From: Nonomuraea cypriaca | GTDB lineage: Bacteria > Actinomycetota > Actinomycetes > Streptosporangiales > Streptosporangiaceae | DNA length: 64,000 nucleotides | Direction of reading: 5' to 3' | Assembly (NCBI RefSeq): GCF_015645445.1 | Contig: NZ_JADOGI010000016.1 | Coordinates: 1 to 64,000, forward strand | Part shown: piece by piece, positions 1-64,000 of the stretch | How the letters are laid out: every line of letters starts with the position of its first letter | How positions within the stretch are numbered: the stretch's first letter is position 1 | Program-made: the position numbers and the translations under genes | Notes under the pieces: model-generated | What the model saw: the letters and a program-made list of their open reading frames with translations, nothing else | The model's database searches: none | Told to the model about the DNA's origin: nothing

Positions 1-10
1 CCCCCGGACT

Positions 11-74
11 GGGGGGTCCGGGGGAACACCCCCGGAACGCTTTACCGTTGGGGGTCCGGGGGTTATCCCCCGGA
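11..74. repeat. Pair of GC-rich palindromic repeats
   Basis: Two copies of a palindromic block built from GGGGGTCCGGGGG followed by a short A/T spacer and a C-run, at about 11-35 and 50-74. Each can fold into a hairpin. Such GGGGTCCGGGGG elements occur between genes in many high-GC actinomycetes. They may act as terminators of the gene beyond the left edge. No gene is visible between position 1 and the tRNA. Confidence 0.55.
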
Positions 75-143
75 AAACACGACGAGGGGACCCGAGGAAG
101 CCTCTCCCGAAGGGAGGGCGACCAAGGATCCCCAGTCACCGAG

Positions 144-226
144 TGGGCGAGGAGGGATTTGAACCCTCACGTCCTTTCGGACACACGGACCTGAACCGTG
201 CGCGTCTGCCGTTCCGCCACCCGCCC
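144..226 (-). tRNA. tRNA-Leu (anticodon CAG)
   Basis: The complement folds into an 83-nt class II tRNA. The acceptor arm GGGCGGG pairs with CTCGCCC (one G-U pair) and is followed by discriminator A. The D-arm is GGCGGAACGGCAGACGCG, typical of tRNA-Leu. The anticodon loop TTCAGGT gives CAG, with a long variable arm and the T-loop GGTTCAAATCC. The 3' CCA is not encoded. It reads away from fhaA. Confidence 0.95.
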
Positions 227-425
227 TTTTTGGGTGCGGAGAAACAGTAGCACGGAACAGCCACTGGTACTGAACCCGGATACGATCGCATAAGACACGG
301 CACCGGAGGAGCTGGGCGCGACCGCCGACGAGCGCCTGGAAGGCCGTGACGTGGAACGAGCGGGAACCGGGCGCCGGAAGCGTCTGGGGGCCGCGATCAT
401 ATGCACGGAGGAAGGGAGGTACCCG

Positions 426-1166
426 GTGGGAGTCCTTCAGCGCTTCGAGCGAAGGCTCGAAGGCTTGGTTGAGGGAGCCTTTGCGCGGGCGTTCAAATCT
501 GACCTTCAGCCGGTCGAGGTCGCCAGCGCGGTTCAGCGGGAGATGGATGAGCGTGCGGCGATCGTCGCTCAAGGTCGCACGCTCGTGCCCAACGACTTCG
601 TGGTTGAACTGTCCACGACCGACAGCGAGCGGCTTGAGGTCTACGCGGACAGCATCAGCCACGAACTGGCCAACCTCGCCAGGGAGTACGCCAAGGAGCA
701 GGGCTACTCCTTCGTGGGACCGGTACGGGTCCGCTTCGAGACCGCCGGTGACCTGGCTGTGGGGCTGTTCCGCATCAGATCAGGCGTCATTCGCGGCGCG
801 ACGGTCGAGCAGGACGAGATTCGCCAGCCGGCGAGCGACCTGCCCCCGTCCAAGCCGAACGCGTTCAACGGGCGGCCCAGGCTGCTCGTCTCCACTCAGG
901 ACGACCCGCAGGGCGACCGTTCCTACGAGCTCACCACTCCGGTGACCTTGCTGGGCAGGGGCACCGACTGCGATCTTCGTCTGGTCGATCCAGGTGTCTC
1001 ACGCCACCACGCCGAGCTCCGCGTCGAGGGACAGATCGTGGCCCTCGTCGACCTCGGATCGACCAACGGCACATTCGTCAACGGCCAGCCGGTACGCAGG
1101 ATCGAACTCCAGAACGGCACGCGAGTGACGTTGGGGCGTACGACTCTGGTGTTCCGGCGCGATTAG
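426..1166 (+). CDS. fhaA: FHA domain protein FhaA (DUF3662 + FHA)
   Basis: 246-residue cytoplasmic phosphothreonine-binding adaptor. The N-terminal half (VGVLQRFERRLEGLVEGAF onward) is the DUF3662 domain typical of FhaA. The last 80 residues form an FHA domain with the phosphopeptide-binding signatures GRGTDCDL, SRHHAEL and GSTNGT. I chose GTG 426 because AAGGGAGGT lies just upstream and family members begin at this motif; an earlier ATG at 351 only adds a non-conserved leader. In mycobacteria FhaA links PknA/PknB signalling to lipid II flipping and cell-wall assembly. It is the first gene of the co-directional block that runs to pknB. Confidence 0.93.
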   Translation: MGVLQRFERRLEGLVEGAFARAFKSDLQPVEVASAVQREMDERAAIVAQGRTLVPNDFVVELSTTDSERLEVYADSISHELANLAREYAKEQGYSFVGPVRVRFETAGDLAVGLFRIRSGVIRGATVEQDEIRQPASDLPPSKPNAFNGRPRLLVSTQDDPQGDRSYELTTPVTLLGRGTDCDLRLVDPGVSRHHAELRVEGQIVALVDLGSTNGTFVNGQPVRRIELQNGTRVTLGRTTLVFRRD

Positions 1167-1183
1167 AGGTAGACAGACGGTCC

Positions 1184-1654
1184 ATGTCCGAGCTCACGCT
1201 GCTGCTGATCCGGCTCGCCTTCCTGGCGGTGCTGTGGTTCTTCGTCATTGCCGCAGTCGGCGTGATCCGGACTGACTTGTTCGGCTCACGCACTGCTGCG
1301 ACGGGTGCACGCAAAGCCGTGAAACCCGCCAAACCCGTGGCCAAGCCCAAGAGCAAAAAGGGCGAGCCACGCCAGCTCATCGTTACGGGTGGCCCGCTGC
1401 AAGGCACCACCATTAACCTCACGGAGACGCCCATCACCATTGGCCGGGCGAATGACGCCACGCTGGTAGTCAGCGACGACTACGCTTCCAGCCGGCATGC
1501 CCGGCTCTTCCCTCAGGACGGTCAGTGGATCGTGGAAGATCTCGGTTCGACGAACGGCACGTATCTCGACCGCTCGAAAGTCACCCGCCCGACCCCGGTG
1601 CCGCTCGGTGTTCCGATCCGCGTCGGCAAGACAGTCATTGAATTGCGCAAATGA
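1184..1654 (+). CDS. fhaB: Membrane-anchored FHA protein FhaB (FipA)
   Basis: 156-residue protein with one N-terminal membrane helix (about residues 5-27), a Lys/Pro-rich linker and a C-terminal FHA domain (about 78-150). The FHA keys are TIGRAND, SSRHARL and GSTNGTYL. In relatives it binds kinase-phosphorylated partners at the septum. It starts 17 bp after fhaA. Its stop overlaps the pstP start by four bases (ATGA), indicating translational coupling. Confidence 0.93.
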   Translation: MSELTLLLIRLAFLAVLWFFVIAAVGVIRTDLFGSRTAATGARKAVKPAKPVAKPKSKKGEPRQLIVTGGPLQGTTINLTETPITIGRANDATLVVSDDYASSRHARLFPQDGQWIVEDLGSTNGTYLDRSKVTRPTPVPLGVPIRVGKTVIELRK

Positions 1655-2964
1655 CCATCGCACTCCGCTACGCCGCCCGCTCGGACGTCGGCCTCCTCCG
1701 CGAAGGAAACGAGGACTCGGCGTACGCTAGCGGCCGCCTGCTCGCCGTCGCAGACGGCATGGGCGGGCACGCACACGGCGAGGTGGCGAGCTCAGTCGCC
1801 ATCGCCGCCATGGCCTCTCTGGAAGAGGCCCAACAGGGGGGTGACCTGCTCAACACCATCGAGGCAGCGGTACGCGACGCCAACCGCAGGCTGCACGAAA
1901 TGGTGGGGCGGGATCCCAGCCTCAAAGGCATGGGCACGACTCTCACGGCCATGCTCTGGCACGGCACCCAGGTCGCCCTGGTGCACGTCGGCGACTCGCG
2001 CGCCTACCTGCTCAGGCGCGGGGAGCTCTACCAGATCACCCATGACCACACGCTGGTGCAGCAACTCGTCGACGACGGGCGCATCACGCCGGAGGAGGCA
2101 GCCACGCATCCACAGCGTTCGATCCTGCTACGCGCGCTCGACGGCAGCGGTGAGGTCGATCCCGATCTCACGCTCCGCGAGGCGCAGGTGGGCGATCGCT
2201 ACCTCCTGTGCTCCGACGGCCTGTCAGGTGTGGTGAGCGCGGAGACGCTGCACGCCACGCTGACCAACATCGACGACCCGGAAGAGGTCGTGCGCCAGCT
2301 CATCGACCTGGCCAACAGGGGCGGCGGGCCGGACAACATCACCTGCGTGCTGGCCGACGTCCTGGAGATCAGCGACGGGCAGCAGGTCCCGGCCGAGATC
2401 GCCGTCGTCGGCGCGGCGGGCATGAACCGGCTGCGCGGAAACCCTCACGACGGCTCGCCGGGGCAGATCAGCGCGGTGACGGCACCGCAGCCGACGCTCG
2501 CCGTCGACGAGGACTTCGACGAGCCGGTCGCGCAGGAGCCGCGGCGACCGGGCAGGCGTCGTCGCGTGTGGCCCATTCTGGTCACCGTGCTCGCCGCGAT
2601 CGTCGTCGGCGGGGGTTACTTTGGATACCAGTGGACTCAGGACCACTTCTTCGTCGGCGAAAGAAGCGGCGAAGTGGTCGTGTTCCAAGGGATCCAGAGG
2701 GAGGTGGGCCCGTTCCAGCTCTTCCACGTCTCCAAACCCACTGGCCGGCAGCTCTCCCAGCTGTCCGAGGCTGACCAGGCGCTGATCAAGAGCGGCATTC
2801 CCGTCACCACCGTCGCCGAAGGCATGACGAAAATCAACGGCTTGAAGTTCTCCGAGGCTTCGAAGGACGAGGCCGCGAAGGAAGGCGACACTCCCACGAC
2901 CGCGACCACGACGCCCTCCCCGGACGCATCCGCGACCGCGACCAAGACGAATCAGCAGCAATGA
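1651..2964 (+). CDS. pstP: PP2C-family Ser/Thr phosphatase PstP
   Basis: 437 residues. An N-terminal PP2C domain (about 1-235) has the metal-binding motifs EDS, DGMGGHAHGE, VGDSRAYL, SDGLSG and GGPDNIT. A linker and one membrane helix (about 308-328) follow, then an extracytoplasmic tail ending in a Thr/Ala/Ser-rich stretch. It dephosphorylates PknA, PknB and their targets. It overlaps fhaB (ATGA) and the next gene (ATGA), so it sits inside a tightly coupled operon. Confidence 0.95.
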   Translation: MTIALRYAARSDVGLLREGNEDSAYASGRLLAVADGMGGHAHGEVASSVAIAAMASLEEAQQGGDLLNTIEAAVRDANRRLHEMVGRDPSLKGMGTTLTAMLWHGTQVALVHVGDSRAYLLRRGELYQITHDHTLVQQLVDDGRITPEEAATHPQRSILLRALDGSGEVDPDLTLREAQVGDRYLLCSDGLSGVVSAETLHATLTNIDDPEEVVRQLIDLANRGGGPDNITCVLADVLEISDGQQVPAEIAVVGAAGMNRLRGNPHDGSPGQISAVTAPQPTLAVDEDFDEPVAQEPRRPGRRRRVWPILVTVLAAIVVGGGYFGYQWTQDHFFVGERSGEVVVFQGIQREVGPFQLFHVSKPTGRQLSQLSEADQALIKSGIPVTTVAEGMTKINGLKFSEASKDEAAKEGDTPTTATTTPSPDASATATKTNQQQ

Positions 2965-4355
2965 GCGAAGTCGCCGAATCCCCCGTCCCGATGCCGGCCA
3001 AACGGCGCGGGGCCCAGTTGATCATGCTCGCGCTGGCGGTGCTGATCGTCATGGGCGCGTACGCGAACGTGGGCCTGGCGATGGACGGCGCGATCCCCTC
3101 GGGCATGCTGACGTACGGTCTGAGCCTGGGCGGCCTGATGCTGGCGGCCTACCTCGTGCTCGCCAAGTTCGCCCCGTGGGCCGACCCCCTGATCCTGCCG
3201 CTCGTGACGCTGGTCAACGGTCTCGGGCTGGTGATGATCTACCGGCTCTCCGAGTCCGACTCGACCCTGCCGTCGGCCACGCTCGCCTCGCCCACCACCC
3301 AGCTGTTGTGGACGCTCGTCGGCATCGTGCTGTTCAGTCTCACTCTGATCTTCCTGCGCGATCATCGGGTGCTCCAGCGGCTGACCTACACCGCCGGCGC
3401 GCTGGGCCTGTTCCTGCTGGTCTCGCCGTTGATCCCGTTCCTCGGCCAGGAGATCAACGGCGCCCGGATCTGGATCGGCATCCCAGGGGTGGGCCAGATC
3501 CAGCCGGCCGAGTTCGCCAAGCTCGCGCTGGTCGTCTTCTTCGCCGGCTACCTGGTGGCCAAGCGGGACGTGCTCGCCCTCGCCGGGCGGCGGTTGCTGT
3601 TCATCGACCTGCCGCGGGCTCGCGACCTCGGCCCGGTGCTCATCACCTGGGGCGTCAGCCTGGGCGTCCTGATCATGCAGAAGGACCTGGGCTCCTCGCT
3701 GCTGTTGTTCGGCACGTTCGTGGCGCTGCTCTACGTCGCCACGCAGCGCAGTTCCTGGGTCATCATCGGCATCCTGCTCTTCGCGGGCGGCGCGATTCTG
3801 GCCGGCCTGGTCTTCGACCACGTTCAGCAGCGCTTCGAGGTCTATCTCAACCCCGGCGACCCCCAGCTGTTCGACCAGATCGGCGGCAGCGCCCAGCTCA
3901 TGCAGGGTCTGTTCGCCATGGGCTCGGGCGGCATCCTCGGCACGGGGCTCGGCGAGGGCCATCCCGAGCTGATCCCGCTGGCGTTCTCCGACTTCATCTT
4001 CAGCGCCACCGGCGAGGAGCTGGGCCTGACGGGCCTGATGGCGCTGCTGATGATCTACGCGTTGATCGTCGAGCGTGGTCTGCGCACCTCGCTCGCGGCC
4101 CGCGACCCCTACTCGAAGCTGCTGGCGTGCGGCCTGTCGTTCATTCTGGCCTGGCAGGTGTTCATCATCGTCGGCGGCGTGACGAACCTCATTCCCCTGA
4201 CCGGCCTGGTCACCCCGTTCATGTCCCAGGGTGGCTCGGCACTGCTTGCTAACTGGATCCTTATCGCGCTATTGGTACGCATGTCAGATACGGCCAGGCG
4301 CCCCCCGCCCCAAGCGATCCAGAACGAAGGAATGACACAGGTGTTCCAGCGATGA
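2961..4355 (+). CDS. rodA: SEDS peptidoglycan polymerase RodA/FtsW-like
   Basis: 464-residue polytopic membrane protein of the SEDS family with about ten membrane helices. The family pattern is visible in AEFAKLALVVF, MQKDLGSS and the C-terminal TGEELGLTG and PFMSQGGSA stretches. SEDS proteins polymerise lipid II into glycan strands and work with a class B penicillin-binding protein, here the next gene, which overlaps by four bases. Position beside pbpA and pknA/B fits the RodA of the actinobacterial elongation machinery rather than the division FtsW of the dcw cluster. Confidence 0.94.
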   Translation: MSEVAESPVPMPAKRRGAQLIMLALAVLIVMGAYANVGLAMDGAIPSGMLTYGLSLGGLMLAAYLVLAKFAPWADPLILPLVTLVNGLGLVMIYRLSESDSTLPSATLASPTTQLLWTLVGIVLFSLTLIFLRDHRVLQRLTYTAGALGLFLLVSPLIPFLGQEINGARIWIGIPGVGQIQPAEFAKLALVVFFAGYLVAKRDVLALAGRRLLFIDLPRARDLGPVLITWGVSLGVLIMQKDLGSSLLLFGTFVALLYVATQRSSWVIIGILLFAGGAILAGLVFDHVQQRFEVYLNPGDPQLFDQIGGSAQLMQGLFAMGSGGILGTGLGEGHPELIPLAFSDFIFSATGEELGLTGLMALLMIYALIVERGLRTSLAARDPYSKLLACGLSFILAWQVFIIVGGVTNLIPLTGLVTPFMSQGGSALLANWILIALLVRMSDTARRPPPQAIQNEGMTQVFQR

Positions 4356-5812
4356 ACGGCACTCTTAAGCGCATAGCGGTGGCCTGCCTGGCCATGTTCG
4401 CGCTGCTGATGATCAACGTGAACTTCCTGCAGGGGGTGCGGGCTGAGGGCCTCAGCTCGGACCCGCGCAACACCCGCAACTTCTACGAGCGTTACGCCAT
4501 CGAGCGCGGCCGCATCACCGCCGGCGGCGCGGTGATCGCCAGGTCCGTCGAGACCAAGGACGAGAACTTCAAGTTCATCAGGGAATACCCGGACGCCAAG
4601 CTCTACGCCCACGTCACCGGCTTCTTCTCGCCCGAGAGCGCGAGCGCGATCGAGCAGAGCGAGAACAGACTGCTCGACGGCTCCAGCGCGGACCTGCTGC
4701 TGCGGCGGAGCATCGACCTGTTCACCGGCGAGCCGACCAAGGGCGCCAACGTCGACCTCACGATCAACCCCAAGGCCCAGAAGGCCGCCTACGACGCGCT
4801 GCGGCAGAGCGGGAAGCGCGGCGCGCTCGTCGCGCTCGACCCGAAGACCGGGGCGATCCTGGCGATGGTCTCGCTGCCGACCTACGACCCGACCGAGCTG
4901 TCGGGCACCGACAAGGGCAAGGTCTTCTCGCGCTACGACGAGTTGGCCAAGGACAAGAGCCAGCCGCTGCTCAACCGCGCCATCGGGCAGACGTACCCGC
5001 CGGGGTCGACGTTCAAGGTGGTGACGACGGCGGCGTTCCTGGAGGACGACACCTCGCGCAACGCGCAGACCACCGTGGCGGCGCCGCAGCGGCTGCCGCT
5101 GCCCAACACGAACATCAGCCTGCCCAACTACGGCGGCTCGGCCTGCGGCTCCGGCCAGGTGACGCTGATCTTCGCGCTGGAGCAGTCCTGCAACACGCCG
5201 TTCGGCAAGATCGGCATGGACCTCGGCTACGACAAGATGAACGAGCAGACCGAGAAGTTCGGCATGGGCGAGCAGATCGGCGTGCCGATGTCGGTGGCCC
5301 AGAGCGACTTCGGTCCCGAGGAGGACCAGGCGGCCATGGCGATGGCCTCCATCGGGCAGCGGAGCAACCGGATGACGCCGCTGCAGATGGCCATGATCGC
5401 GGCCGGCATCGCCAACGAGGGCACGGTGATGAAGCCGTACCTCGTCAACAAGATCACTGACGCCAAGGGCGACGCGGTCGAGGAGGCTCAGCGCGAGGAG
5501 CTGACCGACGCGGTCAGCCCCGAGACGGCGAGCAAGCTGAACGAGATGATGGTGAGCGTCGTCAGCAACGGCACTGCCAACCATGCGCAGGTGCCCGGCG
5601 TCCAAGTAGCGGGAAAGACGGGCACCGCGGAGACTGCCGACGGCCAGCCGCCGCATGCCTGGTTCATCTCCTTCGCTCCGGCCGAGGACCCGAAGATCGC
5701 CCTCGCGGTGATCGTCGAGTCCGGCGCCGCCAACGTCGGCGCGGAGGCCACCGGCGGCGGCACCGCCGCGCCGATCGCGAAGGCCGTGCTGGAGGCGGTG
5801 CTGAACAAGTGA
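4352..5812 (+). CDS. pbpA: Class B penicillin-binding protein PbpA (transpeptidase)
   Basis: 486 residues. An N-terminal membrane anchor (about 8-28) precedes a transpeptidase domain exposed outside the cell. The active-site motifs are present: STFK (nucleophile Ser, in YPPGSTFKV), SCN and KTGTAE. It cross-links peptidoglycan stems and partners the RodA-type polymerase encoded immediately upstream with ATGA overlap. The next kinase gene can start directly at the base after its stop. Confidence 0.95.
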   Translation: MNGTLKRIAVACLAMFALLMINVNFLQGVRAEGLSSDPRNTRNFYERYAIERGRITAGGAVIARSVETKDENFKFIREYPDAKLYAHVTGFFSPESASAIEQSENRLLDGSSADLLLRRSIDLFTGEPTKGANVDLTINPKAQKAAYDALRQSGKRGALVALDPKTGAILAMVSLPTYDPTELSGTDKGKVFSRYDELAKDKSQPLLNRAIGQTYPPGSTFKVVTTAAFLEDDTSRNAQTTVAAPQRLPLPNTNISLPNYGGSACGSGQVTLIFALEQSCNTPFGKIGMDLGYDKMNEQTEKFGMGEQIGVPMSVAQSDFGPEEDQAAMAMASIGQRSNRMTPLQMAMIAAGIANEGTVMKPYLVNKITDAKGDAVEEAQREELTDAVSPETASKLNEMMVSVVSNGTANHAQVPGVQVAGKTGTAETADGQPPHAWFISFAPAEDPKIALAVIVESGAANVGAEATGGGTAAPIAKAVLEAVLNK

Positions 5813-7210
5813 GTGACGGTAACCTGCTGGATCATGCGGCTCCGTAACCGCTATCTCCTGGTCTCCCGCATCGCCACGGGCGGTATGGGAGAGGTGTGGC
5901 GTGCCCGCGACGAGCTTCTCGGCCGCGAGGTCGCGGTGAAGATCCTGCGCAGTCACATCTACGCCGACCCCACGTTCAGGGAGCGGTTCCGCAACGAGGC
6001 CAGGATCACCGCGGCGCTGGCCGACCCCGGAGTCGCGCAGATCTTCGACTACGGCGAGCAGAGCGATCTCGCCTATCTGGTGATGGAGCTCGTGCACGGC
6101 GAGCCGCTGTCGACCATCCTGGCCCGCAACGGCGCGCTCGGGCCCGAGGTGGCGCTCGACGTGCTGCACCAGACCGCCAAGGCGCTGCACGCCGCCCACT
6201 CCGCCGGGATCATCCACCGCGACATCAAACCGGGCAACCTGCTGGTCACGCCCGAGGGCACGATCAAGGTGACCGACTTCGGCATCGCTCGGGCGCTGGA
6301 GGCGGCGCCGGTGACGCAGACCGGCACGGTGCTGGGCACCGCCCAGTACGTCAGTCCCGAGCAGGCGCAGGGCTTCCCGCTCACGCCCTCGACCGACCTC
6401 TACTCCCTGGGCGTGGTGGCGTACGAGTGCCTGGCGGGGCGCACGCCGTTCCGCGGCGACACCCAGGTGGCGATCGCGCTGCAGCACCTCAACGAGCCGC
6501 CGCCACCGCTCGGCGTGGACGTGCCCGCGCCGGTGCGCGAGCTGGTCCTGGGGCTGCTGGCCAAGGAGCCCGAGCAGCGCCCGGGCTCGGCGCTGGAGCT
6601 GGCCGACCGCGCCTACGTGCTGCGCGAGTCACTGGCGGGCGCCGAGCGGGGCGCGGAGCTCAGCATGCTCACCGACCCGTCGGGTTTTCGCGTACGCGAT
6701 CCGGAGACCGGTGCCGAGGCGCGGCCCGAGGACGAGCTGGTGACCGACAAGTTCGGCCCCGCGACGGCCCTGCAGGTGCGTCAGGCCCCTCCTGGCCGGC
6801 GCAAGGGCGGGCGGACGTTCACCCTGGTGGCCACGGCGGGCTGCGTGGCCGCGGTGGGGCTCAGCGCCATCACGTTCGCCGACCGCGAGCCGCCCCCGCG
6901 ACCGCCCGATGTGTCCGAGCCCACGGAGTCGACGATGCTGACCCCCGAGCAGGCACGGCCCAGCACCAAGAGGACGCGCACGCGGCGGCCACCGGTCGTT
7001 CCGGTGAAGACGCGCGGGCCGATACCCTCACGGTCGGCTACCGTAAGCAAGTCGGCAAGTCCTAGCAAGAAGCCGACACCGAAACCGACACCGACCACCC
7101 GGACCCCGACACCCACGCCCACCCCAACGCCCACCACTACACCGACAACTCCGACACCGACCGCCTCGCCAGACCCGGGTGAGACAAACCCGCCCAAGGA
7201 GGAGACGTGA
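5813..7210 (+). CDS. pknA: Ser/Thr protein kinase PknA
   Basis: Hanks-type kinase with a Gly-rich loop (ATGGMGEVW), VAVK lysine, HRDIKPGN catalytic loop, DFG and APE-equivalent SPEQ. One membrane helix at about residues 340-360 follows, then a Pro/Thr-rich tail with PTPTPT repeats and no folded sensor domain. GTG 5813 abuts the pbpA stop; ATG 5834 is an equally plausible start because it begins right before the kinase fold. It phosphorylates cell-division and wall-synthesis proteins together with PknB. Confidence 0.92.
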   Translation: MTVTCWIMRLRNRYLLVSRIATGGMGEVWRARDELLGREVAVKILRSHIYADPTFRERFRNEARITAALADPGVAQIFDYGEQSDLAYLVMELVHGEPLSTILARNGALGPEVALDVLHQTAKALHAAHSAGIIHRDIKPGNLLVTPEGTIKVTDFGIARALEAAPVTQTGTVLGTAQYVSPEQAQGFPLTPSTDLYSLGVVAYECLAGRTPFRGDTQVAIALQHLNEPPPPLGVDVPAPVRELVLGLLAKEPEQRPGSALELADRAYVLRESLAGAERGAELSMLTDPSGFRVRDPETGAEARPEDELVTDKFGPATALQVRQAPPGRRKGGRTFTLVATAGCVAAVGLSAITFADREPPPRPPDVSEPTESTMLTPEQARPSTKRTRTRRPPVVPVKTRGPIPSRSATVSKSASPSKKPTPKPTPTTRTPTPTPTPTPTTTPTTPTPTASPDPGETNPPKEET

Positions 7211-7293
7211 CGCGTCACGGGGTCGATGATGGACACCGGCGGCCCCCCGCGCAGGCCGGTACCCAAGATGAACGGTAAGGGACAGTGCAGGAA

Positions 7294-9150
7294 ATGACTC
7301 AGCCTCGGCTACTCGGAGGTCGTTACGAGCTCGACGGTGTCGTCGGGCGTGGCGGCATGGCCGAGGTGTATCGCGCCCGAGACATCCGGCTGGACCGCAT
7401 AGTCGCGATCAAAACCCTCCGGTCCGACCTGGCGCGAGACCACACCTTCCAGGCCCGGTTCCGCCGCGAGGCACAGTCCGCGGCCTCCCTGAACCACCCG
7501 GCCGTCGTCGCGGTCTATGACACCGGCGAGGACGTCACCGACGGTGCCCCCGTGCCGTACATCGTGATGGAGTACGTCGACGGCAGGACGCTGCGCGACC
7601 TGCTGCGCCAGGACCGGCGGTTGCTGCCGGAGCGCGCGAGCGAGCTGGTCGACGGCATTCTGCGGGCGCTCGACTACAGCCACCGCGGCGGGATCGTGCA
7701 CCGCGACATCAAGCCGGCCAACGTGATGATCACGCGCGCCGGCGACGTCAAGGTGATGGACTTCGGCATCGCGCGGGCGATGGCCGACTCCGCGGCCACG
7801 ATGACGCAGACGGCGCAGGTGATCGGCACCGCTCAGTACCTCTCGCCGGAGCAGGCCCGGGGCGAGCGGGTCGACGCGCGCAGCGACATCTACTCCACCG
7901 GCTGCCTGCTGTACGAGCTGCTGACCGGCCAGCCGCCGTTCACCGGCGACTCCCCGGTCGCGATCGCCTACCAGCACGTGCGCGAGGAGCCGATCCCGCC
8001 GTCGCAGATCGACCGCGAGATCCCCGCGTGGGCCGACGCGATCGTGCTCAAGGCCATGGCCAAGGACCCGGCGCACCGCTACCAGAGCGCGGGCGAGATG
8101 CGGGCCGACATCCAGCGGGCGATGTCCGGCATGCCGGTCGACGCCCAGACGATGGCGATGACCGGCAACTACGGCCAGGGCACCCGCATGATGTCCACCA
8201 CGCAGGCGGGCGCGGGTCCATCCACGCAGCGCACCGGCGCGGTCCCGCCCTACGAGTACGGCGAGGGTGAGGGCGGCGGCCGCGGCGGGCGGCGCAGGGC
8301 CAGCGGCGGAGGCGGCAACGCCGTCAAGACCGCCCTGTGGATCGTCATTCCGCTGCTGATCATCGGCGCGTTCGTGACGGTCGGCTACCTGGTCTTCGGC
8401 AACCCGGGCGCTCCCGCGGAGACGTCCATCGAGATTCCGTCGCTCGTCTCGCAGCAGCGGGCCTTCGCGGAGGATCAGCTCAAGAAGCTCGAGCTCAACG
8501 TCGAGGTGGTGCAGGAGTTCAACTCCGACGTCGACAAGGGCACCGTGATCAAGACGGAGCCGGCCGAGGGCACCAAGGTCAACAAGGGCGACAACGTCAA
8601 GCTGTTCGTGTCCAAGGGCGTGGAGAAGATCCAGGTGCCCGCCGGGCTCGTCGGCCTCTCCCAGGACGAGGCGATGAAGATGCTGTCGGACGCCGAGCTG
8701 CGCGGCACCGTCAAGACCAGGGTCTCCAGCAAGAAGCAGGGCACGGTCATCGACACCAGGCCCAAGGCCGGTGAGGAGATCGAGAAGAACGGCACCGTCA
8801 CCCTCTACGTGCCCAAGGATCTGGGCGAGGTCCCCAGCGTGATCGGGCTCACCGAGGAGGACGCCAGGGCTCAGATCGAGGGCGCCGGGTTCAAGGCGAA
8901 GGTCGTCCCGCAGCCCGCCCAGGACCCGCAGGGCACGGTCGTCCAGCAGAACCCGGCTGATGGCACCCCGCTGCCACCGGGCACGACGGTCACGATCGTG
9001 GTGTCCACCGGTCCCGAGTTCCCGACCGAGCAGCCCACGGAGGAGTTCCCGTCCGACCTGCCCACGGAGGAGCAGCCGACGGAAGAGTTCCCGGATGAGC
9101 AGCAGCCTCCGGAGGACAACCCGATCGACGACGGGGGCCTCAGCGGCTGA
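7294..9150 (+). CDS. pknB: PASTA-domain Ser/Thr kinase PknB
   Basis: 618 residues. Kinase domain about 1-275 (GRGGMAEVY, VAIKTL, HRDIKPANV, DFG, SPEQARG), juxtamembrane linker, single membrane helix at about 348-370, then three extracellular PASTA repeats and an acidic Glu/Pro-rich tail. PASTA repeats bind muropeptides or lipid II, so this is the wall-damage sensor of the cluster. I chose ATG 7294 because AAGGGA at 7277 is well spaced; the in-frame GTG at 7285 is too close to it. A strong terminator follows. Confidence 0.95.
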   Translation: MTQPRLLGGRYELDGVVGRGGMAEVYRARDIRLDRIVAIKTLRSDLARDHTFQARFRREAQSAASLNHPAVVAVYDTGEDVTDGAPVPYIVMEYVDGRTLRDLLRQDRRLLPERASELVDGILRALDYSHRGGIVHRDIKPANVMITRAGDVKVMDFGIARAMADSAATMTQTAQVIGTAQYLSPEQARGERVDARSDIYSTGCLLYELLTGQPPFTGDSPVAIAYQHVREEPIPPSQIDREIPAWADAIVLKAMAKDPAHRYQSAGEMRADIQRAMSGMPVDAQTMAMTGNYGQGTRMMSTTQAGAGPSTQRTGAVPPYEYGEGEGGGRGGRRRASGGGGNAVKTALWIVIPLLIIGAFVTVGYLVFGNPGAPAETSIEIPSLVSQQRAFAEDQLKKLELNVEVVQEFNSDVDKGTVIKTEPAEGTKVNKGDNVKLFVSKGVEKIQVPAGLVGLSQDEAMKMLSDAELRGTVKTRVSSKKQGTVIDTRPKAGEEIEKNGTVTLYVPKDLGEVPSVIGLTEEDARAQIEGAGFKAKVVPQPAQDPQGTVVQQNPADGTPLPPGTTVTIVVSTGPEFPTEQPTEEFPSDLPTEEQPTEEFPDEQQPPEDNPIDDGGLSG

Positions 9151-9161
9151 CGTACGCGGAA

Positions 9162-9200
9162 GGGCCGCCCGTTCCCGGTGCCGGGGGCGGGCGGCCCTTT
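9162..9200 (+). terminator. Rho-independent terminator after pknB
   Basis: A perfect 10-bp stem, GGGCCGCCCG (9162-9171) with CGGGCGGCCC (9188-9197), closes a 16-nt loop and is followed by TTT. It lies 11 bp after the pknB stop and ends the wall-synthesis operon. Confidence 0.85.
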
Positions 9201-9212
9201 CACGTACGTACG

Positions 9213-9247
9213 AAAAACGCCCCCGCCGCTCGGGGGCAACGGCGGGG
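9213..9247 (-). terminator. Rho-independent terminator after pabA
   Basis: Read on the minus strand, CCCCGCCG and CGGCGGGG form an 8-bp stem followed by GCG and five Ts (the A-run at 9213-9217). It lies about 20 bp past the end of the minus-strand amidotransferase gene and faces the pknB terminator. Confidence 0.8.
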
Positions 9248-9267
9248 ACGCTCATTTGTTAGTCGCC

Positions 9268-9858
9268 CTACGCGGGAGGTTTGTTACAGATTCCGCGCAG
9301 CCAGTTCCGCAGCAGCCGGTGGCCGTGTTCGGACAACACGGACTCGGGGTGGAACTGGATGCCCTCGATGGGCGCCCACCGGTGGCGCAGCCCCATGATG
9401 ACGCCGTCCCGCGTGCGGGCCGTCACCTCCAGCACGTCGCCGGGCACGGTGTCGGGCCGCACGGCCAGCGAGTGGTAGCGGGTCATCCGCACCGGCGTGG
9501 GCAGCGTCTCGAACACGCCCTTGCCGTCGTGGGAGATGGCGCTGGTGCCGCCGTGGACGAGTTCGGGTGCGCGGGACACGGTGGCGCCGTACGCGACGGC
9601 GATGGCCTGGTGGCCCAGGCACACGCCGAGCAGGGGCAGGCCTTGCTCGGCCGCGTGGTGGACCAGGGGCATGCTCACACCGGCCGCCTCCGGGGTGCCG
9701 GGGCCCGGGCTGATGAGGACGCCGTCGAAGCCGCCGGCGTCGCGTACGCTCACGTCGTCGCGGGACCGCACGTCACAGTCGGCGCCCAGGGCGCGCAGGT
9801 ACTGCACGATCGTGTGGACGAAGCTGTCGTGGTTGTCCACGACCAGCACGCGGGTCAT
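9268..9858 (-). CDS. pabA: Glutamine amidotransferase, aminodeoxychorismate/anthranilate synthase component II
   Basis: 196-residue class I glutamine amidotransferase. The nucleophile Cys sits in LLGVCLGHQAIA, the His/Glu pair in FHPESV, and the oxyanion loop in SPGPGTPE. It releases ammonia from glutamine for chorismate amination in folate (or tryptophan) synthesis. Its position between pknB and a sortase is conserved in actinobacteria, where it is usually annotated PabA/TrpG. Its ATG overlaps the stop of the small upstream membrane-protein gene. Confidence 0.9.
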   Translation of the reverse strand: MTRVLVVDNHDSFVHTIVQYLRALGADCDVRSRDDVSVRDAGGFDGVLISPGPGTPEAAGVSMPLVHHAAEQGLPLLGVCLGHQAIAVAYGATVSRAPELVHGGTSAISHDGKGVFETLPTPVRMTRYHSLAVRPDTVPGDVLEVTARTRDGVIMGLRHRWAPIEGIQFHPESVLSEHGHRLLRNWLRGICNKPPA

Positions 9859-10013
9859 CTTCGTACGGTCACCTCGTCGAGCGTCACCAGGGGCTCCATG
9901 AGCGGGAACACGACATACCAGAGTACGGCCACCACGGCAGCGACCAGCACGGCGGCCGTCAGCACCCGGGTGCGCCCGCGGCCGGGCAGCCTGCGCCAGA
10001 GCCAGGGATACAT
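9855..10013 (-). CDS. Small single-pass membrane protein (52 aa)
   Basis: A 52-residue protein beginning MYPWLWRRLPGRGRTR, with a basic N-terminus, one hydrophobic helix (about 18-38, AAVLVAAVVAVLWYVVFPLM) and a short outward tail. AAGGAG lies 5 bp before the ATG. The stop overlaps the pabA start (ATGA), and the start lies one base after the sortase stop, so it is the middle cistron of a sortase-small protein-pabA operon. I recognise no family. Coding is supported by the SD and by perfect packing. Confidence 0.75.
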   Translation of the reverse strand: MYPWLWRRLPGRGRTRVLTAAVLVAAVVAVLWYVVFPLMEPLVTLDEVTVRR

Positions 10014-10014
10014 G

Positions 10015-10671
10015 TCACTCCTTCCTCGGCTCGGTCGTCTTCAGCACGCCGTAGACGATGAGGCGCTGGGCGGCCGAGTATTCGGGATGGCAGGTGGACA
10101 GGGTGATGAAGGCGCGGATGGGGCGGATGTCGGGCTTGCCGGGCACGGGGGCGAGCACGTCGATCTCGTCGGGCTCCACGATGTCCTGGGAGGTGACGCG
10201 GTAGGTGTAGCGGGCCTCGCGGGCCTCCACGACGATCTCGTCGTCGCGTTCGAGATCGTCGATCTCGTTGAACGGCGCCGCGTACGTCGTCCGGTGCCCC
10301 GACACCACGAAGTTGCCGATCTGGCCCGGCATCGCGCTGTCGGGGTAGTGTCCCGGGCCGCTCTTCAGGTGCTCGGCGTCGACGCCCTCGACCACGGCGT
10401 ACTCGTAGTCGCGGCCCAGCCTGGGGATGCGTAGCAGGGCGACGGCCTTGCCCAGCTCGATGCGTTCGAGGTGGCCGCGTTCCCTGGCCTGCAACTCGCG
10501 CTGGAGCAGCAGTTGCCGGCTCTGGGTGTAGGCACCGGTCCCCCAGAGCAGGTAGGCGCAGAAGAGCATGAGGATCAGGCCCGCGGTGATGCTGATCTCC
10601 CCCATGGCCCGGAGCATGGCCCGCATGCGGTCAGGGTATTCCGGCACGAAGCGGGGACCGGGGATCGCCAT
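10015..10671 (-). CDS. Class E sortase
   Basis: 218 residues. An N-terminal membrane helix (about 27-47) is followed by a sortase fold with the catalytic His in SGHRTTY, the Cys in TLSTCHPEYS and the Arg in AQRLIVYG. Class E sortases of high-GC Gram-positives cleave LAXTG-like motifs and attach proteins to the wall or assemble pili. The start is uncertain: no good SD precedes ATG 10671, and internal Met codons just before the membrane helix are alternatives. It is the first gene of the minus-strand operon with the small protein and pabA. Confidence 0.9.
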   Translation of the reverse strand: MAIPGPRFVPEYPDRMRAMLRAMGEISITAGLILMLFCAYLLWGTGAYTQSRQLLLQRELQARERGHLERIELGKAVALLRIPRLGRDYEYAVVEGVDAEHLKSGPGHYPDSAMPGQIGNFVVSGHRTTYAAPFNEIDDLERDDEIVVEAREARYTYRVTSQDIVEPDEIDVLAPVPGKPDIRPIRAFITLSTCHPEYSAAQRLIVYGVLKTTEPRKE

Positions 10672-10770
10672 GGCGTGCGCGTGGCGACTATCCTGGCCCC
10701 CTATTCAACTACGCTTATCGAAGAGCCTGTGGACGATCCGGAAGCCCAGGCCCTCAGCAGGAGTTATCCA

Positions 10771-11016
10771 GTGCCCAAGTCGAAGGCTCGCAAGAAGGCG
10801 GTTTACACCCCGCCGCAGAGAACCCAGCAGGTAAAGGTCAGCCCCCGCTGGCTGGCGCCCACGATGGTCGCGTCATGGATCATCGGCATCCTGTGGATCG
10901 CGATCTACTACGTCGCACCGCAGGCGCCCTTCTTCAGCGACCTCCAGAACTGGAACCTGCTGATCGGGTTTGTTTTCATCATCTTCGGTGTGGTGCTTTC
11001 CACCCGCTGGCGTTAG
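10771..11016 (+). CDS. crgA: Cell division protein CrgA
   Basis: 81-residue inner-membrane protein with a basic N-terminus (PKSKARKKAVYTPP) and two membrane helices (about 30-50 and 60-78), ending VVLSTRWR, the classic CrgA layout. It regulates Z-ring and septal assembly by binding FtsZ and FtsI-type proteins. GTG 10771 is preceded by CAGGAG. It diverges from the sortase operon. Two DnaA-box-like repeats begin at the base after its stop. Confidence 0.93.
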   Translation: MPKSKARKKAVYTPPQRTQQVKVSPRWLAPTMVASWIIGILWIAIYYVAPQAPFFSDLQNWNLLIGFVFIIFGVVLSTRWR

Positions 11017-11040
11017 TTTTTTCCACAGTTTTTTCCACAG
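11017..11040 (+). repeat. Tandem 12-bp repeat containing two DnaA-box-like sites
   Basis: TTTTTTCCACAG occurs twice in perfect tandem (11017-11028 and 11029-11040), starting immediately after the crgA stop. Each copy contains TTTTCCACA, which fits the relaxed DnaA box TTWTNCACA. The 12-bp spacing is about one helical turn. The T-runs could also help termination. Function is inferred only from the motif. Confidence 0.6.
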
Positions 11041-11052
11041 CCTGGGGAAGGT

Positions 11053-11940
11053 TCAGCTCGCACCGCTCAGGATGGCCGACGTCCTGACCACCACGAGCAC
11101 GCCCAGCAGAACGAACGCTCCCGCGAGCGTCAGCACGTGCCAGAGGGTCCGGTTGCTCTTGGGGGCGTAGGCCAGCGCCCCCGCCAGCAGCGTCCCGACG
11201 ATCAGGCCGCCGACGTGGCCGGTCCAGCTGATCCGGGCGTTCGAGGAGAGCAGCGGGAAGATGAAGGTGATGGCCAGGTTGAGCGCGATGACCACGCCGA
11301 TGCCGCGTACGTCCAGCTTGAGCTTGCGCCCCACCACGAAGACGGCGCCGAACATGCCGAAGACGGCTCCCGAGGCGCCGACCGTGATCGTCGGCATCGG
11401 GTCGAGCCAGAAGCCGAGCACCGACCCGCCGAGCGCGCTGAGCAGGTAGACGGCCAGGAAACGGAGATGTCCGAAGGCCCGCTCGAGATAGGGGCCGATC
11501 GCGAAGATGGCCCAGCCGTTGAAGAGGAGGTGCAGCGGACTGCCCGCGTCGTGCACCAGGGCCACGGTGAGCAGCCGGTGATACTCGCCGAGGGCCACCG
11601 CCGGCTGGAACATCGCCAGGGCCGCCGTGACCGCGCTGCCCGCCAGCAGCTGGGCGCCGAAGACGAGCGCGGTGATGCCGAGGATGGCCCACGTGACGTA
11701 CGGCGTGCGGACGATGTTGCCGCCGAAGGCGGTCTTGGCCTGGCGGATGCCGCGGTTGCCCTCGGCCACGCACTCGGGGCACTGGAAGCCCACGGCGGCG
11801 TCGCGCATGCAGTCGGGACAGATCGGGCGATCACAGCGCTGGCACCGGACCCAGGTCTCCCTGCTGGGATGCCGGTAGCACGTGGGCACCGCCTCTGCGG
11901 GCTGCTCGGGCTGCGGGGGTGGGGGCGGCTGGCTGGTCAT
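11053..11940 (-). CDS. Rhomboid family intramembrane serine protease
   Basis: 295 residues. The N-terminal region has a B-box-like zinc motif with paired cysteines (CQRCDRPICPDCM and FQCPEC). Six or seven membrane helices follow. The catalytic serine lies in GASGAVFG and the partner His in TGHVGGLIVG. It cleaves membrane-embedded substrates; the zinc-binding head is common in actinobacterial members near crgA. The final helix and tail resemble family members of the same length. Confidence 0.92.
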   Translation of the reverse strand: MTSQPPPPPQPEQPAEAVPTCYRHPSRETWVRCQRCDRPICPDCMRDAAVGFQCPECVAEGNRGIRQAKTAFGGNIVRTPYVTWAILGITALVFGAQLLAGSAVTAALAMFQPAVALGEYHRLLTVALVHDAGSPLHLLFNGWAIFAIGPYLERAFGHLRFLAVYLLSALGGSVLGFWLDPMPTITVGASGAVFGMFGAVFVVGRKLKLDVRGIGVVIALNLAITFIFPLLSSNARISWTGHVGGLIVGTLLAGALAYAPKSNRTLWHVLTLAGAFVLLGVLVVVRTSAILSGAS

Positions 11941-12217
11941 GACCGAAGCCTATGGCTTGTGCGCGCGTGCCGCGTGTCCCCGCGACCGGCCCCCCTCCGA
12001 CACGGCCCTGAGGGCGCTTTGCGGGGCTGTATGGGGCTTGTGGGGGCCGAATAGGCACTTCGGCTGCCCTGGTGGCCTTCGGGTGTCTGGTGGCCTTCTG
12101 GCGCCCGCACATGGGACTCGGCGCTCGTGGGGGTGGCCGCGGGCGGTGCTGCCGCGCGGCGGGGCAGCGTGTACGCCGCCCCGCCGCGTGGCGGCAGGGC
12201 GCATGGCCCCGGTGGCG

Positions 12218-12754
12218 TCAGCCCTGGACGCGGTCGATGGTGACCGATTCCAGTATGACGTCCTCGACCGGCCGGTCGCGGCCGTCCGTACGGGTCTTGC
12301 CGATGGCGTCGACCACGTCCTGCCCCTCGAGGACCTCGCCGAAGATGGAGTGCTTGCCGTTGAGGTGGGGCGTCGGCACGAGCGTGATGAAGAACTGCGA
12401 GCCGTTGGTGCCCTTGCCGAAGCGGATGCCCGCGTTGGCCATGGCCAGCAGGTAGGGGCGGTTGAAGTAGAGATCCGGGTGGATCTCGTCGTCGAACTCG
12501 TAGCCGGGGCCACCGATGCCCTGGCCGAGCGGGTCGCCGCCCTGGAGCATGAAGCCGGAGATGACCCGGTGGAAGATCGTGCCGTCGTAGTAACGGCCGG
12601 TGCTCTTCTCACCGGTGCCCGGGTGCGTCCATTCGCGGCCGCCTTCGGCGAGCTCCACGAAGTTTCGCACCGTTTTCGGGGCCTTGTTGGGGAAGAGTTC
12701 TACCTTGATATTGCCGCGATTGGTCTGCAGGTTCGCGATCAGCTTCTCAGCCAC
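12218..12754 (-). CDS. ppiA: Peptidyl-prolyl cis-trans isomerase, cyclophilin type
   Basis: 178-residue cytoplasmic cyclophilin without a signal peptide. Diagnostic stretches are [30 protein letters not shown] and the [10 protein letters not shown] loop. It catalyses proline isomerisation in protein folding. The gene lies near crgA and the rhomboid gene, the usual order close to the actinobacterial origin. The 277 bp between it and the rhomboid gene hold no convincing gene. Confidence 0.94.
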
Positions 12755-12911
12755 GAGACAGCTGCCCCCCTCTATGCACAGGGTTAGTTCGTCATGTTTT
12801 GAGGACTATGGCCGTACGGCCATCCGGGCCATCCTCCCACGACCGGCCATGATTGAGCCGCCTTGTCCAGGGAAGGTCAGGCACGGGGCCCCAACGACAG
12901 GGGAGGTTGTC

Positions 12912-13412
12912 GTGTCCCTGACACTGAGAAAACGCCGCGTGGCCATGGAGAGACCCACCACGTGGACGGGCCGGATGAAGGCCCAGGCCGTGCGAACCGG
13001 CCACCGGATGGCGCCGATGGCGGACCAGGCAAGAGTGGCCGCCGCCCAGCGCTTCGAAGACGCCCGCTACTGGGCGGCGCCGCGGCTGCATTCCGCGGCA
13101 CACGGGTTCGAGGGCCAGGTCGCGCCCAAGGTCAGCTCCATGCTGTCCGCGGCGGCCAGGAAGATCGACCCGAAGCCGTCGCAGTCGCGGCGGTGGCCGA
13201 TGTTCATGTTGCTGTCCGGCCTCGCTGTGGGCTCGATCGGCTACATGTTCTACCGGCGCAATGCCCAGCAGTGGACCGAGCACATGAAGGATTCCGCATC
13301 CGATGCGTCACGCTGGGTCGGCGAGAAGGCTGACAGAACCACCGAGTCCGCGGACCGGATGGCGGCCAATGTGTCGAACCAGGCGGATGAAGCGTCACGC
13401 AAGATGCCGTGA
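12912..13412 (+). CDS. Single-pass membrane protein, DUF5324-like
   Basis: 166 residues from GTG 12912, preceded by GGGGAGGT. The charged N-terminal two thirds contain predicted amphipathic helices with Ala-rich and APKV segments. One membrane helix (about 98-118, FMLLSGLAVGSIGYMFY) is followed by a hydrophilic tail. The layout and the place next to ppiA resemble DUF5324 proteins of Streptomyces and relatives. No function is known. A strong bidirectional terminator follows. Confidence 0.75.
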   Translation: MSLTLRKRRVAMERPTTWTGRMKAQAVRTGHRMAPMADQARVAAAQRFEDARYWAAPRLHSAAHGFEGQVAPKVSSMLSAAARKIDPKPSQSRRWPMFMLLSGLAVGSIGYMFYRRNAQQWTEHMKDSASDASRWVGEKADRTTESADRMAANVSNQADEASRKMP

Positions 13413-13431
13413 TTCCGCCAAATTTCATGCG

Positions 13432-13468
13432 AAAGCGCGCCCTCGATCTCGGATCGAGGGCGCGCTTT
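13432..13468. terminator. Bidirectional terminator hairpin
   Basis: A perfect 16-bp stem, AAAGCGCGCCCTCGAT (13432-13447) and its complement (13453-13468), closes a 5-nt loop. A and T tails on the two arms make it work both ways. It follows the DUF5324-like gene and lies about 110 bp past the minus-strand secreted-protein gene. Confidence 0.9.
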
Positions 13469-13579
13469 CGCCGTCCCCCGTTGACGGCCTGCCGCTCACG
13501 GAACGTCGAAGGGCCCGGGCGGCTCAGGGTGCTCCTGGAGCCGGACGAGCATGGCCTGTCCTCCGGCCTCCTGTGACGG

Positions 13580-14071
13580 CTACTCGGCCTTCTTGCAGAT
13601 GACCTTCACGGGCTTGGCCACGCCCTCGGGCACGTCGGCGCCGGGCTCGGCAGGCTGCGCGCGAACGGCATCCTCGGAGGGCACCGCACGCCTCCCGTCC
13701 GGGAACTCATCGGCCGGGAGCGGCTTGGCCGGCACCACGTCGCCCTCAGTGACACGAGAGAGCTCCACCGTCTCGTCCGACCTGACGCCGGGCTTGACCT
13801 CGATCGGCTTCCCGTCCCGCCCGAGCACCTTGACCGGCTTGCCTTGCTCCAGCCTGAACGCCTTGCCCGGCTCGGCCTTGGTCACCTTTCCGTCCCGGTC
13901 GAGCTTCATGGGCTGCTTGAACTCGGCCACCTCGATGGGCTTGCCGTCGCTGGTCATGCAGGTCACCTTGCCGCCGGCGGGCGGGGCCTCGTCGGCCATG
14001 GCGGAGCCGGCCAGGCCGGTGATGGCGAGCACGGCTGCCGCTCCGAGCACCGCGAGACGTCGCTTGTACAT
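13580..14071 (-). CDS. Secreted hypothetical protein
   Basis: 163 residues with a clear Sec signal peptide (KRR, then hydrophobic AVLGAAAVLAITGLAGSAMA, cleavage after AMA). The mature part is polar and repeats short DGKPIEV units (CMTSDGKPIEV, LGRDGKPIEV). It has two cysteines, near the start (VTCM) and near the end (VICKK). No family is recognised. It diverges from the two-component system at 14247, and the shared spacer carries repeats, so it may be a target of that system. Confidence 0.75.
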   Translation of the reverse strand: MYKRRLAVLGAAAVLAITGLAGSAMADEAPPAGGKVTCMTSDGKPIEVAEFKQPMKLDRDGKVTKAEPGKAFRLEQGKPVKVLGRDGKPIEVKPGVRSDETVELSRVTEGDVVPAKPLPADEFPDGRRAVPSEDAVRAQPAEPGADVPEGVAKPVKVICKKAE

Positions 14072-14097
14072 GAATTCTCCTTACGAGATCGTCGAAT

Positions 14098-14149
14098 CAC
14101 TGGGAATCGGTCGACCACTGGAGTCGGTCGACCACTGGGATCGGTCGGA
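14098..14149. repeat. Three tandem 17-18 bp units in a divergent promoter
   Basis: Units CACTGGGAATCGGTCGAC, CACTGGAGTCGGTCGAC and CACTGGGATCGGTCGGA run head to tail between the secreted-protein gene and the response regulator. Copies of this spacing suit binding by a dimeric regulator such as the adjacent OmpR-type protein, but this is inference. Confidence 0.6.
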
Positions 14150-14184
14150 CGACCCCGAGACTGGACCGGCGCGCCTGAAGCGAT

Positions 14185-14212
14185 CCTGAAGAGGCCCTAA
14201 ATGATCTTCAGG
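14185..14212. promoter_or_regulatory. Inverted repeat upstream of the response regulator
   Basis: CCTGAAGA and TCTTCAGG are separated by 12 bp, with a further CCTGAAG at 14174-14180 and GGCTTTAGG downstream. This lies 35-60 bp before the response-regulator start and is a candidate operator or autoregulation site. Confidence 0.45.
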
Positions 14213-14246
14213 TTGGCTTTAGGTGCGCTCCGGCACTCTGGTCGGT

Positions 14247-14918
14247 GTGCGAGTGCTACTGGTGGAGGACGAGGAGCGGCTGGCCGACCTGGTCAAGGGC
14301 GGGCTGGCGGGCGAGGGTTTCGCGGTGGACGTGGCGCACGACGGCCGCGACGGGTTGTGGATGGCCACCGAGAACACGTACGACGTGATCGTCCTGGACG
14401 TGATGCTGCCCAGGATGAACGGGTACGCGGTCTGCTCCCGGCTGCGCAAGGCGGGCGACTGGACGCCGATCATGATGCTCACCGCCAAGGACGGCATCTA
14501 CGACGAGGCCGAGGCGCTCGACAACGGGGCCGACGACTACCTGGCCAAGCCGTTCTCGTACGTGGTGCTGCTGGCCCGGTTGCGCGCGCTGGTTCGGCGG
14601 GGAGGGCGTGAGCGGCCGGTGTCGATCAGCGTCGGCGACCTGGTGATCGACCCGGCCGGGCTGCGGTGCCGTCGGGGTGAGGTGGCGATCGGGCTGACGC
14701 CGAAGGAGTTCGCGGTGCTGCACGCGCTCGCCCGGCGGGCCGGGGAGGTGGTGTCCAAGAGCGAACTGCTGGCCCAGGCGTGGGACTTCTCCTACGACGG
14801 CGACCCGAACATCGTCGAGGTCTACATCAGCGCCCTGCGCCGCAAGATCGACGGGCCGTTCGGCCGTACGACGCTCATGACGGTGCGCGGGGCCGGCTAC
14901 CGGTTGGAGGCGGCGTGA
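14247..14918 (+). CDS. OmpR/PhoB-type response regulator
   Basis: 223 residues. The receiver domain (about 1-115) has the acidic pocket VEDEE, the phosphoacceptor Asp in VIVLDVMLP, and the conserved Lys in LAKPFS. The C-terminal winged helix (about 130-220) ends with ISALRRKID and VRGAGYRLEA. GTG 14247 starts at the conserved VRVLLVEDE; no SD is visible, and CACTCT seven bases upstream could be a -10 box of a leaderless transcript. It is coupled to the kinase gene by a four-base GTGA overlap. Confidence 0.92.
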   Translation: MRVLLVEDEERLADLVKGGLAGEGFAVDVAHDGRDGLWMATENTYDVIVLDVMLPRMNGYAVCSRLRKAGDWTPIMMLTAKDGIYDEAEALDNGADDYLAKPFSYVVLLARLRALVRRGGRERPVSISVGDLVIDPAGLRCRRGEVAIGLTPKEFAVLHALARRAGEVVSKSELLAQAWDFSYDGDPNIVEVYISALRRKIDGPFGRTTLMTVRGAGYRLEAA

Positions 14919-15008
14919 ACTGGCAGCGGCTGTTCGCCGGGCTGTCCTCTGGAGGCGGCGTGAGCCGGGGACGGGTGTCCGCCGGGCTGTCCTCTGGAGG
15001 CGGCGTGA
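14906..15008 (+). repeat. Triplicated SD-start region at the kinase 5' end (45-bp period)
   Basis: GGAGGCGGCGTGA occurs at 14906, 14951 and 14996, exactly 45 bp apart. Each copy holds an SD-like GGAGG and an in-frame GTG (14915, 14960, 15005). The unit extends over the encoded (R/G)VSAGLSSGGGVS motif. Since 45 is a multiple of three, all three starts give the same kinase with N-terminal extensions of 0, 15 or 30 residues. Confidence 0.9.
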
Positions 15009-16333
15009 GCTGGGCGCGGGTGTCCGCCGGGCTCTCGTCGGTGCGGTTGCGGGCGACGGCTGCGGCGACGCTGGTGGTGGCTCTGGTCCTGGGCGTCGTG
15101 GCGCTGGTGCTGGTCGGGACCCTGCGCGGCACGCTGGAGGGCAACGCGGGCGCGGAGGCGGTCAAGAAGGCCGAGGCGGTGGCGCCGTACGCGGAGACTC
15201 TGAAGATCGGCGAGAACGGCGAGCCGGGTCTGAGCGCCACGGTGAAGCCCGCCAAACTACTCCAGATCTCCGGCAAGGACGGCGACCTGTACATGCGCCA
15301 GGGCGGCGTGGCCGGGGTCGCCGATCCCGACGTCATGCTGACAAAGGAGGAGGCCGCCTCGTCCGAGTGGGCGCGGCCGCACCAGTACGCCGTCGCCGGG
15401 GTCAAGGTGACCACCGCCGACGGCCCGGCCATGGTGTGGTCGCGCGTCTCCCTGGCGGGGGCCGAGGACGCGCTGCGGACGCTGTACGGGGCGCTGCTGC
15501 CAGGCGTGCCAGGCGTGCTGATCGTGGTGGCCGGGATGACGTGGTTCTCGGTGGGCCGCGCGCTCGCCCCCGTGGCCGCGATCCGGGCCAAGGTCGCCGA
15601 CATCACCGCCAGGGACCTGCACCAGCGCGTTCCCGTACCACGGTCCAAGGACGAGGTCGCGGCGCTGGCCACCACCGTGAACGGCACGCTCGACCGCCTG
15701 GAGACCGCCGTGGAGCGGCACAAGCGGTTCGTCGCCGACGCGGCCCACGAGTTGCGCAGCCCCATCGCCACCCTGCGCGCCCGCCTGGAGCTGGCACCGC
15801 CGAGCGAGCTCACCCGCGAGGCCCTGTCCGACGTCGAACGCCTGCAGTCCCTGGCGGCCGATCTGCTCATGCTGGCCAAGCTGGACGCGGGCGAGCCGCT
15901 GCGCACGGGCGAGCTGGACCTGGGCCAGGTGGCCGCCGAGGAGTCCCTGCGGACCAGGCGGCGGCCCGAGGTGCGGCTGGAGCTGGACGTGCAGCCCGAC
16001 GTGGTGATGAACGGCTCCCGCGCGCATCTCGACCGCCTGGTGACCAACCTGACCGACAACGCGGTACGGCACGCCGCGTCCACCGTACGAATCCGCGTGC
16101 GGGCCGAGGGGGACCAGGCCGTGCTGGAGGTGCTTGACGACGGCCCTGGGATCCCCGTGGGGCAGCGCGAGGCGGTGTTCGACCGGTTCACCAGGCTGGA
16201 CGAGGCCCGGGCCAGGGACGCGGGCGGCGCCGGGCTCGGGCTGCCGATCGCGCGCGACATCGCGCTCCTGCACCAGGGCACCCTCGTGTACGCGGACGGC
16301 GGCTTCGTCGCTCGGTTCCCCCTGCTCGCGTGA
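14915..16333 (+). CDS. Two-component sensor histidine kinase
   Basis: Up to 472 residues. After a repeated 15-residue N-terminal leader come a first membrane helix (about 48-70), an extracytoplasmic sensor region, a second helix (about 190-212), a HAMP linker, a HisKA box with the phosphoacceptor His in AAHELRSPIATL, and a HATPase domain with N-box NLTDNAVRH and G-boxes DDGPGIP and GAGLGLPI. It pairs with the response regulator whose stop it overlaps. GTG 14915, 14960 and 15005 are all possible starts. Confidence 0.92.
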   Translation: MNWQRLFAGLSSGGGVSRGRVSAGLSSGGGVSWARVSAGLSSVRLRATAAATLVVALVLGVVALVLVGTLRGTLEGNAGAEAVKKAEAVAPYAETLKIGENGEPGLSATVKPAKLLQISGKDGDLYMRQGGVAGVADPDVMLTKEEAASSEWARPHQYAVAGVKVTTADGPAMVWSRVSLAGAEDALRTLYGALLPGVPGVLIVVAGMTWFSVGRALAPVAAIRAKVADITARDLHQRVPVPRSKDEVAALATTVNGTLDRLETAVERHKRFVADAAHELRSPIATLRARLELAPPSELTREALSDVERLQSLAADLLMLAKLDAGEPLRTGELDLGQVAAEESLRTRRRPEVRLELDVQPDVVMNGSRAHLDRLVTNLTDNAVRHAASTVRIRVRAEGDQAVLEVLDDGPGIPVGQREAVFDRFTRLDEARARDAGGAGLGLPIARDIALLHQGTLVYADGGFVARFPLLA

Positions 16334-16502
16334 AAGGGTCCCCCGGCCACCGCGGAAGGCTCGCGACCGGCCGACGGTGAGCGGCCGGCGAGGGGTCGGC
16401 ACGCTGTCCCTGCAGTGGTTCATCGACTCAAAGACACATATCCTCGTAATGTCCGCGTGTCGCGTTCTTGCCCGTCTTGTTACCGCGACGGGCGACAAAT
16501 TA

Positions 16503-16546
16503 GCCATTCACGTGGACGCCGTCCCGAGCCGAATCACGTGAATGGC
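16503..16546. other. Perfect 12-bp inverted repeat with 20-bp spacer
   Basis: GCCATTCACGTG (16503-16514) and CACGTGAATGGC (16535-16546) are exact complements. The element lies in the 240-bp space between convergent genes, just before a normal terminator. It has no T-tract of its own. It could be a protein-binding site or a structured RNA end. Nothing else is visible in 16334-16574. Confidence 0.6.
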
Positions 16547-16574
16547 ACCTCAGGCGAAGAGACGGACAATAGAA

Positions 16575-16608
16575 AAACCCCCGCCTTTGCGGTGCAGGGC
16601 GGGGGTTT
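16575..16608. terminator. Terminator between convergent genes
   Basis: AAACCCCCGCC (16575-16585) pairs with GGCGGGGGTTT (16598-16608) around a 12-nt loop. On the minus strand the hairpin ends in a T-run and lies 17 bp past the secreted-protein gene. It can also stop read-through from the histidine kinase. Confidence 0.85.
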
Positions 16609-16624
16609 CTCGGTCGAAGAAGGG

Positions 16625-17368
16625 TCAGGAGCAGGTGTACGTGCTCGGGGCCTTGTCAAACTTGATGGACCACCTCTTCTTGCCGGAAAGGATCGCCGCG
16701 CTGCTGGTGGCCACAGCGACCACTGTGCCGGAGGAGCCCGCGCGGACCTTGTTGTCACCGTCGGCGAGGGCGACCTTGCGAAGGCCCGTCTGGTAGTAGT
16801 AGCGCACATTCGGCGTCGCCGTGGTGACGATGTGCGCGTCCTTGTCCGAGCAGCGCGGCTGCTTGAACGTCGGAGCCGTGGTGGCCGTCTTGCAGGCGGT
16901 CTTCACCGACACCGTGACCGGGGCGAGGAACCACTTCTGCTCCGGGCCCACCTGCAGCCAGTAACTCACCCGGTGGTTGCCGCTCCGCGCCAGGAACGGC
17001 ACGGCCACCGTCTTGGACTTGCCGGCGACGACCTTGACCGGGTTGTAGCGCGAGCTGAACTTCTCGCCCGCGAACGGGCCTTCCTTGATTACCTCACCGG
17101 AGATCGGCCCGCGCTTCGCCTGCTGGTTGTCCACGCGGTAGTCGAAGGTGTGGTCGTACTTGGTCGGGTTGTTGAAGGTCAGGGTGACCTTGCCACACTC
17201 CACCGCGTTCGTCGCGCTCGGCACAGTGGCGGGGGCCTCGGTCGCCGTGGCCGCAGGAGCGGGCGTAGCAGTGGGGCTCTCGGTCGGATCCGCGACGGCG
17301 GCCTGAGCCGTCACGGCGATGCTCGAAGCTGCGAGGAAGCCCGCAGCGAGAAAGGACAGCGTCTTCAA
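16625..17368 (-). CDS. Secreted Thr/Ala/Pro-linker protein of unknown function
   Basis: 247 residues from TTG 17368, preceded by AGAGAGG; longer upstream starts would bury the signal peptide. The signal peptide (LKTLSFLAAGFLAASSIAVTAQAAVA) leads to a Thr/Pro/Ala-rich linker and a beta-rich region with four conserved-looking cysteines (VECGK, TACKT, PRCSD, YTCS end). The mature protein mentions no enzyme motif; the spacing suggests one or two immunoglobulin-like modules. It is probably an exported cell-surface protein, family unknown. Confidence 0.7.
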   Translation of the reverse strand: MKTLSFLAAGFLAASSIAVTAQAAVADPTESPTATPAPAATATEAPATVPSATNAVECGKVTLTFNNPTKYDHTFDYRVDNQQAKRGPISGEVIKEGPFAGEKFSSRYNPVKVVAGKSKTVAVPFLARSGNHRVSYWLQVGPEQKWFLAPVTVSVKTACKTATTAPTFKQPRCSDKDAHIVTTATPNVRYYYQTGLRKVALADGDNKVRAGSSGTVVAVATSSAAILSGKKRWSIKFDKAPSTYTCS

Positions 17369-17677
17369 GGGGGTGCCTCTCTGGAGACCGCTTACGAAAG
17401 ATCCGCGCCACGCAAACACGCATAAACGCGGGCGTTGGACAGTTATACACCAGTGAGCTATATCTTGCGCAAATATTTCAGAAGCCGTATTTGGCAACTC
17501 ACATCCCGTAACCATACGGAGTGCACTTTACTCCCTGGCGAATCCTTCAATGTCGGTCTTTGACGGCATTTCTACGCCTTGCTCAAAATGAAATGTGGCA
17601 AGGGACACTCCGCAAGGAATGTTCGCAGAGCGTGATCATGACCGTCTTCATCTGGCCATCTTGTGGATCCGAAGCCT
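17369..17677. other. Gene-free interval of lower GC
   Basis: No credible gene. The half next to 17368 is AT-richer than its surroundings and should hold the promoter of the minus-strand secreted-protein gene. The other half is the 3' untranslated end of the SRPBCC gene. No repeat or RNA structure is obvious. Confidence 0.5.
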
Positions 17678-18052
17678 TCAACCCGTTTGGAGATCCGAAG
17701 TCCGTGCGAGTCGGGTGGCGCAGCCCAACCGGTTGCCGAGCCGGGTCAGGCCGTCGGCGAACGACTCACGTGTGCTCTTGGCGAACCCGATGAAGAGCCT
17801 GTTGGCCAGCGGCACCCCCCAGGTCATCCGGTCGGCCACGTCGAAGACGCGGTGGACGAGCAGGGCGCCCTCGGGGTGGGCGGTGACCGACCATTCGCCC
17901 CGATACCACCAGCCGCCCTGGTAGGCGACGGTATGCTCGCCGATCTCCGTCTTCATCTCGTACCCCGGCTTGTCATCCAGCAGGGCGGCCCACACCTGCT
18001 CGACGGACGCCTCGATCACTCCGGCGACCTCGGTGATGAGCTTCTTCCTCAT
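17678..18052 (-). CDS. SRPBCC family protein
   Basis: 124 residues with START/Bet v1-like features: VIEASVEQVWAAL near the start, GGWWYRGEWSV in the sheet, and a C-terminal helix. This fold binds hydrophobic ligands; AHSA1-type members are common beside PadR or ArsR regulators. Its ATG overlaps the PadR stop (ATGA), so the two are co-translated and co-regulated. The last 20 residues look unlike the family and may have been altered by a changed stop. Confidence 0.8.
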   Translation of the reverse strand: MRKKLITEVAGVIEASVEQVWAALLDDKPGYEMKTEIGEHTVAYQGGWWYRGEWSVTAHPEGALLVHRVFDVADRMTWGVPLANRLFIGFAKSTRESFADGLTRLGNRLGCATRLARTSDLQTG

Positions 18053-18624
18053 GGCCAGGCTCCCTTCTCGATCCATTCGAGCTCTCCCTTGCCGAGGCGG
18101 TCGAGCAGCCCTCTGATCCACTCCAGCTCGGCCGTGTGAAGGGCCTGCTCGCACTCGACCTCGATCATCAGGATCTCCGGCAGGCCGCTGTCCGTCATGG
18201 CCCGCCGGTGGGCGTCCATCCCGGCCAGGACGCCCTCGATCGTGGCGGCCCGGCCGCGCAGCGCGCGCTGGGCCTCGTCCGGCGGCAGGCACCCGATCAG
18301 GGAGAGGCCCGCGACCAGCGTGCGCCGGTCGGGGTCGGGCTGCTCCAGCAGCCGCCGCAACCTGGTGGCCAGCTCCTTGCGGCCCTCTTCGGTGATCTCG
18401 TAGACCGTGCGCTCCGGCCTGCGGCCCGCGCGGTCTGTCTTGGCCGGCACGACCAACTCGTCCCTGGCCAGCCGCTCGACCGCGTGGTAGAGGCTGCGCG
18501 GCAGGCCCGCGATGTAGTCCTTGTGCGTGTCGACGATGAAACGGTGCAGCTCGTACGGGTGCGCGGCTCGTACGGAGAGCAGCGCCAGCACGGTCAGGCC
18601 GACCAGGTCGTGGCCTCTCGCCAT
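18049..18624 (-). CDS. PadR family transcriptional regulator
   Basis: 191 residues. The N-terminal winged helix (about 5-85) has the PadR signature LTVLALLSVRAAHPYELHR and GLPRSLYHAVERLARDELV; a C-terminal helical dimerisation region follows (PadR subfamily with the Vir_act_alpha_C-like end). PadR proteins usually repress their own operon. A perfect palindrome overlaps the SD region directly upstream (18635-18659), strong evidence for autoregulation together with the SRPBCC gene. Confidence 0.9.
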   Translation of the reverse strand: MARGHDLVGLTVLALLSVRAAHPYELHRFIVDTHKDYIAGLPRSLYHAVERLARDELVVPAKTDRAGRRPERTVYEITEEGRKELATRLRRLLEQPDPDRRTLVAGLSLIGCLPPDEAQRALRGRAATIEGVLAGMDAHRRAMTDSGLPEILMIEVECEQALHTAELEWIRGLLDRLGKGELEWIEKGAWP

Positions 18625-18634
18625 GATGCATCCT

Positions 18635-18659
18635 CCTATATTGCAAAACGCAATATAGG
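18635..18659. promoter_or_regulatory. PadR operator palindrome
   Basis: CCTATATTGC and GCAATATAGG form perfect 10-bp arms around AAAAC. The left arm overlaps the SD (AGGAGG on the minus strand) of the padR gene, 10 bp before its ATG, and the TATATTGC/GCAATATA core also offers a -10-like element. Binding would block transcription and translation start. Confidence 0.8.
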
Positions 18660-18697
18660 CCGAGACGACGTCACCTGTCGATGTCCGCGAGAGGGAG

Positions 18698-19492
18698 TCA
18701 GGCGTCGAGTTGCATGAAGGCGCGGGCGATGGCCTGCTGGGAGACGTTCTCCGGATAGGGGAAGAGCTTGATCACGTCGCGCAGGCCCTCGACGTGCGCG
18801 CGCTTGGCCAACTCGGCCACCAGCGCCAGGTCAGCCTGCTGCGCCAGCGCGTAGGCGCGGTCGACCACCGCGCCGTGGCCGGGCACGACCACCGGCTCGG
18901 GCATCTCCATGAGCATCGCCGCCACGGTGTCCGGCCAGTCCAGCGGGTACGAGTCGCTGAACGCCGGCGGCGCGCCCTCCTCGATCAGGTCCCCGGCGAA
19001 CACCACCCCGGCGTCGGGAACGTGTACGACGACGTCGTTGCTGCTGTGTCCGAGCCCGAAGTGCCGCAGATGCACCATGCGGCCGCCGACGTCCAGACCG
19101 GCGGTGACGGCGAACGTGTGGTCGGGGGGCACGATCGTGACCTCCTCCAGCTCCGCGCGCCGCTCGGGCAACCGCTCGATGACGTTCGCGCGCTGGAGCT
19201 CACCGTGCAGCTCGATCTCCTCGGCGCACCTGACGTGGCCCCAGATCTCGGCGGGACGGAAGATCGCGTTGCCGAAGTAGTGGTCGAAGTGGGAATGGCT
19301 GTTGACGACGGTCCACGGGGCGGCGGTGATCCTCCTGACCGCCGCGACGAGGTCCGCCGCTTCCTCGTGGGACGTACGCGTGTCGAGCACCAGGCAGTGC
19401 CCGTCCCCCACGATCAGCCCGGTGTTCATGTCGAAGGACTCATGACGCCGAACGAATACCTGCTCGCCGACCTCCTGCCATTGCTCGTTCAT
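18698..19492 (-). CDS. MBL-fold metallo-hydrolase
   Basis: 264 residues. The metal motif HSHFDH (in VVNSHSHFDHYFGN) and further ligands in GHSSNDVVVHVP, FAGDLIEEG and VPGHGAVVD are those of the metallo-beta-lactamase superfamily. The likely reaction is hydrolysis of a thioester or lactone; the substrate cannot be told from sequence. It diverges from the VOC gene with 43 bp between starts. Confidence 0.88.
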   Translation of the reverse strand: MNEQWQEVGEQVFVRRHESFDMNTGLIVGDGHCLVLDTRTSHEEAADLVAAVRRITAAPWTVVNSHSHFDHYFGNAIFRPAEIWGHVRCAEEIELHGELQRANVIERLPERRAELEEVTIVPPDHTFAVTAGLDVGGRMVHLRHFGLGHSSNDVVVHVPDAGVVFAGDLIEEGAPPAFSDSYPLDWPDTVAAMLMEMPEPVVVPGHGAVVDRAYALAQQADLALVAELAKRAHVEGLRDVIKLFPYPENVSQQAIARAFMQLDA

Positions 19493-19535
19493 GCCAACGA
19501 ATCCTACTTTTGAGCCGTACTTCTAGGATCGATAC

Positions 19536-19967
19536 ATGGCATATGACTTCCAGGTCGTCATCGACACGGGCGACCCGCATCCGCTGGCGGACTGGTGGGC
19601 GGACGCGCTCGGCTGGCGGGTGGAGCCGCAGGACGAGGCGCTCATCCGCGAGATGATCGAGAAAGGGTACGCCACGGACGACGACACGACCATGCACAAC
19701 GGCGCGCTGGTGTGGAAATCGGGCACTGCCATCAGGCATCCCGACGGTCTCGAACGCGCTCCTCGCGTGCTGTTCCAGCTCGTACCCGAGCCCAAGACGG
19801 TCAAGAACCGCACGCACCTCGACATCCGCACCGGCGCGGGCAACATCGAGGCGGAGGTTGCGCGGCTGACCGCCAAGGGGGCGAAGGAGCTGCACCGCGG
19901 CCGCCAGGGGCCCAACTGGTGGGTCACTCTCGCCGACCCCGAGGGCAACGAGTTCTGCGTCAGCTGA
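19536..19967 (+). CDS. VOC family (glyoxalase-like) protein
   Basis: 143 residues with the paired beta-alpha-beta fold of vicinal oxygen chelate proteins: VVIDTGDPHPLADWWADALGW at the start and WVTLADPEGNEFCVS at the end. Such proteins are dioxygenases, glyoxalases or resistance binders. The opening DTGDPHPLADWW matches the glyoxalase-like subgroup seen widely in actinomycetes. It converges with the response regulator downstream, with stops directly adjacent. Confidence 0.88.
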   Translation: MAYDFQVVIDTGDPHPLADWWADALGWRVEPQDEALIREMIEKGYATDDDTTMHNGALVWKSGTAIRHPDGLERAPRVLFQLVPEPKTVKNRTHLDIRTGAGNIEAEVARLTAKGAKELHRGRQGPNWWVTLADPEGNEFCVS

Positions 19968-20609
19968 TCAGCCCCGCAGGTACGCCAGCACCGCCAGCAC
20001 CCGCCGGTGGCCGTCGGCGGCCGGCGGGAGGTCGAGCTTGGTGAAGATGTTGGCGATGTGCTTGGCCACGGCCGCCTCGGTGACGAACAGCTCCTTGGCG
20101 ATCGACGCGTTCGAGCGCCCCTCGGCGATCAGGCCGAGCACCTCCTGTTCGCGCGGGGTGAGCCTGGCCAGCGGGTCGCGCCGCCGCCGGAGTAGCTGCC
20201 GCACCACCTCGGGGTCGACGACCGTGCCGCCGGCGGCCACCCGGTCGAGGGCCTCGACGAACTCGCGTACGTCGCCGATCCGGTCCTTCAGCAGGTAGCC
20301 GATGCCGGCCCCGGCGCCGGAGTCGAGCAGCTCGGCCGCGTACGTCTGCTCGACGTACTGGCTGAGCACCAGCACGGCCAGCTCAGGGTGCCGCTCGCGC
20401 AGCTCCAGCGCGGCCCGCAGGCCCTCGTCTGTGAAGCCGGGCGGCATCCGTACGTCGGTCACCACGGCGTCGGGGCGGTGCTCGGGGACGGCGGCGAGCA
20501 GGGCGGGCGCGTCACCGACCGAGGCGACCACGGTGTGGCCGAAGCGCTCCAGCAACCCCACCAGGCCCTCCCGCAGCAGCACGGCGTCCTCGGCGATGAC
20601 TACCCGCAC
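19968..20609 (-). CDS. NarL/LuxR-type response regulator
   Basis: 213 residues. The receiver domain (MRVVIAEDAVLLREG, phosphoacceptor Asp in AVVTDVRMPPG) and the C-terminal LuxR HTH (LTPREQEVLGLIAEGRSNASIAKEL) are complete. GTG 20609 lies inside the last copy of a 38-bp tandem repeat that links it to the kinase gene upstream. Each repeat supplies GGGAGGT before a GTG, so translation is probably coupled through the repeats. Confidence 0.92.
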   Translation of the reverse strand: MRVVIAEDAVLLREGLVGLLERFGHTVVASVGDAPALLAAVPEHRPDAVVTDVRMPPGFTDEGLRAALELRERHPELAVLVLSQYVEQTYAAELLDSGAGAGIGYLLKDRIGDVREFVEALDRVAAGGTVVDPEVVRQLLRRRRDPLARLTPREQEVLGLIAEGRSNASIAKELFVTEAAVAKHIANIFTKLDLPPAADGHRRVLAVLAYLRG

Positions 20610-20731
20610 GAGACCTCCCAGACGTCCTCGCTGATCGCTACCCGCACGGGACCTCCCAGGCGTCCTCGCTGATCGCTACCCGCACGGGACCTCCCAGGCG
20701 TCCTCGCTGATCGCTACCCGCACGGGACCTC
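20600..20731 (-). repeat. 38-bp tandem repeat forming three overlapping minicistrons
   Basis: On the minus strand the block GTGCGGGTAG followed by a short spacer and GGGAGGT recurs with start codons at 20723, 20685, 20647 and 20609, exactly 38 bp apart. The kinase ends at the TAG of the first block. The blocks then encode VRVAISEDAWEVPCG twice and VRVAISEDVWEVSCG once, each ending in TAG ten bases into the next start region. The last start is that of the response regulator, whose N-terminus MRVVIAEDA the peptides mimic. Confidence 0.9.
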
Positions 20732-21871
20732 CACTCGGACCAGGGTCGGCCCGCCTGCCGGGCTCGACAGGGACAGTCTCCCGTCCACCACGGCCAGCCG
20801 GTCGGCCAGCCCGGTGAGCCCGGTGCCCTCGGCAGGGTCGGCGCCGCCCTTGCCGTCGTCGCGCACCTCCACGACCAGCGTGCCGCGCTCGACCCGGCCG
20901 GTGACGGAGCCCCTGGTGGCCTGGCTGTGCTTGGCCAGGTTAGTGAGGGCCTCGCTGACCACGTAGTACGCGGTGACCTCCACCGGGGCGGGCAACCGGC
21001 CGACCGGCTCGAAGTCGACGTCGACGGGCACGGGCGAGCGGCCGGCCACGTCGTGGACGGCCGCCTCCAGCCCCCGGTCGGTGAGCACCTGCGAGTGCAC
21101 TCCCCTGATCAGCTCGCGCAGCTCGCCCAGCGCCTGCTTGGCCTCGTCGTGGGCCAGCCCGATCAGCCGGCCCGTGTCCGAGTCGCCGGGCAGGTCGAGC
21201 CTCGCCATGCCGAGCGTCATCGACAGGGAGACCAGCCGCTGCTGGGCGCCGTCGTGCAGGTCGCGCTCGATCCGGCGGCGCTCCATCTCGAACGCGTCCA
21301 CCAGCCGCGCCCGCGACCGCAGCACCTCGCTCAGCTCGGAGCTCTGGGGCGCGAGCAGCGCCCTGACCATGGCTCCCCGCGCGCCGCCCCAGGCCGTGAC
21401 GGTGTACGCGGCCACGGGCAGCAACAGCACGCCCATCACGGCCGCCAGGACGCCGATCCCCGGCAGCACCTCAGGCTGGAGCACCGGCGTGAGGATCAGC
21501 ATCGGCGGGCCGACCACGGTGAGCAGGACCATGACCAGGTCGATCCACCACAGCGCGAACACCGTCATGATCGCCACCGCCGCCTCGCGCCTGCGACGGT
21601 CCGGCACGTCGGGCAGGTCGACGGGGTCGACGAGTCGCAGACGGCGGCGTTCGAACCAGGCGATGGGCGGGATGGAAACCACCAGCACGAGCAGCCCCGC
21701 CACGACGCCCATGGGGAGCCCGATGAGCGTGGCGAGCACGACGGTGAGCACGACGGCCACGCCGGGCACGGCACCGGCCAGCAGGTACGCCACGCACCGC
21801 CACGGCCAGACCGACCTGAGGAACGGCACCGGCCGCTGGGTGATCGCCTCCAACGCGGTCCTGTAGAGCAC
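20714..21871 (-). CDS. NarL-family sensor histidine kinase (HisKA_3)
   Basis: 385 residues. Four to five membrane helices occupy the first half without a large external sensor loop. The dimerisation helix has the phosphoacceptor His in ERDLHDGAQQRLVSLS (HisKA_3), and the HATPase has SEALTNLAKHSQA and VRDDGKGGA. It is typical of LiaS/DesK-like membrane-stress kinases. GTG 21871 has only AAAGG next to it as an SD. The stop lies in the 38-bp repeat shared with the response regulator. Confidence 0.9.
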   Translation of the reverse strand: MLYRTALEAITQRPVPFLRSVWPWRCVAYLLAGAVPGVAVVLTVVLATLIGLPMGVVAGLLVLVVSIPPIAWFERRRLRLVDPVDLPDVPDRRRREAAVAIMTVFALWWIDLVMVLLTVVGPPMLILTPVLQPEVLPGIGVLAAVMGVLLLPVAAYTVTAWGGARGAMVRALLAPQSSELSEVLRSRARLVDAFEMERRRIERDLHDGAQQRLVSLSMTLGMARLDLPGDSDTGRLIGLAHDEAKQALGELRELIRGVHSQVLTDRGLEAAVHDVAGRSPVPVDVDFEPVGRLPAPVEVTAYYVVSEALTNLAKHSQATRGSVTGRVERGTLVVEVRDDGKGGADPAEGTGLTGLADRLAVVDGRLSLSSPAGGPTLVRVEVPCG

Positions 21872-21880
21872 CTTTCGACG

Positions 21881-21889
21881 TTATCCACA
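21881..21889 (+). promoter_or_regulatory. Perfect DnaA-box-like site
   Basis: TTATCCACA matches the canonical DnaA box TTATNCACA and lies 10 bp upstream of the start of the NarL-type kinase gene. A single site could regulate this promoter or be chance; the origin-proximal gene order nearby makes it worth noting. Confidence 0.45.
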
Positions 21890-21942
21890 GGGGGGAGGGA
21901 CCGGCAGTAGTGCTCGGTCTACCTTTCACACCAGGGCAGGGG

Positions 21943-22344
21943 CTACGGCAGGAACGTGAACGCCTCGGCGTGCTGCGGGTGCACCGCGGTGAAGTGGTGG
22001 CGGTCGAGGGTGGCGATCTGGGTGAGGCCGAGGCGTTCTGTCACCGCGATCACAGAGGCGTCGACGGCGCCGAGGCCGGAGTAGGTCTCCACGAGGTCGC
22101 TGATGCGGTCGAGGTCGTGCTGGAGGATGTCGATCAATACCAGACCGGACTGGAACGAGCGGAGGAAGGCGGCCTCGGCGCGGCCGCCGTCGCGCTTCTC
22201 GACGAGCCTGCAGACCTCGGCGACCACGGTGGCGGGAACGAGCAGCAGGCCGGGGTAGCTCCGCAGGAAGGCGGCACAGACGTCGTGATGGTTGTCCTGA
22301 CGGTTGACCGCCGCGATCAGCGGCCCCGAATCAATGACGATCAC
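21943..22344 (-). CDS. PIN domain toxin, VapC-like
   Basis: 133-residue PIN-domain ribonuclease. The acidic metal-binding residues are recognisable: Asp5 (VIDSGPL), Glu in ATVVAEVCRL, Asp in GAVDASVIAV and Asp in IATLDRHHF. Such toxins cleave tRNA or rRNA until neutralised. Its ATG overlaps the stop of the antitoxin gene by four bases, the standard type II arrangement. Confidence 0.88.
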   Translation of the reverse strand: MIVIDSGPLIAAVNRQDNHHDVCAAFLRSYPGLLLVPATVVAEVCRLVEKRDGGRAEAAFLRSFQSGLVLIDILQHDLDRISDLVETYSGLGAVDASVIAVTERLGLTQIATLDRHHFTAVHPQHAEAFTFLP

Positions 22345-22547
22345 AAAAACCGATTGTCCTCCGCGTGCAAGATTTCTTCAGAGCGTTCGGCGAAATCAGG
22401 TTCGGCCGCCAGCATGCCGATGAACGGCAGATCCCGGGCTATGGGCTGGTCCCCCAACTCGCACTGGACGAGGCGGAGCAATGGGCCGACCTTTTCGTCC
22501 GGCAGGCGGTCCACGAGTTCGTGGAGCTCGGCACGCGTAAGACTCAT
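22341..22547 (-). CDS. Antitoxin of the PIN-domain pair
   Basis: 68 residues, acidic, beginning MSLTRAELHELVDRLPDEKVG, a helix typical of small actinobacterial VapB-like antitoxins that bind the PIN groove through the C-terminal half. No SD precedes the ATG. TAGAAT lies six bases upstream, so it may be leaderless, or it may be coupled to a small open frame whose stop overlaps its start. Confidence 0.8.
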   Translation of the reverse strand: MSLTRAELHELVDRLPDEKVGPLLRLVQCELGDQPIARDLPFIGMLAAEPDFAERSEEILHAEDNRFL

Positions 22548-22780
22548 GGAGGGATTCTACGGCTTTCCAGCGGGCGCTCGGGCTGCCCCAAGTTCGGATT
22601 TATCGGCCTATTTCTTGTGTACCGTCCGACGCCGGGGCCGGGCTCGCGTACGACGTCACAGGGGGCGTCGTAGTGGCGCATGAGGTCTTCGAACCGCATG
22701 AGGGGGCGATGACAGCTTGACACCAGGTAGGGGCGAATGGTGTTTCCGTCGGCATAAAGGGACGGATATGGTAATCGCAC
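22544..22780 (-). CDS. Doubtful small ORF coupled to the antitoxin
   Basis: An open frame of up to 78 codons whose TGA overlaps the antitoxin ATG. The most credible part starts at an internal Met (MRFEDLMRHYDAPCDVVRE). No family or SD is evident. The exact overlap is the only argument for it; it could be upstream leader sequence of the toxin-antitoxin operon. Confidence 0.25.
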   Translation of the reverse strand: MRLPYPSLYADGNTIRPYLVSSCHRPLMRFEDLMRHYDAPCDVVREPGPGVGRYTRNRPINPNLGQPERPLESRRIPP

Positions 22781-22837
22781 GATGAATCAGTCATCGGTCT
22801 TCGTGAAGACTCCGACGAGGTCCGCAATTGCGGGCTT

Positions 22838-24649
22838 TTAATCGTACAAAGCCTTCGCGCTCCGGAACTCGAGCCCATCGAAGGCGTCCGATGTACGCCA
22901 CCGCTCGAGATAACCGAAATACGCCATCGCCCCGTGCGGGTAGCCGACGTTCAGCCGGCCGCGCAGGCCGAGGTCCTGGCCCTCGTTGTTGTAGTAGCCC
23001 GGCGTGCAGTCCGGCGAGCCCAGCAGCGGGCCGGGGCCCGACAGCAGCAGCTCCACCCAGGCGTCCTCGGCCTCCTTGGTGACCTCGACCTCCTCGTGGC
23101 CGTGGTCGAGCGCGTACTTGACGATCAGCGCGATGGTCCTGCCCGCCTCGGTCAGGTTGTGGGGGATGTTGGAGATGAGGTTCGCGCCCTGGGTTGGCTG
23201 GACGAGGAAGGCGTTCGGGAAGCCGTGCACGTGGATGCCGTGCAGGCTGCGCATGCCCTGGGCCCAGTGGTCCGACAGTCTGACCCCGCCGCGTCCCGTC
23301 AGGTCGTAGCCGGCGCGGCGCGTGTAGTCGGTGCCGACCTCGAAGCCGGAGGCGTAGATGACGCAGTCGACCTCGTACTCCTCGCCGGCGGCGACGACCC
23401 CGTCCGGGGTGATCCGCTCGACGCCCTTGCCGTCGGTGTCGACGAGGTGGGTGCCCGGGGTGTTGAACGCCTGGAGGTACTCGTCGTGGAAGCACGGGCG
23501 CTTGCACAGCTGGCGGTACCAGGCCTTGAGCTTCCGCGCGGTCTCCCTGTCTCTCACGACGGCGTCGACCCGGGCGCGGATCTCCTCCATCTTCTCGAAG
23601 TCGGAGTCCTCGAACGCGGCCCGCATGGTCTCCGGTGTGAGCTCGTCGAGCTCCTGGATCCTCCCCCGGTACCGGCGGGAGATGTCGGTCCAGCCGTCCA
23701 TCACCAGGTCGTCCTCGGCCGCGCCGCCCGCCTGGTTGGCCGTGAAGTTCTCCAGCCAGCGCCGCTGCCAGCCGGGCGTCGCGATCTTCGCGAACCACTC
23801 GGGGTCGATCGGCCGGTTGTCCCGTACGTCCACCGAGGACGGCGTGCGCTGGAACACGTACAGGCGACCGCACGCCCGGGCCAGATGGGGCACGCACTGA
23901 ACGGCCGTCGCGCCCGTGCCGATGACGGCCACCCGCTTGTCCGCCAGCCGGTCCATGGGGGCGCCCAGCGGGTCGCCGCCGGTGTAGGCGTAGTCCCAGC
24001 GGCTGGTGTGGAACGAATGCCCGCCGAACGACTGGATGCCGGGGATGCCGGGGAGTTTGGGCACGTGCAGCGGGCCGATGCCCATGGCGACGAACTGGGC
24101 GGTGAAGTCGTCGCCCCGGTCCGTGCGTACGCGCCACCGGGATCGGCGCTCGTCCCATTCGAGGCTCTGGACCTCCGTGTGGAACAGCGCGTTGTCGTAC
24201 AGGTCGTAGTGCTTGCCGATGCGGCGGCAGTGTTCGAGGATCTCGGGGCCGTGCGCGTACTTCTCGGTGGGCATGTGGCCGGTCTCCTCCAGGAGCGGCA
24301 TGTACACGAGCGACGCCGTGTCGCACTGCGCTCCCGGGTACCTGTTCCAGTACCACGTGCCGCCGAAGTCGCCGCCCTTCTCGATGACGCGTACGTCCTC
24401 GACCCCGGCCTCCTTCAGTCGCGCGCCGGTGACGAGGCCGGCGAACCCCCCGCCGATGAACGCGACGGTGACGTGGTCGGTCCTGGGCTCGCGTTCGGTC
24501 CTCGGGGTGTACGGGTCGTCGAGGTAGCGGGCCAGCGTTCCCCTGAGGCGGAGGTACTGGTCGTTGCCATCCGGGCGAAGCCGCTTGTCCCGCTCTTCGC
24601 GATATTTCCGGCGTAGGGCGTCTTTGTCGATGCTGGGGTGATCTGTCAT
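22838..24649 (-). CDS. Flavin-containing (Baeyer-Villiger-type) monooxygenase
   Basis: 603 residues from ATG 24649, which has GGAGG six bases upstream. The FAD-binding GGGFAGL, the [11 protein letters not shown] stretch, the Baeyer-Villiger fingerprint [11 protein letters not shown] and the NADPH-binding GTGATAVQ are in the expected order. The length of about 600 with an N-terminal helical extension matches the cyclopentadecanone/steroid BVMO-like group. It inserts oxygen into ketones using NADPH and O2. It diverges from the P-loop kinase gene. Confidence 0.92.
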
Positions 24650-24782
24650 GCATCCTCCGGGAGCCTCGGGGCGCAATTCCAGAATGTCATTCGGTAATCA
24701 CCTCCGACAAGCCCACCCTCGGCCATCCTGGAGACGGTTGTCCGCCTCCACTGTCCGCCTCCACGACGATGGGCCTGCCGTC

Positions 24783-25313
24783 ATGAAACGCGTACTCATC
24801 ACCGGGATGTCCGGAACCGGGAAGTCCACGCTCCTCGCCGACCTGGCCGCGCGCGGCCACAAGACCGTGGACACCGACTACGGCGGGCTGACGGTCTGGC
24901 ATCCCACCGCCGAGGAGTGGTTGTGGGACGAAGACAGGATCCAGGACCTGCTGTCCACTGAGGACGCCGACATGCTCTTCGTCAGCGGCACCACGAGGAA
25001 CCAGGTGGCGTTCTACCCACAGTTCGACCACGTCGTGCTGCTCAGCGCGCCGCCCGAGGTCATCGTGGCGCGGCTGGCAGCCAGGACGAACAACCCGTAC
25101 GGGAAGGATCCGGCCGAGCTGGCCATGGTGCTACAGGATCTGGAGGCGGTGGAGCCGCTGCTGAGACGTGGCGCGAGCTTCGAGGTGGACGCGAGCGCGC
25201 CGGCGGCCGAGGTGGCGGCGGCCGTCCTGCGGCTGGTCACCTCGGACGCTTGCTCAGGACCGACCTCGGACGCGTGCTCAGGACCGACCTCGGACGCTTG
25301 CTCAGGACAGTAG
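24783..25313 (+). CDS. P-loop kinase-like ATPase with repeated C-terminus
   Basis: 176 residues from ATG 24783. The Walker A GMSGTGKST opens the protein, followed by a shikimate/adenylate-kinase-like core (TVDTDYGG, LFVSGTTRNQ, VVLLSAPPEVIVARL). It is probably a small-molecule kinase of the AAA_18/shikimate kinase-like group; the substrate is unknown. The last 24 residues are three copies of TSDACSGP encoded by a perfect 24-bp repeat, which looks like a recent expansion outside the fold. Confidence 0.82.
   Translation: MKRVLITGMSGTGKSTLLADLAARGHKTVDTDYGGLTVWHPTAEEWLWDEDRIQDLLSTEDADMLFVSGTTRNQVAFYPQFDHVVLLSAPPEVIVARLAARTNNPYGKDPAELAMVLQDLEAVEPLLRRGASFEVDASAPAAEVAAAVLRLVTSDACSGPTSDACSGPTSDACSGQ
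25239..25310 (+). repeat. 24-bp tandem repeat x3 at the 3' end of the P-loop gene
   Basis: ACCTCGGACGCTTGCTCAGG plus ACCG recurs at 25239, 25263 and 25287 with one or two mismatches, ending at the stop codon. It encodes TSDACSGP three times. Confidence 0.9.
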
Positions 25314-25408
25314 GGGGCACGTCCCAGGCTTCGGGTGCTCGATGACCGGGGCGGGGGCGGTCGGGGCTATGGTGTTGGGGCCCGGACACACGAGGAAGCG
25401 GATCCCCC

Positions 25409-26785
25409 TTGGCTCACCGCGCACTGGTCATCGCCATGCTGCCCGCGATCGGGCTGCGCGTACTCGCCGTGCTGGGCTTCCCGCCGGCGCTGCTCTTCTA
25501 CGGCGACTCGTTCGCGTTCCTGAGCGAGAAGCTGGCCCCCGGCACGACCAGGCCCTCGGGATACTCCCTGCTGCTGGCGGTGCTGCGCCCCGCGCACAGC
25601 CTCACGCTGGTGACGGTCCTGCAGCACCTGCTGGGGCTGGCGCTGGCTGTCGCGGTCTACGCGTTGCTACGCCGGCGCGGCCTGCCTGGCTGGGGGGCCA
25701 CGCTGCTGGTCACCCCGCTGCTGTACGACGAGTTCCTCGTGCTGCTCGAGCACATGATCATGGCTGACGCGATCTTCATCGTGCTCGTCACGGCCGCGGT
25801 CGTTCTCATCGTGTGGCGCGTCACCCCTGCCACTGCCGCCGTCGGCGGGGTGCTGCTCGGCCTGGCCGGGATCACCAGGACGGTCGGCCTGCCGCTGCTG
25901 CTGCTGACTGCCGCCTACCTGCTGATCAGGCGCTACGGCTGGCGCCCGCTGGTGGCGCTGCTGGTGGCGGGCGCGATCCCGCTCGGCGCATACGCGACGT
26001 GGATGAAGGTGGAGAAGGGGAAGTTCGCGCTGACCGAGGCCGACGGCAACTTCCTGTGGTCCAGGACCATGAGCTTCGCCGACTGCGACGTGATCAAACC
26101 GCCCGAGCGGCTGGCCGTGCTCTGCCCTCAGATGCCGGTCGCCGAGCGCCCCTACCCGCCGCACTGGCTGTGGGAGAGCTTCTCGCCGCTGCTCAAGGTG
26201 CCGGGGCCGGCCAATCGCAACCAGCTCGCCGGGGAGTTCGGCAGGGCGGCGATCCTCGCCCAGCCCGGCGGTTACCTGGGGGCGGTGGCGACCGATCTCA
26301 CGGGGCTGTTCCGGTGGGAGCGGACTGCTGTGGACGAGAAGACGCCGTACAAGCTGCCGGCGTCCGAGCGGCCGCTCAACGAGTCGGTACGGGACGTCGC
26401 GGAGTCCTACGAGGGCGGGCCGGCCGCCACGCGGGTCGTGGAGCCGTTCGCCGGGTGGCTGCGGGCGTACCAGCGGTTCGGTTACGTGCCGTTCCCCGTG
26501 CTGACGCTGGTGCTGGCCGGCGCGCTGGTGACGGGGCTGGTGCGGCGGCGGTGGGACGTGCTGCTGCCCGGTCTGGCGGCGTTGGCGCTGATGGTGTCGC
26601 CGCCGTTCCTCGCGGCCTTCGACGTGCGTTATGTGATTCCGGCGATCCCGCTGGTGTTCCTGGCGCTGGGGTTGTCGCTGGTCGCCCGTGACGACCTCCG
26701 GCCCCGACCGTCACCCAGCCAGGCGGCACCTGGCGCGCGGGCACGGTCTACCACGTGGGGGACAGAGCGACGTACAACGGGCTGA
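25409..26785 (+). CDS. Polytopic membrane protein, GT39/ArnT-like, with altered 3' end
   Basis: 458 residues as read. About ten membrane helices, a first-loop acidic motif (FYGDSFAFL) and RPSGYSLLL resemble GT-C fold lipid-linked glycosyltransferases or dolichol-type mannosyltransferases. TTG 25409 follows AGGAAG; ATG 25437 is an alternative. The membrane region ends naturally at SLVARDD, but the frame then runs about 35 more residues out of frame through a chitin-binding-module fragment, so the original stop has been lost. Confidence 0.7.
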   Translation: MAHRALVIAMLPAIGLRVLAVLGFPPALLFYGDSFAFLSEKLAPGTTRPSGYSLLLAVLRPAHSLTLVTVLQHLLGLALAVAVYALLRRRGLPGWGATLLVTPLLYDEFLVLLEHMIMADAIFIVLVTAAVVLIVWRVTPATAAVGGVLLGLAGITRTVGLPLLLLTAAYLLIRRYGWRPLVALLVAGAIPLGAYATWMKVEKGKFALTEADGNFLWSRTMSFADCDVIKPPERLAVLCPQMPVAERPYPPHWLWESFSPLLKVPGPANRNQLAGEFGRAAILAQPGGYLGAVATDLTGLFRWERTAVDEKTPYKLPASERPLNESVRDVAESYEGGPAATRVVEPFAGWLRAYQRFGYVPFPVLTLVLAGALVTGLVRRRWDVLLPGLAALALMVSPPFLAAFDVRYVIPAIPLVFLALGLSLVARDDLRPRPSPSQAAPGARARSTTWGTERRTTG

Positions 26786-26865
26786 GCTACGAGTGCCTAC
26801 AGGCACATACGGCGCTCGCCGGCTGGGAGCCCCCGAACGTGGCCGCCCTGTGGAAGCGCGTCTGA
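26692..26865 (+). pseudogene. CBM5/12 chitin-binding module remnant
   Basis: In the frame +1 to the preceding gene, the DNA encodes PPAPTVT-linker then GGTWRAGTVYHVGDRATYN, GLSYECLQAHTALAGWEPPN and VAALWKRV-stop, the complete C-terminal carbohydrate-binding module 5/12 seen on chitinases and lytic polysaccharide monooxygenases. A stop codon directly precedes the linker and no catalytic domain or start is present. It is the 3' end of a lost secreted enzyme. Confidence 0.85.
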
Positions 26866-27186
26866 CGCGACAACACCTCGCGGCGGCGTTCGGCTCCCCG
26901 CTGATCGCCGCCGCGCCGGGTCAACTTCGATGCGGAACAAGATTCGGTCACGTCTGGGAGCGTCGGACAATTACCTGCATATCGCGGTGAATGCCGCGAC
27001 AGGCCATGGCGCCCTCATCTGGTTCGTCTCCTTCTACAGGACGGCGACGAAACCCTCTGATCGGCAACCGGCTGGGCTTCAACGCCGTCGGCCCCACGGC
27101 TTCGCCCGGGTGAAGCCAGGCGCCGGCCGACCACCGTCCTGATCGTCTCCGACCGCGACGCCGGCGCCGCCGGCGCGAGCCGCCTG
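26866..27186. other. Gene-free interval with degraded coding traces
   Basis: No intact gene. One plus frame reads DNYLHIAVNAATGHGALIWF and, after a shift, DETLIGNRLGFNAVGPTASPG-stop. This looks like the end of a decayed protein (possibly an Imm1-type immunity protein), but the match is too weak to name. Confidence 0.35.
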
Positions 27187-27435
27187 TCAGCCTGCCTCCG
27201 TGTTGGTCTCGACCGGCGACATATCGGCGGGCGGGTTCTCGGTGAGCTTGGATTCGATGCCGATGTAGTGGTCCTGGATCGCCGCACGCGCCCGATCCGG
27301 ATCGCCGCTGAGGATCGCCTCGAAGATGGTGGCGTGGCCCTGGTACGCGTTCATCGGCGTGCGACTGCGCGGCGGTGGCGCCGCGGCGTGGAAGGCGAGC
27401 CAGAACTGGTCGAACAGCCTCAGCAACAGGGGCAG
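27187..27435 (-). pseudogene. Truncated GntR/FadR-family regulator (FCD domain end)
   Basis: The last 80 or so codons of an FCD ligand-binding domain are present: LLRLFDQFWLAFHAAA, then HATIFEAILSGDPDRARAAI and HYIGIESKL. The DNA-binding N-terminus is missing and the sequence upstream belongs to an unrelated fragment. The stop is at 27187. Confidence 0.75.
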
Positions 27436-27438
27436 CGG

Positions 27439-27618
27439 CTGGACGGGGCGGACCGGTTCCACGGCAGCATGGACGAGTTCCGCGTCTACGACCGCGCGCT
27501 GAGCACCGCCGAGCTGACCCTGCTGCGCTTCAGCAACACCAACCGCATCCCCGGCCTCACGGCCCACCTGCCGATGAACGCCATCGTGCCGCCGGGCGAG
27601 CGATGGGAAGACCGGTGA
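27439..27618 (+). pseudogene. LamG/concanavalin-like domain remnant
   Basis: The plus strand encodes RLDGADRFHGSMDEFRVYDR, ALSTAELTLLRFSNTN and a short tail to a stop. The pattern G-x-MDEFRVYDRALS-x-AE is the terminal strand of LamG-like jelly-roll domains on secreted glycosidases. No start or other domain exists; the fragment abuts the GntR remnant head-on. Confidence 0.75.
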
Positions 27619-27624
27619 TGTCCG

Positions 27625-27762
27625 GTGAGCGGCTACTCGGTCACCTTCAGCCCGGCCGAACGCCGTCGGCTGCTGGAGATCTTCCCGTCGGGCGTGTGCG
27701 ACTGGACGAAGCCCGGAGTCGGGCAGCGGCCGTTGCGCGGCACCTGGCTGACGCTCAACTGA
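27625..27762 (+). pseudogene. C-terminal remnant of a DUF6351-like secreted protein
   Basis: Forty-five codons read VSGYSVTFSPAERRRLLEIF, then PSGVCDWTKPGVGQRPLRGT and WLTLN-stop. The CDWTKPGVGQ-x-GTW ending is characteristic of DUF6351 (tannase-like) proteins. Only the end remains. Confidence 0.6.
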
Positions 27763-27791
27763 CCTCGACCTCGGCCCATGGAGGAGTGCCC

Positions 27792-28335
27792 ATGCCACGA
27801 CATCTGTTAGCCGTGGGATGCGCTGCCCTGTCTTTCGCCGCCGCAACCGTCCCCGGCGTCGCCGCCGCCGGACCGATCACCACCGACGCCCTGCCGACGT
27901 CCTGCGACGCCGAGGCCGCGGGCTACCAGCTGGTACGCGTGGCCGATCCGCGGGGTGGCACTCGGCCCGGACGTCACCGCGGTCGAGTTGCGGACCACCC
28001 GCGGGGGCCGGCAGACGACCCGACGGACCACCGCGTCCGGCACCACCGAACCCCAGATCGGCCCATCGAATCGACAAAAACCCACACCAACTGCTGCTGA
28101 AACTCCGCTCACCCACCCGCTGACCGTCGAGGACGGCGCCGCCGCGGACTTCCGGGTACCGGGCACCATCGTGGAATCCGTGCTCTGGAAACGCGGCCGC
28201 GGCTTGGTACTGACGCTGGACCGGCCGGCACCCGCTGACGCCACCGTGTCGTACGTCGCCCACCGCCGCGCCGGCCCCCGCGTCATCGACGCCCTCGGCA
28301 TGGGCCTGCTCGCCTTCCAGATTCCCGTCGAATAG
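27792..28335 (+). pseudogene. Frameshifted secreted protein, esterase-like C-terminus
   Basis: ATG 27792, after GGAGG, opens a signal peptide (MPRHLLAVGCAALSFAAATV, cleavage near AAAG). Around 27945-27960 the reading frame shifts by one base, and the coding sense continues as ALGPDVTAVELRTTRGGRQT to FRVPGTIVESVLWKRGRG and LGMGLLAFQIPVE-stop. That end resembles the terminal beta-domain of secreted sialate-O-acetylesterase-like or glycosidase proteins. The middle is deleted. Confidence 0.6.
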
Positions 28336-28496
28336 CGGTGCCACACAACGTGGTCCTGGGCGCCCACGGGATCGGCTTCGGTGGACGGGCCGGCGGCCTG
28401 CACCAGCTCGCCGGGGCACGATCGTGCTTTGTTCCCTTGGCGATGTGCACGGAAATTCGCTGGCCCGTGCGGCACGCTCCGGCCCACACTGGGACC

Positions 28497-28625
28497 GTGG
28501 TAACGGAGCGTAGCCGGTTGTATCGGGATCTGTGTGGGGCACTGGCCCCCGGCGCGGGGGTGGAGGCGGTGGCGGCGGAGCTGTCACGGGTGCTCGAGGT
28601 CGTGGACGACGTGCGCGTGGGCTGA
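28497..28625 (+). CDS. Doubtful small ORF
   Basis: A 42-residue frame from GTG 28497 (VVTERSRLYRDLCGALAPGA onward). CACACT six bases upstream could be the -10 of a leaderless transcript. It has no recognisable family and converges on the phosphatase gene. It may be another gene fragment. Confidence 0.25.
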   Translation: MVTERSRLYRDLCGALAPGAGVEAVAAELSRVLEVVDDVRVG

Positions 28626-28638
28626 GATCGCCCCTGGT

Positions 28639-29067
28639 TCATCGGAAGCGGGCGACGAAGCGGCGTTGCCAGGGCGTCTCGACGGCGTGGCTGTCGTAGT
28701 GCTCGCGTACGTAGCCGACCGCCTCGTGGGCGGGCAGCCCGTCGATGACGGCGAGGCAGGCCAGGGCCGTGCCGGTGCGGCCGCGCCCGGCGCCGCAGGC
28801 GACCTCGACGCGTTCGCCGGCGGCCCGCTCCCATGCCTCCCGCAGCGCCTCGGCGGTCGCCTCGCGATCGGCCGGCAACCAGAAGTCCGGCCAGCGCAAC
28901 CACCGATGCTCCCAGGTGACGACAGGCGGTTGGCGGCCCTGCAGGTAGAGCGCGAACTCGGGCTGCGGACCCGGCGGAAGCGGGTGCCTCAGCCCTCGGC
29001 CGCGGACGAACCGGCCTGAAGGCAGGCGTAGCACACCCTTCGCCGTGCTCTCCCATGTAACGGTCAC
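28639..29067 (-). CDS. Protein-tyrosine phosphatase-like protein
   Basis: 142 residues. The P-loop CGAGRGRTG fits the C-x5-R-T/S signature of dual-specificity/tyrosine phosphatases, with the general-acid Asp likely in WPDFWLP. The compact size matches actinobacterial single-domain members. It would dephosphorylate protein tyrosine or inositol-like substrates. It stands alone between fragments and the peptidase gene. Confidence 0.82.
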   Translation of the reverse strand: MTVTWESTAKGVLRLPSGRFVRGRGLRHPLPPGPQPEFALYLQGRQPPVVTWEHRWLRWPDFWLPADREATAEALREAWERAAGERVEVACGAGRGRTGTALACLAVIDGLPAHEAVGYVREHYDSHAVETPWQRRFVARFR

Positions 29068-29412
29068 AACCGCAGCCTAGCCCCGGTCACACTCTCCGTC
29101 GGGCTCGTCACCACCGTGACCGGGGCGGGAATTTCCGGCATGAGCGGCGTTCAGATCTTGACGGGCTGGTTCGACTTGGCCGAACCGAGCGCCGCAAACT
29201 TTCATGTCAGCAGGGATTGATGAAAAGAACTTTCGGAGTTATGTTCCTGATCAGCCCGCCCTGCTGGACGGCGCGAGATGTCGGAGCATCCCCGAAGACG
29301 GCCCTCCTTCCCGCCATTCGATCACCATGCCGTCAATCTGCCACCAGGCGATTCGACATCAAACGGGCACCAATCAGATCCCTCCTTTACCCGCCTGTTT
29401 AGAGAGGTGAGC
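29068..29412. other. Upstream region of the M23 peptidase gene
   Basis: No gene. The section from about 29190 to 29270 is AT-richer than the average and probably holds the promoter. I looked for a ydaO-type c-di-AMP riboswitch, which often precedes actinobacterial wall hydrolases, and saw no convincing core motif. Confidence 0.45.
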
Positions 29413-30309
29413 ATGCCCACATCCGGTACGCCGAGCCGGCGGACCCTCAAATCCGCCGGCCTCGCCCTGTTATTCACTCTCGCAGCAGCACTACTTCCCC
29501 AAGCCGCCTCGGCACAGGAGGCCGGCCTCCTCGCATCCCACAAGAGCCCGTTCAACTGCGGAAAGACCTTCGACGCCAACAACTGGAGCCCCGGCCACAG
29601 CCCATCCGGTTCCATCGACTGGCAGACTCGCGGCAGCGATGCCATCAACGGCGAGACCGTACGTGCCACCGCTTCGGGCACCGCCTACTTCAGCGACGCG
29701 GGAAGCACCAGCTACGGCAAGTGGGTGGAGGTACGTCACGGTGACGGCACCAGGACCCGCTATGCCCACCTCGCCACCATGGTGAGATCGGCCGGCGGCT
29801 CGATGAGCGTCGGCCAGGGCACCACGATCGGGACCGTCGGCTCCACGGGCGGCAGCGACGCTCCGCACCTGCATTACGAGCAGCGGACCTCCACCGGTGC
29901 GGTGGACACCAGCCCCACCGTTGAGGGCGTGACCGTGTCCTTGGGTCAGGAGAAAGCCATCACGAGCAGCAACGCCTGCAGCGGCGGCAACCCCTACACC
30001 CCTGAAGAGGTCTGCGGCAGCGGTTACGGGGTCATCGACTCGGCCGCTCTCACCGGTGGTCGCACGTACCTGCTCTACAACACGGGTAACGGCAATAACT
30101 GCGTCGTGACGCTGAAGACGACGAACGTCGGCTCGGCCTCGTCGATGTCGGCCTTCCTGGAGCCGGAAGGGGCGAGCAGGACGACCAACTCAGGCAGTTT
30201 CAGTTACTACGCGGGGCCTGTCACACGCTCCGCCCCCGGACAATGCGTCAAGTGGGGCGGCTCGATCGGCAGTAGCTCTTACACCAGTCCCTTCGAGCAC
30301 TGCGGTTAA
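29413..30309 (+). CDS. Secreted M23 family metallopeptidase
   Basis: 298 residues from ATG 29413 (AGAGAGGTGAGC upstream). A signal peptide (RRTLKSAGLALLFTLAAALL, cut near ASA) leads to an M23/lysostaphin-type domain: the first zinc ligands in PGHSPSGSIDW, the Ala-His-Leu motif in YAHLATM, and HLHYEQ as the closing motif. The C-terminal 90 residues form a cysteine-containing beta module (EEVCGSGYGVID...NCVVTLK), probably for substrate binding. It cleaves peptide cross-bridges in peptidoglycan outside the cell. Confidence 0.9.
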   Translation: MPTSGTPSRRTLKSAGLALLFTLAAALLPQAASAQEAGLLASHKSPFNCGKTFDANNWSPGHSPSGSIDWQTRGSDAINGETVRATASGTAYFSDAGSTSYGKWVEVRHGDGTRTRYAHLATMVRSAGGSMSVGQGTTIGTVGSTGGSDAPHLHYEQRTSTGAVDTSPTVEGVTVSLGQEKAITSSNACSGGNPYTPEEVCGSGYGVIDSAALTGGRTYLLYNTGNGNNCVVTLKTTNVGSASSMSAFLEPEGASRTTNSGSFSYYAGPVTRSAPGQCVKWGGSIGSSSYTSPFEHCG

Positions 30310-30328
30310 GCACCATCGCCACGCTCGC

Positions 30329-30362
30329 CTGCGAACGGAACCCGGCGGGACCCCGTTCGCAG
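30329..30362 (+). terminator. Hairpin after the M23 gene
   Basis: CTGCGAACGG (30329-30338) pairs perfectly with CCGTTCGCAG (30353-30362), 20 bp after the stop. It lacks a clear T-tract, so termination efficiency is uncertain. Confidence 0.6.
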
Positions 30363-30551
30363 ACGAGCAAGTGTCCGGTTGGGTGGCGTCATCGAATGGT
30401 GACGCGGTCCCCCTTCGGGGCCTCGACCGGCGAGTTCTTCACCGACACCCACCACCACACCGATGACCATGACGCCAGGCGCGGATCGGAATTGCCAACC
30501 CATAGATGTGCTGCCTTCTCAGGGGCGATCCATGGCCGCTCATGGGGCTAT

Positions 30552-30677
30552 TCACGCGATACCGGAGACGAAGCAGAACTCGTTGCCTTCTGGATCGGCC
30601 ATCACCTGGAAGGCGCCAACCGCGTCACGTTCCAGCCCGCCCATCGCCTCGGCGCCGAGCTTCGATACCGTACGGAT
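30552..30677 (-). pseudogene. VOC-family protein remnant
   Basis: About 41 codons end FQVMADPEGNEFCFVSGIA-stop, the terminal strand and metal-ligand Glu of VOC proteins such as the intact copy at 19536. Upstream sequence in this frame is not VOC-like and there is no start. The 190 bp between the M23 hairpin and this fragment hold nothing recognisable. Confidence 0.7.
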
Positions 30678-30763
30678 CGGTGCCGGCGAAGCACAATCCC
30701 AGGACCGCTCCCGCACACCCGTCCTCGGCCGGTCACCCTCGGCCGGGGACGATGGCGCTGATC

Positions 30764-30943
30764 TCAGTGGCCCGTGATGCATGGGCAAGTGCCGTCGCGG
30801 TGCTTGTAGTCGTAGAACCTCGGATGCCCGCAGTAGCAGACGCTGGTCCACATGCGCTCTGGATCGGTGGACTGCTCGGGGCCGGCTCCGCACGCGGGGC
30901 AGGGCGAAGATTCGTCGTCTGCCGTGTGCGACGCCGCGCCCAT
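30764..30943 (-). CDS. Small cysteine-rich (zinc-ribbon-like) protein
   Basis: 59 residues from ATG 30943 (MGAASHTADDESSPCPACGA). Cysteine pairs CPAC and CYC plus a C-terminal CPC and several histidines suggest one zinc knuckle. It diverges from the 118-residue protein at 30993 with 49 bp between starts. No named family is recognised. Confidence 0.5.
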   Translation of the reverse strand: MGAASHTADDESSPCPACGAGPEQSTDPERMWTSVCYCGHPRFYDYKHRDGTCPCITGH

Positions 30944-30992
30944 GACGACACTGTATGGCAGGATGACGTTATGCCGAACACACGAAAGGGTC

Positions 30993-31349
30993 ATGGCGCG
31001 TAGGCGTCCAGCTCAGATTCGCGCTGATGGCGCATTGCGTTCGCGGGCGACCGCCACGGAAGTTCCCGCGATTCCAGGCCTGTCGTTCCGAGGCCGTATC
31101 GCGGTCGCTCGTCTGGAGCACGAGCGATATTGGCCCGGTGCGGCGCGAGAGGCGTTACGCGCCTGGTCGCTCTTCTTGCGGGATCCATGGCATCGGCTTT
31201 TCGATCCGGCGCAATCCTGCGGAGAGATGATGTGCTGCCCCGATCCCGCCGAGCTTCGTGCGCTCCTGGAGGCAGTGGTTCATGTTCTGCCCGGGAAGGA
31301 CGCTCGCCTGCTCAGAAAAAGGGTCGGCGACCTCGACGACCTCCGGTGA
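30993..31349 (+). CDS. Hypothetical protein (118 aa)
   Basis: 118 residues from ATG 30993 with AAAGGG just upstream. A basic Arg/Ala-rich start leads to LSFRGRIAVARLEHERYWPG and AWSLFLRDPWHRLFDPAQS, then a helical C-terminus. The composition is that of a soluble cytoplasmic protein. I recognise no function. A ten-residue open frame (30971-31003) overlaps its start. Confidence 0.6.
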   Translation: MARRRPAQIRADGALRSRATATEVPAIPGLSFRGRIAVARLEHERYWPGAAREALRAWSLFLRDPWHRLFDPAQSCGEMMCCPDPAELRALLEAVVHVLPGKDARLLRKRVGDLDDLR

Positions 31350-31516
31350 CGACCTGTGCGACGTAAGCGCCTTCCAGGCCGAACGCCCGGGTGCGGCGCC
31401 CTGGGACCGCGAAGAGGGTGATCATCACCAGAGCCTGTTCGGGGGGTGTCGGCGTCGGCGCATCGGACTATAGAGTCTGGCCCGAGGTCAGCGCGACGCT
31501 GGACCAGAGGAGGCGC

Positions 31517-32449
31517 ATGTCCATCACGCCGCTGTCCCTGCCGCAGCCGCCTCAAAGGGCGCCGGAGTTCGGGCGGGACGCGCTGATCGTCTGCGAGAGC
31601 CTGGTGCGGATCTACCAGTCAGAATCGATCGAGGTACAGGCGCTGCAGGGGCTGGACTTGGTCGTCGATGGCGGCGAGATGGTCGCCGTGGTCGGGGCGT
31701 CCGGGTCCGGCAAGTCGACGTTGCTGTCCATCCTCGCCGGGATCGACGCCCCCACCGCCGGTCGGGCGCGCGTCGACCGGTGGAACCTGCTGGCGATGTC
31801 TCGTGCCGACCGCGTGCACTACCGGCGGCACACCGTCGGCTTCGTCCGGCAACAGACGGCCGGCAACCTCGTGCCGTACTTGACCGCGCGGCAGATGATC
31901 GACCTGCCGATGACGGCGGCCCGCGCACCGGCCCGCACCCGCCACGCCCGCGCCGCCGAGTTGCTGGACGTCCTCGGCGTCGCCGACTGCGCCGATCGGC
32001 GTCCCGCGCAGTTGTCCGGCGGCCAGCAGATGCGGGTCGCCATCGCGGTGGCCCTCGCCAACAAGCCCCGCGTCCTGCTGGCCGACGAGCCGACCGGCGA
32101 GCTTGATACCGCCACCTCCGCGGAGATCTTCTCGGCGATGCGGAACGTCAACCGGCAGTTCGGTGTCACCGTCGTCATCGTGACCCACGACCCTGAGGTC
32201 AGCGGCCAGGTCGAGCGAACCGTGGCGATCCGCGACGGGCGTACCAGCAGCGAGGTGTTACGCCGCACCGCCACCAGCGCTGACGGCGACATGCACGTGA
32301 TCGCCGAGGAGTACGCCGTGATGGATCGTGCCGGGCGGGTCCAGGTGCCGCGCGACTACCGCGACGCGCTGGCGCTGACCAGGCGGGTCCGGCTGGCGCT
32401 GGAGGCCGACCACATTGCGATCCGCTCCGACCTCGACGGGCACGCATGA
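31517..32449 (+). CDS. ABC transporter ATP-binding protein (MacB/LolD type)
   Basis: 310 residues from ATG 31517 (AGAGGAGG upstream). Walker A GASGSGKST, signature LSGGQQMRVAIA, Walker B VLLADEPTGELD and the switch His in VTHD are intact. It carries about 60 extra residues at the C-terminus compared with LolD-type ATPases. It overlaps the second ATPase gene (ATGA) and belongs to an operon with two FtsX-type permeases. Confidence 0.92.
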   Translation: MSITPLSLPQPPQRAPEFGRDALIVCESLVRIYQSESIEVQALQGLDLVVDGGEMVAVVGASGSGKSTLLSILAGIDAPTAGRARVDRWNLLAMSRADRVHYRRHTVGFVRQQTAGNLVPYLTARQMIDLPMTAARAPARTRHARAAELLDVLGVADCADRRPAQLSGGQQMRVAIAVALANKPRVLLADEPTGELDTATSAEIFSAMRNVNRQFGVTVVIVTHDPEVSGQVERTVAIRDGRTSSEVLRRTATSADGDMHVIAEEYAVMDRAGRVQVPRDYRDALALTRRVRLALEADHIAIRSDLDGHA

Positions 32450-33150
32450 GTGCCGGTCCAGCCGTGGGGCCGCTGCTCACCGTGCGCGGCGTCCACCGGC
32501 GCTTCGGTACCGGGCCCACCGCCGTCCACGCTTTGCGGGACGTGTCGTTCGACGTCGCCGCCGGCACCATGGTCGCCCTCGTCGGCCGGTCCGGCTCCGG
32601 CAAGACCACCCTGCTCAACATCGTCGGCGGCCTGGACCGCCCGGACTCCGGCACTGTCCTCGTCGACGGCACCGACGTCAGCGCCCTCGACGAGGACGGT
32701 ATGTCCCGACTGCGGCGCGAAAAGGTCGCCTACGTGTTCCAGACGTTCGGGCTGATTCCGGTGCTGTCGGCCGCGGAGAACGTCGGCGCTCCGTTACGGC
32801 TGGCTCGCGTCCCGTCGAAAGAGCGCGAGCGCCGTGTCGAACTGTTGCTGGAGCTGGTGGGCCTGGCCGACCACGCCCCGCAGCGTCCGGGCGAGCTGTC
32901 CGGCGGTCAGCAGCAGCGGGTGGCGATCGCCCGGGCCTTGGCCGCCTCCCCCCGGCTGCTGATCGCCGACGAGCCGACTGGGCAGTTGGACGCCGAGACG
33001 GGCCTGTCGGTGATGGCACTGCTGCGCGGAGTGGTGGAGTCCGAGGGCGTCACAGTGCTGGTATCCACGCACGACCCGGTGATGATCGCGCTGGCGGACC
33101 GAGCCATCCGGATCAGCGACGGGCGGATCGACGGGCAGGAAACCTCTTGA
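32446..33150 (+). CDS. ABC transporter ATP-binding protein (MacB/LolD type)
   Basis: 234 residues, standard length. Walker A GRSGSGKTT, Q-loop YVFQTFGLIP, signature LSGGQQQRVAIA, Walker B LLIADEPTGQLD and STHD are present. It probably forms a heterodimer with the ATPase encoded just upstream, matching the two dissimilar permeases downstream. Confidence 0.93.
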   Translation: MSAGPAVGPLLTVRGVHRRFGTGPTAVHALRDVSFDVAAGTMVALVGRSGSGKTTLLNIVGGLDRPDSGTVLVDGTDVSALDEDGMSRLRREKVAYVFQTFGLIPVLSAAENVGAPLRLARVPSKERERRVELLLELVGLADHAPQRPGELSGGQQQRVAIARALAASPRLLIADEPTGQLDAETGLSVMALLRGVVESEGVTVLVSTHDPVMIALADRAIRISDGRIDGQETS

Positions 33151-33166
33151 TCGTCCGGAACGGCCC

Positions 33167-36100
33167 ATGCTGAGGTTGCTCGCCCGCCGCGCCCGCGCGC
33201 AGTGGCCACTGCTGGCAGCCCTCCTGACGGTCGTCGTGATCGGCTCCACCCTGCTGGGCACCTGCGCCCTTCTCATCACCCGCACCGCCGAGCAGGCGCT
33301 GGAGACCGCCGTGTCTCGCGCCGACCCCGGCGACGTCGACGTCACGGCCTACACCGTCACCGTCCGGGGCCCGCACGCGCGATCCGTCGCCGACGACACC
33401 CGCGGCGTGCTGACCTCGGCGCTCGCTCCGTTACCCGCGACGACGGCCGCACGCGCATCGTCAGAGATGCGGTCGCTGCCGCCGACGCGTGCCGGGAGGG
33501 ACGGCGTACCGGCTGAGGCCTACCTGTCCGGTGCGGAGAATCTGCCGGCCCGCGCCCAGTTGACCACGGGACGCTGGCCACGGGCCGCGGCCGGCGCCGC
33601 GCGCCCCGCGGCGCCGCTGGAGGCGGTCGTGCTCGAGTCCACAGCGCAGGTGCTCGGCCTCGCCCTCGGCAGCAGCGTACGCCTCGGCCCGGAGCTGTCC
33701 GTCGACCCCGCCCCTGCGGTCGACGTAACCGTCGTCGGCGTCGTACGCCCACTGCCGGACAGCGGCTGGGACCGCGAGCCCCTCGGCGCCGCCGGCTACG
33801 ACCTCGCCTATCGCGACGGCCGCTCCGTTCGGCCGGTCCACGCATACGGGCCGTTCATCGTCGACCTCGCCGACCTGCTCGCCGGTGGCTTCGCCATCGA
33901 CCGGCTGGAGATCACCGCCCATCCTGACCTGTCCGCCTCCACCCTCCGCGATCTCGACGCCGTCGCGGAGACCGTGCTCGGCGCCGACCGTCGACTGGCG
34001 CGCACCCTCGGCGACCGGGTAGGGATCGAACGCGTCGCCTCCCAGTTGCCGCTGACCATGCAGGCCGCCCACGGCCAGCAGCAGGTCACCACCGCCACTG
34101 TGCTCGCCGTCGCCGTCACCGGCAGTGTCCTGACCGCGACCGCCCTCGCTCTCGCAGGGCGGCTCACCGCCGGCGTGCGCGCCACCGAGACCGCCCTGCT
34201 GTCCGCTCTGGGCGTCAGCCGCGGCCAACTCGCCGCCGCCGCGACCGTCGAGGCCTGCACACTCGCCGTCTTCGCCGCCGCGCTCGCCATCCCTGCCTCG
34301 TCCGCCCTGCACGCCGGTCTGACCCATCTGTCGCCCATGGCGGGCGCCGGGCTCGCCACTCTTCCGGGCGTGACCAGTGTCCAGGTGCTCGCCATCGCCG
34401 GCGGCGCGCTGGCGCTCGCGGCGGTGCTCGTCGTCCTCGCGGTACGGCCCGCCCCGGCGGTCGCCGCCCGTCGCCACCGGCGCGAGCTGCTGGCCCGTTC
34501 CGGTGCCGACCTGCTGCTCGTGGCGTTCGCCGTCGTCGGCTGGTGGCAGCTGCACGCCCAGCCCACCGGAGCCGGCTTCCGCGCCGACGCCGTTCGCGTG
34601 CTCGCTCCCGCGCTGTTACTCACCGCGGGCTCCGCGCTGGCGCTGCGCCTGGTGCTCCCCGCGCTGCGCGGCGCCGACCGGCTGGCTCGCCGCGCCCACG
34701 GGCTGGTGCTCCCGCTGGCCGCGTTCGAAGCCGCCCGCCGCCCGCAAGCGGTCGCCGCGGGCTTGCTGATCGGCCTGGCATGCGCGGCCGGCACGTTCGG
34801 GATCGCCTTCGACGCCACGTGGCAGCGCTCGCAGCGCGACCAGGCAGACCTGCTTGTCGGCACGGACCTCGCTCTCACCCTTACCTCCCCGCCGGTCGCC
34901 GGGCAGGGCGCGGCCGTCAGCGCGGCCACCGGCGGACCGGTAAGCCCGGCGACCGACCGTGGTATCGCGGTCGGGCAGTGGCTCGGCAGCGCCGGCACCG
35001 CGCCGCGGCTGGTCGCCGTCGACACCACCCGCGCCGAAGCCCTGCTGCGCGGACGGCTGAACGGTGGCCGCAGCTGGACGGACGTGGGCGCCGCCCTCGC
35101 GCCGCCCACCCCCGCCACCGGCGTCGCCGTCCCGGTCGGCGCCGCACTCACCCTGACGGGGACGGCGACCGGCACGACCCCGCTCACCGTGACACCCCGG
35201 TTGCTGCTGCAGGACGTCACGGGCCTGCGGACGTCCTGCGGCGGCGCCCCCGTCCTGCTCGATGGCAAGGCGCACCCGCTGCCGGCCTGCGCGACGGCCG
35301 AAGGGCTGCGACTGGTCGCGGTCTCCCTCCCCGTCGCGACCGACGTGACCGCACCGGGGGATGTCGGCATCGGCTCCTCCGATGCCTTCGCCGGGCCTGC
35401 GACCGACGCCGGCGACAGCCGCGTCGCCGTCACACTCACGGTGCCGAGAGCTCCTGCCTCCGCTGGTACGGCGCTCGGGTCGACCTGGACCGCCACCTCC
35501 GCCGCGCCCGCCCCCGGGCAACTCGTCGATCCGGCCGTCGCCCTTGCCAGCACCCCCACGGGCACCCAGCTGAGGATGAGGACGACCGTCAAGCTCAAGG
35601 GCCCCCCGGACGCCGCCAGAAACCTCGTCGCCACCGCCTTCCCCGCCCCCGGGCCGATACCCGTCGCCGTCTCCACCCGCTTCGCCGACGAGGTCGGCGC
35701 CCAGCGCGGCTCCCGGCTCAGCCTCACCGTCGGCACCACGCCCGTCCCGATCAGCGTCAGCGAGGTGCTGCCCACCGTCCCGTCCGCCCCCGGCGCCGCC
35801 GCCGTCCTGGCCGACCTGGACGCCCTCTCCCGCGCCCTCGTCGTCAGCGGCGACCTGAACTTTCCTGTGGACGCCTGGTGGGTCGGTCAGCCGGCCCACG
35901 GCGACGCCGCCGCGCGCGCCACCGCACTCCACCTCGGCACCGTCACCACTCGCGCCGCCGAGACGGACCGCCTCACCGGCGGCCCCCTGCGCGCCGGGCT
36001 GCCGTCCGCGCTCCGGCTCCTCGTCCCCGCCTCGGCCCTGCTCCTGCTCGCCGGTGTCGTCCTGCATGTGACCTGCGACCTGCAGGTCCGCGCCCTCGAC

Positions 36101-36418
36101 GTGGCGCGGCTGCGGGGCATGGGGATGTTACGGCGCGAGATCCATATCGTGCTGCTCGGCCAGCACGTCGGCGTCCTGCTGCCCCTGCTCGCGGCAGGCG
36201 CCGTCGTCGGCGCGCTCGCCACCAGCGTCCTCGCGCCCCTGCTCGTCCGCTCCGACATCGGTGCCGCGCCTGTCCCTGCCGCCCTGCCCAGCTGGCCGTG
36301 GGCCGCCGAGGCCGCCTTCTTCGCGCTGGTGCTGGCCGGTTGCACGCTTGCGGTGACCGCCGTGGTCACCGTCCAGGCCCGCCGCGCCGATGTCGCGCAC
36401 CTGCGGGTGGCATCGTGA
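33167..36418 (+). CDS. Large FtsX-like ABC permease
   Basis: 1083 residues. A first membrane helix at about 12-38 precedes a large external domain, a bundle of FtsX-type helices (about 295-520), a second long external domain, and a final set of helices (about 945-1075) ending with RRADVAHLRVAS. The double FtsX layout matches MacB-like mechanotransmission systems that move lipids, peptides or antibiotics. It overlaps the next permease gene by four bases (GTGA). Confidence 0.88.
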   Translation: MLRLLARRARAQWPLLAALLTVVVIGSTLLGTCALLITRTAEQALETAVSRADPGDVDVTAYTVTVRGPHARSVADDTRGVLTSALAPLPATTAARASSEMRSLPPTRAGRDGVPAEAYLSGAENLPARAQLTTGRWPRAAAGAARPAAPLEAVVLESTAQVLGLALGSSVRLGPELSVDPAPAVDVTVVGVVRPLPDSGWDREPLGAAGYDLAYRDGRSVRPVHAYGPFIVDLADLLAGGFAIDRLEITAHPDLSASTLRDLDAVAETVLGADRRLARTLGDRVGIERVASQLPLTMQAAHGQQQVTTATVLAVAVTGSVLTATALALAGRLTAGVRATETALLSALGVSRGQLAAAATVEACTLAVFAAALAIPASSALHAGLTHLSPMAGAGLATLPGVTSVQVLAIAGGALALAAVLVVLAVRPAPAVAARRHRRELLARSGADLLLVAFAVVGWWQLHAQPTGAGFRADAVRVLAPALLLTAGSALALRLVLPALRGADRLARRAHGLVLPLAAFEAARRPQAVAAGLLIGLACAAGTFGIAFDATWQRSQRDQADLLVGTDLALTLTSPPVAGQGAAVSAATGGPVSPATDRGIAVGQWLGSAGTAPRLVAVDTTRAEALLRGRLNGGRSWTDVGAALAPPTPATGVAVPVGAALTLTGTATGTTPLTVTPRLLLQDVTGLRTSCGGAPVLLDGKAHPLPACATAEGLRLVAVSLPVATDVTAPGDVGIGSSDAFAGPATDAGDSRVAVTLTVPRAPASAGTALGSTWTATSAAPAPGQLVDPAVALASTPTGTQLRMRTTVKLKGPPDAARNLVATAFPAPGPIPVAVSTRFADEVGAQRGSRLSLTVGTTPVPISVSEVLPTVPSAPGAAAVLADLDALSRALVVSGDLNFPVDAWWVGQPAHGDAAARATALHLGTVTTRAAETDRLTGGPLRAGLPSALRLLVPASALLLLAGVVLHVTCDLQVRALDVARLRGMGMLRREIHIVLLGQHVGVLLPLLAAGAVVGALATSVLAPLLVRSDIGAAPVPAALPSWPWAAEAAFFALVLAGCTLAVTAVVTVQARRADVAHLRVAS

Positions 36419-39180
36419 GCAGGCGTACCGCCCTGCGGCCGCCTGTCCTGCACTGGCCCAGCATCCGCGGTCGCGCCCTCGCCGACGCGGGGCCGCTGTT
36501 GCTGGTCGCCGCCGTCGTCGCGGTCGTCACTCTGCTCGCCGGCGCCGTACCGCCGCTGCTGAGCGCGACCGCCGACGACGCCGTCCAAGACGCGTTCCGC
36601 CGCGCCAACGGCGACGCGGACATCGCGGTCCACGCCCGCTGGGAGGACGACGACGGGCCCAACGGCGGTCGCGTACGCCATCCCCGCCTCGCCGAGGACG
36701 TCGACGACTTCCGTGACAGGGCCGCGGAAGCGCTCGGCCCCAGCCTGCGTGCCGCGCTGCATCCGCCCGTCGCCACCGTCACCAGCGCCGCACTCAAGAT
36801 CACTGATGGCAGCGTGCTGCGCACCTTCCAGCTCACCTACCTCGCGAACGACCACGGCCGTGGGCCACACGTGACCTGGATCGCGGGCGGCCCGCCCAGG
36901 GCCGCCGTCCCCGCGGCGGACAGTCACACCGAGGTCCCCTACGGAGGGCCGCCATGGCCGGTGCAGGTCGGCCTGTCGGAAGCGGACGCCGACGCTCTCG
37001 AGCTGCGTCCCGGCGCTGACATCCCGCTCGAGGACGACCAGGGCCGCGTCACGAAGGTCGAGGTCAGCGGCATCTTCCGGGCGACGGACAGCGCCGATCC
37101 CGCCTGGCGGCTCGCCCCCTCGCTGCTGCATCCCGTCTCAGGCGCGGACGGCGTCGGCACCACCCGGTTCGCCGGACTGCTGTCACCCGACTCCCTTCCC
37201 GACGCCCGGCTCGCCTTCGACCAGGACCAACTGCAGCGCACCACCTGGTTCGCCCCCAACCCGGGCGTGCTCACCTGGGATTCCGCCCAGGCGATCGCCA
37301 AGACCGTGGTCGCACTCAAGGCGACCTCCGGCTCCTCCGGCGTCCTCGACAGCTCCCTGAAGTGGGAGACGCAGCTCGACGCCGTGCTGCGGGACGTCCG
37401 ATCGCAGGTGAGCACCGCGTCCACGCAGGCGTCCGCCCTGCTCACCGGCGTCCTGGCAGCCGCGATCCTGGTCCTGCTGCTCGCCGCCGACCTGTTGACC
37501 CGCCGCCGCGTCCCCACGCTGGCCGCCGCCAGGCAACGGGGGGCCGCCCTGCCTGACCTGGGCGCCGAGCTGCTGCTCGAGTCCGCCGGGGTGGCGCTGT
37601 CCGGTGCCGCGGCCGGGCTCGCGCTGGCCCACGCGGTCGCCCCGGGCGCCTCCTGGGGGTGGGTGGTCCCCGTGGTCCTTGCCGCTGCCGCCGCCGGCCC
37701 GGCGTTCGGCACGCTCGCCGCCGCCCGTGCCACCCGCGACCGGCGTGTCCCCGCCAACCGGACCGCGCGCCGCTGGGCGCGCCGTACCGGCCAACTGCGC
37801 CGCGCCACCCTCGAGGCCGCAGTTCTCATCGCTGCGGTCGCCGCCCTCGTCACGCTGCACCAGCGCGGGATTCTTCCGGCCGCCCCCTCCGGCGATGCGG
37901 CCGGTCCGGACGGTGGCGCGGCGCTGCCCACGAGCGCGCCCGCCCTCGGCGTTCTCGCCGGCACGCTCGTCCTGCTGCGGCTGCTACCCGCCGGGACGCG
38001 CCTCGCGCTGAAACAGGCTCTGCGCTCACGCCGCCCGCTGGCGGTGTTCTGCACAGCTCGGGCGGCCGCCACGTCCGCGCGTGTACTGCCGCTCCTGGTG
38101 CTCATGACATCCGTCGCACTGGCGTCGTTCGCGCTCACCCTCGACGCCACCAGCCGCCAGGGCCTGGCGGACGGCGCGTGGCACACCGTCGGCGCGGACG
38201 CCCGCCTCGACGTCTCCCCCGCCGCCGCGGCCTCCACCCCCGTGCTCGCCCGACGCATCGCCGCCGCGTCGGGAGTTCGGCAGGCCGTCGCCGCGCAGGT
38301 GAGCGACAGGGCGCGCGTGGTCGCCGACTCGCTGATCGTCACTTCGCGCCTGGTGATCGTGGACGCCTCCGCGTTCCAGCGGCTGCTGGCCTCCACACCG
38401 CTGCCGGACGCACCGGCGCTCACCCGGCTCGCGGCATCCGGTCACGGCGACGTCCCTGCGCTGGTGCGCTCGAGTGACGGCGGCCTGCGGCCCGGCATGC
38501 GGCTGGAACTGCTCCGGGACGGTGCCCCAGCCATCCAGCTCACCACCGTCGGTACAGCACCCGCCGTCGGCGACGCCGGTGACGTCGTCCTCGTGGATGC
38601 CGCGACCGTCGCCGCCGCCGGTATGCCCGCCGTCCCCAACACGGTGTGGGTGACTGGCTCCGGAGCGGCGCGGGCGGTCACCGCGAACGCCGTCGGCGCG
38701 GACACCGTGCTGCTCACGGACGTGCTGCGGGCACGCCGGACGGCGCCGCTGACCTCAGGGCTGCTGCGGTTGGCGTGGGCGTCGGCCGCGACCCTGCTGG
38801 CCCTGGGACTGCTCGGGCTGGCTCTCGGCGCGGCCGCGAGCGCACCGGAGCGGTGGCAGACCCTGAGCCGGCTGCGCACCCTCGGTCTGCGGCCGCGGGA
38901 CGCCCGCTGGGTCGCCGCGGCGGAGTTGCTGCCGCCGGTGGCGGTCGTCGCTGTGGTCGGCCCGTTGCTCGGGGTGCTGCTCGCACGCCTGACGCTCGAC
39001 TCGCTCGCGCTGCGACTGCTCACCGGGCAGGTTGCCGACCCGGCCCTGGTGACGCCGTGGTGGCTGCTCGGTCCGGTGACCGTTGTGTTGCCGGCGGCGG
39101 TCGCCGTGGTGGTGCCCGTCGAGTCGGCGCTGCGGCGCCGCCGGCGGCTGAGCGAAGTGCTCCGCGCGGGCGAAGCCTAG
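36415..39180 (+). CDS. Large FtsX-like ABC permease
   Basis: 921 residues from GTG 36415, which overlaps the upstream stop. The layout is the same as its neighbour: N-terminal helix (about 25-50), external domain, FtsX helices (about 340-540), second external domain and C-terminal helices ending in a basic RRRRRLSEVLRAGEA tail. The two permeases likely form a heterodimer driven by the two ATPases. The exported substrate is unknown; no exported peptide gene is apparent nearby. Confidence 0.87.
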   Translation: MSRRTALRPPVLHWPSIRGRALADAGPLLLVAAVVAVVTLLAGAVPPLLSATADDAVQDAFRRANGDADIAVHARWEDDDGPNGGRVRHPRLAEDVDDFRDRAAEALGPSLRAALHPPVATVTSAALKITDGSVLRTFQLTYLANDHGRGPHVTWIAGGPPRAAVPAADSHTEVPYGGPPWPVQVGLSEADADALELRPGADIPLEDDQGRVTKVEVSGIFRATDSADPAWRLAPSLLHPVSGADGVGTTRFAGLLSPDSLPDARLAFDQDQLQRTTWFAPNPGVLTWDSAQAIAKTVVALKATSGSSGVLDSSLKWETQLDAVLRDVRSQVSTASTQASALLTGVLAAAILVLLLAADLLTRRRVPTLAAARQRGAALPDLGAELLLESAGVALSGAAAGLALAHAVAPGASWGWVVPVVLAAAAAGPAFGTLAAARATRDRRVPANRTARRWARRTGQLRRATLEAAVLIAAVAALVTLHQRGILPAAPSGDAAGPDGGAALPTSAPALGVLAGTLVLLRLLPAGTRLALKQALRSRRPLAVFCTARAAATSARVLPLLVLMTSVALASFALTLDATSRQGLADGAWHTVGADARLDVSPAAAASTPVLARRIAAASGVRQAVAAQVSDRARVVADSLIVTSRLVIVDASAFQRLLASTPLPDAPALTRLAASGHGDVPALVRSSDGGLRPGMRLELLRDGAPAIQLTTVGTAPAVGDAGDVVLVDAATVAAAGMPAVPNTVWVTGSGAARAVTANAVGADTVLLTDVLRARRTAPLTSGLLRLAWASAATLLALGLLGLALGAAASAPERWQTLSRLRTLGLRPRDARWVAAAELLPPVAVVAVVGPLLGVLLARLTLDSLALRLLTGQVADPALVTPWWLLGPVTVVLPAAVAVVVPVESALRRRRRLSEVLRAGEA

Positions 39181-39611
39181 CCACCGTATGTTCGCCGCCC
39201 TGCGGCACAGATCATGGCCAACCCGGCTTCCGATGTCTATTGCCGCGCGCCCGAGCGAGTGATAGTCATTTTGGTGCAGGTGATCACAGAGCCGTCAGGG
39301 AGGCAGTGATGATCGTTGCCGTCCCATGGCCGAACGGCGGCCGTTCCTCCACCCACCAGCCATCCGGCCGCGTCACCCCGTCGAGCACCCCCTGACACGT
39401 GAGCGGCCGGCACCAGGACCCCTTCTGCCCGGCAGGGAACGGCCGGGGACGTTGACCCGAGGCACGGCGGTGGTGAACCCCGCCTCGGCGCGATCAGTAG
39501 CAGCCCCCGCACTCGATGTCCGGGCCACGGTGCCCCGCGTTCGCGCCCCACCACCGCACCCGTCGTGTGACCCCCAGCACCCCCTTGACCTTGAGAAAGG
39601 CAGACCAACTC
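39181..39611. other. Gene-free interval before the penicillin acylase gene
   Basis: No convincing gene. The first 60 bp follow the permease stop. The last 30 bp contain GAAAGG, the SD of the acylase gene. The interval is compositionally ordinary and no repeat or RNA structure was seen. Confidence 0.45.
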
Positions 39612-41861
39612 ATGAACCACCCGCAGAGCGAAGGGCTGAGCCGACGCCGCGTTCTGGGCGGAGCAGCCGGACTGGCCGCTGGAGCCGCGGCCGTCGCGGT
39701 GGGGCTGCCGGTGTCCGGCGTCGCGTCCGCCGATTCCACGCGTACCGCGCCCGATCTCGCCCGCTGGCGCAAGCAGGCGGCGCACGTGACGATCACACGC
39801 GATGACTGGGGCATCCCCCACGTGGTGGGCAGGACCGACGCCGACGCGGTGTTCGGGATGATCTACGCCCAGGCCGAGGACGACTTCAACCGGATCGAGA
39901 ACAACTATCTGGTCAGCCTCGGCCGCCTCGCCGAGGCCGACGGCGAGAGTGCGATCTGGCAGGACCTCCGCCAGCGGCTGTTCATCGACCCCGGGGTGCT
40001 GAAGAAGGACTACGCGAAGAGTCCGGGCTGGTTGCGCGAGCTGATGCAGGCGTGGGCGGACGGCCTGAACTATTACCTCGCGACGCACCCCGACGTGCGC
40101 CCGCGCGTGATCAAGCGTTTCGAGCCGTGGATGGCGCTGAGCTTCTCGGAGGGCAGCATCGGCGGCGACATCGAACGGGTGCCGCTCACCCAGCTCGAAG
40201 CCTTCTACGGCGACCGCGAGCTGCCGATGACCGATGAGGAGCGCGAGCTGCTGTTCCGCGAACCCAAGGGCTCGAACGGCATGGCGATCGCGCCGAGCCA
40301 CACGCGCGACGGCCATGCGCTGCTCCTGATCAACCCGCACACCAGCTTCTTCTTCCGCTCCGAGCAGCACGTGACGAGCGGCGAAGGGCTCAACGTCTAT
40401 GGCGCGGCCACCTGGGGGCAGTTCTTCATCTACCAGGGCTTCAACGCGAACGCGGGCTGGATGCACACGTCGAGCGGCGTAGACAACGTCGACGAGTTCG
40501 CCGAGACGATCGAGACCGGGGCGAACGGCAGCCGTTCCTACCGCTACGGCAACGAGCTCCGGCCGGTGACGACGAAGAAGATCACGTTGTCCTATCGCAC
40601 CGCGGACGGCGGGCAGGCGCAGCGTACCTTCACCACCTTCGCCACGCATCACGGCCCGATCGTGCGCGAGGCGGACGGCAAGTGGATCGCGTTCGCTCTG
40701 ATGAACAAGCCGCTCGAGGCGCTGCAGCAGAGCTTCCTGCGCACCAAGGCGCGGGATTACGCGAACTTCATCAAGACGGCGGACTTCAAGGCCAACAGCT
40801 CGAACAACACGCTGTTCGCGGACTCGAAGGGCGGGATCGCCTTCCTGATGCCGCAGTTCATGCCGCTTCGCGATGATCGCTTCGACTATCGCAGGCCCGT
40901 CGACGGCAGCGATCCTGCGACCAACTGGCGCGGGCTGCACAGCCTCGCGAGCCTGCCGCAGGCGGTGAATCCGAAGAACGGCTGGGCCTTCAACTCGAAC
41001 AACTGGCCCTGGACCGCGGCCGGTCCGGACAGTCCCAAGGCCGGCGACTACGCGCGCTATTTCGACCAGGCCGGCGAGAACCCGCGCGGCCCGCAGGCGA
41101 TCCGGGTGCTGAGCGCGCGGAACGACTTCACGCCGGAGACGCTGATCGAGGCCGCCTTCGATCCCTACCTCACCGCCTTCGCCAGGCTCGTGCCCGGACT
41201 GGTCTCGGCGTGGGACGACCTGCCCGAGGGTGACCAGCAAAAGGAAGAGCTCGCCGGCCCGATCGGCCTGCTGCGGGACTGGGACCATCGGTGGGCCGCG
41301 GATTCGACCGCGACTTCGCTGGCCGTGTTCTGGGGCGAGGCGCTCTGGGCGGTCTCGGCCCAGCCGGCCAGGGACGCGGGCCTGTCGGTGTGGGATTACA
41401 TGGCCGACCGCGCCACCGATGCCCAGCGGCTCACGACGCTCGGAGAGGCGGCGGAGCGGCTGACCCAGGATTTCGGCAGCTGGCAGGTGCCCTGGAGCGA
41501 GATCAACCGCTTTCAGCGCAACGACGGCGCGATCGTCCAGAAGTTCGACGACGCCAAGCCGAGCAGCCCGGTGCCTTTCACCTCCGCGCAATGGGGCTCC
41601 CTCGCCTCGTTCGGAGCGAGGCGTTACCCGGGAACGAAGCGTTATTACGGCACCAGCGGCAACAGCTTCGTGGCGGTCGTGGAGTTCGGGCCGAAGGTGC
41701 GCGCCTGGGCCGTGACGGCGGGCGGCGCGAGCGGGCATCCCGACTCGCCGCACTTCAACGACCAGGCCGAACGCTACGCGAGCGGCGACCTCCGGCCCGT
41801 CTATTTCTATCCCGATGATCTCAAGGGCCATATCGAACGGAGCTACAAGCCCGGCAAGTGA
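39612..41861 (+). CDS. Penicillin acylase family protein (Ntn hydrolase)
   Basis: 749 residues. A twin-arginine signal (SRRRVLGGAAGLAAGAAA) indicates Tat export. The family precursor is cleaved autocatalytically so that Ser221 in EPKGSNGMAI becomes the N-terminal nucleophile; NPHTSF, HTSSGVDNVD and SSNNTLFAD are the expected oxyanion and substrate-pocket motifs. Likely action is hydrolysis of amides such as acyl-homoserine lactones, lipopeptides or beta-lactam side chains. The codon choice (many TAT, GAT and TTC/GCG blends) feels less uniform than its neighbours and may indicate transfer. Confidence 0.9.
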   Translation: MNHPQSEGLSRRRVLGGAAGLAAGAAAVAVGLPVSGVASADSTRTAPDLARWRKQAAHVTITRDDWGIPHVVGRTDADAVFGMIYAQAEDDFNRIENNYLVSLGRLAEADGESAIWQDLRQRLFIDPGVLKKDYAKSPGWLRELMQAWADGLNYYLATHPDVRPRVIKRFEPWMALSFSEGSIGGDIERVPLTQLEAFYGDRELPMTDEERELLFREPKGSNGMAIAPSHTRDGHALLLINPHTSFFFRSEQHVTSGEGLNVYGAATWGQFFIYQGFNANAGWMHTSSGVDNVDEFAETIETGANGSRSYRYGNELRPVTTKKITLSYRTADGGQAQRTFTTFATHHGPIVREADGKWIAFALMNKPLEALQQSFLRTKARDYANFIKTADFKANSSNNTLFADSKGGIAFLMPQFMPLRDDRFDYRRPVDGSDPATNWRGLHSLASLPQAVNPKNGWAFNSNNWPWTAAGPDSPKAGDYARYFDQAGENPRGPQAIRVLSARNDFTPETLIEAAFDPYLTAFARLVPGLVSAWDDLPEGDQQKEELAGPIGLLRDWDHRWAADSTATSLAVFWGEALWAVSAQPARDAGLSVWDYMADRATDAQRLTTLGEAAERLTQDFGSWQVPWSEINRFQRNDGAIVQKFDDAKPSSPVPFTSAQWGSLASFGARRYPGTKRYYGTSGNSFVAVVEFGPKVRAWAVTAGGASGHPDSPHFNDQAERYASGDLRPVYFYPDDLKGHIERSYKPGK

Positions 41862-41881
41862 TCAGTCATGGGATCGACGTC

Positions 41882-43387
41882 CTACTCCTCCTCGGTGAAC
41901 ACGATCTCGCGGCGCCTGCGAATCATCGGGAGGACGGCGACGACGAGCGCCGCCACGGCCAGGGCCAGGAGCACCGCGGAGATCGGCCGGGTCAGGAAGA
42001 CCGACGCGTCGCCGCGCTGGATGATGAGCGCCCGCCGCAGGTTCTCCTCGAGCAAGGGCCCGAGTACGAAGCCGAGCAGCAGCGGCGCCGGCTCGCAGCC
42101 GCACTTGATCAGGACGTAGCCCAGGATCCCGAAGAACACGATCGCGTAGACGTCGTACGCGTTGAACGACAGGGAGTACGTGCCGATCGCGGCGAACAGG
42201 ATGATCATCGGGAACAACACCTGGTACGGAATGCGCAGCATGCGTACCCACAAGCCGATCAGCGGCAGGTTCAGCAGCACGAGGAGCACGTTGCCGATCC
42301 ACATCGACGCGATCAGGCCCCAGAACAGCGCCGGTTCGTCGATGATGACGTTCGGGCCTGGGGTTATGCCGTGGACGATGAACGCGCCGACCATCAGTGC
42401 CATGACCGGGTGGGCGGGCAGACCCAGGGTGAGCAGCGGGATGAACGACGTCTGCGCGGCGGCGTTGTTCGCCGACTCGGGCCCTGCGACGCCCTCGATC
42501 GCGCCGTGCCCGAACTCCTGCCGCCGCTTCGAGATCCGCTTCTCGACGGCGTACGAGGTGAAGGAGGCCAGTACGTGACCACCGCCAGGTAAGACACCGA
42601 GCGCGGCGCCGAGACCGGTACCCCGCAGGATCGGCCCAACGATCCTGCGCCGGTCCTCGCGGGTCGGCCAGAGGTTCTTCACCTTGCCGATGACCGCCGT
42701 ACGGGTCTGCTCGTTCTCCAGGTTGCGGAGGATCTCGGCCACCCCGAACATGCCGACGGCGACCGACACGAAGTCGATGCCGCCGTACAGCTCGCGCTGG
42801 CCGAACACGAACCGGGGCGTACCCGTGTAGATGTCCTGGCCGACCGTGCCGAGCAGGACGCCGAGCGCGATCATCGCCAGGGCCTTGAGCGCCGAGCCAC
42901 GTGCCAGCGCGATCGACACGATCAGGCCGAGCAGCACCAGCGAGAAGTATTCCGCCGGGCCGAACTGCAACGCGACGCGGGCCAGCGGCGGGGCCGCGAC
43001 GGCCAGCGCGACGGTGGCCACCGTACCCGCGATGAAGGATCCGACCGCGGCGGCGGCGAGCGCCGCGCCGGCCCGGCCCTGCCTGGCCATCTCGTGCCCG
43101 TCCAACGCGGTGACCGCCGCCGACGACTCACCGGGCAGGTTGATCAGGATGGCTGTCGTCGAGCCGCCGTACTGTGCGCCGTAATAGATGCCGGCCAGCA
43201 TGATCAGCGCCGTCACCGGCTCGAAGCTGAACGTGATCGGCAGCAGCATCGCCACCGTCGCCGTCGGCCCGATGCCGGGCAGCACGCCGACCGCCGTCCC
43301 GAGCAGCACTCCCACGAAGCAGTAGAGGACGTTCTGGATCAGGAGGGCTGTCGAGAAGCCCAGCGCGAGGTTGTCGAGAAGTTCCAT
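41882..43387 (-). CDS. tctA: Tripartite tricarboxylate transporter permease TctA
   Basis: 501 residues, about 11-12 membrane helices. The TctA signatures GVLPGIGPTATVAMLLP and the repeated GLGAALGVLPGGGHVLASF, LPAHPVMALM are clear. It is the large permease of a secondary, binding-protein-dependent transporter. It follows tctB and tctC on the same strand as one operon (tctC-tctB-tctA). Confidence 0.94.
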   Translation of the reverse strand: MELLDNLALGFSTALLIQNVLYCFVGVLLGTAVGVLPGIGPTATVAMLLPITFSFEPVTALIMLAGIYYGAQYGGSTTAILINLPGESSAAVTALDGHEMARQGRAGAALAAAAVGSFIAGTVATVALAVAAPPLARVALQFGPAEYFSLVLLGLIVSIALARGSALKALAMIALGVLLGTVGQDIYTGTPRFVFGQRELYGGIDFVSVAVGMFGVAEILRNLENEQTRTAVIGKVKNLWPTREDRRRIVGPILRGTGLGAALGVLPGGGHVLASFTSYAVEKRISKRRQEFGHGAIEGVAGPESANNAAAQTSFIPLLTLGLPAHPVMALMVGAFIVHGITPGPNVIIDEPALFWGLIASMWIGNVLLVLLNLPLIGLWVRMLRIPYQVLFPMIILFAAIGTYSLSFNAYDVYAIVFFGILGYVLIKCGCEPAPLLLGFVLGPLLEENLRRALIIQRGDASVFLTRPISAVLLALAVAALVVAVLPMIRRRREIVFTEEE

Positions 43388-43407
43388 GCCTCAATCCGGA
43401 TGCCGCG

Positions 43408-43869
43408 TCAGAATCCCAGCCAAGGGCCCCATAGCGGGATCCGCAGCTGAAGTCCGACGACGAAGATGAGCGTGCTGGCCACGGTCAGCCCGGCGGCCAC
43501 CGCCACGGCCGTGAGCGGCCGTACGCGCGTGCTGGCCAGCGTGGTGAGCAGGGCGGTCACGGCCGACGTCGGTACGAATCCGAGCCCCCGTACGGTGAAT
43601 CCGAAGAACACGACCGCGAGCACGATGACGGCGACCGCACGCCAGGGGATCGGCCCGAACGAGACCACCTCGCCGACGATGAGTCCCTTGATGACGATCG
43701 CCAGGCCCAAGGCGCCCACGATCGCGCCGACCAGCAGCGGGAAGGCGCCGGGGCCCATCCGCAGCGGGGTGCCCAGCTCGTAGCCGAGCGCCCCCGCCAC
43801 GAATCCGCCACCGATCAGGATGAAGACTCCCCCGGCGAGTACGTCGGGAAAGGAACGGCGGCGCTCCAC
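43408..43869 (-). CDS. tctB: Tripartite tricarboxylate transporter small subunit TctB
   Basis: 153 residues with four membrane helices and the TctB pattern YELGTPLRMGPGAFPLLVG followed by RAVAVIVLAVVFFGFTVRG. It partners TctA. The gene lies between tctC and tctA, two bases after the tctC stop. Confidence 0.92.
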   Translation of the reverse strand: MERRRSFPDVLAGGVFILIGGGFVAGALGYELGTPLRMGPGAFPLLVGAIVGALGLAIVIKGLIVGEVVSFGPIPWRAVAVIVLAVVFFGFTVRGLGFVPTSAVTALLTTLASTRVRPLTAVAVAAGLTVASTLIFVVGLQLRIPLWGPWLGF

Positions 43870-43870
43870 C

Positions 43871-44893
43871 TCAGGAGGCCTTGACGCCCGCGTCGGCGAT
43901 GACCTTCGACCAGGTGCCGAGCTGCTCTTCGAGCTTGGCCCGGTGCACCTGCGGGGTCGCGTCCCCGGCCGGGACCGGCGCGGTGCCGAGCTTGGCCATC
44001 TGGTCGATGACCTTCTGGTCGGCCAGCGCCACCTTCAGCGCCTCGGTCAGCTTCTGTACGACGTCCTGCGGCGTGCCCTTCGGGACGTAGAGACCGTGCC
44101 ACACGCTGACCTCGAGCTGGGGCAGCCCGGCCTCGGCCGCGGTGGGCACGTCGGGCAGGCTCTTCACCCGCTCCGGCGTGGTGACCGCGTACGCCTTCAC
44201 CTCGCCCGCGGAGATCTGGCCGCTGGTGTTGGTCGTCTGGTCGCACATGAAGTCGACCTGGCCGCCGACGAGGTCGGTCAGCGCGGGGCCGGTGCCCTCG
44301 TACGGGACCTCCTGGAGCTTGACACCGGCGGCGGTCTGGAACAGCAGGCCGCACAGGTGGGACGCGGCGCCGATGCCGGCGTTGGCCAGCGTGACCTTGT
44401 CGGCGTTCGCCTTCACGTAGGTCACGAGGTCCTGGAGCGTCGCGGGCTCGAAGTCCTTGCGGGCGACGACCGTCATCGGCACCTCGGTGACGAGACCGAT
44501 CATCTCGAAGTCCTCGAGCGGCTTGAAGCCCAGGTCCTGGTACAGGGCGGGTGCCGTCGACATGCCGATGTGGTGCATGAGCACGGTGTAGCCGTCGGGC
44601 TCGGCCCGCGCGACCTCGCCGGCGCCGACCGTGCCGCCCGCGCCCTCGACGTTCTGGACGACGATCTGGGCGCCGAGCTTGGCGCCCATCGGCTCGGCGA
44701 TCATGCGTGTGACGGTGTCCGTCGGGCCGCCCGCGCTGAACGGCACGACGAACGTGATGTTCTGGTCCGGGTAGCCTCCGGTGTCGCCTCCGCCGGTGGC
44801 GCCCCCGTTGCCGGAACAGGCGGCGACGAGCGAAACCACCCCGATCGCGACGATCATCCGCGCGACGGCACGGTACCTGCTGGTCGTTCTCAT
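43871..44893 (-). CDS. tctC: Tricarboxylate-binding lipoprotein TctC (Bug family)
   Basis: 340 residues. A lipobox VAACSG at about residue 25 gives membrane anchoring. The mature protein has the Bug fold signatures ITFVVPFSAGGPTDTVTR, VEGAGGTVGAGEVARA and VDFMCDQTTNTSGQI. It captures a carboxylate such as citrate or tricarballylate for TctAB. It diverges from the tctD-type regulator. Confidence 0.93.
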   Translation of the reverse strand: MRTTSRYRAVARMIVAIGVVSLVAACSGNGGATGGGDTGGYPDQNITFVVPFSAGGPTDTVTRMIAEPMGAKLGAQIVVQNVEGAGGTVGAGEVARAEPDGYTVLMHHIGMSTAPALYQDLGFKPLEDFEMIGLVTEVPMTVVARKDFEPATLQDLVTYVKANADKVTLANAGIGAASHLCGLLFQTAAGVKLQEVPYEGTGPALTDLVGGQVDFMCDQTTNTSGQISAGEVKAYAVTTPERVKSLPDVPTAAEAGLPQLEVSVWHGLYVPKGTPQDVVQKLTEALKVALADQKVIDQMAKLGTAPVPAGDATPQVHRAKLEEQLGTWSKVIADAGVKAS

Positions 44894-44971
44894 GTCGCGG
44901 CCTCCTCCTCAGCGCATGCGCATCTGTCGGTGAGTGCGCGGCCTCAGTCTCGGCTGACAAGGAGGTGAATG

Positions 44972-45031
44972 GTGTCAGAGGAATCCCAAGGAATACGCCG
45001 AATGTCAGAGAAATCCCAAGAAAAGGGCTAA
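44972..45031 (+). CDS. Putative 19-residue leader peptide upstream of tctD
   Basis: GTG 44972 (or ATG 44969) follows the near-ideal SD AAGGAGGTGA at 44959. The frame reads VSEESQGIRRMSEKSQEKG and ends at TAA 45031, 32 bp before the regulator ATG. Its two halves are encoded by a repeated 21-bp unit. Coding is uncertain: the strong SD argues for it, the tiny size and the operator-like repeats argue for a regulatory role of the DNA instead. Confidence 0.4.
   Translation: MSEESQGIRRMSEKSQEKG
44973..45023. promoter_or_regulatory. Direct repeats between tctC and tctD
   Basis: TGTCAGAGGAATCCCAAGGAA (first 20 of 21 bases shown are diagnostic) is at 44973-44993; the second copy, TGTCAGAGAAATCCCAAGAA plus A, is at 45003-45023 with two differences and a 30-bp period. 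The pair lies in the divergent promoter and is a good candidate binding site for the response regulator. Confidence 0.65.
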
Positions 45032-45063
45032 CACCGGCGTCGATCCGGGCCTTACAATCCGGT

Positions 45064-45747
45064 ATGCGGATCACCATCATCGAGGATGACGACCGCGTGG
45101 CGCGGGGTCTGGTGACCGTCCTGGCCCAAGCGGGCTTCGAGGTTCACCGCATCGCCACCGCCGCGGAGGCCGTGCGTGCCGCCCCGAGCGATGTGGTCCT
45201 CGTCGACCTGGGCCTGCCCGACGGCGACGGGCTCGACGTGATCCGCAAGCTGCGTGACCGCCCGGAGACCGCCGTGATCGCCGTGACAGCACGCTCTGAG
45301 GAGCACGAGCGGGTACGTGGCCTGCGCGCCGGCGCCGACGACTACATCGTGAAGCCGTTCGGCATCCCTGAACTGCTGGCCAGGATCGACGCCGTACTGC
45401 GGCGCACCCGCGTGGCGCGCGCCCTGAGCCACCCGGACGAGCCGCTCGTCCTCGGCCCGATGCGGATCGGCGTCGGCACCCGCGAGGTCACCGTCGACGA
45501 CACGCCCGTGACGCTGACCCGCAAGGAGTTCGAGCTGCTCCTGTTGCTGGCCAGGCGGGCGCCGAACGTGGTGAGCCGTGACGTCATCCTCGACCAGATC
45601 TGGGGCGCGACCTGGGAGTCCTCCAGTCGCACCCTGGACACCCACATCGCGGCGTTGCGGCACAAACTCGGGCCGGCCGTGGTCATCCGCACGATCCACG
45701 GGGTCGGCTATCGGCTCCTGGCCGACCGGCCGGAGCTGATCGGCTGA
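45064..45747 (+). CDS. tctD: TctD-type response regulator (OmpR family)
   Basis: 227 residues. Receiver domain with IIEDDDRVARG, phosphoacceptor Asp in VVLVDLGLPDG and Lys in IVKPFG; C-terminal winged helix ending HIAALRHKLG and IRTIHGVGYRL. No SD precedes ATG 45064. TACAAT at 45052 ends six bases before the ATG, consistent with a leaderless transcript, and TAACAC lies 17 bp upstream of it. Divergence from tctCBA suggests it controls that uptake operon. Confidence 0.92.
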   Translation: MRITIIEDDDRVARGLVTVLAQAGFEVHRIATAAEAVRAAPSDVVLVDLGLPDGDGLDVIRKLRDRPETAVIAVTARSEEHERVRGLRAGADDYIVKPFGIPELLARIDAVLRRTRVARALSHPDEPLVLGPMRIGVGTREVTVDDTPVTLTRKEFELLLLLARRAPNVVSRDVILDQIWGATWESSSRTLDTHIAALRHKLGPAVVIRTIHGVGYRLLADRPELIG

Positions 45748-45753
45748 CGCGCC

Positions 45754-47262
45754 GTGCGCCGTCGCCTGCTCGTGGTCCTGGTGCCCCTCGCGGTGCTGCT
45801 CGTCGCGGCGCTCGGGGTGCCGCTCAGCGTCACCGTGGCCGAGCGGGAGATGCAGGAGACGTACGTCGACCGGCTCAACGACGTCGGCCGGTTCGCGTCG
45901 CTTGCCGAGACCGCGCTGTCAGCCGGGCGGACCGAGGCGCTCCACCAGGAGCTGGCGCGCTACCACGAGCTGTACGGCATCCCGGTCGCGGTGATCGACA
46001 CGTCGGGCACGGTGCTGCTCGGGCCGGCCGGTGCGTACCAGGAGGCGGCGCGGTCCGAGCCGGCGTTGTCCAGGATCGTGACCGCGGCGCTGGCCGGGGC
46101 GAGGCCGGAACCGTCCGGCGAATGGGCGCCCTGGGACGACTCCGCACTCGTGGTCGCGGAGCCGGTGGGCCGGGACAGCGAGGTCGTCGGCGCCGTCGTG
46201 ACGATTTCCGACCTGTCGCAGACGCGCAATCGCATCCTCCTGCGATGGGCCCAGCTCGCCGGGCTCGGGCTGCTGCCGTTGATCGCGCTGGTGGCCGTCG
46301 CCTGGCCGGTGTCGGCGTGGGTGCTGCGGCCGGTGCGGGAGCTGGACGCGGCGAGCTCGCGGATCTCACAGGGCGACCTCACGATCCGGGCCGATGCCGA
46401 GGCCGGCCCGGTCGAGCTGCGGCGGCTGGCGGAGTCGTTCAACACCATGATGGACGCGGTCGAGAACGCCGTGCAGCGGCAACGGGCGTTCGTGTCCGAC
46501 GCGTCCCATCAGTTGCGCAATCCGCTGACCAGTCTCCGGCTCGCCGTGGAGAGCCTGGAACCGCATCTGCGCCCGGCGGGCAACGGGCGGCAGGTGTACG
46601 GCGTCGCCGTGGACGAGCTGAAGGCGATGCAGCGGATGCTGAACTCGCTGCAGGCCAGTGCGCGGATGGAGAGCATACGGACGGCGTCCCCGGTGGATCT
46701 CGACGCGGTGCTGGCGACCCGGGTGGACCGGTGGCGGGCGTTGACGGCGACGGCGGGGCAGACGCTGGCGGTCGACGTACCGCCGGGGCTGCGGTTGCTG
46801 GAGCCGACGGGCGGACTGGGCAGCATCCTGGACGAGCTGATCAGCAACGCGTTACGGCTGTCGGACGCGCGGGCCGTGGAGGTGAGCGCCCGGGTCGTCC
46901 CCGGCGGCGCGGGCACCTCCGCTGGCGTGAGCACCTCCGCGGCCGGAGGGGTGGGTGCCTCCGCGGCCAGAGGCGTGGTCACGATCGCTGTCCGTGACGA
47001 CGGGCAGGGGATCGACGCGTCCGAGCGGGCGCAGGCGTTACGGCGGTTCTGGCGGTCGCCACGGCACCAGAACGTGTCCGGGACCGGCCTGGGACTGGCC
47101 ATCTGCGCCGATCTGGTGGGGGCGGCAGGGGGCGAGCTGCGACTGGAGGAGGGCCTCCCTCGGCCGGACGGGTCGGGGCACGGATTCGCCGCGGTGGTCG
47201 CGTTGCCGGTCGCTCCGCGGGTGTCCTCGTCCTCCGACGCCCCGGCTCCGTCCCCGGTCTGA
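45754..47262 (+). CDS. tctE: TctE-type sensor histidine kinase
   Basis: 502 residues from GTG 45754. N-terminal helix, external sensor, second helix (about 170-190), HAMP, HisKA with the His in VSDASHQLRNPLTSLRLA, and HATPase with LDELISNALRLSDA, RDDGQGIDA and GTGLGLAICADL. Unusually, a Gly/Ser/Ala/Thr-rich segment made of imperfect repeats sits between the N-box strand and the G1 box (about residues 385-408). It pairs with the regulator 6 bp upstream. Confidence 0.92.
   Translation: MRRRLLVVLVPLAVLLVAALGVPLSVTVAEREMQETYVDRLNDVGRFASLAETALSAGRTEALHQELARYHELYGIPVAVIDTSGTVLLGPAGAYQEAARSEPALSRIVTAALAGARPEPSGEWAPWDDSALVVAEPVGRDSEVVGAVVTISDLSQTRNRILLRWAQLAGLGLLPLIALVAVAWPVSAWVLRPVRELDAASSRISQGDLTIRADAEAGPVELRRLAESFNTMMDAVENAVQRQRAFVSDASHQLRNPLTSLRLAVESLEPHLRPAGNGRQVYGVAVDELKAMQRMLNSLQASARMESIRTASPVDLDAVLATRVDRWRALTATAGQTLAVDVPPGLRLLEPTGGLGSILDELISNALRLSDARAVEVSARVVPGGAGTSAGVSTSAAGGVGASAARGVVTIAVRDDGQGIDASERAQALRRFWRSPRHQNVSGTGLGLAICADLVGAAGGELRLEEGLPRPDGSGHGFAAVVALPVAPRVSSSSDAPAPSPV
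46912..46977 (+). repeat. Imperfect 18/24-bp tandem repeats inside the kinase ATPase domain
   Basis: Units beginning GGCACCTCCGC, AGCACCTCCGCGGCCGGAGG and GGTGCCTCCGCGGCCAGAGG follow one another at 46912, 46930 and 46954, each ending in GTG. They encode GTSAGV, STSAAGGV and GASAARGV within the loop before the VTIAVRDDG strand. Confidence 0.8.
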
Positions 47263-47317
47263 TGCCCCGGGCCCCGTCGCCGACCTCCCTCGCCGGCTTG
47301 TAGCTGTGTTTCGCTGG

Positions 47318-47371
47318 CCTGTTGCTGTCTCGGGACCTGTTGCTGTCTCGGGGCCTGTTGCTGTCTCGGGT
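47318..47371. repeat. 18-bp tandem repeat x3 abutting the TAXI gene stop
   Basis: CCTGTTGCTGTCTCGGG plus one variable base occurs at 47318, 47336 and 47354, ending at the first base of the minus-strand stop codon. It lies between the convergent kinase and TAXI genes. Confidence 0.9.
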
Positions 47372-48330
47372 CAGCGCTTGCGGTCGCGGAACCAGGCGGC
47401 AGCGCCCGGATGGAGCGGGATCGATGCGGTGGAGATCCCGGTACGCACGTTGATCTGCCACGCTTCTGGAACGGCTTCCGCGTCGTCCCGGCCGGCGGAG
47501 GTGATCGGGCCGGTGTGCGTGAAGATCGTGTCGGTGATGGCGTGGACCAGGTCATCGGGCAGGTCATTGCGTACGAGAAGCACGTTCGGCACCGCGACGG
47601 TGCGGGTGGCCCGGACGCCGGCGTAGGCGGTCGCGGGGATCATGGCCGGAGCGTAGGGACCTGGGAACGCCGTGAAGAGCGCGTCCGCCTGCGCGTCCAA
47701 CGGGATCAGCCGGATCGGATGCCGCTGCGCCAACTCCGTGATGGCGGGTGTCGGGACGCCGGTCAGGGAGAACATCGCGTCGATCTCGCCGTCACGCAGT
47801 GCCGCCGCCGATTCGGCCTGGCTGAGGTAGAGACCGTCGGCGTTCACCAGGCCGAGCTCCAGAACCCGCAGGGACGTGAACTCCGTACCCGAGTCACGGG
47901 CACCGAGGGATATGCGCTTGCCCGCGAGGTCCCGGAACTCGTCGATCGCCGAACCGCCCATGACCACGAGATGCAGATGACTGTCGTACAGCCGGCAGAT
48001 CGCCGAGAGCCCCTCGGGCGCGCTGCCGTCGGTCGTGATCAGCGCGTCCATGCTCGTCAGCCCAAGGTGCACCTCGCCGGCCCGCAGCATCCGGATGTTG
48101 TCGGTGGACGCCCTGCTCGGCACGGTGCTCACCGTGGCACCGGGCACCTGCTCGGAGATGTGCTCGGCCAGCGAACCGCCAATGCGGCGATACACCGCCC
48201 CCGCCGGCCCGGTGGCCAGTCGCAGGTCCACCTTGTCGCCGTCGGGCTGCCGGGAGCAACCGACGAGCAGCCCGCCAGCGGCCAGGAGCACCGCCCGCCG
48301 GCTGAGCCGTAACTCCAGGTCCATCACCAT
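47371..48330 (-). CDS. TAXI family solute-binding protein (lipoprotein)
   Basis: 319 residues from ATG 48330. A Tat/lipoprotein-like leader (SRRAVLLAAGGLLVGCS, lipobox LVGC) precedes the TAXI fold with LATGPAGAVYRRIGGSLAEH, RASTDNIRMLRAGEVHLGL and GARDSGTEFTSLRVLE. TAXI proteins usually bind glutamate or dicarboxylates for TRAP transporters. No TRAP membrane subunit is encoded in the window. It converges on the TctE-type kinase, suggesting a binding protein that may feed its sensor. Confidence 0.85.
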   Translation of the reverse strand: MVMDLELRLSRRAVLLAAGGLLVGCSRQPDGDKVDLRLATGPAGAVYRRIGGSLAEHISEQVPGATVSTVPSRASTDNIRMLRAGEVHLGLTSMDALITTDGSAPEGLSAICRLYDSHLHLVVMGGSAIDEFRDLAGKRISLGARDSGTEFTSLRVLELGLVNADGLYLSQAESAAALRDGEIDAMFSLTGVPTPAITELAQRHPIRLIPLDAQADALFTAFPGPYAPAMIPATAYAGVRATRTVAVPNVLLVRNDLPDDLVHAITDTIFTHTGPITSAGRDDAEAVPEAWQINVRTGISTASIPLHPGAAAWFRDRKR

Positions 48331-48380
48331 GCCGAGATGATACGAACGGCGGCAGACTCGATGGTACGCCTCCCGCCGAT

Positions 48381-48414
48381 CGAGGCGTCGACCACCGGGC
48401 GGCACGACGCCTCG
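48381..48414 (-). terminator. Hairpin between the transporter and TAXI genes
   Basis: CGAGGCGTCG (48381-48390) and CGACGCCTCG (48405-48414) form a perfect 10-bp stem in the 145-bp space downstream of the CitMHS gene. There is no clear T-tract, so attenuation rather than full termination is possible. Confidence 0.5.
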
Positions 48415-48475
48415 ACGGCGATCCGCTCGACCGCCCGGCGCCTTGGCGAGCACCACACCGAGCAGGAGTCGCCGG

Positions 48476-49768
48476 TCACGCGACGCTGATGGCCCCGGTG
48501 ACCACCGCGAACGCGATGTAGGCAAGCGAGGCGAGGAGGACCCAGAGCAGGGCGAAACGCTGGAACTCGCCGAGTTCGCGCTTGATGAGCCCGAGCAGGA
48601 CCCACAGCGGTGCGGACGCGGGCCCGATCGAGTGCATCATCTGCCCGATGGCGCCGGCCCTGGCGATCTCGGTGGGCGCGATGCCGAACTGTCCCGCGGA
48701 CTCCGCGAGAACGGGCAGGACGCCGAAGAAGTAGGCGTCGTTGGACATGAAGAAACTCAGCGGCAGCCCGATCAGGGCCGTGAAGAGAGGTATGAGGTGG
48801 CCGAGCGACTCCGGCACCACGGCCAGCAGTGACGTGGCCATCGCCTCGGTCATGCCGGTGTCCGTCATGATGCCGGTGAAGATGCCCGCCCCGAGGACGA
48901 GCATCACGACCGGCACGGCATTGGCCGCGTGGCCGCGGATCACCTCGCCCTGCTCCGCGAGCCGCGGATGGTTGACGATGAGTGCGATGACGAAGGCACC
49001 CATGAACAGCGCCTCCAGCGGCGCGGCGCCCATGATGAGCAGCACGAGGAGCAGGACCGTCAGGCCGGCGTTGAACCACAGCCGCCAGCCCGGCGCGTGG
49101 GACGGCTCGCGCTGGGCCAGTTCCGCGGTGAGTTCTTCAACGGCCGCCGGGTCCTGCCGCTTGCGCTGTCGGCGCCCGAGGACGTAGGCGATGCCCATGA
49201 TGAACGCGGAGGTGAGCACCATCGGGGGGATCATGTGCAGGAAGTAGTCAGTGGCGTCGAGATGCAGGACGCTGATCCCGCGGGTCGCCGCGCCGCCCCA
49301 CGGCGTAGTGCCGGAGATGGTGCCGAGCGCCATCGTCGCGATGGCGGCGATCACCAGCGGATTGATGTTCAGGCGACGGTAGATCGGCAGGAACGCCGAG
49401 CAGATGATCATGTAGCTGGTGGTGCCGTCGCCGTCGAGCGCCACCAGGAGGGCCAGCACGGCCGTGCCGACGCAGATGCGGGCCGGGTCGCCTTTCGACA
49501 GCTTGATGATCAGTGTGGCGATGGGGTCGAACAGGCGAGCATCCATCATGATGCCGAAGTAGAGGACGGCGAACAGCAGCAGGATCGCGGTCGGCGCGAC
49601 CGTTTCCAGGCCGCTGAGCATCATGTCGCCGATGTCGGCGCCGAAGCCCGCGGCGACGGCGAACGCGATGGGCGTGATCATGATCGCCACGAACGCGGTC
49701 GCGTACTTCCGCAGGACGAGCAGCATGAACGTGCCGAGGGTCAGGAACCCGAGTATCGAAAGCATCAT
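48476..49768 (-). CDS. CitMHS family citrate/proton symporter
   Basis: 430 residues, about 12 membrane helices. CitMHS features are the N-terminal MMLSILGFLTLGTFMLLVLR, the central LDGDGTTSYMIICSAFLPIY and ISGTTPWGGAATR, and the late FMSNDAYFFGVLPVLAE. The family imports citrate as a metal complex with protons. It lies in tandem downstream of the dehydrogenase gene on the same strand and probably shares its promoter, which faces the citrate synthase-like gene. Confidence 0.92.
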   Translation of the reverse strand: MMLSILGFLTLGTFMLLVLRKYATAFVAIMITPIAFAVAAGFGADIGDMMLSGLETVAPTAILLLFAVLYFGIMMDARLFDPIATLIIKLSKGDPARICVGTAVLALLVALDGDGTTSYMIICSAFLPIYRRLNINPLVIAAIATMALGTISGTTPWGGAATRGISVLHLDATDYFLHMIPPMVLTSAFIMGIAYVLGRRQRKRQDPAAVEELTAELAQREPSHAPGWRLWFNAGLTVLLLVLLIMGAAPLEALFMGAFVIALIVNHPRLAEQGEVIRGHAANAVPVVMLVLGAGIFTGIMTDTGMTEAMATSLLAVVPESLGHLIPLFTALIGLPLSFFMSNDAYFFGVLPVLAESAGQFGIAPTEIARAGAIGQMMHSIGPASAPLWVLLGLIKRELGEFQRFALLWVLLASLAYIAFAVVTGAISVA

Positions 49769-49798
49769 CGCCTCACAAGGAATGGGGGGTTCCGCTCG

Positions 49799-50893
49799 TC
49801 AGCCGACGGGCGCGAGCGCGTCGACGACGGCTCGGGTCACGCCGTCCGTTCCGCACTCGGGCGAACCGCCGGGGAGCAGGCGGATGCGCCCCTCGGCGTA
49901 GGCGTTGGCGACGGCGGTCCTGATCCGCGTCGCGGTCGCGTGCTCGCCGAGGTGGTCCAGCAAGAGCGCGGCGGCGAGGATCTGCGAGGTGGGGTTTGCC
50001 CTGTTCTGCCCAGCGATCGTGGGGGCGCTGCCGTGAATGGGCTCGAAGTACGCACTGGTCTTCCCGATGTTGCCGGAGGGGCACATGCCCAGGCCGCCGA
50101 CGGTGGCGGCGCCGACGTCGCTGAGGATGTCGCCGAGGAGGTTCTCCATGACCAGCACGTCGAAGTGCTCGGGCCGGGCGACCAGGTCGTGGCCGGCCGC
50201 GTCGGCGTAGCGGTAGTCCCGCTCGATGTCCGGGTACTCCTCGGCGACCTCGTCGAAGACATCGCGGAAGAACGCGAAGCTGCGCAGGACATTGCTCTTG
50301 TCCACGCAGGTCACCCTGCTGATCCCGTCGGCAGGGGCGCCGTGCCGCCCGCGGGCGAGGTCGAAGGCGAATCTGACGATGCGTTCGACGCCCTCTCTGG
50401 TCATGAGCAGCTGGTCGGCGACCGCCCGGTCGTTGCCGACGCCGCGCCCGCGCGATAGGTACAGCCCTTCGGTGTTCTCCCGCACAATGACGTAGTCGAT
50501 CTTCATGTCGGTCCTCGTGTCCGGCGCGCGCGGCGGCGTGACGGCGCCAGGCAGCAGCGTGATGGGGCGGACGTTGGCGTAGGTGTCCAGGCCGCCGCGG
50601 AGCAGCCCGCCGAGCAGGCCCGCCTCAGTGCCGTCGGGGAGCCGGACCTCAGGCAGGCCGACCGGGCCCTTGAGCACTCCGTCGTAGCTCTGCCTGATGC
50701 GGGCGAGCGCGTCGGGGCCTAGCGCGGTCCCGGTCCTGCGGAACGTGTCGGCTCCGCCGTCCTCGACGGTGAAGCGCAGCTCGATATCCCCGGCGCAGGC
50801 GGCCTTGAGTACGGCCACGGCGCTGTCGACCAGTTCGGGGCCGATCCCGTCGCCGGGGATCAACCCGATGGACAGGTGGCGTCGTGCGGCCAT
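49799..50893 (-). CDS. Isocitrate/isopropylmalate/tartrate dehydrogenase family enzyme
   Basis: 364 residues with GAGGAG before the ATG. The NAD(P)-dependent beta-hydroxyacid dehydrogenase fold is shown by IPGDGIGPEL, the substrate-loop YVIVRENTEGLY, CVDKSNVLR, and GDILSDVGAATVGGLG with EPIHGSAPTIAGQ. The motif set is nearest to tartrate or isopropylmalate-type members; the specific substrate (isocitrate, homoisocitrate, tartrate, tricarballylate-derived acid) cannot be fixed. It starts 135 bp from the divergent HTH-citrate synthase gene. Confidence 0.88.
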   Translation of the reverse strand: MAARRHLSIGLIPGDGIGPELVDSAVAVLKAACAGDIELRFTVEDGGADTFRRTGTALGPDALARIRQSYDGVLKGPVGLPEVRLPDGTEAGLLGGLLRGGLDTYANVRPITLLPGAVTPPRAPDTRTDMKIDYVIVRENTEGLYLSRGRGVGNDRAVADQLLMTREGVERIVRFAFDLARGRHGAPADGISRVTCVDKSNVLRSFAFFRDVFDEVAEEYPDIERDYRYADAAGHDLVARPEHFDVLVMENLLGDILSDVGAATVGGLGMCPSGNIGKTSAYFEPIHGSAPTIAGQNRANPTSQILAAALLLDHLGEHATATRIRTAVANAYAEGRIRLLPGGSPECGTDGVTRAVVDALAPVG

Positions 50894-50954
50894 GTCACTC
50901 CTCTGGTGAGGTGAGGTCAGGTCAGGTCAGAAGGGGGTGGTTGATTCAACTAGG

Positions 50955-51012
50955 TTGTCAACGTTGACGACAAGGTAGACGACAATGTGCATCATTGTTA
51001 ACGTTGCGTCAA
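50955..51012. promoter_or_regulatory. Twin operator-like sites in the divergent promoter
   Basis: TTGTCAACGTTGACGACAA (50955-50973) contains the perfect palindrome GTCAACGTTGAC (50957-50968). A related site TTGTTAACGTTGCGTCAA lies at 50995-51012, just before the HTH-citrate synthase start. They share TTGT-y-AACGTTG and are likely bound by the HTH protein or another local regulator. Confidence 0.7.
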
Positions 51013-51028
51013 TAGCGGGAGGATGCGC

Positions 51029-52198
51029 GTGGACGTCAACGAGTTGGTGGCTGCCGATGAGGCGGCCGAGCTGCTTGGGGTGCAGCGGCGGACGATCTAT
51101 GCCTACGTCAGCCGCGGCCAGTTGGCCCGGCACGTGCTGCCGGGCAGCAGGCAGAGCTGGTTCGACCCGCGCGAGCTTGAGCAGCTCAAACGGGGAGACC
51201 GCGCGCAGCACCAGCCGCGCCGCACCGCGGCGAGCGAGCTGACGCACGTGACCTCCATCGTGGACGACCGGCTGCTCTATCAAGACCGGGACGCCATCGC
51301 GATGGCACGGCAGAACACCTTCGAAGGCACTGCGGAGTGGCTGTGGCGGCGGCACGAGGGGCCGGTGCCGCCGTGGCGGCCCTCACGCGCCCTTCAGGCG
51401 CACGCCGAGGTCGTGCCGCTGCCCGAGCTGTGCCTTCCAGTCGACCGGCTCAAGATCACTACCGCGTCGCTCGGCGCCGTGGACGCGCTCAGGTACGACC
51501 TGTCCCCTGCGGCGGTGCTCGCGGTGGGCCGATCCCTGCTGGCCTCCCTGGTCGGCGCGCTCCCGCCGCTGACGGACACGCCGCCCGCCGGCGACGGGAT
51601 CGCCGAGGCGCTGTGGCCGCGGCTGACCGCCGCCCCGGTCGGCGACCACGAGCGGCGGCTCCTCGACGCGGCGCTGATCGTGAGCGCCGACCACGGCCTG
51701 GCGCCGTCCACACGCGCGGCGCGGATCGCGGCCGCGACGGCCGCGGACCCGTACTCGGTTGTGCTGACCGGGATGAGCGTGGCCAGCGGGCTGGAGCACG
51801 GTGGGTCGTCACTCCGCGTCCACAGCCTGCTCAACGACATCGCGCACCGCGACCGGGTACACGTCGTCCTTTCCGAGCACCTGCGTACGGGCGCCGCGCT
51901 CCCCGGCTTCGGCCAGCCCCGATACACCGGGAAGGACCCGAGGGCCGCCTTCCTGCTCGAACTCGCGCTCGGCCGGGCCCCCGACGCCCAGCGGTCCGAC
52001 GTCGTCCGCTCGGTCGCGGACCTGGTGCGCCGGCGCAACGGCGAGCATCCCAACATCGAGTTCGCCCTCGGCGCCCTGTGCTTCCTGTACGACATGGTGA
52101 GCGGCGCGGGCGAGGCCATCTTCGTCCTGGCGAGGTCGGCGGGCTGGCTCGCGCACGCGATCGAGGAGTACGCGGAGAAGTCAGCCGCGCGTCGATGA
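51029..52198 (+). CDS. HTH-citrate synthase fusion protein
   Basis: 389 residues from GTG 51029, spaced correctly after GGGAGG; the ATG at 51023 touches the SD. Residues 1-60 form a MerR/excisionase-type helix-turn-helix (VAADEAAELLGVQRRTIYAY). The rest is a short citrate synthase: SADHGLAPSTRAAR, TGMSVASGLEHGGSS, GFGQPRYTGKDPRA and HPNIEFALGALCFL match the substrate-binding His and the CoA loop. Key active residues are recognisable, but the canonical loop GHRVY is GQPRY, so catalysis is in doubt. It may be a ligand-sensing regulator of the island. Confidence 0.85.
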   Translation: MDVNELVAADEAAELLGVQRRTIYAYVSRGQLARHVLPGSRQSWFDPRELEQLKRGDRAQHQPRRTAASELTHVTSIVDDRLLYQDRDAIAMARQNTFEGTAEWLWRRHEGPVPPWRPSRALQAHAEVVPLPELCLPVDRLKITTASLGAVDALRYDLSPAAVLAVGRSLLASLVGALPPLTDTPPAGDGIAEALWPRLTAAPVGDHERRLLDAALIVSADHGLAPSTRAARIAAATAADPYSVVLTGMSVASGLEHGGSSLRVHSLLNDIAHRDRVHVVLSEHLRTGAALPGFGQPRYTGKDPRAAFLLELALGRAPDAQRSDVVRSVADLVRRRNGEHPNIEFALGALCFLYDMVSGAGEAIFVLARSAGWLAHAIEEYAEKSAARR

Positions 52199-52274
52199 CC
52201 GCCGCGCCGACGCCTTGATCCCTATGAGAGCAATTCGGCACTGCGCGGTGTGACCTGGTGGTAGAACGCTCGGT

Positions 52275-52544
52275 GTGGCGGAGCGACGGGATCGGCTGAG
52301 GGCGCTGGGTGAGCTGCTGCGGCGGCTGCGCAAGGATGCGGGTCTGACCGGTAAGGATCTCGCTGAACGGGCGCAGGTGGCGCAGCCTTCGATCTCGCGG
52401 ATCGAGACGGGCCAGCTCCTGCCTACTCCCGAGACCGTTGAGGAACTGGACGGCTGCGGCCAAGACCCTGCTTTGCCTCACCGGACCGGGCTGCTGACAT
52501 GTGATCACGTAAGCCGGTGTCAATGTACCTACTGCTGTCCGTAG
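52275..52544 (+). pseudogene. Frameshifted XRE-family regulator
   Basis: From GTG 52275 the first 55 residues form a normal XRE helix-turn-helix (LRRLRKDAGLTGKDLAERAQ, SISRIETGQLLPTPETVE). After about 52440 the frame turns into unrelated, Cys-rich sequence, while another frame continues briefly as TAAAKTLLCLTGPGC-stop. A small indel has removed the effector part. Confidence 0.7.
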
Positions 52545-52665
52545 CACCCCCGCCGACGGCCCGCAATGTCATCCCGAGGGCAAGTGAACTCCTGCCAGAG
52601 GACTTCCCCGGACTATGAACGGGAAGCACCTCGACACCAGCCGCTATGGGCCTCTCGCTCATGTC

Positions 52666-53052
52666 TCATGCGATGGCGGCGATGTCACCGTCTTCGAAGT
52701 AGATCGACTGATGGAGCCTGCCACCGAGAGCAGTAACGTACCGCACGAGAATTTCCTGCCCAGAGATCTTGCCCTGCTCGATCTGTGAGACACGGCCTTT
52801 GGTGAGCCGCAGTCGCTGCGCGATGTCCTGCTGGGTCAGCCCGCGGCTACGGCGGATCTCAGCAAGGCGGTGCCCTTGTACTTTGGCGAGGAGTGCCTGC
52901 TTGCCCGCCTCCACGGCTTCCTCGCCGCCCGCACGTTCAACATGCTCAGCACGAATGTCCTTCCAGCGCGTGTATCCCGTCACGAAATGCCCTCCCCCTT
53001 GGCGTTTCATCAAATAGAGCTCATAGCGCTGCTTCTCGGGCTCTGGCCGCAT
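52666..53052 (-). CDS. XRE-family DNA-binding protein, HigA antitoxin-like
   Basis: 128 residues from ATG 53052 (AGGA five bases upstream); ATG 53010 would remove the first 14 residues. A helical KQALLAKVQGHRLAEIRRSR leads to the HTH GLTQQDIAQRLRLTKGRVSQ and a tail LVRYVTALGGRLHQSIYFED. This layout is that of HigA-type antitoxins, yet no RelE/HigB toxin gene is adjacent; upstream there is only the divergent HTH fragment. It is either an orphan antitoxin or a small regulator. Confidence 0.8.
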   Translation of the reverse strand: MRPEPEKQRYELYLMKRQGGGHFVTGYTRWKDIRAEHVERAGGEEAVEAGKQALLAKVQGHRLAEIRRSRGLTQQDIAQRLRLTKGRVSQIEQGKISGQEILVRYVTALGGRLHQSIYFEDGDIAAIA

Positions 53053-53143
53053 AGTTCCTGGCCCCCGATCGCCATTCGGCATGGCAACAGAAAAGCCTCA
53101 CGCCGTAGCCTGAAGTTGCCGAGCCTTCAGGAGGCGCAGGGCT

Positions 53144-53470
53144 GTGAACGATGAAACTACCATCGGGGCCAGGCTGCGGACACTGCGTCACTGGAGAGGG
53201 ATGACGCTCGTCGAACTGGCCGACCAGGCAGGCATGAGCAAGTTTCACCTGTTCAACATCGAGCGCGGGCTGAGCACCCTCGACCGGCGCTCCTACATCT
53301 CCGGACTCGCCTCGGCGCTGCGAGTATCTGAGACCGACCTCGTGGGCGGGCACATGGTGCCCGCCCACGGCCGCGGCTGCCCTGGCGGCGCCGCCCGCCC
53401 GCGCTCGCCGCCGTGGCCGCCGCGCACATCATCGCCCGGCTGTCGCCGGCTCGGATCCGTACCGTGTTGA
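53144..53470 (+). pseudogene. Truncated XRE-family HTH protein
   Basis: The first 70 residues form an XRE HTH (IGARLRTLRHWRGMTLVELA, GMSKFHLFNIERGLSTLDRR, LASALRVSETDLVGG). The frame then continues for 38 residues in low-complexity Pro/Arg sequence over the lasso-B2-like remnant, which is in another frame. The effector or partner region has been replaced. Confidence 0.65.
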
Positions 53471-53595
53471 CGTTCGCCAGCCGCGGCGCCGCGCCTGCCA
53501 CGGCCAAGGAGGCCAGAGGGGCGCGCGACGCCGTGCTCGCGGTCAGCCGCTACCACCCCACGATCGTCATCGCTCCGGCCACTCCGGCCCGATGA
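53386..53595 (+). pseudogene. Remnant of a lasso-peptide B2-like protein
   Basis: In a frame different from the overlapping HTH fragment the DNA encodes ALAAVAAAHIIARLSPARIR, TVLTFASRGAAPATAKEARG and ARDAVLAVS, matching the N-terminal part of lasso peptide biosynthesis B2 (transglutaminase-like protease) proteins. The expected continuation with the catalytic Cys region is absent and is replaced by unrelated residues. No start, precursor, cyclase or B1 gene is nearby. Confidence 0.55.
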
Positions 53596-53676
53596 TCCGC
53601 GAGATTCTCACTTTGAGGCGACCGCTCTGGCCACCGGGCCTCGCCCGAGTGCTGCGAGAAGTTCGAGGGCGACCCG

Positions 53677-54834
53677 TCAGCGACACCGGCGGGCGTTGAG
53701 ACGGGCGGCCTGGCGCGTCAGGTGGTCGCGCTCGGCGAGGTTGGGTGCCTTTCTGGCCGCCTCGGCGTACAGCCGTGCCGCCGTCACCATGTCGCCGTCG
53801 CGCTCGTGGAGGTACGCCGCCACCGCGGCGTGGCGGGGCAGTGAGTCGTCCAGCGCCGCGAGCGCCGCCAGCCCGGCGCGCGGTCCGTCGGCCTCGCCGA
53901 CGGCCACCGCGCGGTTGAGCCGCACGACCGGGCTGTCGGTCAGGCGCACGAGCTCGTCGTACCACTCGACGATCTGCACCCAGTCGGTCTCCTCGGCGGT
54001 GGGCGCGTCAGCGTGGAGTGCCGCGATGGCGGCCTGGGCCTGGAATTCGCCCAGCCGGTCGCGGGCGAGGGCCGCCTGCAGGACCTCGACGCCCTCGGCG
54101 ATCAACTTGGTGTCCCATCGGCCGCGGTCCTGCTCGGCGAGCGGCACCAGGCTGCCGTCGGGCGCGGTCCGAGCGGCGCGCCGGGCGTGGTGGAGCAGCA
54201 TGAGGGCGAGCAGCCCCGCCACCTCGGGGAGGTCGATCGCGGCCGCGAGCTGCCGGGTGAGCCGGATGGCCTCGGCGGCGAGGTCGACGTCGCCGGAGTA
54301 GCCCTCGTTGAAGACCAGGTAGAGGACGCGCAGCACGGTGGCGACGTCGCCGGGCTGGTCGAACCGCACGCCGGAGACGGTGCGCTTGGCCCGGCTGATG
54401 CGCTGCGCCATGGTCGCCTCGGGCACCAGGTAGGCCTGGGCGATCTGGCGGGTGGTCAGCCCTCCGACGGCACGCAGCGTGAGCGCGACCGCGGACGACG
54501 GCGTCAGCGACGGATGGGCGCACAGGAAGTAGAGCTGGAGCGTGTCGTCTGCCGCGGGCGCGGGCCCGGGCGCCGGCTCCTCGTCGACGAGGTCCTCACG
54601 CCGGCGGCGGGCGGCGTCCGCCCGGGTCGCGTCGAGGAACTTGCGCCAGGCCACGGTGACCAGCCAGCCCTTCGGGTCGCGCGGCGGGTCGGCCGGCCAG
54701 ACGCGGACCGCCTCGACCAGCGCGTCCTGCACGGCGTCCTCGGCCGCCGCGAAGTCGGCTCCGCGGCGGACGAGGATCCCGAGCACGCTCGGCGTGAGGC
54801 TCCGGAGCAGGACCTCGTTCTCTTGAGAGGTCAT
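53677..54834 (-). CDS. ECF sigma factor with C-terminal SnoaL/TPR-like extension (ECF42-like)
   Basis: 385 residues from ATG 54834. Region 2 (AAEDAVQDALVEAVRVWPAD) and region 4 (LTTRQIAQAYLVPEATMAQR) are standard ECF. A 200-residue helical extension (FNEGYSGDVDLAAEAIRLTR ... AARLNARRCR) is the DUF6596-type domain of ECF42 sigma factors. These are typically co-encoded with a YciI/DGPF protein, exactly as here, where the two overlap by four bases. No anti-sigma factor gene is present. Confidence 0.9.
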   Translation of the reverse strand: MTSQENEVLLRSLTPSVLGILVRRGADFAAAEDAVQDALVEAVRVWPADPPRDPKGWLVTVAWRKFLDATRADAARRRREDLVDEEPAPGPAPAADDTLQLYFLCAHPSLTPSSAVALTLRAVGGLTTRQIAQAYLVPEATMAQRISRAKRTVSGVRFDQPGDVATVLRVLYLVFNEGYSGDVDLAAEAIRLTRQLAAAIDLPEVAGLLALMLLHHARRAARTAPDGSLVPLAEQDRGRWDTKLIAEGVEVLQAALARDRLGEFQAQAAIAALHADAPTAEETDWVQIVEWYDELVRLTDSPVVRLNRAVAVGEADGPRAGLAALAALDDSLPRHAAVAAYLHERDGDMVTAARLYAEAARKAPNLAERDHLTRQAARLNARRCR

Positions 54835-55238
54835 TCCGTGATGGTGGGCGGCTCGGCCAGGAACGGGCGCACCTCGAGCCACTCGTGGATCGTCTCCCCG
54901 CCCGCTCCAGGGGCGGCCGACAGCTCCCCGGCCAGCTCGATGGCGCGCTCGTAGCTGTCGACGTCGATCACCATCCAGCCGGCGATGAGGTCCTTGGTCT
55001 CGGCGAACGGGCCGTCGGTGACCGGCGGGCGCCCCTCGCCGTCGTACCGGACGAACGTCCCCTCGGAGGCGAGCGCCTGACTGTCGACGAACTCGCCGGT
55101 CCCCTCGAGCCGGGCCGCGAAGTCGCGCATGTACTGCACGTGCGCCGAGATCTCCTCCGGCGTCCACTGGTCCATGGGCACGTCGTTGACCGCAGCCGGA
55201 GCGCCGCGGTAGTGCTTGAGCAGCAAGTACTTGGCCAT
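54831..55238 (-). CDS. YciI/DGPF-domain protein
   Basis: 135 residues from ATG 55238 (AGGAG upstream). The DGPF signature is VTDGPFAETKDLIAGWMVID, with the ferredoxin-like YciI fold around MAKYLLLKHYRG. Members are obligate genomic partners of ECF42 sigma factors and may transmit the signal. The ATGA overlap with the sigma gene supports co-translation. Confidence 0.9.
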   Translation of the reverse strand: MAKYLLLKHYRGAPAAVNDVPMDQWTPEEISAHVQYMRDFAARLEGTGEFVDSQALASEGTFVRYDGEGRPPVTDGPFAETKDLIAGWMVIDVDSYERAIELAGELSAAPGAGGETIHEWLEVRPFLAEPPTITE

Positions 55239-55378
55239 CGTGTTTCTCCTCGGTGCTGGTGCGACCCATTTTGGTCGCATTCACCCCAGGGACGGAGCCA
55301 GTCACGGGTTCTCGACATCGCCGTCCAAATTTTTTTGGCTCTCGTAGCTGAGCTGACGGAGAAAGTACTTGACGATGT

Positions 55379-55399
55379 GGAAAGTAGAAAGTACTTTCC
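55379..55399. promoter_or_regulatory. Palindromic operator upstream of the membrane/MarR-like pair
   Basis: GGAAAGTA and TACTTTCC flank GAAAG, and GAAAGTACTTTC within it is a perfect 12-bp palindrome. GAGAAAGTACTT at about 55360 is a further half-site. It lies 30 bp before the ATG of the membrane gene and is the probable binding site of the winged-helix regulator. Confidence 0.7.
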
Positions 55400-55426
55400 A
55401 AAAAGGAAACCAAGTAGGAGGTCGTC

Positions 55427-55912
55427 ATGCACATCACTCCCGAAGACGCCGCGCGGTCGCTGGCGGAGATTCGCCAGACGCAGCACAGAGCGCTTCGATC
55501 CGCGCCGCCGCTGTTCCCCTCGTGGTATCTGGTGGCGGTCTGGACCTTCGTCGCGGGCATACAACTCGTCACCGAGGTCACGCCACCGTGGGTGCTGTGG
55601 ATCGGCGTCCCCGTGCTCGCGATCGGTCTCGCGGTCGCCGTCGTCAAGTTCACCAACGACATTCGGCACCAAAGCCTGCGCCCGCACGCCTCCGTGATGG
55701 ATCCGTGGTCATGGGTGGGCCTGGCCGGCTGGATCGTCGTCACCACTCTCGGGAGCATCATGCTGACCTTCGGTCTGCAGTCTCTGGAGGTCGACCATCC
55801 TCGGACGATCATGGGTGCCATCATGGTCGCGGTCGTGGCGGCCAGCGCGCCTCTCCTGACCCGCTGGATGTCCAGGCGGACCGCTCGCCGGGCGGCGACG
55901 AGCGACCGATGA
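55427..55912 (+). CDS. Small polytopic membrane protein
   Basis: 161 residues preceded by AGGAGG. Four membrane helices (about 33-52, 55-75, 95-120, 128-146) with a cytoplasmic N-terminus (TPEDAARSLAEIRQTQHRAL) and a basic tail. The start resembles actinobacterial proteins paired with winged-helix regulators. No family function is known. Its stop overlaps the regulator start (ATGA). Confidence 0.8.
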   Translation: MHITPEDAARSLAEIRQTQHRALRSAPPLFPSWYLVAVWTFVAGIQLVTEVTPPWVLWIGVPVLAIGLAVAVVKFTNDIRHQSLRPHASVMDPWSWVGLAGWIVVTTLGSIMLTFGLQSLEVDHPRTIMGAIMVAVVAASAPLLTRWMSRRTARRAATSDR

Positions 55913-56217
55913 CCCCGCGACTCGATCCGATCATCCACGCGCCGACGAGACTGCAGATCGTCTCCCTGCTCGCCGCCGCCGAGGAGGCCGAGTTCGCCTT
56001 CGTACGCGACAACCTGGACATCAGCGACTCGGTGCTCTCCAAGCACGCCGGCGCCCTGGAGGCGGCCGGATACGTGAAGATCCGCAAAGGGTACGTGGGC
56101 AAGCGCCCGAGAACGTGGTTCAGCCTGACGAGCGAGGGCCGCCGGGCCTACCGGAACCACGTGGCCGCGCTCCAGGCCATCATCGCCCAGTCCGGCCTCT
56201 CCGTCCTGCCCAACTGA
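55909..56217 (+). CDS. Winged-helix transcriptional regulator (MarR/ArsR-like)
   Basis: 102 residues. One winged-helix domain covers most of the protein: IIHAPTRLQIVSLLAAAEEA, NLDISDSVLSKHAGALEAAG, then the wing KIRKGYVGKRPRTWFSLTSE. It is the HTH_27-type family seen downstream of small membrane protein genes. It probably represses this two-gene operon through the palindrome at 55379. Confidence 0.88.
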   Translation: MTPRLDPIIHAPTRLQIVSLLAAAEEAEFAFVRDNLDISDSVLSKHAGALEAAGYVKIRKGYVGKRPRTWFSLTSEGRRAYRNHVAALQAIIAQSGLSVLPN

Positions 56218-56350
56218 CTGTTGTCCGGCCGCCATTGATCACGTTTTAATGACGATGAGTTTAGGCGGCTGTCGGCCCAGGGATGGGAAAGCGTATTCAA
56301 GGAAAGCGCGCCTGCACGGTCGTGGGAATAAGTGACGGCTTGGAGCCCAG

Positions 56351-57895
56351 ATGTATGACGAACCGGCACCGCCACCCTCCCCCGCCGCGCGCGCCTGGAG
56401 CCTGTTACGACAGGTGGGGACGCTCTTTCACCGGCGCTTGGTGGTGATCGTCGTTGTCGTCGCCCTCCTGATATCCACTGTGGTACTCGTGAGTTACACC
56501 CAGGAGTGGTGGCCCTGGGCCGGCTGTGAGACAACGAGCGCGGACGTCGTCGCCATCGAAGGCGAATGCGTCGGCCTGATGGACCCAGCCGACGGGACGA
56601 TGGTCCTGGGCGAGCAGTATCGCAAGATCCTGGAGGTCATCGCCGCGGAAAACCGCACGGTCACCGAGGGCGAGGACTACAGCACGATCGCGCTCTTGGC
56701 CCCGATGGGGGCAGGCCCGCGGGGACTGGTCGGCGAGCGCGCCCTCCACCAGCTCGAGGGAGCGTTCATCGGCCAGTACCGCGCCAACCGTTCTGAGACG
56801 TTCCCCAAGATCCGGCTCCTGCTGGCCAACACCGGTCACGACGGCTCGAAGTGGCGGACGACGGTGCAGGCGGTGCGGAAGAACGCCGCGACGGGTGCGA
56901 CGGCCAGCCCCGGACAGATCGTCGCGGTCACCGGAATGGGCCCGAGCCAGCAGGAAAGCATCGACGCCGCACGTGCCTTGGCCAAGGATCCCGGAATCCC
57001 GATGGTCGCCGATTTCATCACCGCGGCCGGGTTCAACACCACCGGTGAGATCGACGACGGCGGACCCATTCCTGGCCTCACCAGCACCGCGGTCAGCACC
57101 TCGGCCCAGCTGAAGGCCATCGCAGAAGAGTTCAAGAAGGAGAAGGTCGGGGGGGACGCGGCCCTGATGTGGGCTGACGTGACCCCGCAGGGAACAAAGG
57201 ACCTTTACGCCAGCTCGCTGAAGGACGCCTTCCTCGATCCGAAGCTCGGGCTCAAGCCGTATGTCGACAGGTCCGGGCTCAGTTTTCCCTTCGACCCGCG
57301 TGGCGGTCCCTCGCTCCTGCGGACCATCAGCGACACGATCTGCGGGGCGAAGATCGACATGATCTTCTACGCCGGTCGGCAGGCGTTCATGCCCACCTTC
57401 CTCAAGCTGCTGCGGAGCCGGCCCTGCCGATCCACGACCATCACCGTGGTCACCGGCGACGACGCCCAGGACCAGAATCCGAACGATCCCTCGCTGCACG
57501 ACCCGGAAGCGCCTATCAAGGTGCTGTACGTGCCGCTCGCCGATCCCAAGCGGCTCGACCACGAGGACAATCCGGACCGCCAGCTCTACCGCGAATTCCG
57601 TGACGAGTTCGTGGCGCCACACCATGGGGTGACCTTCCCCGCGGCGCATCTCGGCACCGGGTTGGCGATCTTGTCGTATGACGCGGTGACCGCCGCGTCC
57701 ACCGCGGTTCAGAAGGCCGCCATCGGCGTGGACGCGTCCCAGCTCACCCTGCCCTCCGCCGCGGCGGTGCGCGGGCAGCTCTACCTGTTCACCGGCACCA
57801 ACGTCATCCGCGGCGCCAGCGGCGCCTTCACCCTCGACTCCACGACCGGGGAGCGGGTGAACGTCACCATGCCCACCCCCGTGACTATCCCGTGA
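56351..57895 (+). CDS. Membrane-anchored type-I periplasmic-binding-protein-like receptor
   Basis: 514 residues. A short Pro-rich cytoplasmic start and one membrane helix (about 31-48, [20 protein letters not shown]) precede a long external domain of binding-protein fold: [15 protein letters not shown], a ligand-loop [20 protein letters not shown], and [17 protein letters not shown] near the end. It resembles branched-chain-amino-acid (Leu/Ile/Val) receptors but lacks a lipobox and transporter genes, so it looks like a sensor. It converges on the FHA kinase gene with an 11-bp overlap. Confidence 0.75.
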
Positions 57896-59075
57896 CCACG
57901 ACGACCACCGTCAGCGCCACAGCCGCCATGAGGAAGAGCAGCAGCCACCAGCGCGTGGCGGACAGTCGGGGGAGCCGTACGCGCTCCAACTCCCCCGCCT
58001 CGGTGAGGCGGAGCACCGCCGTACCGATCGTGAACCGATCACCCGGTCGCAGGGTCGCGTAGAGAACAGGGCGGCCGTCGATGAACGTCCCCAGGCCGCT
58101 GCTGTGGTCATGCAGCCGGTAGCCTGCGCTCACCTTGCGGACGGTGGCGTGCGCCGGGGCGATCCCCTCCCCGGGGATCACGATGTCGGCCGCGGGCCCG
58201 CTGCCCAGCGTGGTGGTGTCCTTCAGCGTTCCGAGGGCGGCCGGCAAGATCCGGGTATGTGGCACCGTCGCCTGCGCGGTTTCCGACTGATGTCCCACGA
58301 GGCGGCCGAGCAGTTCCATGGTGGTGGGCCGCCACGCCGGATTCTTGGCGAGGCATTCGGCGAGCAGTGAACGCAGCGGCTCTGATATCACTCCCACGTC
58401 GGGGGTCTCGGTCAGGACGCGGTTGATGATGACGGCCACGTTGCTCCCCGCGAACAACACCCTGCCGGTGGCGGCGAAATACACCGTGCCTGCCCACGCG
58501 TGCACGTCGGCGGGGGGACCCACTTCGGCGTCGAACCCTCCGACCTGCTCCGGTGCGAGATAGCCGGGGGTTCCCACGGTCGTGGTGCTCGCGGCGGTCG
58601 CCTCCAAGGCCCGTGCGACTCCGAAGTCCACGACACGTGGTCCGTCCGGCCCGATGATGACGTTGGCGGGCTTGAGATCCCGGTGGATGACTCCCACGCC
58701 ATGGATCGCCGCCAATGCGGTGGCCGTATAGGTCGCCAGGCGCTCAAGCGCGGACCCCGACAGCGGCCCGTGCTTGTCGACGAGCTCCTGCAGGGACGGG
58801 CCCTCCACGTATTCGCTCACGATGTACGGCTGGTCGCGGTCGATGTCGGCGTCGATGATCATCGCCGTGTACGCCCTGGGCACCCGCGACGCGATGGCCA
58901 CCTCGTCCGCGAACCGCCTGCGCGCTCTCGGGTCGGCTGCCCCCTGCGCGTGGATCACCTTGATCGCGACCCGGCCCGCCTCGCCCTGCGCGAGGTAGAC
59001 CGTACCCTGACCGCCGGCACCCAGGCGGCCGAGCACCTCGTAGGGCCCGATGCGCCGTGGCTCGCCGGTGTTCAT
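57885..59075 (-). CDS. Ser/Thr kinase with FHA domain and membrane helix
   Basis: 396 residues. The kinase domain (about 10-262) has [26 protein letters not shown] and APEQ. A FHA-like module follows (about 285-365, [26 protein letters not shown]), then a C-terminal membrane helix (about 373-393). The FHA domain could read phosphothreonines made by this or the neighbouring kinase. It is the last gene of the minus-strand signalling operon and starts directly at the preceding stop. Confidence 0.88.
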
Positions 59076-60113
59076 TCAGACTCCCAACGTGACCGCGACG
59101 ACGACGGCGATCGCCGCCAGGACGACGATCAGCACCACGATTCCCCCGTGCCGGGCACGCGAGCCGTCCCCGACCGCGGACTTCCCCCGCCGCCACGCCT
59201 CGCGTAGGTTGGAGTCGGTCTCGACGTAGATGCGTTCGGGAGTGACGAGCCACCGCCACGACTCGCCCGCCGCCCGCCATCGCTCGGTGTCCACCGATTC
59301 CGGCGCACCGTCCAGACACTGCCTTATCAGGCGGCGATGCCGCAATGGCAGGACCCTGGCGAGCGCGGCCTCGTCGAGCGACCACGCCTCGGCGCTCTCC
59401 TGGAGGCACCGCACGACGGCCCAGGCGAACTTGTAATAGTCCGACTCCGGGGTGAATCCCCCTTCACGCGGGAGTTTCCACTGCTCGGGATCGACCTCGG
59501 GCAAGGCGCCGGGGCCTCCGACCGGCAGGCAGGAGTCGCAGTCCAGCAGGTATACCGCGGGCGCCGGGTCGACGGTGAAGACGGCGTTGCGCAGTTGCAG
59601 ATCGCCCACCACATAACCCTGCTCGTGCAGCCACTGCACCGTGGCGAGCAACTGGCCGAGGACGGCCAGCTTGTAGGGCGGCTCATAGTAGCGCGTACCG
59701 TAGTGGTCGCGAAGGGCGCTCACCCGTTCGGGCGACCGAGTGAGCTCATCCAGGTGTCGCGGCATCAGGCGGGTGCGGAGCTCGACGAACATCTGCTCGG
59801 GAGCGGGCCTGATCAAGATGCCGGTGACCCGGTCGTGCCGGACCACCGCGACCGGCCACGCACAGCGCCGATCGAGTGTCGCGCGGTCCTGCCGGGGAAG
59901 TTCACGCCGCCAGCGCACCATGGCGAGCAGGGCGTCCTCGTCCAGCCCCGTCAGCGTCTCCTCGTCGTACCGTTTGAAAAGAAACCGGCCAGGGACGCCG
60001 CTGACCTCGCACGGCGCCAGGCTGCGAGCCTGACCGCCCGGGCGCAGGTGGTAGACGTCGGCGTCCGCGGGGGACGTCAGATCCGCTTCCTCGACCACAT
60101 CTGGGGGATTCAT
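59076..60113 (-). CDS. Atypical protein kinase-like protein with C-terminal membrane helix
   Basis: 345 residues. The fold is kinase-like but the motifs are non-classical: a nucleotide Lys in RFLFKRYDE, a catalytic loop VVGDLQLRNAVF in place of HRD-x-K-x-N, and a metal loop LLDCDSCLPV in place of DFG. These GDxxxxN and DCDS patterns are those of kinases in TerY-P triads. A helix at about 325-343 anchors it. Located between a PP2C and an FHA kinase, it is likely a signalling kinase. Confidence 0.72.
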   Translation of the reverse strand: MNPPDVVEEADLTSPADADVYHLRPGGQARSLAPCEVSGVPGRFLFKRYDEETLTGLDEDALLAMVRWRRELPRQDRATLDRRCAWPVAVVRHDRVTGILIRPAPEQMFVELRTRLMPRHLDELTRSPERVSALRDHYGTRYYEPPYKLAVLGQLLATVQWLHEQGYVVGDLQLRNAVFTVDPAPAVYLLDCDSCLPVGGPGALPEVDPEQWKLPREGGFTPESDYYKFAWAVVRCLQESAEAWSLDEAALARVLPLRHRRLIRQCLDGAPESVDTERWRAAGESWRWLVTPERIYVETDSNLREAWRRGKSAVGDGSRARHGGIVVLIVVLAAIAVVVAVTLGV

Positions 60114-60134
60114 ACTTCTGCCGCCGCACTCCTG

Positions 60135-61220
60135 TCACAGAACGGCCGTGTCGTGACGGCCCGCCCACAACGCCAGAACCGTCCGGTCGTCGTCGTAAGT
60201 CGACAGATGGAAATCCACATCGCGCAGGAAGCCGCGCAGCGCGGGCGGAGAGCTCCACGAGGTGACGAGCCGCTGGGCGAGTGTGCTGCCGCCGCCGCCC
60301 ATGGCCGTCCCGAACCCGTCGCTGCACAGGACCAGCACATCGCCCGGCCCCCAATCGATCTGCCGTTCCCGCAGCTCACCGAGGTCCTCCGGCAGGGCGG
60401 ACGTGACGTTGTCCGGTCGCTGCCCATCAGGTGGGAAGATCTCGGTCCACGTCCCGTCATGGAGCCACAGCGCCGGCGAGTCCCCGATGGCCGCGCAGGC
60501 GGCGATCCCGCGCCTGCCGTCGGCGGGGACCACCCCGATCGTCAGCGTCGTGGCGGGCGGATCCGATGCTCCGGCGCCGTGCTTGCCGGTGGGTTTGCCG
60601 GTGGGCCGGCCGCCGAGCCTGGCGGTGGCGCGCATGACCTCCGCGGCGACGGTGGCGAAGGCCGCGTGCCAGCCGCCGGGGTCGGGGGTCAGGGAGAGGT
60701 TCGTGGCGGCGCGTACGGCCACCGCGGCGGCGTGTTCGGCGTGCAGCGTGCTGCCCAGCCCGTCAGCCACGGCCGCGATAACCCATCGTCCGTCCGCGCT
60801 CAGCCGTACGGCGTAGGCGTCCTGCAGGGGCTCGCCGCGATATCGATGGCGCCGGCCGCGGATGCTCACGGCGCGGACCGTGGTCTGCGCCAGCATGCCG
60901 CCGTCGAGTGCGACGCCCGGGGCGCGCGAGTCCGCCCCGCCCGGGAGCAGGACGGGCAGCGGCTGCGGGAGCGGACCGAGCGGCGTTCTGGCGTCGGCCG
61001 CGGCGCGGGTCCTGCGGGCGAGCAGTAACTGCCCGAGGAGTACGGCGCCACCGCCGGCGATGCCGGACAGGATCCACAGCGGCCAGCCCGACGCCGTCCC
61101 GTCGCCCTGCCGCGGACCGGGCGTCACGGTCACCGTCACAGTCGGCTCCGGCGACGGACCAGGCTTCGCCCCCATGGAGCCGACAACCAGAAGTAATCCC
61201 ACCAGCGTCGCCCTGATCAT
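60135..61220 (-). CDS. Membrane PP2C-family phosphatase
   Basis: 361 residues. A signal-like first helix, a short Pro/Thr external segment, and a second helix (about 50-70) precede a cytoplasmic PP2C domain. Metal motifs are QDAY, AAVADGLGSTLHAEHAA, AIGDSPALW, LCSDGFG and the final DDRTVLALW. It is the PP2C_2/TerY-associated type and would oppose the neighbouring kinases. It overlaps the vWA gene (ATGA). Confidence 0.85.
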   Translation of the reverse strand: MIRATLVGLLLVVGSMGAKPGPSPEPTVTVTVTPGPRQGDGTASGWPLWILSGIAGGGAVLLGQLLLARRTRAAADARTPLGPLPQPLPVLLPGGADSRAPGVALDGGMLAQTTVRAVSIRGRRHRYRGEPLQDAYAVRLSADGRWVIAAVADGLGSTLHAEHAAAVAVRAATNLSLTPDPGGWHAAFATVAAEVMRATARLGGRPTGKPTGKHGAGASDPPATTLTIGVVPADGRRGIAACAAIGDSPALWLHDGTWTEIFPPDGQRPDNVTSALPEDLGELRERQIDWGPGDVLVLCSDGFGTAMGGGGSTLAQRLVTSWSSPPALRGFLRDVDFHLSTYDDDRTVLALWAGRHDTAVL

Positions 61221-61918
61221 CTCAGTTGCCGCATCCCGCCGGGTCCGCGCAGAACGGCCGTGTTCCTGTTGACCGAGGCGCTGATGCTGTCCGAGACGGC
61301 CTGCGCGATGCCGTGCAGCACGGTGGCCGCTCCCGTCGCGATCTCGCCCGCGAAGGCCAGCAGCTCGCCCCTGAGTGTGGTGGCGACCCGCCGCAGGGTG
61401 TCCTCCTGCACCGTCCCGAATCCGAGCGCCACGATGTACGGCGCCGGCTGAAGGCTCGCCAGCCGGTCGCGCGCGGGGCCCCAGATCTCGACGTCCTGAT
61501 GGGTTTCGCCAACGTACGGATCACCGTCTGTGATGAAGAAGACAACCGGCGCCCGCACGTCGAACTGCTTGGACAGCTTCCGGTAATCCTTCTCAATGAT
61601 CTTCACGAGCTCCCTGAAGACCACCAGATAATCCGTCTGCCTGCCGGGTCTCAGGGCCGGAACCCTGATCGCGTCACAGGGCCTGGTCAGCGGAAGCACC
61701 AGCTCGACCTTGTCGGAGAAGGACACCACGGCGACGTGCGCGGCCTCGCTGACGCCGGGATCGCCCGCCTCCAGCTCGAAGAGCAGCTCACCCACGCAGT
61801 TGGAGAGGACCTCGAAGGGGGTGGGCCGTCCATCCTCGCGAGCGGTGTGCATCGAATGCGATACATCGCACACGATGTAAAAGGGGAAGGCGCGGGGGCG
61901 CCCGTTCGCCGATCTCAT
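61217..61918 (-). CDS. TerY-like von Willebrand factor A domain protein
   Basis: 233 residues, essentially one vWA domain. The MIDAS motif is IVCDVSHSM (D-x-S-x-S), with further ligands in RPGRQTDYL and FFITDGDPYVGE. TerY-type vWA proteins act as metal-dependent scaffolds in the Ter stress systems and in TerY-P triads with a PP2C and a kinase. The four-base overlap with PP2C and the kinase order reproduce that triad. Confidence 0.87.
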   Translation of the reverse strand: MRSANGRPRAFPFYIVCDVSHSMHTAREDGRPTPFEVLSNCVGELLFELEAGDPGVSEAAHVAVVSFSDKVELVLPLTRPCDAIRVPALRPGRQTDYLVVFRELVKIIEKDYRKLSKQFDVRAPVVFFITDGDPYVGETHQDVEIWGPARDRLASLQPAPYIVALGFGTVQEDTLRRVATTLRGELLAFAGEIATGAATVLHGIAQAVSDSISASVNRNTAVLRGPGGMRQLR

Positions 61919-62056
61919 CGGCTTTTCATCCTGATGGGGATTGCCGGTCTTGGCAAGGTTGCGAACAGAAGGATGACTTCAGAGGGTTCGCGGCTAACAG
62001 CCGGTATCGCGGCGAGGCCGGCCTCGTCTCCACCACCGCTGGCCAGACCCCGGGAC

Positions 62057-62737
62057 TCAGCCTGGGACAGTCGGGTCACGGAAGAGGAAGTAGTTCGAGT
62101 GGTCCGTGTGCAGGTACTGGTGGAACCGTGTGGCCTTCGCATGGGCTGTCTTGTCGGCGGTGACGGCCGTGAGGAGGACGTACCTCTTGGTGGAGCTCGA
62201 CCGGATCTTGCCGTATGCGTACTTGCCGAGCATCTTGTCCCGGCGCCACTTCACGGCCCGGGAGGAGTTCGCCAGATGCTTGGCCGTGGCCTTGGCGGCC
62301 GTCACTGTGGGAAAGGACATGATGACCTGGACCGCCGTGAGATGCCCCCGGTAGGCCGAGTAGGCCAGTTGTGCGGCGCGCTCGCACTTGTTTTCGGCCA
62401 GCACACCCTGCCTGTCGATCGGGGCACAGGAGTCGTACGTCCAGCCACCCGCCCTCTCAGCCTTGAACGTGACGCTGCCCAGGCGAAAGTTCCAGTCGCC
62501 GAACTCGTCGTCGTCGATCGGCGAGCCGGGGCGTCTGTTCTCGCTGGGGCTCGGCTCGTCGGGCTCGGGTGTGGGCTCCGTGGTCGGCAGGGCCACAGCG
62601 GTGTTCCGGTCGGGGGCGTTCAGGTGGTTGTACACGCTCAACGTGAAGCCGCCCGGCAGGAGCACCGCCAGGATCGCGACCAGAGTGGTGACCACACCGG
62701 GGTAGTCCCGCGGGTCGGACTGCCGAGGGTATCCCAT
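62057..62737 (-). CDS. Membrane-anchored hypothetical protein
   Basis: 226 residues. A single membrane helix (about 17-35, VTTLVAILAVLLPGGFTLSV), a Pro/Glu/Ser-rich linker and a C-terminal globular part (WTYDSCAPIDRQGVLAENKC ... FLFRDPTVPG) with two cysteines that could pair. No family is recognised. No SD is seen; CACAAT six bases upstream would suit a leaderless start. It is the first gene of the minus-strand signalling operon, 138 bp before the vWA gene, so it may be an external sensor. Confidence 0.7.
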   Translation of the reverse strand: MGYPRQSDPRDYPGVVTTLVAILAVLLPGGFTLSVYNHLNAPDRNTAVALPTTEPTPEPDEPSPSENRRPGSPIDDDEFGDWNFRLGSVTFKAERAGGWTYDSCAPIDRQGVLAENKCERAAQLAYSAYRGHLTAVQVIMSFPTVTAAKATAKHLANSSRAVKWRRDKMLGKYAYGKIRSSSTKRYVLLTAVTADKTAHAKATRFHQYLHTDHSNYFLFRDPTVPG

Positions 62738-63251
62738 ACGTTAATTGTGCAGTAGTTCATCACCTCTTGCCCCATCCGCCCCAAGAGTGACGCCGTGCGA
62801 CTCGCCCTGACACTGGTCGAACCGATCGCGCTTGCTATAAGAAAAGGCCGCATTGTGGTAGCCGGCGGTTTCCGCCCGAGAAGAGAGGACTATTAAAGCC
62901 GACCCGGCCACCCGCGAATTAACACACGGGAATCTCGCTTCGCCGCCAGCGAAAAAGGCTTTATCGAAAATAACGGCTCCGGCGGAGAAAACTGCGCTAC
63001 CAAGGCTGACCCCTGACGTTCCGCGCTCGCCGGCTGCGCTTCGGGTGGCCGGCCTCAGCCGGAACGGGGCGGCATCGCCGAGGGGTGCCCGGGGAGCCCC
63101 ACCAGGCGCCCCGCGCGCCCGGCCGAGCGCCCCTGGCGTCTCGTGAGCATCGAGATTTTCGAGGCTGAGGGTCGTAAGCGTTCACGAGTGTTGGGATCCT
63201 CCACGCTCACCGCCACCATGTGCACAACCATTCCGCGAACTGGGAGTTTTC
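62738..63251. other. Promoter region between the signalling operon and the binding-protein gene
   Basis: No gene. The part from about 62810 to 62995 is distinctly AT-richer than its surroundings and has several short inverted repeats; the remainder is GC-rich. It must hold the promoters of the two divergent units. TGGGAG precedes the ATG at 63252. Confidence 0.5.
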
Positions 63252-64000
63252 ATGGCAAAGCGCCTCTACGCGGCCGCCGCAGCCGTGCTGGTCGTCACGG
63301 CGCTCGCGGGCGGGTGCGGCCGCTCCTCTTCAGGGACGAGCGCGACCCAGGGCGCCGCGGCGGCCAAGGGCAAGACCGCCAAGGACCTCGTGCCCGCCGA
63401 CGTGCGCGAGCGGGGCGTGCTCCGGCTGGCGACCGCCGAGGGCTACCCGCCGATGGAGATGTACAAGAAGGGCACCCAGGAGCTCACCGGCGTGGATCCT
63501 GACCTCGGCGCGGCCATCGCCGCGAAGCTCGGGCTGAAGCCGACCATCACCAACGCGGCCTTCGACGGGCTCATCCCCGGTCTGCAGAGCGACCGGTGGG
63601 ACATCGTGCTCTCCTCCATGAGCGACACCGAGGAGCGCCGGGCCGCCGTCGATTTCGTCGACTACTTCAACGCGGGCGGGGCTGTCATGGTGAAGAAGGG
63701 CAACCCGGAGGGCGTCAAGGACCTGGCCGACCTGTGCGACCGTACCGTCGTGCTCGCCAAGGGCAGCTCCAACCTGGCCATCGGCGAGAAGCAGAACGAC
63801 AAGTGCGACAAGAAGATGACGATCATGCAGAGCGAGGACGCCCCCACCGGCCTGCTCAGCATCGACTCCGGCCGCGCGGTGGCCACCATCGTCGACTCCC
63901 CGGTGGCCGCCATGTACGCCGACCAGACCGGCAAATACGAGGTGCTGCCCGGCCAGTACGACGCCGGCCCGTGGGGCATCGCCGTCGACCGGCGCGACAC
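63252..64000 (+). CDS. Amino-acid ABC transporter substrate-binding protein (family 3), partial
   Basis: The first 249 codons of a lipoprotein; the gene runs past the right edge. A lipobox-like LAGGC follows a short leader. The mature part shows the SBP_bac_3 pattern GVLRLATAEGYPPMEMYK, GVDPDLGAAIAAKLGL, WDIVLSSMSDTEERRA and YADQTGKYEV. It would bind amino acids outside the cell and deliver them to an ABC importer expected downstream. The reading frame is uninterrupted to the edge. Confidence 0.9.
   Translation, partial: MAKRLYAAAAAVLVVTALAGGCGRSSSGTSATQGAAAAKGKTAKDLVPADVRERGVLRLATAEGYPPMEMYKKGTQELTGVDPDLGAAIAAKLGLKPTITNAAFDGLIPGLQSDRWDIVLSSMSDTEERRAAVDFVDYFNAGGAVMVKKGNPEGVKDLADLCDRTVVLAKGSSNLAIGEKQNDKCDKKMTIMQSEDAPTGLLSIDSGRAVATIVDSPVAAMYADQTGKYEVLPGQYDAGPWGIAVDRRD

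What the first reader, a model, noticed from the sequence alone, without database searches (positions are those of the whole stretch)
56351..62737. Expanded, membrane-tethered TerY-P-like signalling cassette
A minus-strand operon encodes, in order, a membrane protein of unknown function, a TerY-type vWA protein, a membrane PP2C phosphatase, an atypical GDxxxxN/DCDS kinase and an FHA kinase. A convergent gene encodes a binding-protein-like receptor on a membrane anchor. The core vWA-PP2C-kinase order follows the TerY-P triad described by Anantharaman, Iyer and Aravind. Here it gains a second kinase with FHA, external sensors, and membrane helices on every member except the vWA protein. No ter genes (TerB/C/D/E) are in sight. 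This could be an undescribed phospho-signalling system that senses an extracellular ligand.
Basis: partly seen in the sequence, partly recalled or inferred. Interest (0 to 1): 0.68.

Follow-up and report, generated by a model that had tools for sequence, protein, structure and literature searches.

The report
Receptor-linked TerY-P-type membrane phosphosignalling cassette
A block of five linked bacterial genes appears to let the cell sense a small molecule outside and pass the message inside through two protein kinases, a phosphatase and a metal-binding partner; it is a new variant of a known three-gene signalling kit, and nothing has been tested at the bench.

Summary
Five genes (vWA, PP2C, atypical kinase D, kinase-FHA E, convergent receptor F) form the unit; the 226-residue gene does not. 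All five occur in 13 of 13 named orthologous loci in the same arrangement. Full-length F and D occur in the same 15 of 54 genus genomes and the same 13 of 297 order genomes, although the flanks fall into at least seven arrangements. F belongs to a LivJ-like solute-binding family with one membrane anchor. The 226-residue family is multi-copy and also found without the cassette.

The most informative new result is in family relatives. There the PP2C itself can carry an extracellular OpuAC-like solute-binding domain (2 of 4 scanned). The window lineage lacks that domain and has receptor F, of another binding-protein type, instead. E's place is taken by a similar kinase, an FHA-ABC exporter or a PASTA protein. 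E's FHA domain lacks the canonical phosphothreonine-binding residues. Best reading: a receptor-gated, membrane-anchored TerY-P-type phosphorylation switch. Ligand, targets and physical contacts are unproven.

The parts
61217..61918 (-). Gene B: TerY-like stand-alone vWA protein, 233 aa, soluble; MIDAS residues D18-S20-S22, T95, D131
   Evidence: VWA_2 2.6e-7; those five residues the same in 15 of 15 aligned proteins; no TM helix
60135..61220 (-). Gene C: membrane PP2C phosphatase, 361 aa; catalytic domain about 121-351 after TM helix 50-68; lacks the extracellular OpuAC-like domain seen in relatives
   Evidence: PP2C_2 1.5e-23; acidic metal-site residues kept in 8 of 8 aligned, relatives included; OpuAC on 2 of 4 relatives' PP2C scanned
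59076..60113 (-). Gene D: atypical kinase of the TerY-P type, 345 aa; K47, GD171xxxxN176, D191CDS; C-terminal membrane tail 325-343
   Evidence: profile vs PDB kinases 1.4e-10; K47, D171, N176, D191 in 14 of 14 diverse kinases; TM
57885..59075 (-). Gene E: Hanks-type kinase (12-256) + degenerate FHA domain (288-351) + C-terminal membrane tail 378-396
   Evidence: Pkinase 8.4e-41, FHA 1.1e-11; K39, E58, H131, D133, N138, D150-F-G kept in 14 of 14 (R132 in 13); FHA residues GR/SxxH/NG replaced
56351..57895 (+). Gene F: single-pass receptor, 514 aa, short cytoplasmic N-terminus (inferred), TM 30-48, extracellular LivJ-type solute-binding domain; convergent with E
   Evidence: family profile vs PDB Leu/Ile/Val-binding protein 3.3e-10; co-occurrence with D; dN/dS 0.16
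62057..62737 (-). 226-aa single-TM protein: neighbour, judged NOT part of the unit

Best explanation
The five genes make one membrane-bound phosphorylation switch. F, anchored by one helix, binds a small solute outside the cell with its LivJ-type domain. Binding changes the balance between the membrane PP2C phosphatase (C) and the two tail-anchored kinases (D, E) on the inner face. The vWA protein B is the soluble adaptor or substrate whose phosphorylation state carries the signal. I think the most likely entry point is C, because in relatives a solute-binding domain sits on C itself; F would replace that domain in trans. E's FHA probably acts as a docking domain that does not read phosphothreonine in the usual way. 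Shown: the genes, their domains and motifs, and their strict linkage. Inferred from relatives: sensing through a solute-binding domain. Inferred only: physical contacts, direction of the signal, B as the output, the ligand.
For: Five genes intact, same order and orientation, in 13 of 13 named loci and in two further genomes (L109, L139), with at least seven flank arrangements. F and D in the same 15 of 54 genus genomes and the same 13 of 297 order genomes. F's family is a solute-binding fold; many of its other members look like signalling receptors by context: beside a 564-705 aa protein in nine fetched loci (AAA match in 3 of 7 of these scanned), or fused to a long N-terminal region. Relatives' PP2C carries OpuAC in 2 of 4 scanned (1.9e-10, and 1.9e-4 just over Pfam's cut-off). 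In the D tree the five-gene clade lies inside a 100/100 clade with L044 and L142-L147; an 89/89 branch joins it to L142-L145 and L147. Catalytic and MIDAS residues are kept in B, C, D, E. A solute-binding protein acting on a Ser/Thr kinase is described for GlnH-GlnX-PknG (abstracts of PMC6069109, PMC9769921).
Against: F is on the opposite strand, so it needs its own promoter and may not be co-expressed. No complex was modelled; both structure predictions were poor (mean pLDDT 34 for F, 46.9 for D) and were not used. OpuAC was not found by Pfam in 2 of the 4 relatives' PP2Cs scanned (L145, L147), and a profile of that region meets OpuCC chains only at E 0.003. F and OpuAC are different binding-protein types, so replacement is an analogy, not descent. 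L044 has the triad with neither receptor. E's kinship to the relatives' kinases is not exclusive: a kinase elsewhere in L034's flank scores nearly as well (267 bits against 295-331). In related genomes linkage is not independent of ancestry.
Confidence: 0.57

Rival explanations
1. It is an anti-phage defence module of the TerY-P kind, in which phosphorylation triggers growth arrest on infection, and F is a surface sensor or an incidental passenger.
For: A TerY-P module is reported to act against T7-like phages (passage in PMC7699616; a PMC11090510 passage says the OB-fold kinase version works stand-alone). E's kinase domain matches PADLOC's PD-T4-6 models up to 3.2e-52 and NCBIfam's MAD6 (1.8e-28), though such kinase models are generic. 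Patchy distribution (15 of 54 genus genomes) and likely exchange with another genus (G295: D 94% but PbpA 69% identical).
Against: No nuclease, pore or other killing component in the unit; D has a membrane tail, with no OB-fold or zinc ribbon match; F is under strong purifying selection (dN/dS 0.16), not the fast change expected of a phage sensor; in the 10 of 11 cassette genomes tested that hold both on one contig, the cassette keeps a position about 40-90 kb from pbpA.
Confidence: 0.21
2. It senses cell-envelope state rather than a solute, and feeds into envelope building or export.
For: Two relatives have a PASTA-domain membrane protein in E's place (L143 by Pfam; L144 by near-identity), one has a kinase-FHA-ABC exporter fusion (L145) and one an FHA-ABC exporter (L146). 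The cassette lies in the same chromosome region as the pknAB cell-wall kinase operon.
Against: F is a solute-binding fold with no known wall-binding domain; the window lineage has neither PASTA nor ABC parts; closeness of 40-90 kb is weak evidence.
Confidence: 0.22
3. The reader's six-gene system, with the 226-aa protein as a second sensor.
For: The 226-aa gene lies beside the cassette in 7 of 16 distinct genomes checked.
Against: It is on different sides of the cassette; 8 of 15 genomes with a full-length copy have no cassette; in G031 (L135) it has the window's right-hand neighbours but no cassette; profile comparison with the outer domain of other triad kinases gave nothing (probability 0.19%).
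Confidence: 0.05
4. F is an ordinary transport binding protein or an unrelated gene that sits next to a TerY-P operon by descent.
For: Convergent orientation; linkage among related genomes can persist by chance; F's more distant relatives live without this cassette.
Against: F stays with the block although flanks change; full-length F never occurs without full-length D in the 54 or the 297 genomes; it is membrane-anchored and no permease is in the unit.
Confidence: 0.1

Closest known systems
TerY-P triad (Anantharaman, Iyer and Aravind 2012; seen only as cited in passages of PMC11090510 and PMC4978471)
   Same: TerY-like vWA, PP2C and atypical Ser/Thr kinase in adjacent genes
   Different: Kinase has a membrane tail instead of a zinc ribbon or OB-fold; PP2C is membrane-bound; adds a second kinase with a degenerate FHA and a solute-binding receptor
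Actinobacterial kinase-PP2C-vWA theme of GAP1-N2 systems (PMC7159879, section 29 read)
   Same: Kinase, sometimes with TM helices, linked to PP2C and a stand-alone vWA gene in actinobacteria
   Different: That section links it to GAP1-N2 GTPase genes and names no binding-protein receptor or FHA kinase with it; I did not test for GAP1-N2 genes in the flanks
GlnH-GlnX-PknG (abstracts of PMC6069109, PMC9769921)
   Same: An outside solute-binding protein is proposed to control an actinobacterial Ser/Thr kinase through a membrane protein
   Different: Different kinase; the abstracts name no vWA or PP2C; GlnX has four TM segments; F is itself the anchored receptor
Kinases fused to solute-binding or ANF-receptor domains (PMC1262709, passages)
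   Same: Binding-protein domain joined to a bacterial Ser/Thr kinase
   Different: There it is fused to the kinase; here it is separate (F) or, in relatives, fused to the phosphatase
FHA-ABC exporter Rv1747 with kinase PknF (abstract openings of PMC3908365 and PMC5549992; domain order recalled)
   Same: Relative L145 fuses an E-like kinase, an FHA and an ABC exporter; L146 has FHA-ABC beside D
   Different: The window's E keeps only kinase, FHA and a tail

Membership tests
TerY-P triad | TerY-like vWA with intact MIDAS | tested here: met
   D18, S20, S22, T95, D131 in 15 of 15; VWA_2 2.6e-7. TerY identity itself was not tested with a TerY model
TerY-P triad | PP2C phosphatase next to it | tested here: met
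TerY-P triad | atypical kinase next to it, with catalytic residues | tested here: met
TerY-P triad | kinase C-terminally fused to zinc ribbon or OB-fold | tested here: not met
   D ends in a hydrophobic tail and has no Pfam match of any kind. PMC7159879 section 29 allows TM helices instead for actinobacterial versions, so it is filed as a variant, not a plain member
TerY-P triad | association with ter or DNA-processing genes | not tested
   Neighbouring genes were clustered, not scanned for ter or nuclease domains
GlnH-GlnX-PknG | solute-binding protein acting on a kinase through a separate membrane protein | not testable with these tools
   needs binding and interaction data
Solute-binding receptor (LivJ type) | type I binding-protein fold | tested here: met
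   by sequence only: family profile 3.3e-10 to 4n0q; no Pfam match for F alone; structure prediction failed
Canonical FHA (phosphothreonine-binding) | GR, SxxH, NG residues (as named in PMC1262709) | tested here: not met
   E has GS (14 of 14), A in place of S in SxxH (14 of 14), and LG in place of NG (12 of 14; RG and LR in one each); FhaA- and FhaB-like proteins in the same window have GR, SRHH or SSRH, and NG

The most novel reading that the evidence does not exclude
A bacterial receptor-phosphatase signalling class: the PP2C, not the kinase, is the sensory entry point of a membrane TerY-P module, and lineages swap its outer sensor between a fused OpuAC-like domain and a separate LivJ-like receptor, while the fourth slot is swapped among kinase, kinase-FHA, FHA-ABC exporter and PASTA protein.
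Probability: 0.37. Interest if true: 0.68.

Novelty: new variant of a known kind. Interest (0 to 1): 0.52.

Why it matters
What TerY-P modules sense is, as far as I know, open. Here, and in relatives, a solute-binding domain is physically or genetically tied to the module, which makes the input directly testable by ligand screening. It would also give a second way, beside GlnH-GlnX-PknG, for an actinobacterium to couple an outside solute to Ser/Thr phosphorylation, with the phosphatase as the likely entry point.

Tried and rejected
Six-gene unit: rejected. Homology of the 226-aa protein to the outer domain of other triad kinases, suggested by eye: not supported (hhalign). AlphaFold models of F and D: too poor, so no fold search was run. 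Plasmid collection: 3 records with D relatives; L029 is filed there but is an 11.85 Mb replicon. PADLOC: strong but generic kinase matches for E, a weak one for D (MkoA 0.0015), none for the other four. Search for YegI/K/L papers: nothing that I followed up. Class-wide search: 2 of 296 drawn genomes match at E<=1e-40, both of the genus; most of the list was not shown, so I cannot say which relatives were drawn, and I conclude nothing beyond the order. Not in print: searches found no paper that, by listing or passages, describes a TerY-P module with a solute-binding receptor; the library lacks most subscription papers, and Anantharaman 2012 and Gao 2020 themselves were not read.

Mended on re-check: L138 (G064) proved 100% identical to L029 over 16,966 bases and L148 to L033, so distinct genomes are 16, not 17; the nearest kinase to E outside the relatives is one in L034's flank (3.1e-80), not 3e-50 as alone suggested, because that list left out the cassette loci. 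For this I lowered the main confidence and the novel case by 0.01 each and raised the defence rival by 0.01 for the PADLOC matches.

Rows dropped: L029 was left out of the structure jobs; L146 (PP2C cut by the contig end) from the PP2C alignment; one search used 9 of the 14 orthologue sets; one search used 6 cassette D proteins. From the count of 24 triad loci I left out L031, L049, L050, L051, L053, L054 and L108, in which I did not see all three genes; L146 is counted although its vWA end is cut off. L108 (3 kb) was not gene-called.
Full report
What is there. The six ORFs are present as described. vWA (B) and PP2C (C) overlap by 4 nt, D follows C after 21 nt, E follows D with no gap, and the convergent receptor F overlaps the end of E by 11 nt; the 226-aa gene stands 138 nt upstream of B. 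Pfam sees VWA_2 on B, PP2C_2 on C, Pkinase and FHA on E, and nothing on D, F or the 226-aa protein. Profiles made with relatives place D among protein kinases (best chain 4jrn, 1.4e-10) and F among LivJ-type binding proteins (4n0q, 3.3e-10; metabotropic glutamate receptor outer domains next). Hydropathy gives a helix in each but B.

The unit. A genome scan with D gave 12 named loci: 10 labelled Nonomuraea, one [Actinomadura] parvosata and one Streptosporangium sp. KLBMP 9127; with N. gerenzanensis that is 13. All 13 hold B-C-D-E in order with F convergent; E and F overlap in 11 of 13 and are 61 and 115 nt apart in the other two. Two further genomes (L109, L139) show the same by gene clustering, so with the window 16 distinct genomes; L138 is the same DNA as L029, and L148 as L033. 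In 54 genus genomes full-length F (over 1140 bits) occurs in 15 and full-length D (over 660 bits) in the same 15, about 1.2-1.3 kb apart in each. In 297 order genomes both occur in the same 13, one of them (G295) outside the genus. Random labelling would give the genus coincidence with probability 1.2e-13, but the genomes are related, so this is not a true significance. Better evidence is that the flanks fall into at least seven arrangements while the block stays whole, although six genomes (L029, L032, L038, L041, L042, L109) share flank genes on the F side, and the window some of the same. All five genes are under purifying selection: mean dN/dS 0.14 (B), 0.24 (C), 0.27 (D), 0.29 (E), 0.16 (F) over 36 pairs of 9 sets each.

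The 226-aa protein is a neighbour. It is beyond F in 5 of 13 named loci and absent from the fetched flanks in 8. With L109 and the window it is adjacent in 7 of 16 genomes, and on the vWA side only in the window. Its family matches in 34 of 54 genus genomes; 15 carry a full-length copy (over 375 bits), 8 of them without the cassette. In G031 it has the window's right-hand neighbours without the cassette (L135).

Position and transfer. Of 11 cassette genomes in which I sought pbpA of the pknAB operon, 10 have both on one contig, about 40-90 kb apart; in G011 they are on different contigs. In G295, another genus, PbpA is 69% identical to the window's (82-87% in the 11 genus genomes tested besides the window's own), yet D is 94% identical (G295 and KLBMP 9127 carry the same sequence). 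I infer horizontal exchange of the block; recombination in place would fit the conserved position.

Relatives. I fetched 24 triad loci that are not orthologues: none has an F-like frame in its flanks by either F profile, six frames, E<=1e-3, so the receptor is not general to TerY-P. Six family relatives with D at about 300-390 bits are telling. L142: B, PP2C of 698 aa with OpuAC match 1.9e-4 (21.6 bits against a cut-off of 21.2), D, an E-like kinase. L143: B, PP2C of 632 aa with OpuAC 1.9e-10, D, a PASTA membrane protein; L144 is nearly the same by sequence (not scanned itself). L145: B, PP2C of 646 aa, D, and a 1150-aa kinase-FHA-ABC exporter fusion. L147: B, PP2C of 709 aa, D, E-like kinase. 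L146: PP2C cut by the contig end, D, FHA-ABC exporter. L145 and L147 gave no Pfam match in the outer region, though I could align it with L143's (23-27% identity), and a profile of it reaches OpuCC chains only at 0.003. A seventh, L044 in the genus, has the bare triad. In the D tree these seven and the cassette type form a 100/100 clade; the cassette clade is joined to L142-L145 and L147 at 89/89, with an 82/89 branch inside, so the exact place is unsure. Among fetched loci E's kinase is nearest to those of L145, L142 and L147 (331, 318, 295 bits), but a kinase in L034's flank follows at 267 bits, so orthology is likely, not proven. E's FHA is nearest to those of L145 and L146 (1.2e-18, 2.6e-16; next 1.6e-14).

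The receptor family. In nine fetched genus loci (L092-L094, L096-L099, L103, L104) F's paralogues are single-pass binding proteins beside a 564-705 aa protein. Of seven such proteins scanned, three match AAA models (L093 and L104 over a cut-off, L096 below), four do not (L092, L098, L099, L103). In L095, L100 and L102 the receptor is fused to a long N-terminal region. Of seven nearer relatives from the order search, L160 and L162 sit beside a protein with a Walker A motif (AAA_22 over the cut-off only for L160), L157 has a weak HTH_31 match below the cut-off and an AAA-LuxR gene downstream, and L161 has a kinase gene five genes away. None is adjacent to a kinase-phosphatase unit. So this outer receptor seems to be plugged into different inner machinery; the window lineage plugs it into a TerY-P-type cassette.

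Activity. B keeps its MIDAS residues in 15 of 15; D keeps K47, D171, N176, D191 in 14 of 14 diverse kinases; E keeps its catalytic set in 14 of 14 except R132 (13); C keeps its acidic residues in 8 of 8. E's FHA is different: the residues that read phosphothreonine (GR, SxxH, NG as given in a passage of PMC1262709) are GS (14 of 14), AxxH (14 of 14) and LG (12 of 14; RG and LR in one each), while the FhaA- and FhaB-like proteins in the same window keep them. The L145 and L146 FHA domains also lack them.

How it most likely works. F binds a solute outside; the change passes through its single helix to the membrane-anchored PP2C and kinases; the vWA protein's phosphorylation state carries the message. 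The PP2C is my preferred entry point because relatives put a solute-binding domain on it. Linkage and domains are shown; sensing is inferred from relatives; contacts, direction, output and ligand are unknown. GlnH-GlnX-PknG is a precedent for solute to kinase (abstracts of PMC6069109, PMC9769921). The defence rival stays open: a TerY-P module acts against T7-like phages (PMC7699616 passage), and E's kinase matches PADLOC's PD-T4-6 kinase models (3.2e-52), which may be generic.

Known or new. The core is a TerY-P-type triad with a membrane tail where zinc ribbon or OB-fold is described (PMC11090510 passages); PMC7159879 section 29 already mentions actinobacterial kinases with TM helices beside PP2C and vWA, and its section 33 mentions TM plus binding-protein domains in another system. 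The receptor, the second kinase and the exchange of sensor between phosphatase-fused and separate forms were not found in the papers searched. I rate it a new variant of a known kind.

Noticed in passing
window 585-9150 (+): A FhaA-FhaB-PP2C-RodA/FtsW-PbpA-PknA-PknB(PASTA)-like operon lies in the same window (Pfam; gene names recalled); the cassette stays about 40-90 kb from its pbpA in 10 of 11 genomes tested.
   Followed up: partly
L145:5307-8759 (-): One 1150-aa protein fuses a Ser/Thr kinase, an FHA domain, an ABC ATPase and a six-helix ABC-2 permease, directly after vWA-PP2C-D.
   Followed up: partly
L092:5216-8796, L093:5899-9506, L104:6325-9743: Two-gene pairs: a large, in part NTPase-like protein overlapping or touching a single-pass solute-binding receptor; nine such loci seen; may be an undescribed receptor-NTPase signalling pair.
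   Followed up: partly
L095:7630-10335, L100:6777-9416, L102:6815-9397: The same receptor fused to an N-terminal region that by eye resembles a degenerate NTPase lacking Walker A; L095 has no Pfam match.
   Followed up: no
L045-L047, L105-L107 (triad kinases): Other TerY-P-like kinases of the genus carry a conserved cysteine-containing C-terminal domain of about 150 residues after a hydrophobic stretch.
   Followed up: no
window 62057-62737 and 34 of 54 genus genomes: The 226-aa family is multi-copy and the window copy has no Pfam match; one TM helix and a conserved outer domain.
   Followed up: partly
window 53677-54834 and 54831-55238 (-): ECF-like sigma factor with DUF6596 overlapping a small protein that by eye looks like a YCII-type protein.
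   Followed up: no
L157:10237-12966 (+): An AAA_16-LuxR (GerE) regulator lies downstream of a receptor with a weak HTH match, F's nearest relative outside the cassette in the order search.
   Followed up: no
L034:4274-7750 (+): A long frame with a kinase domain close to E's (267 bits) lies upstream of the cassette in N. basaltis.
   Followed up: no
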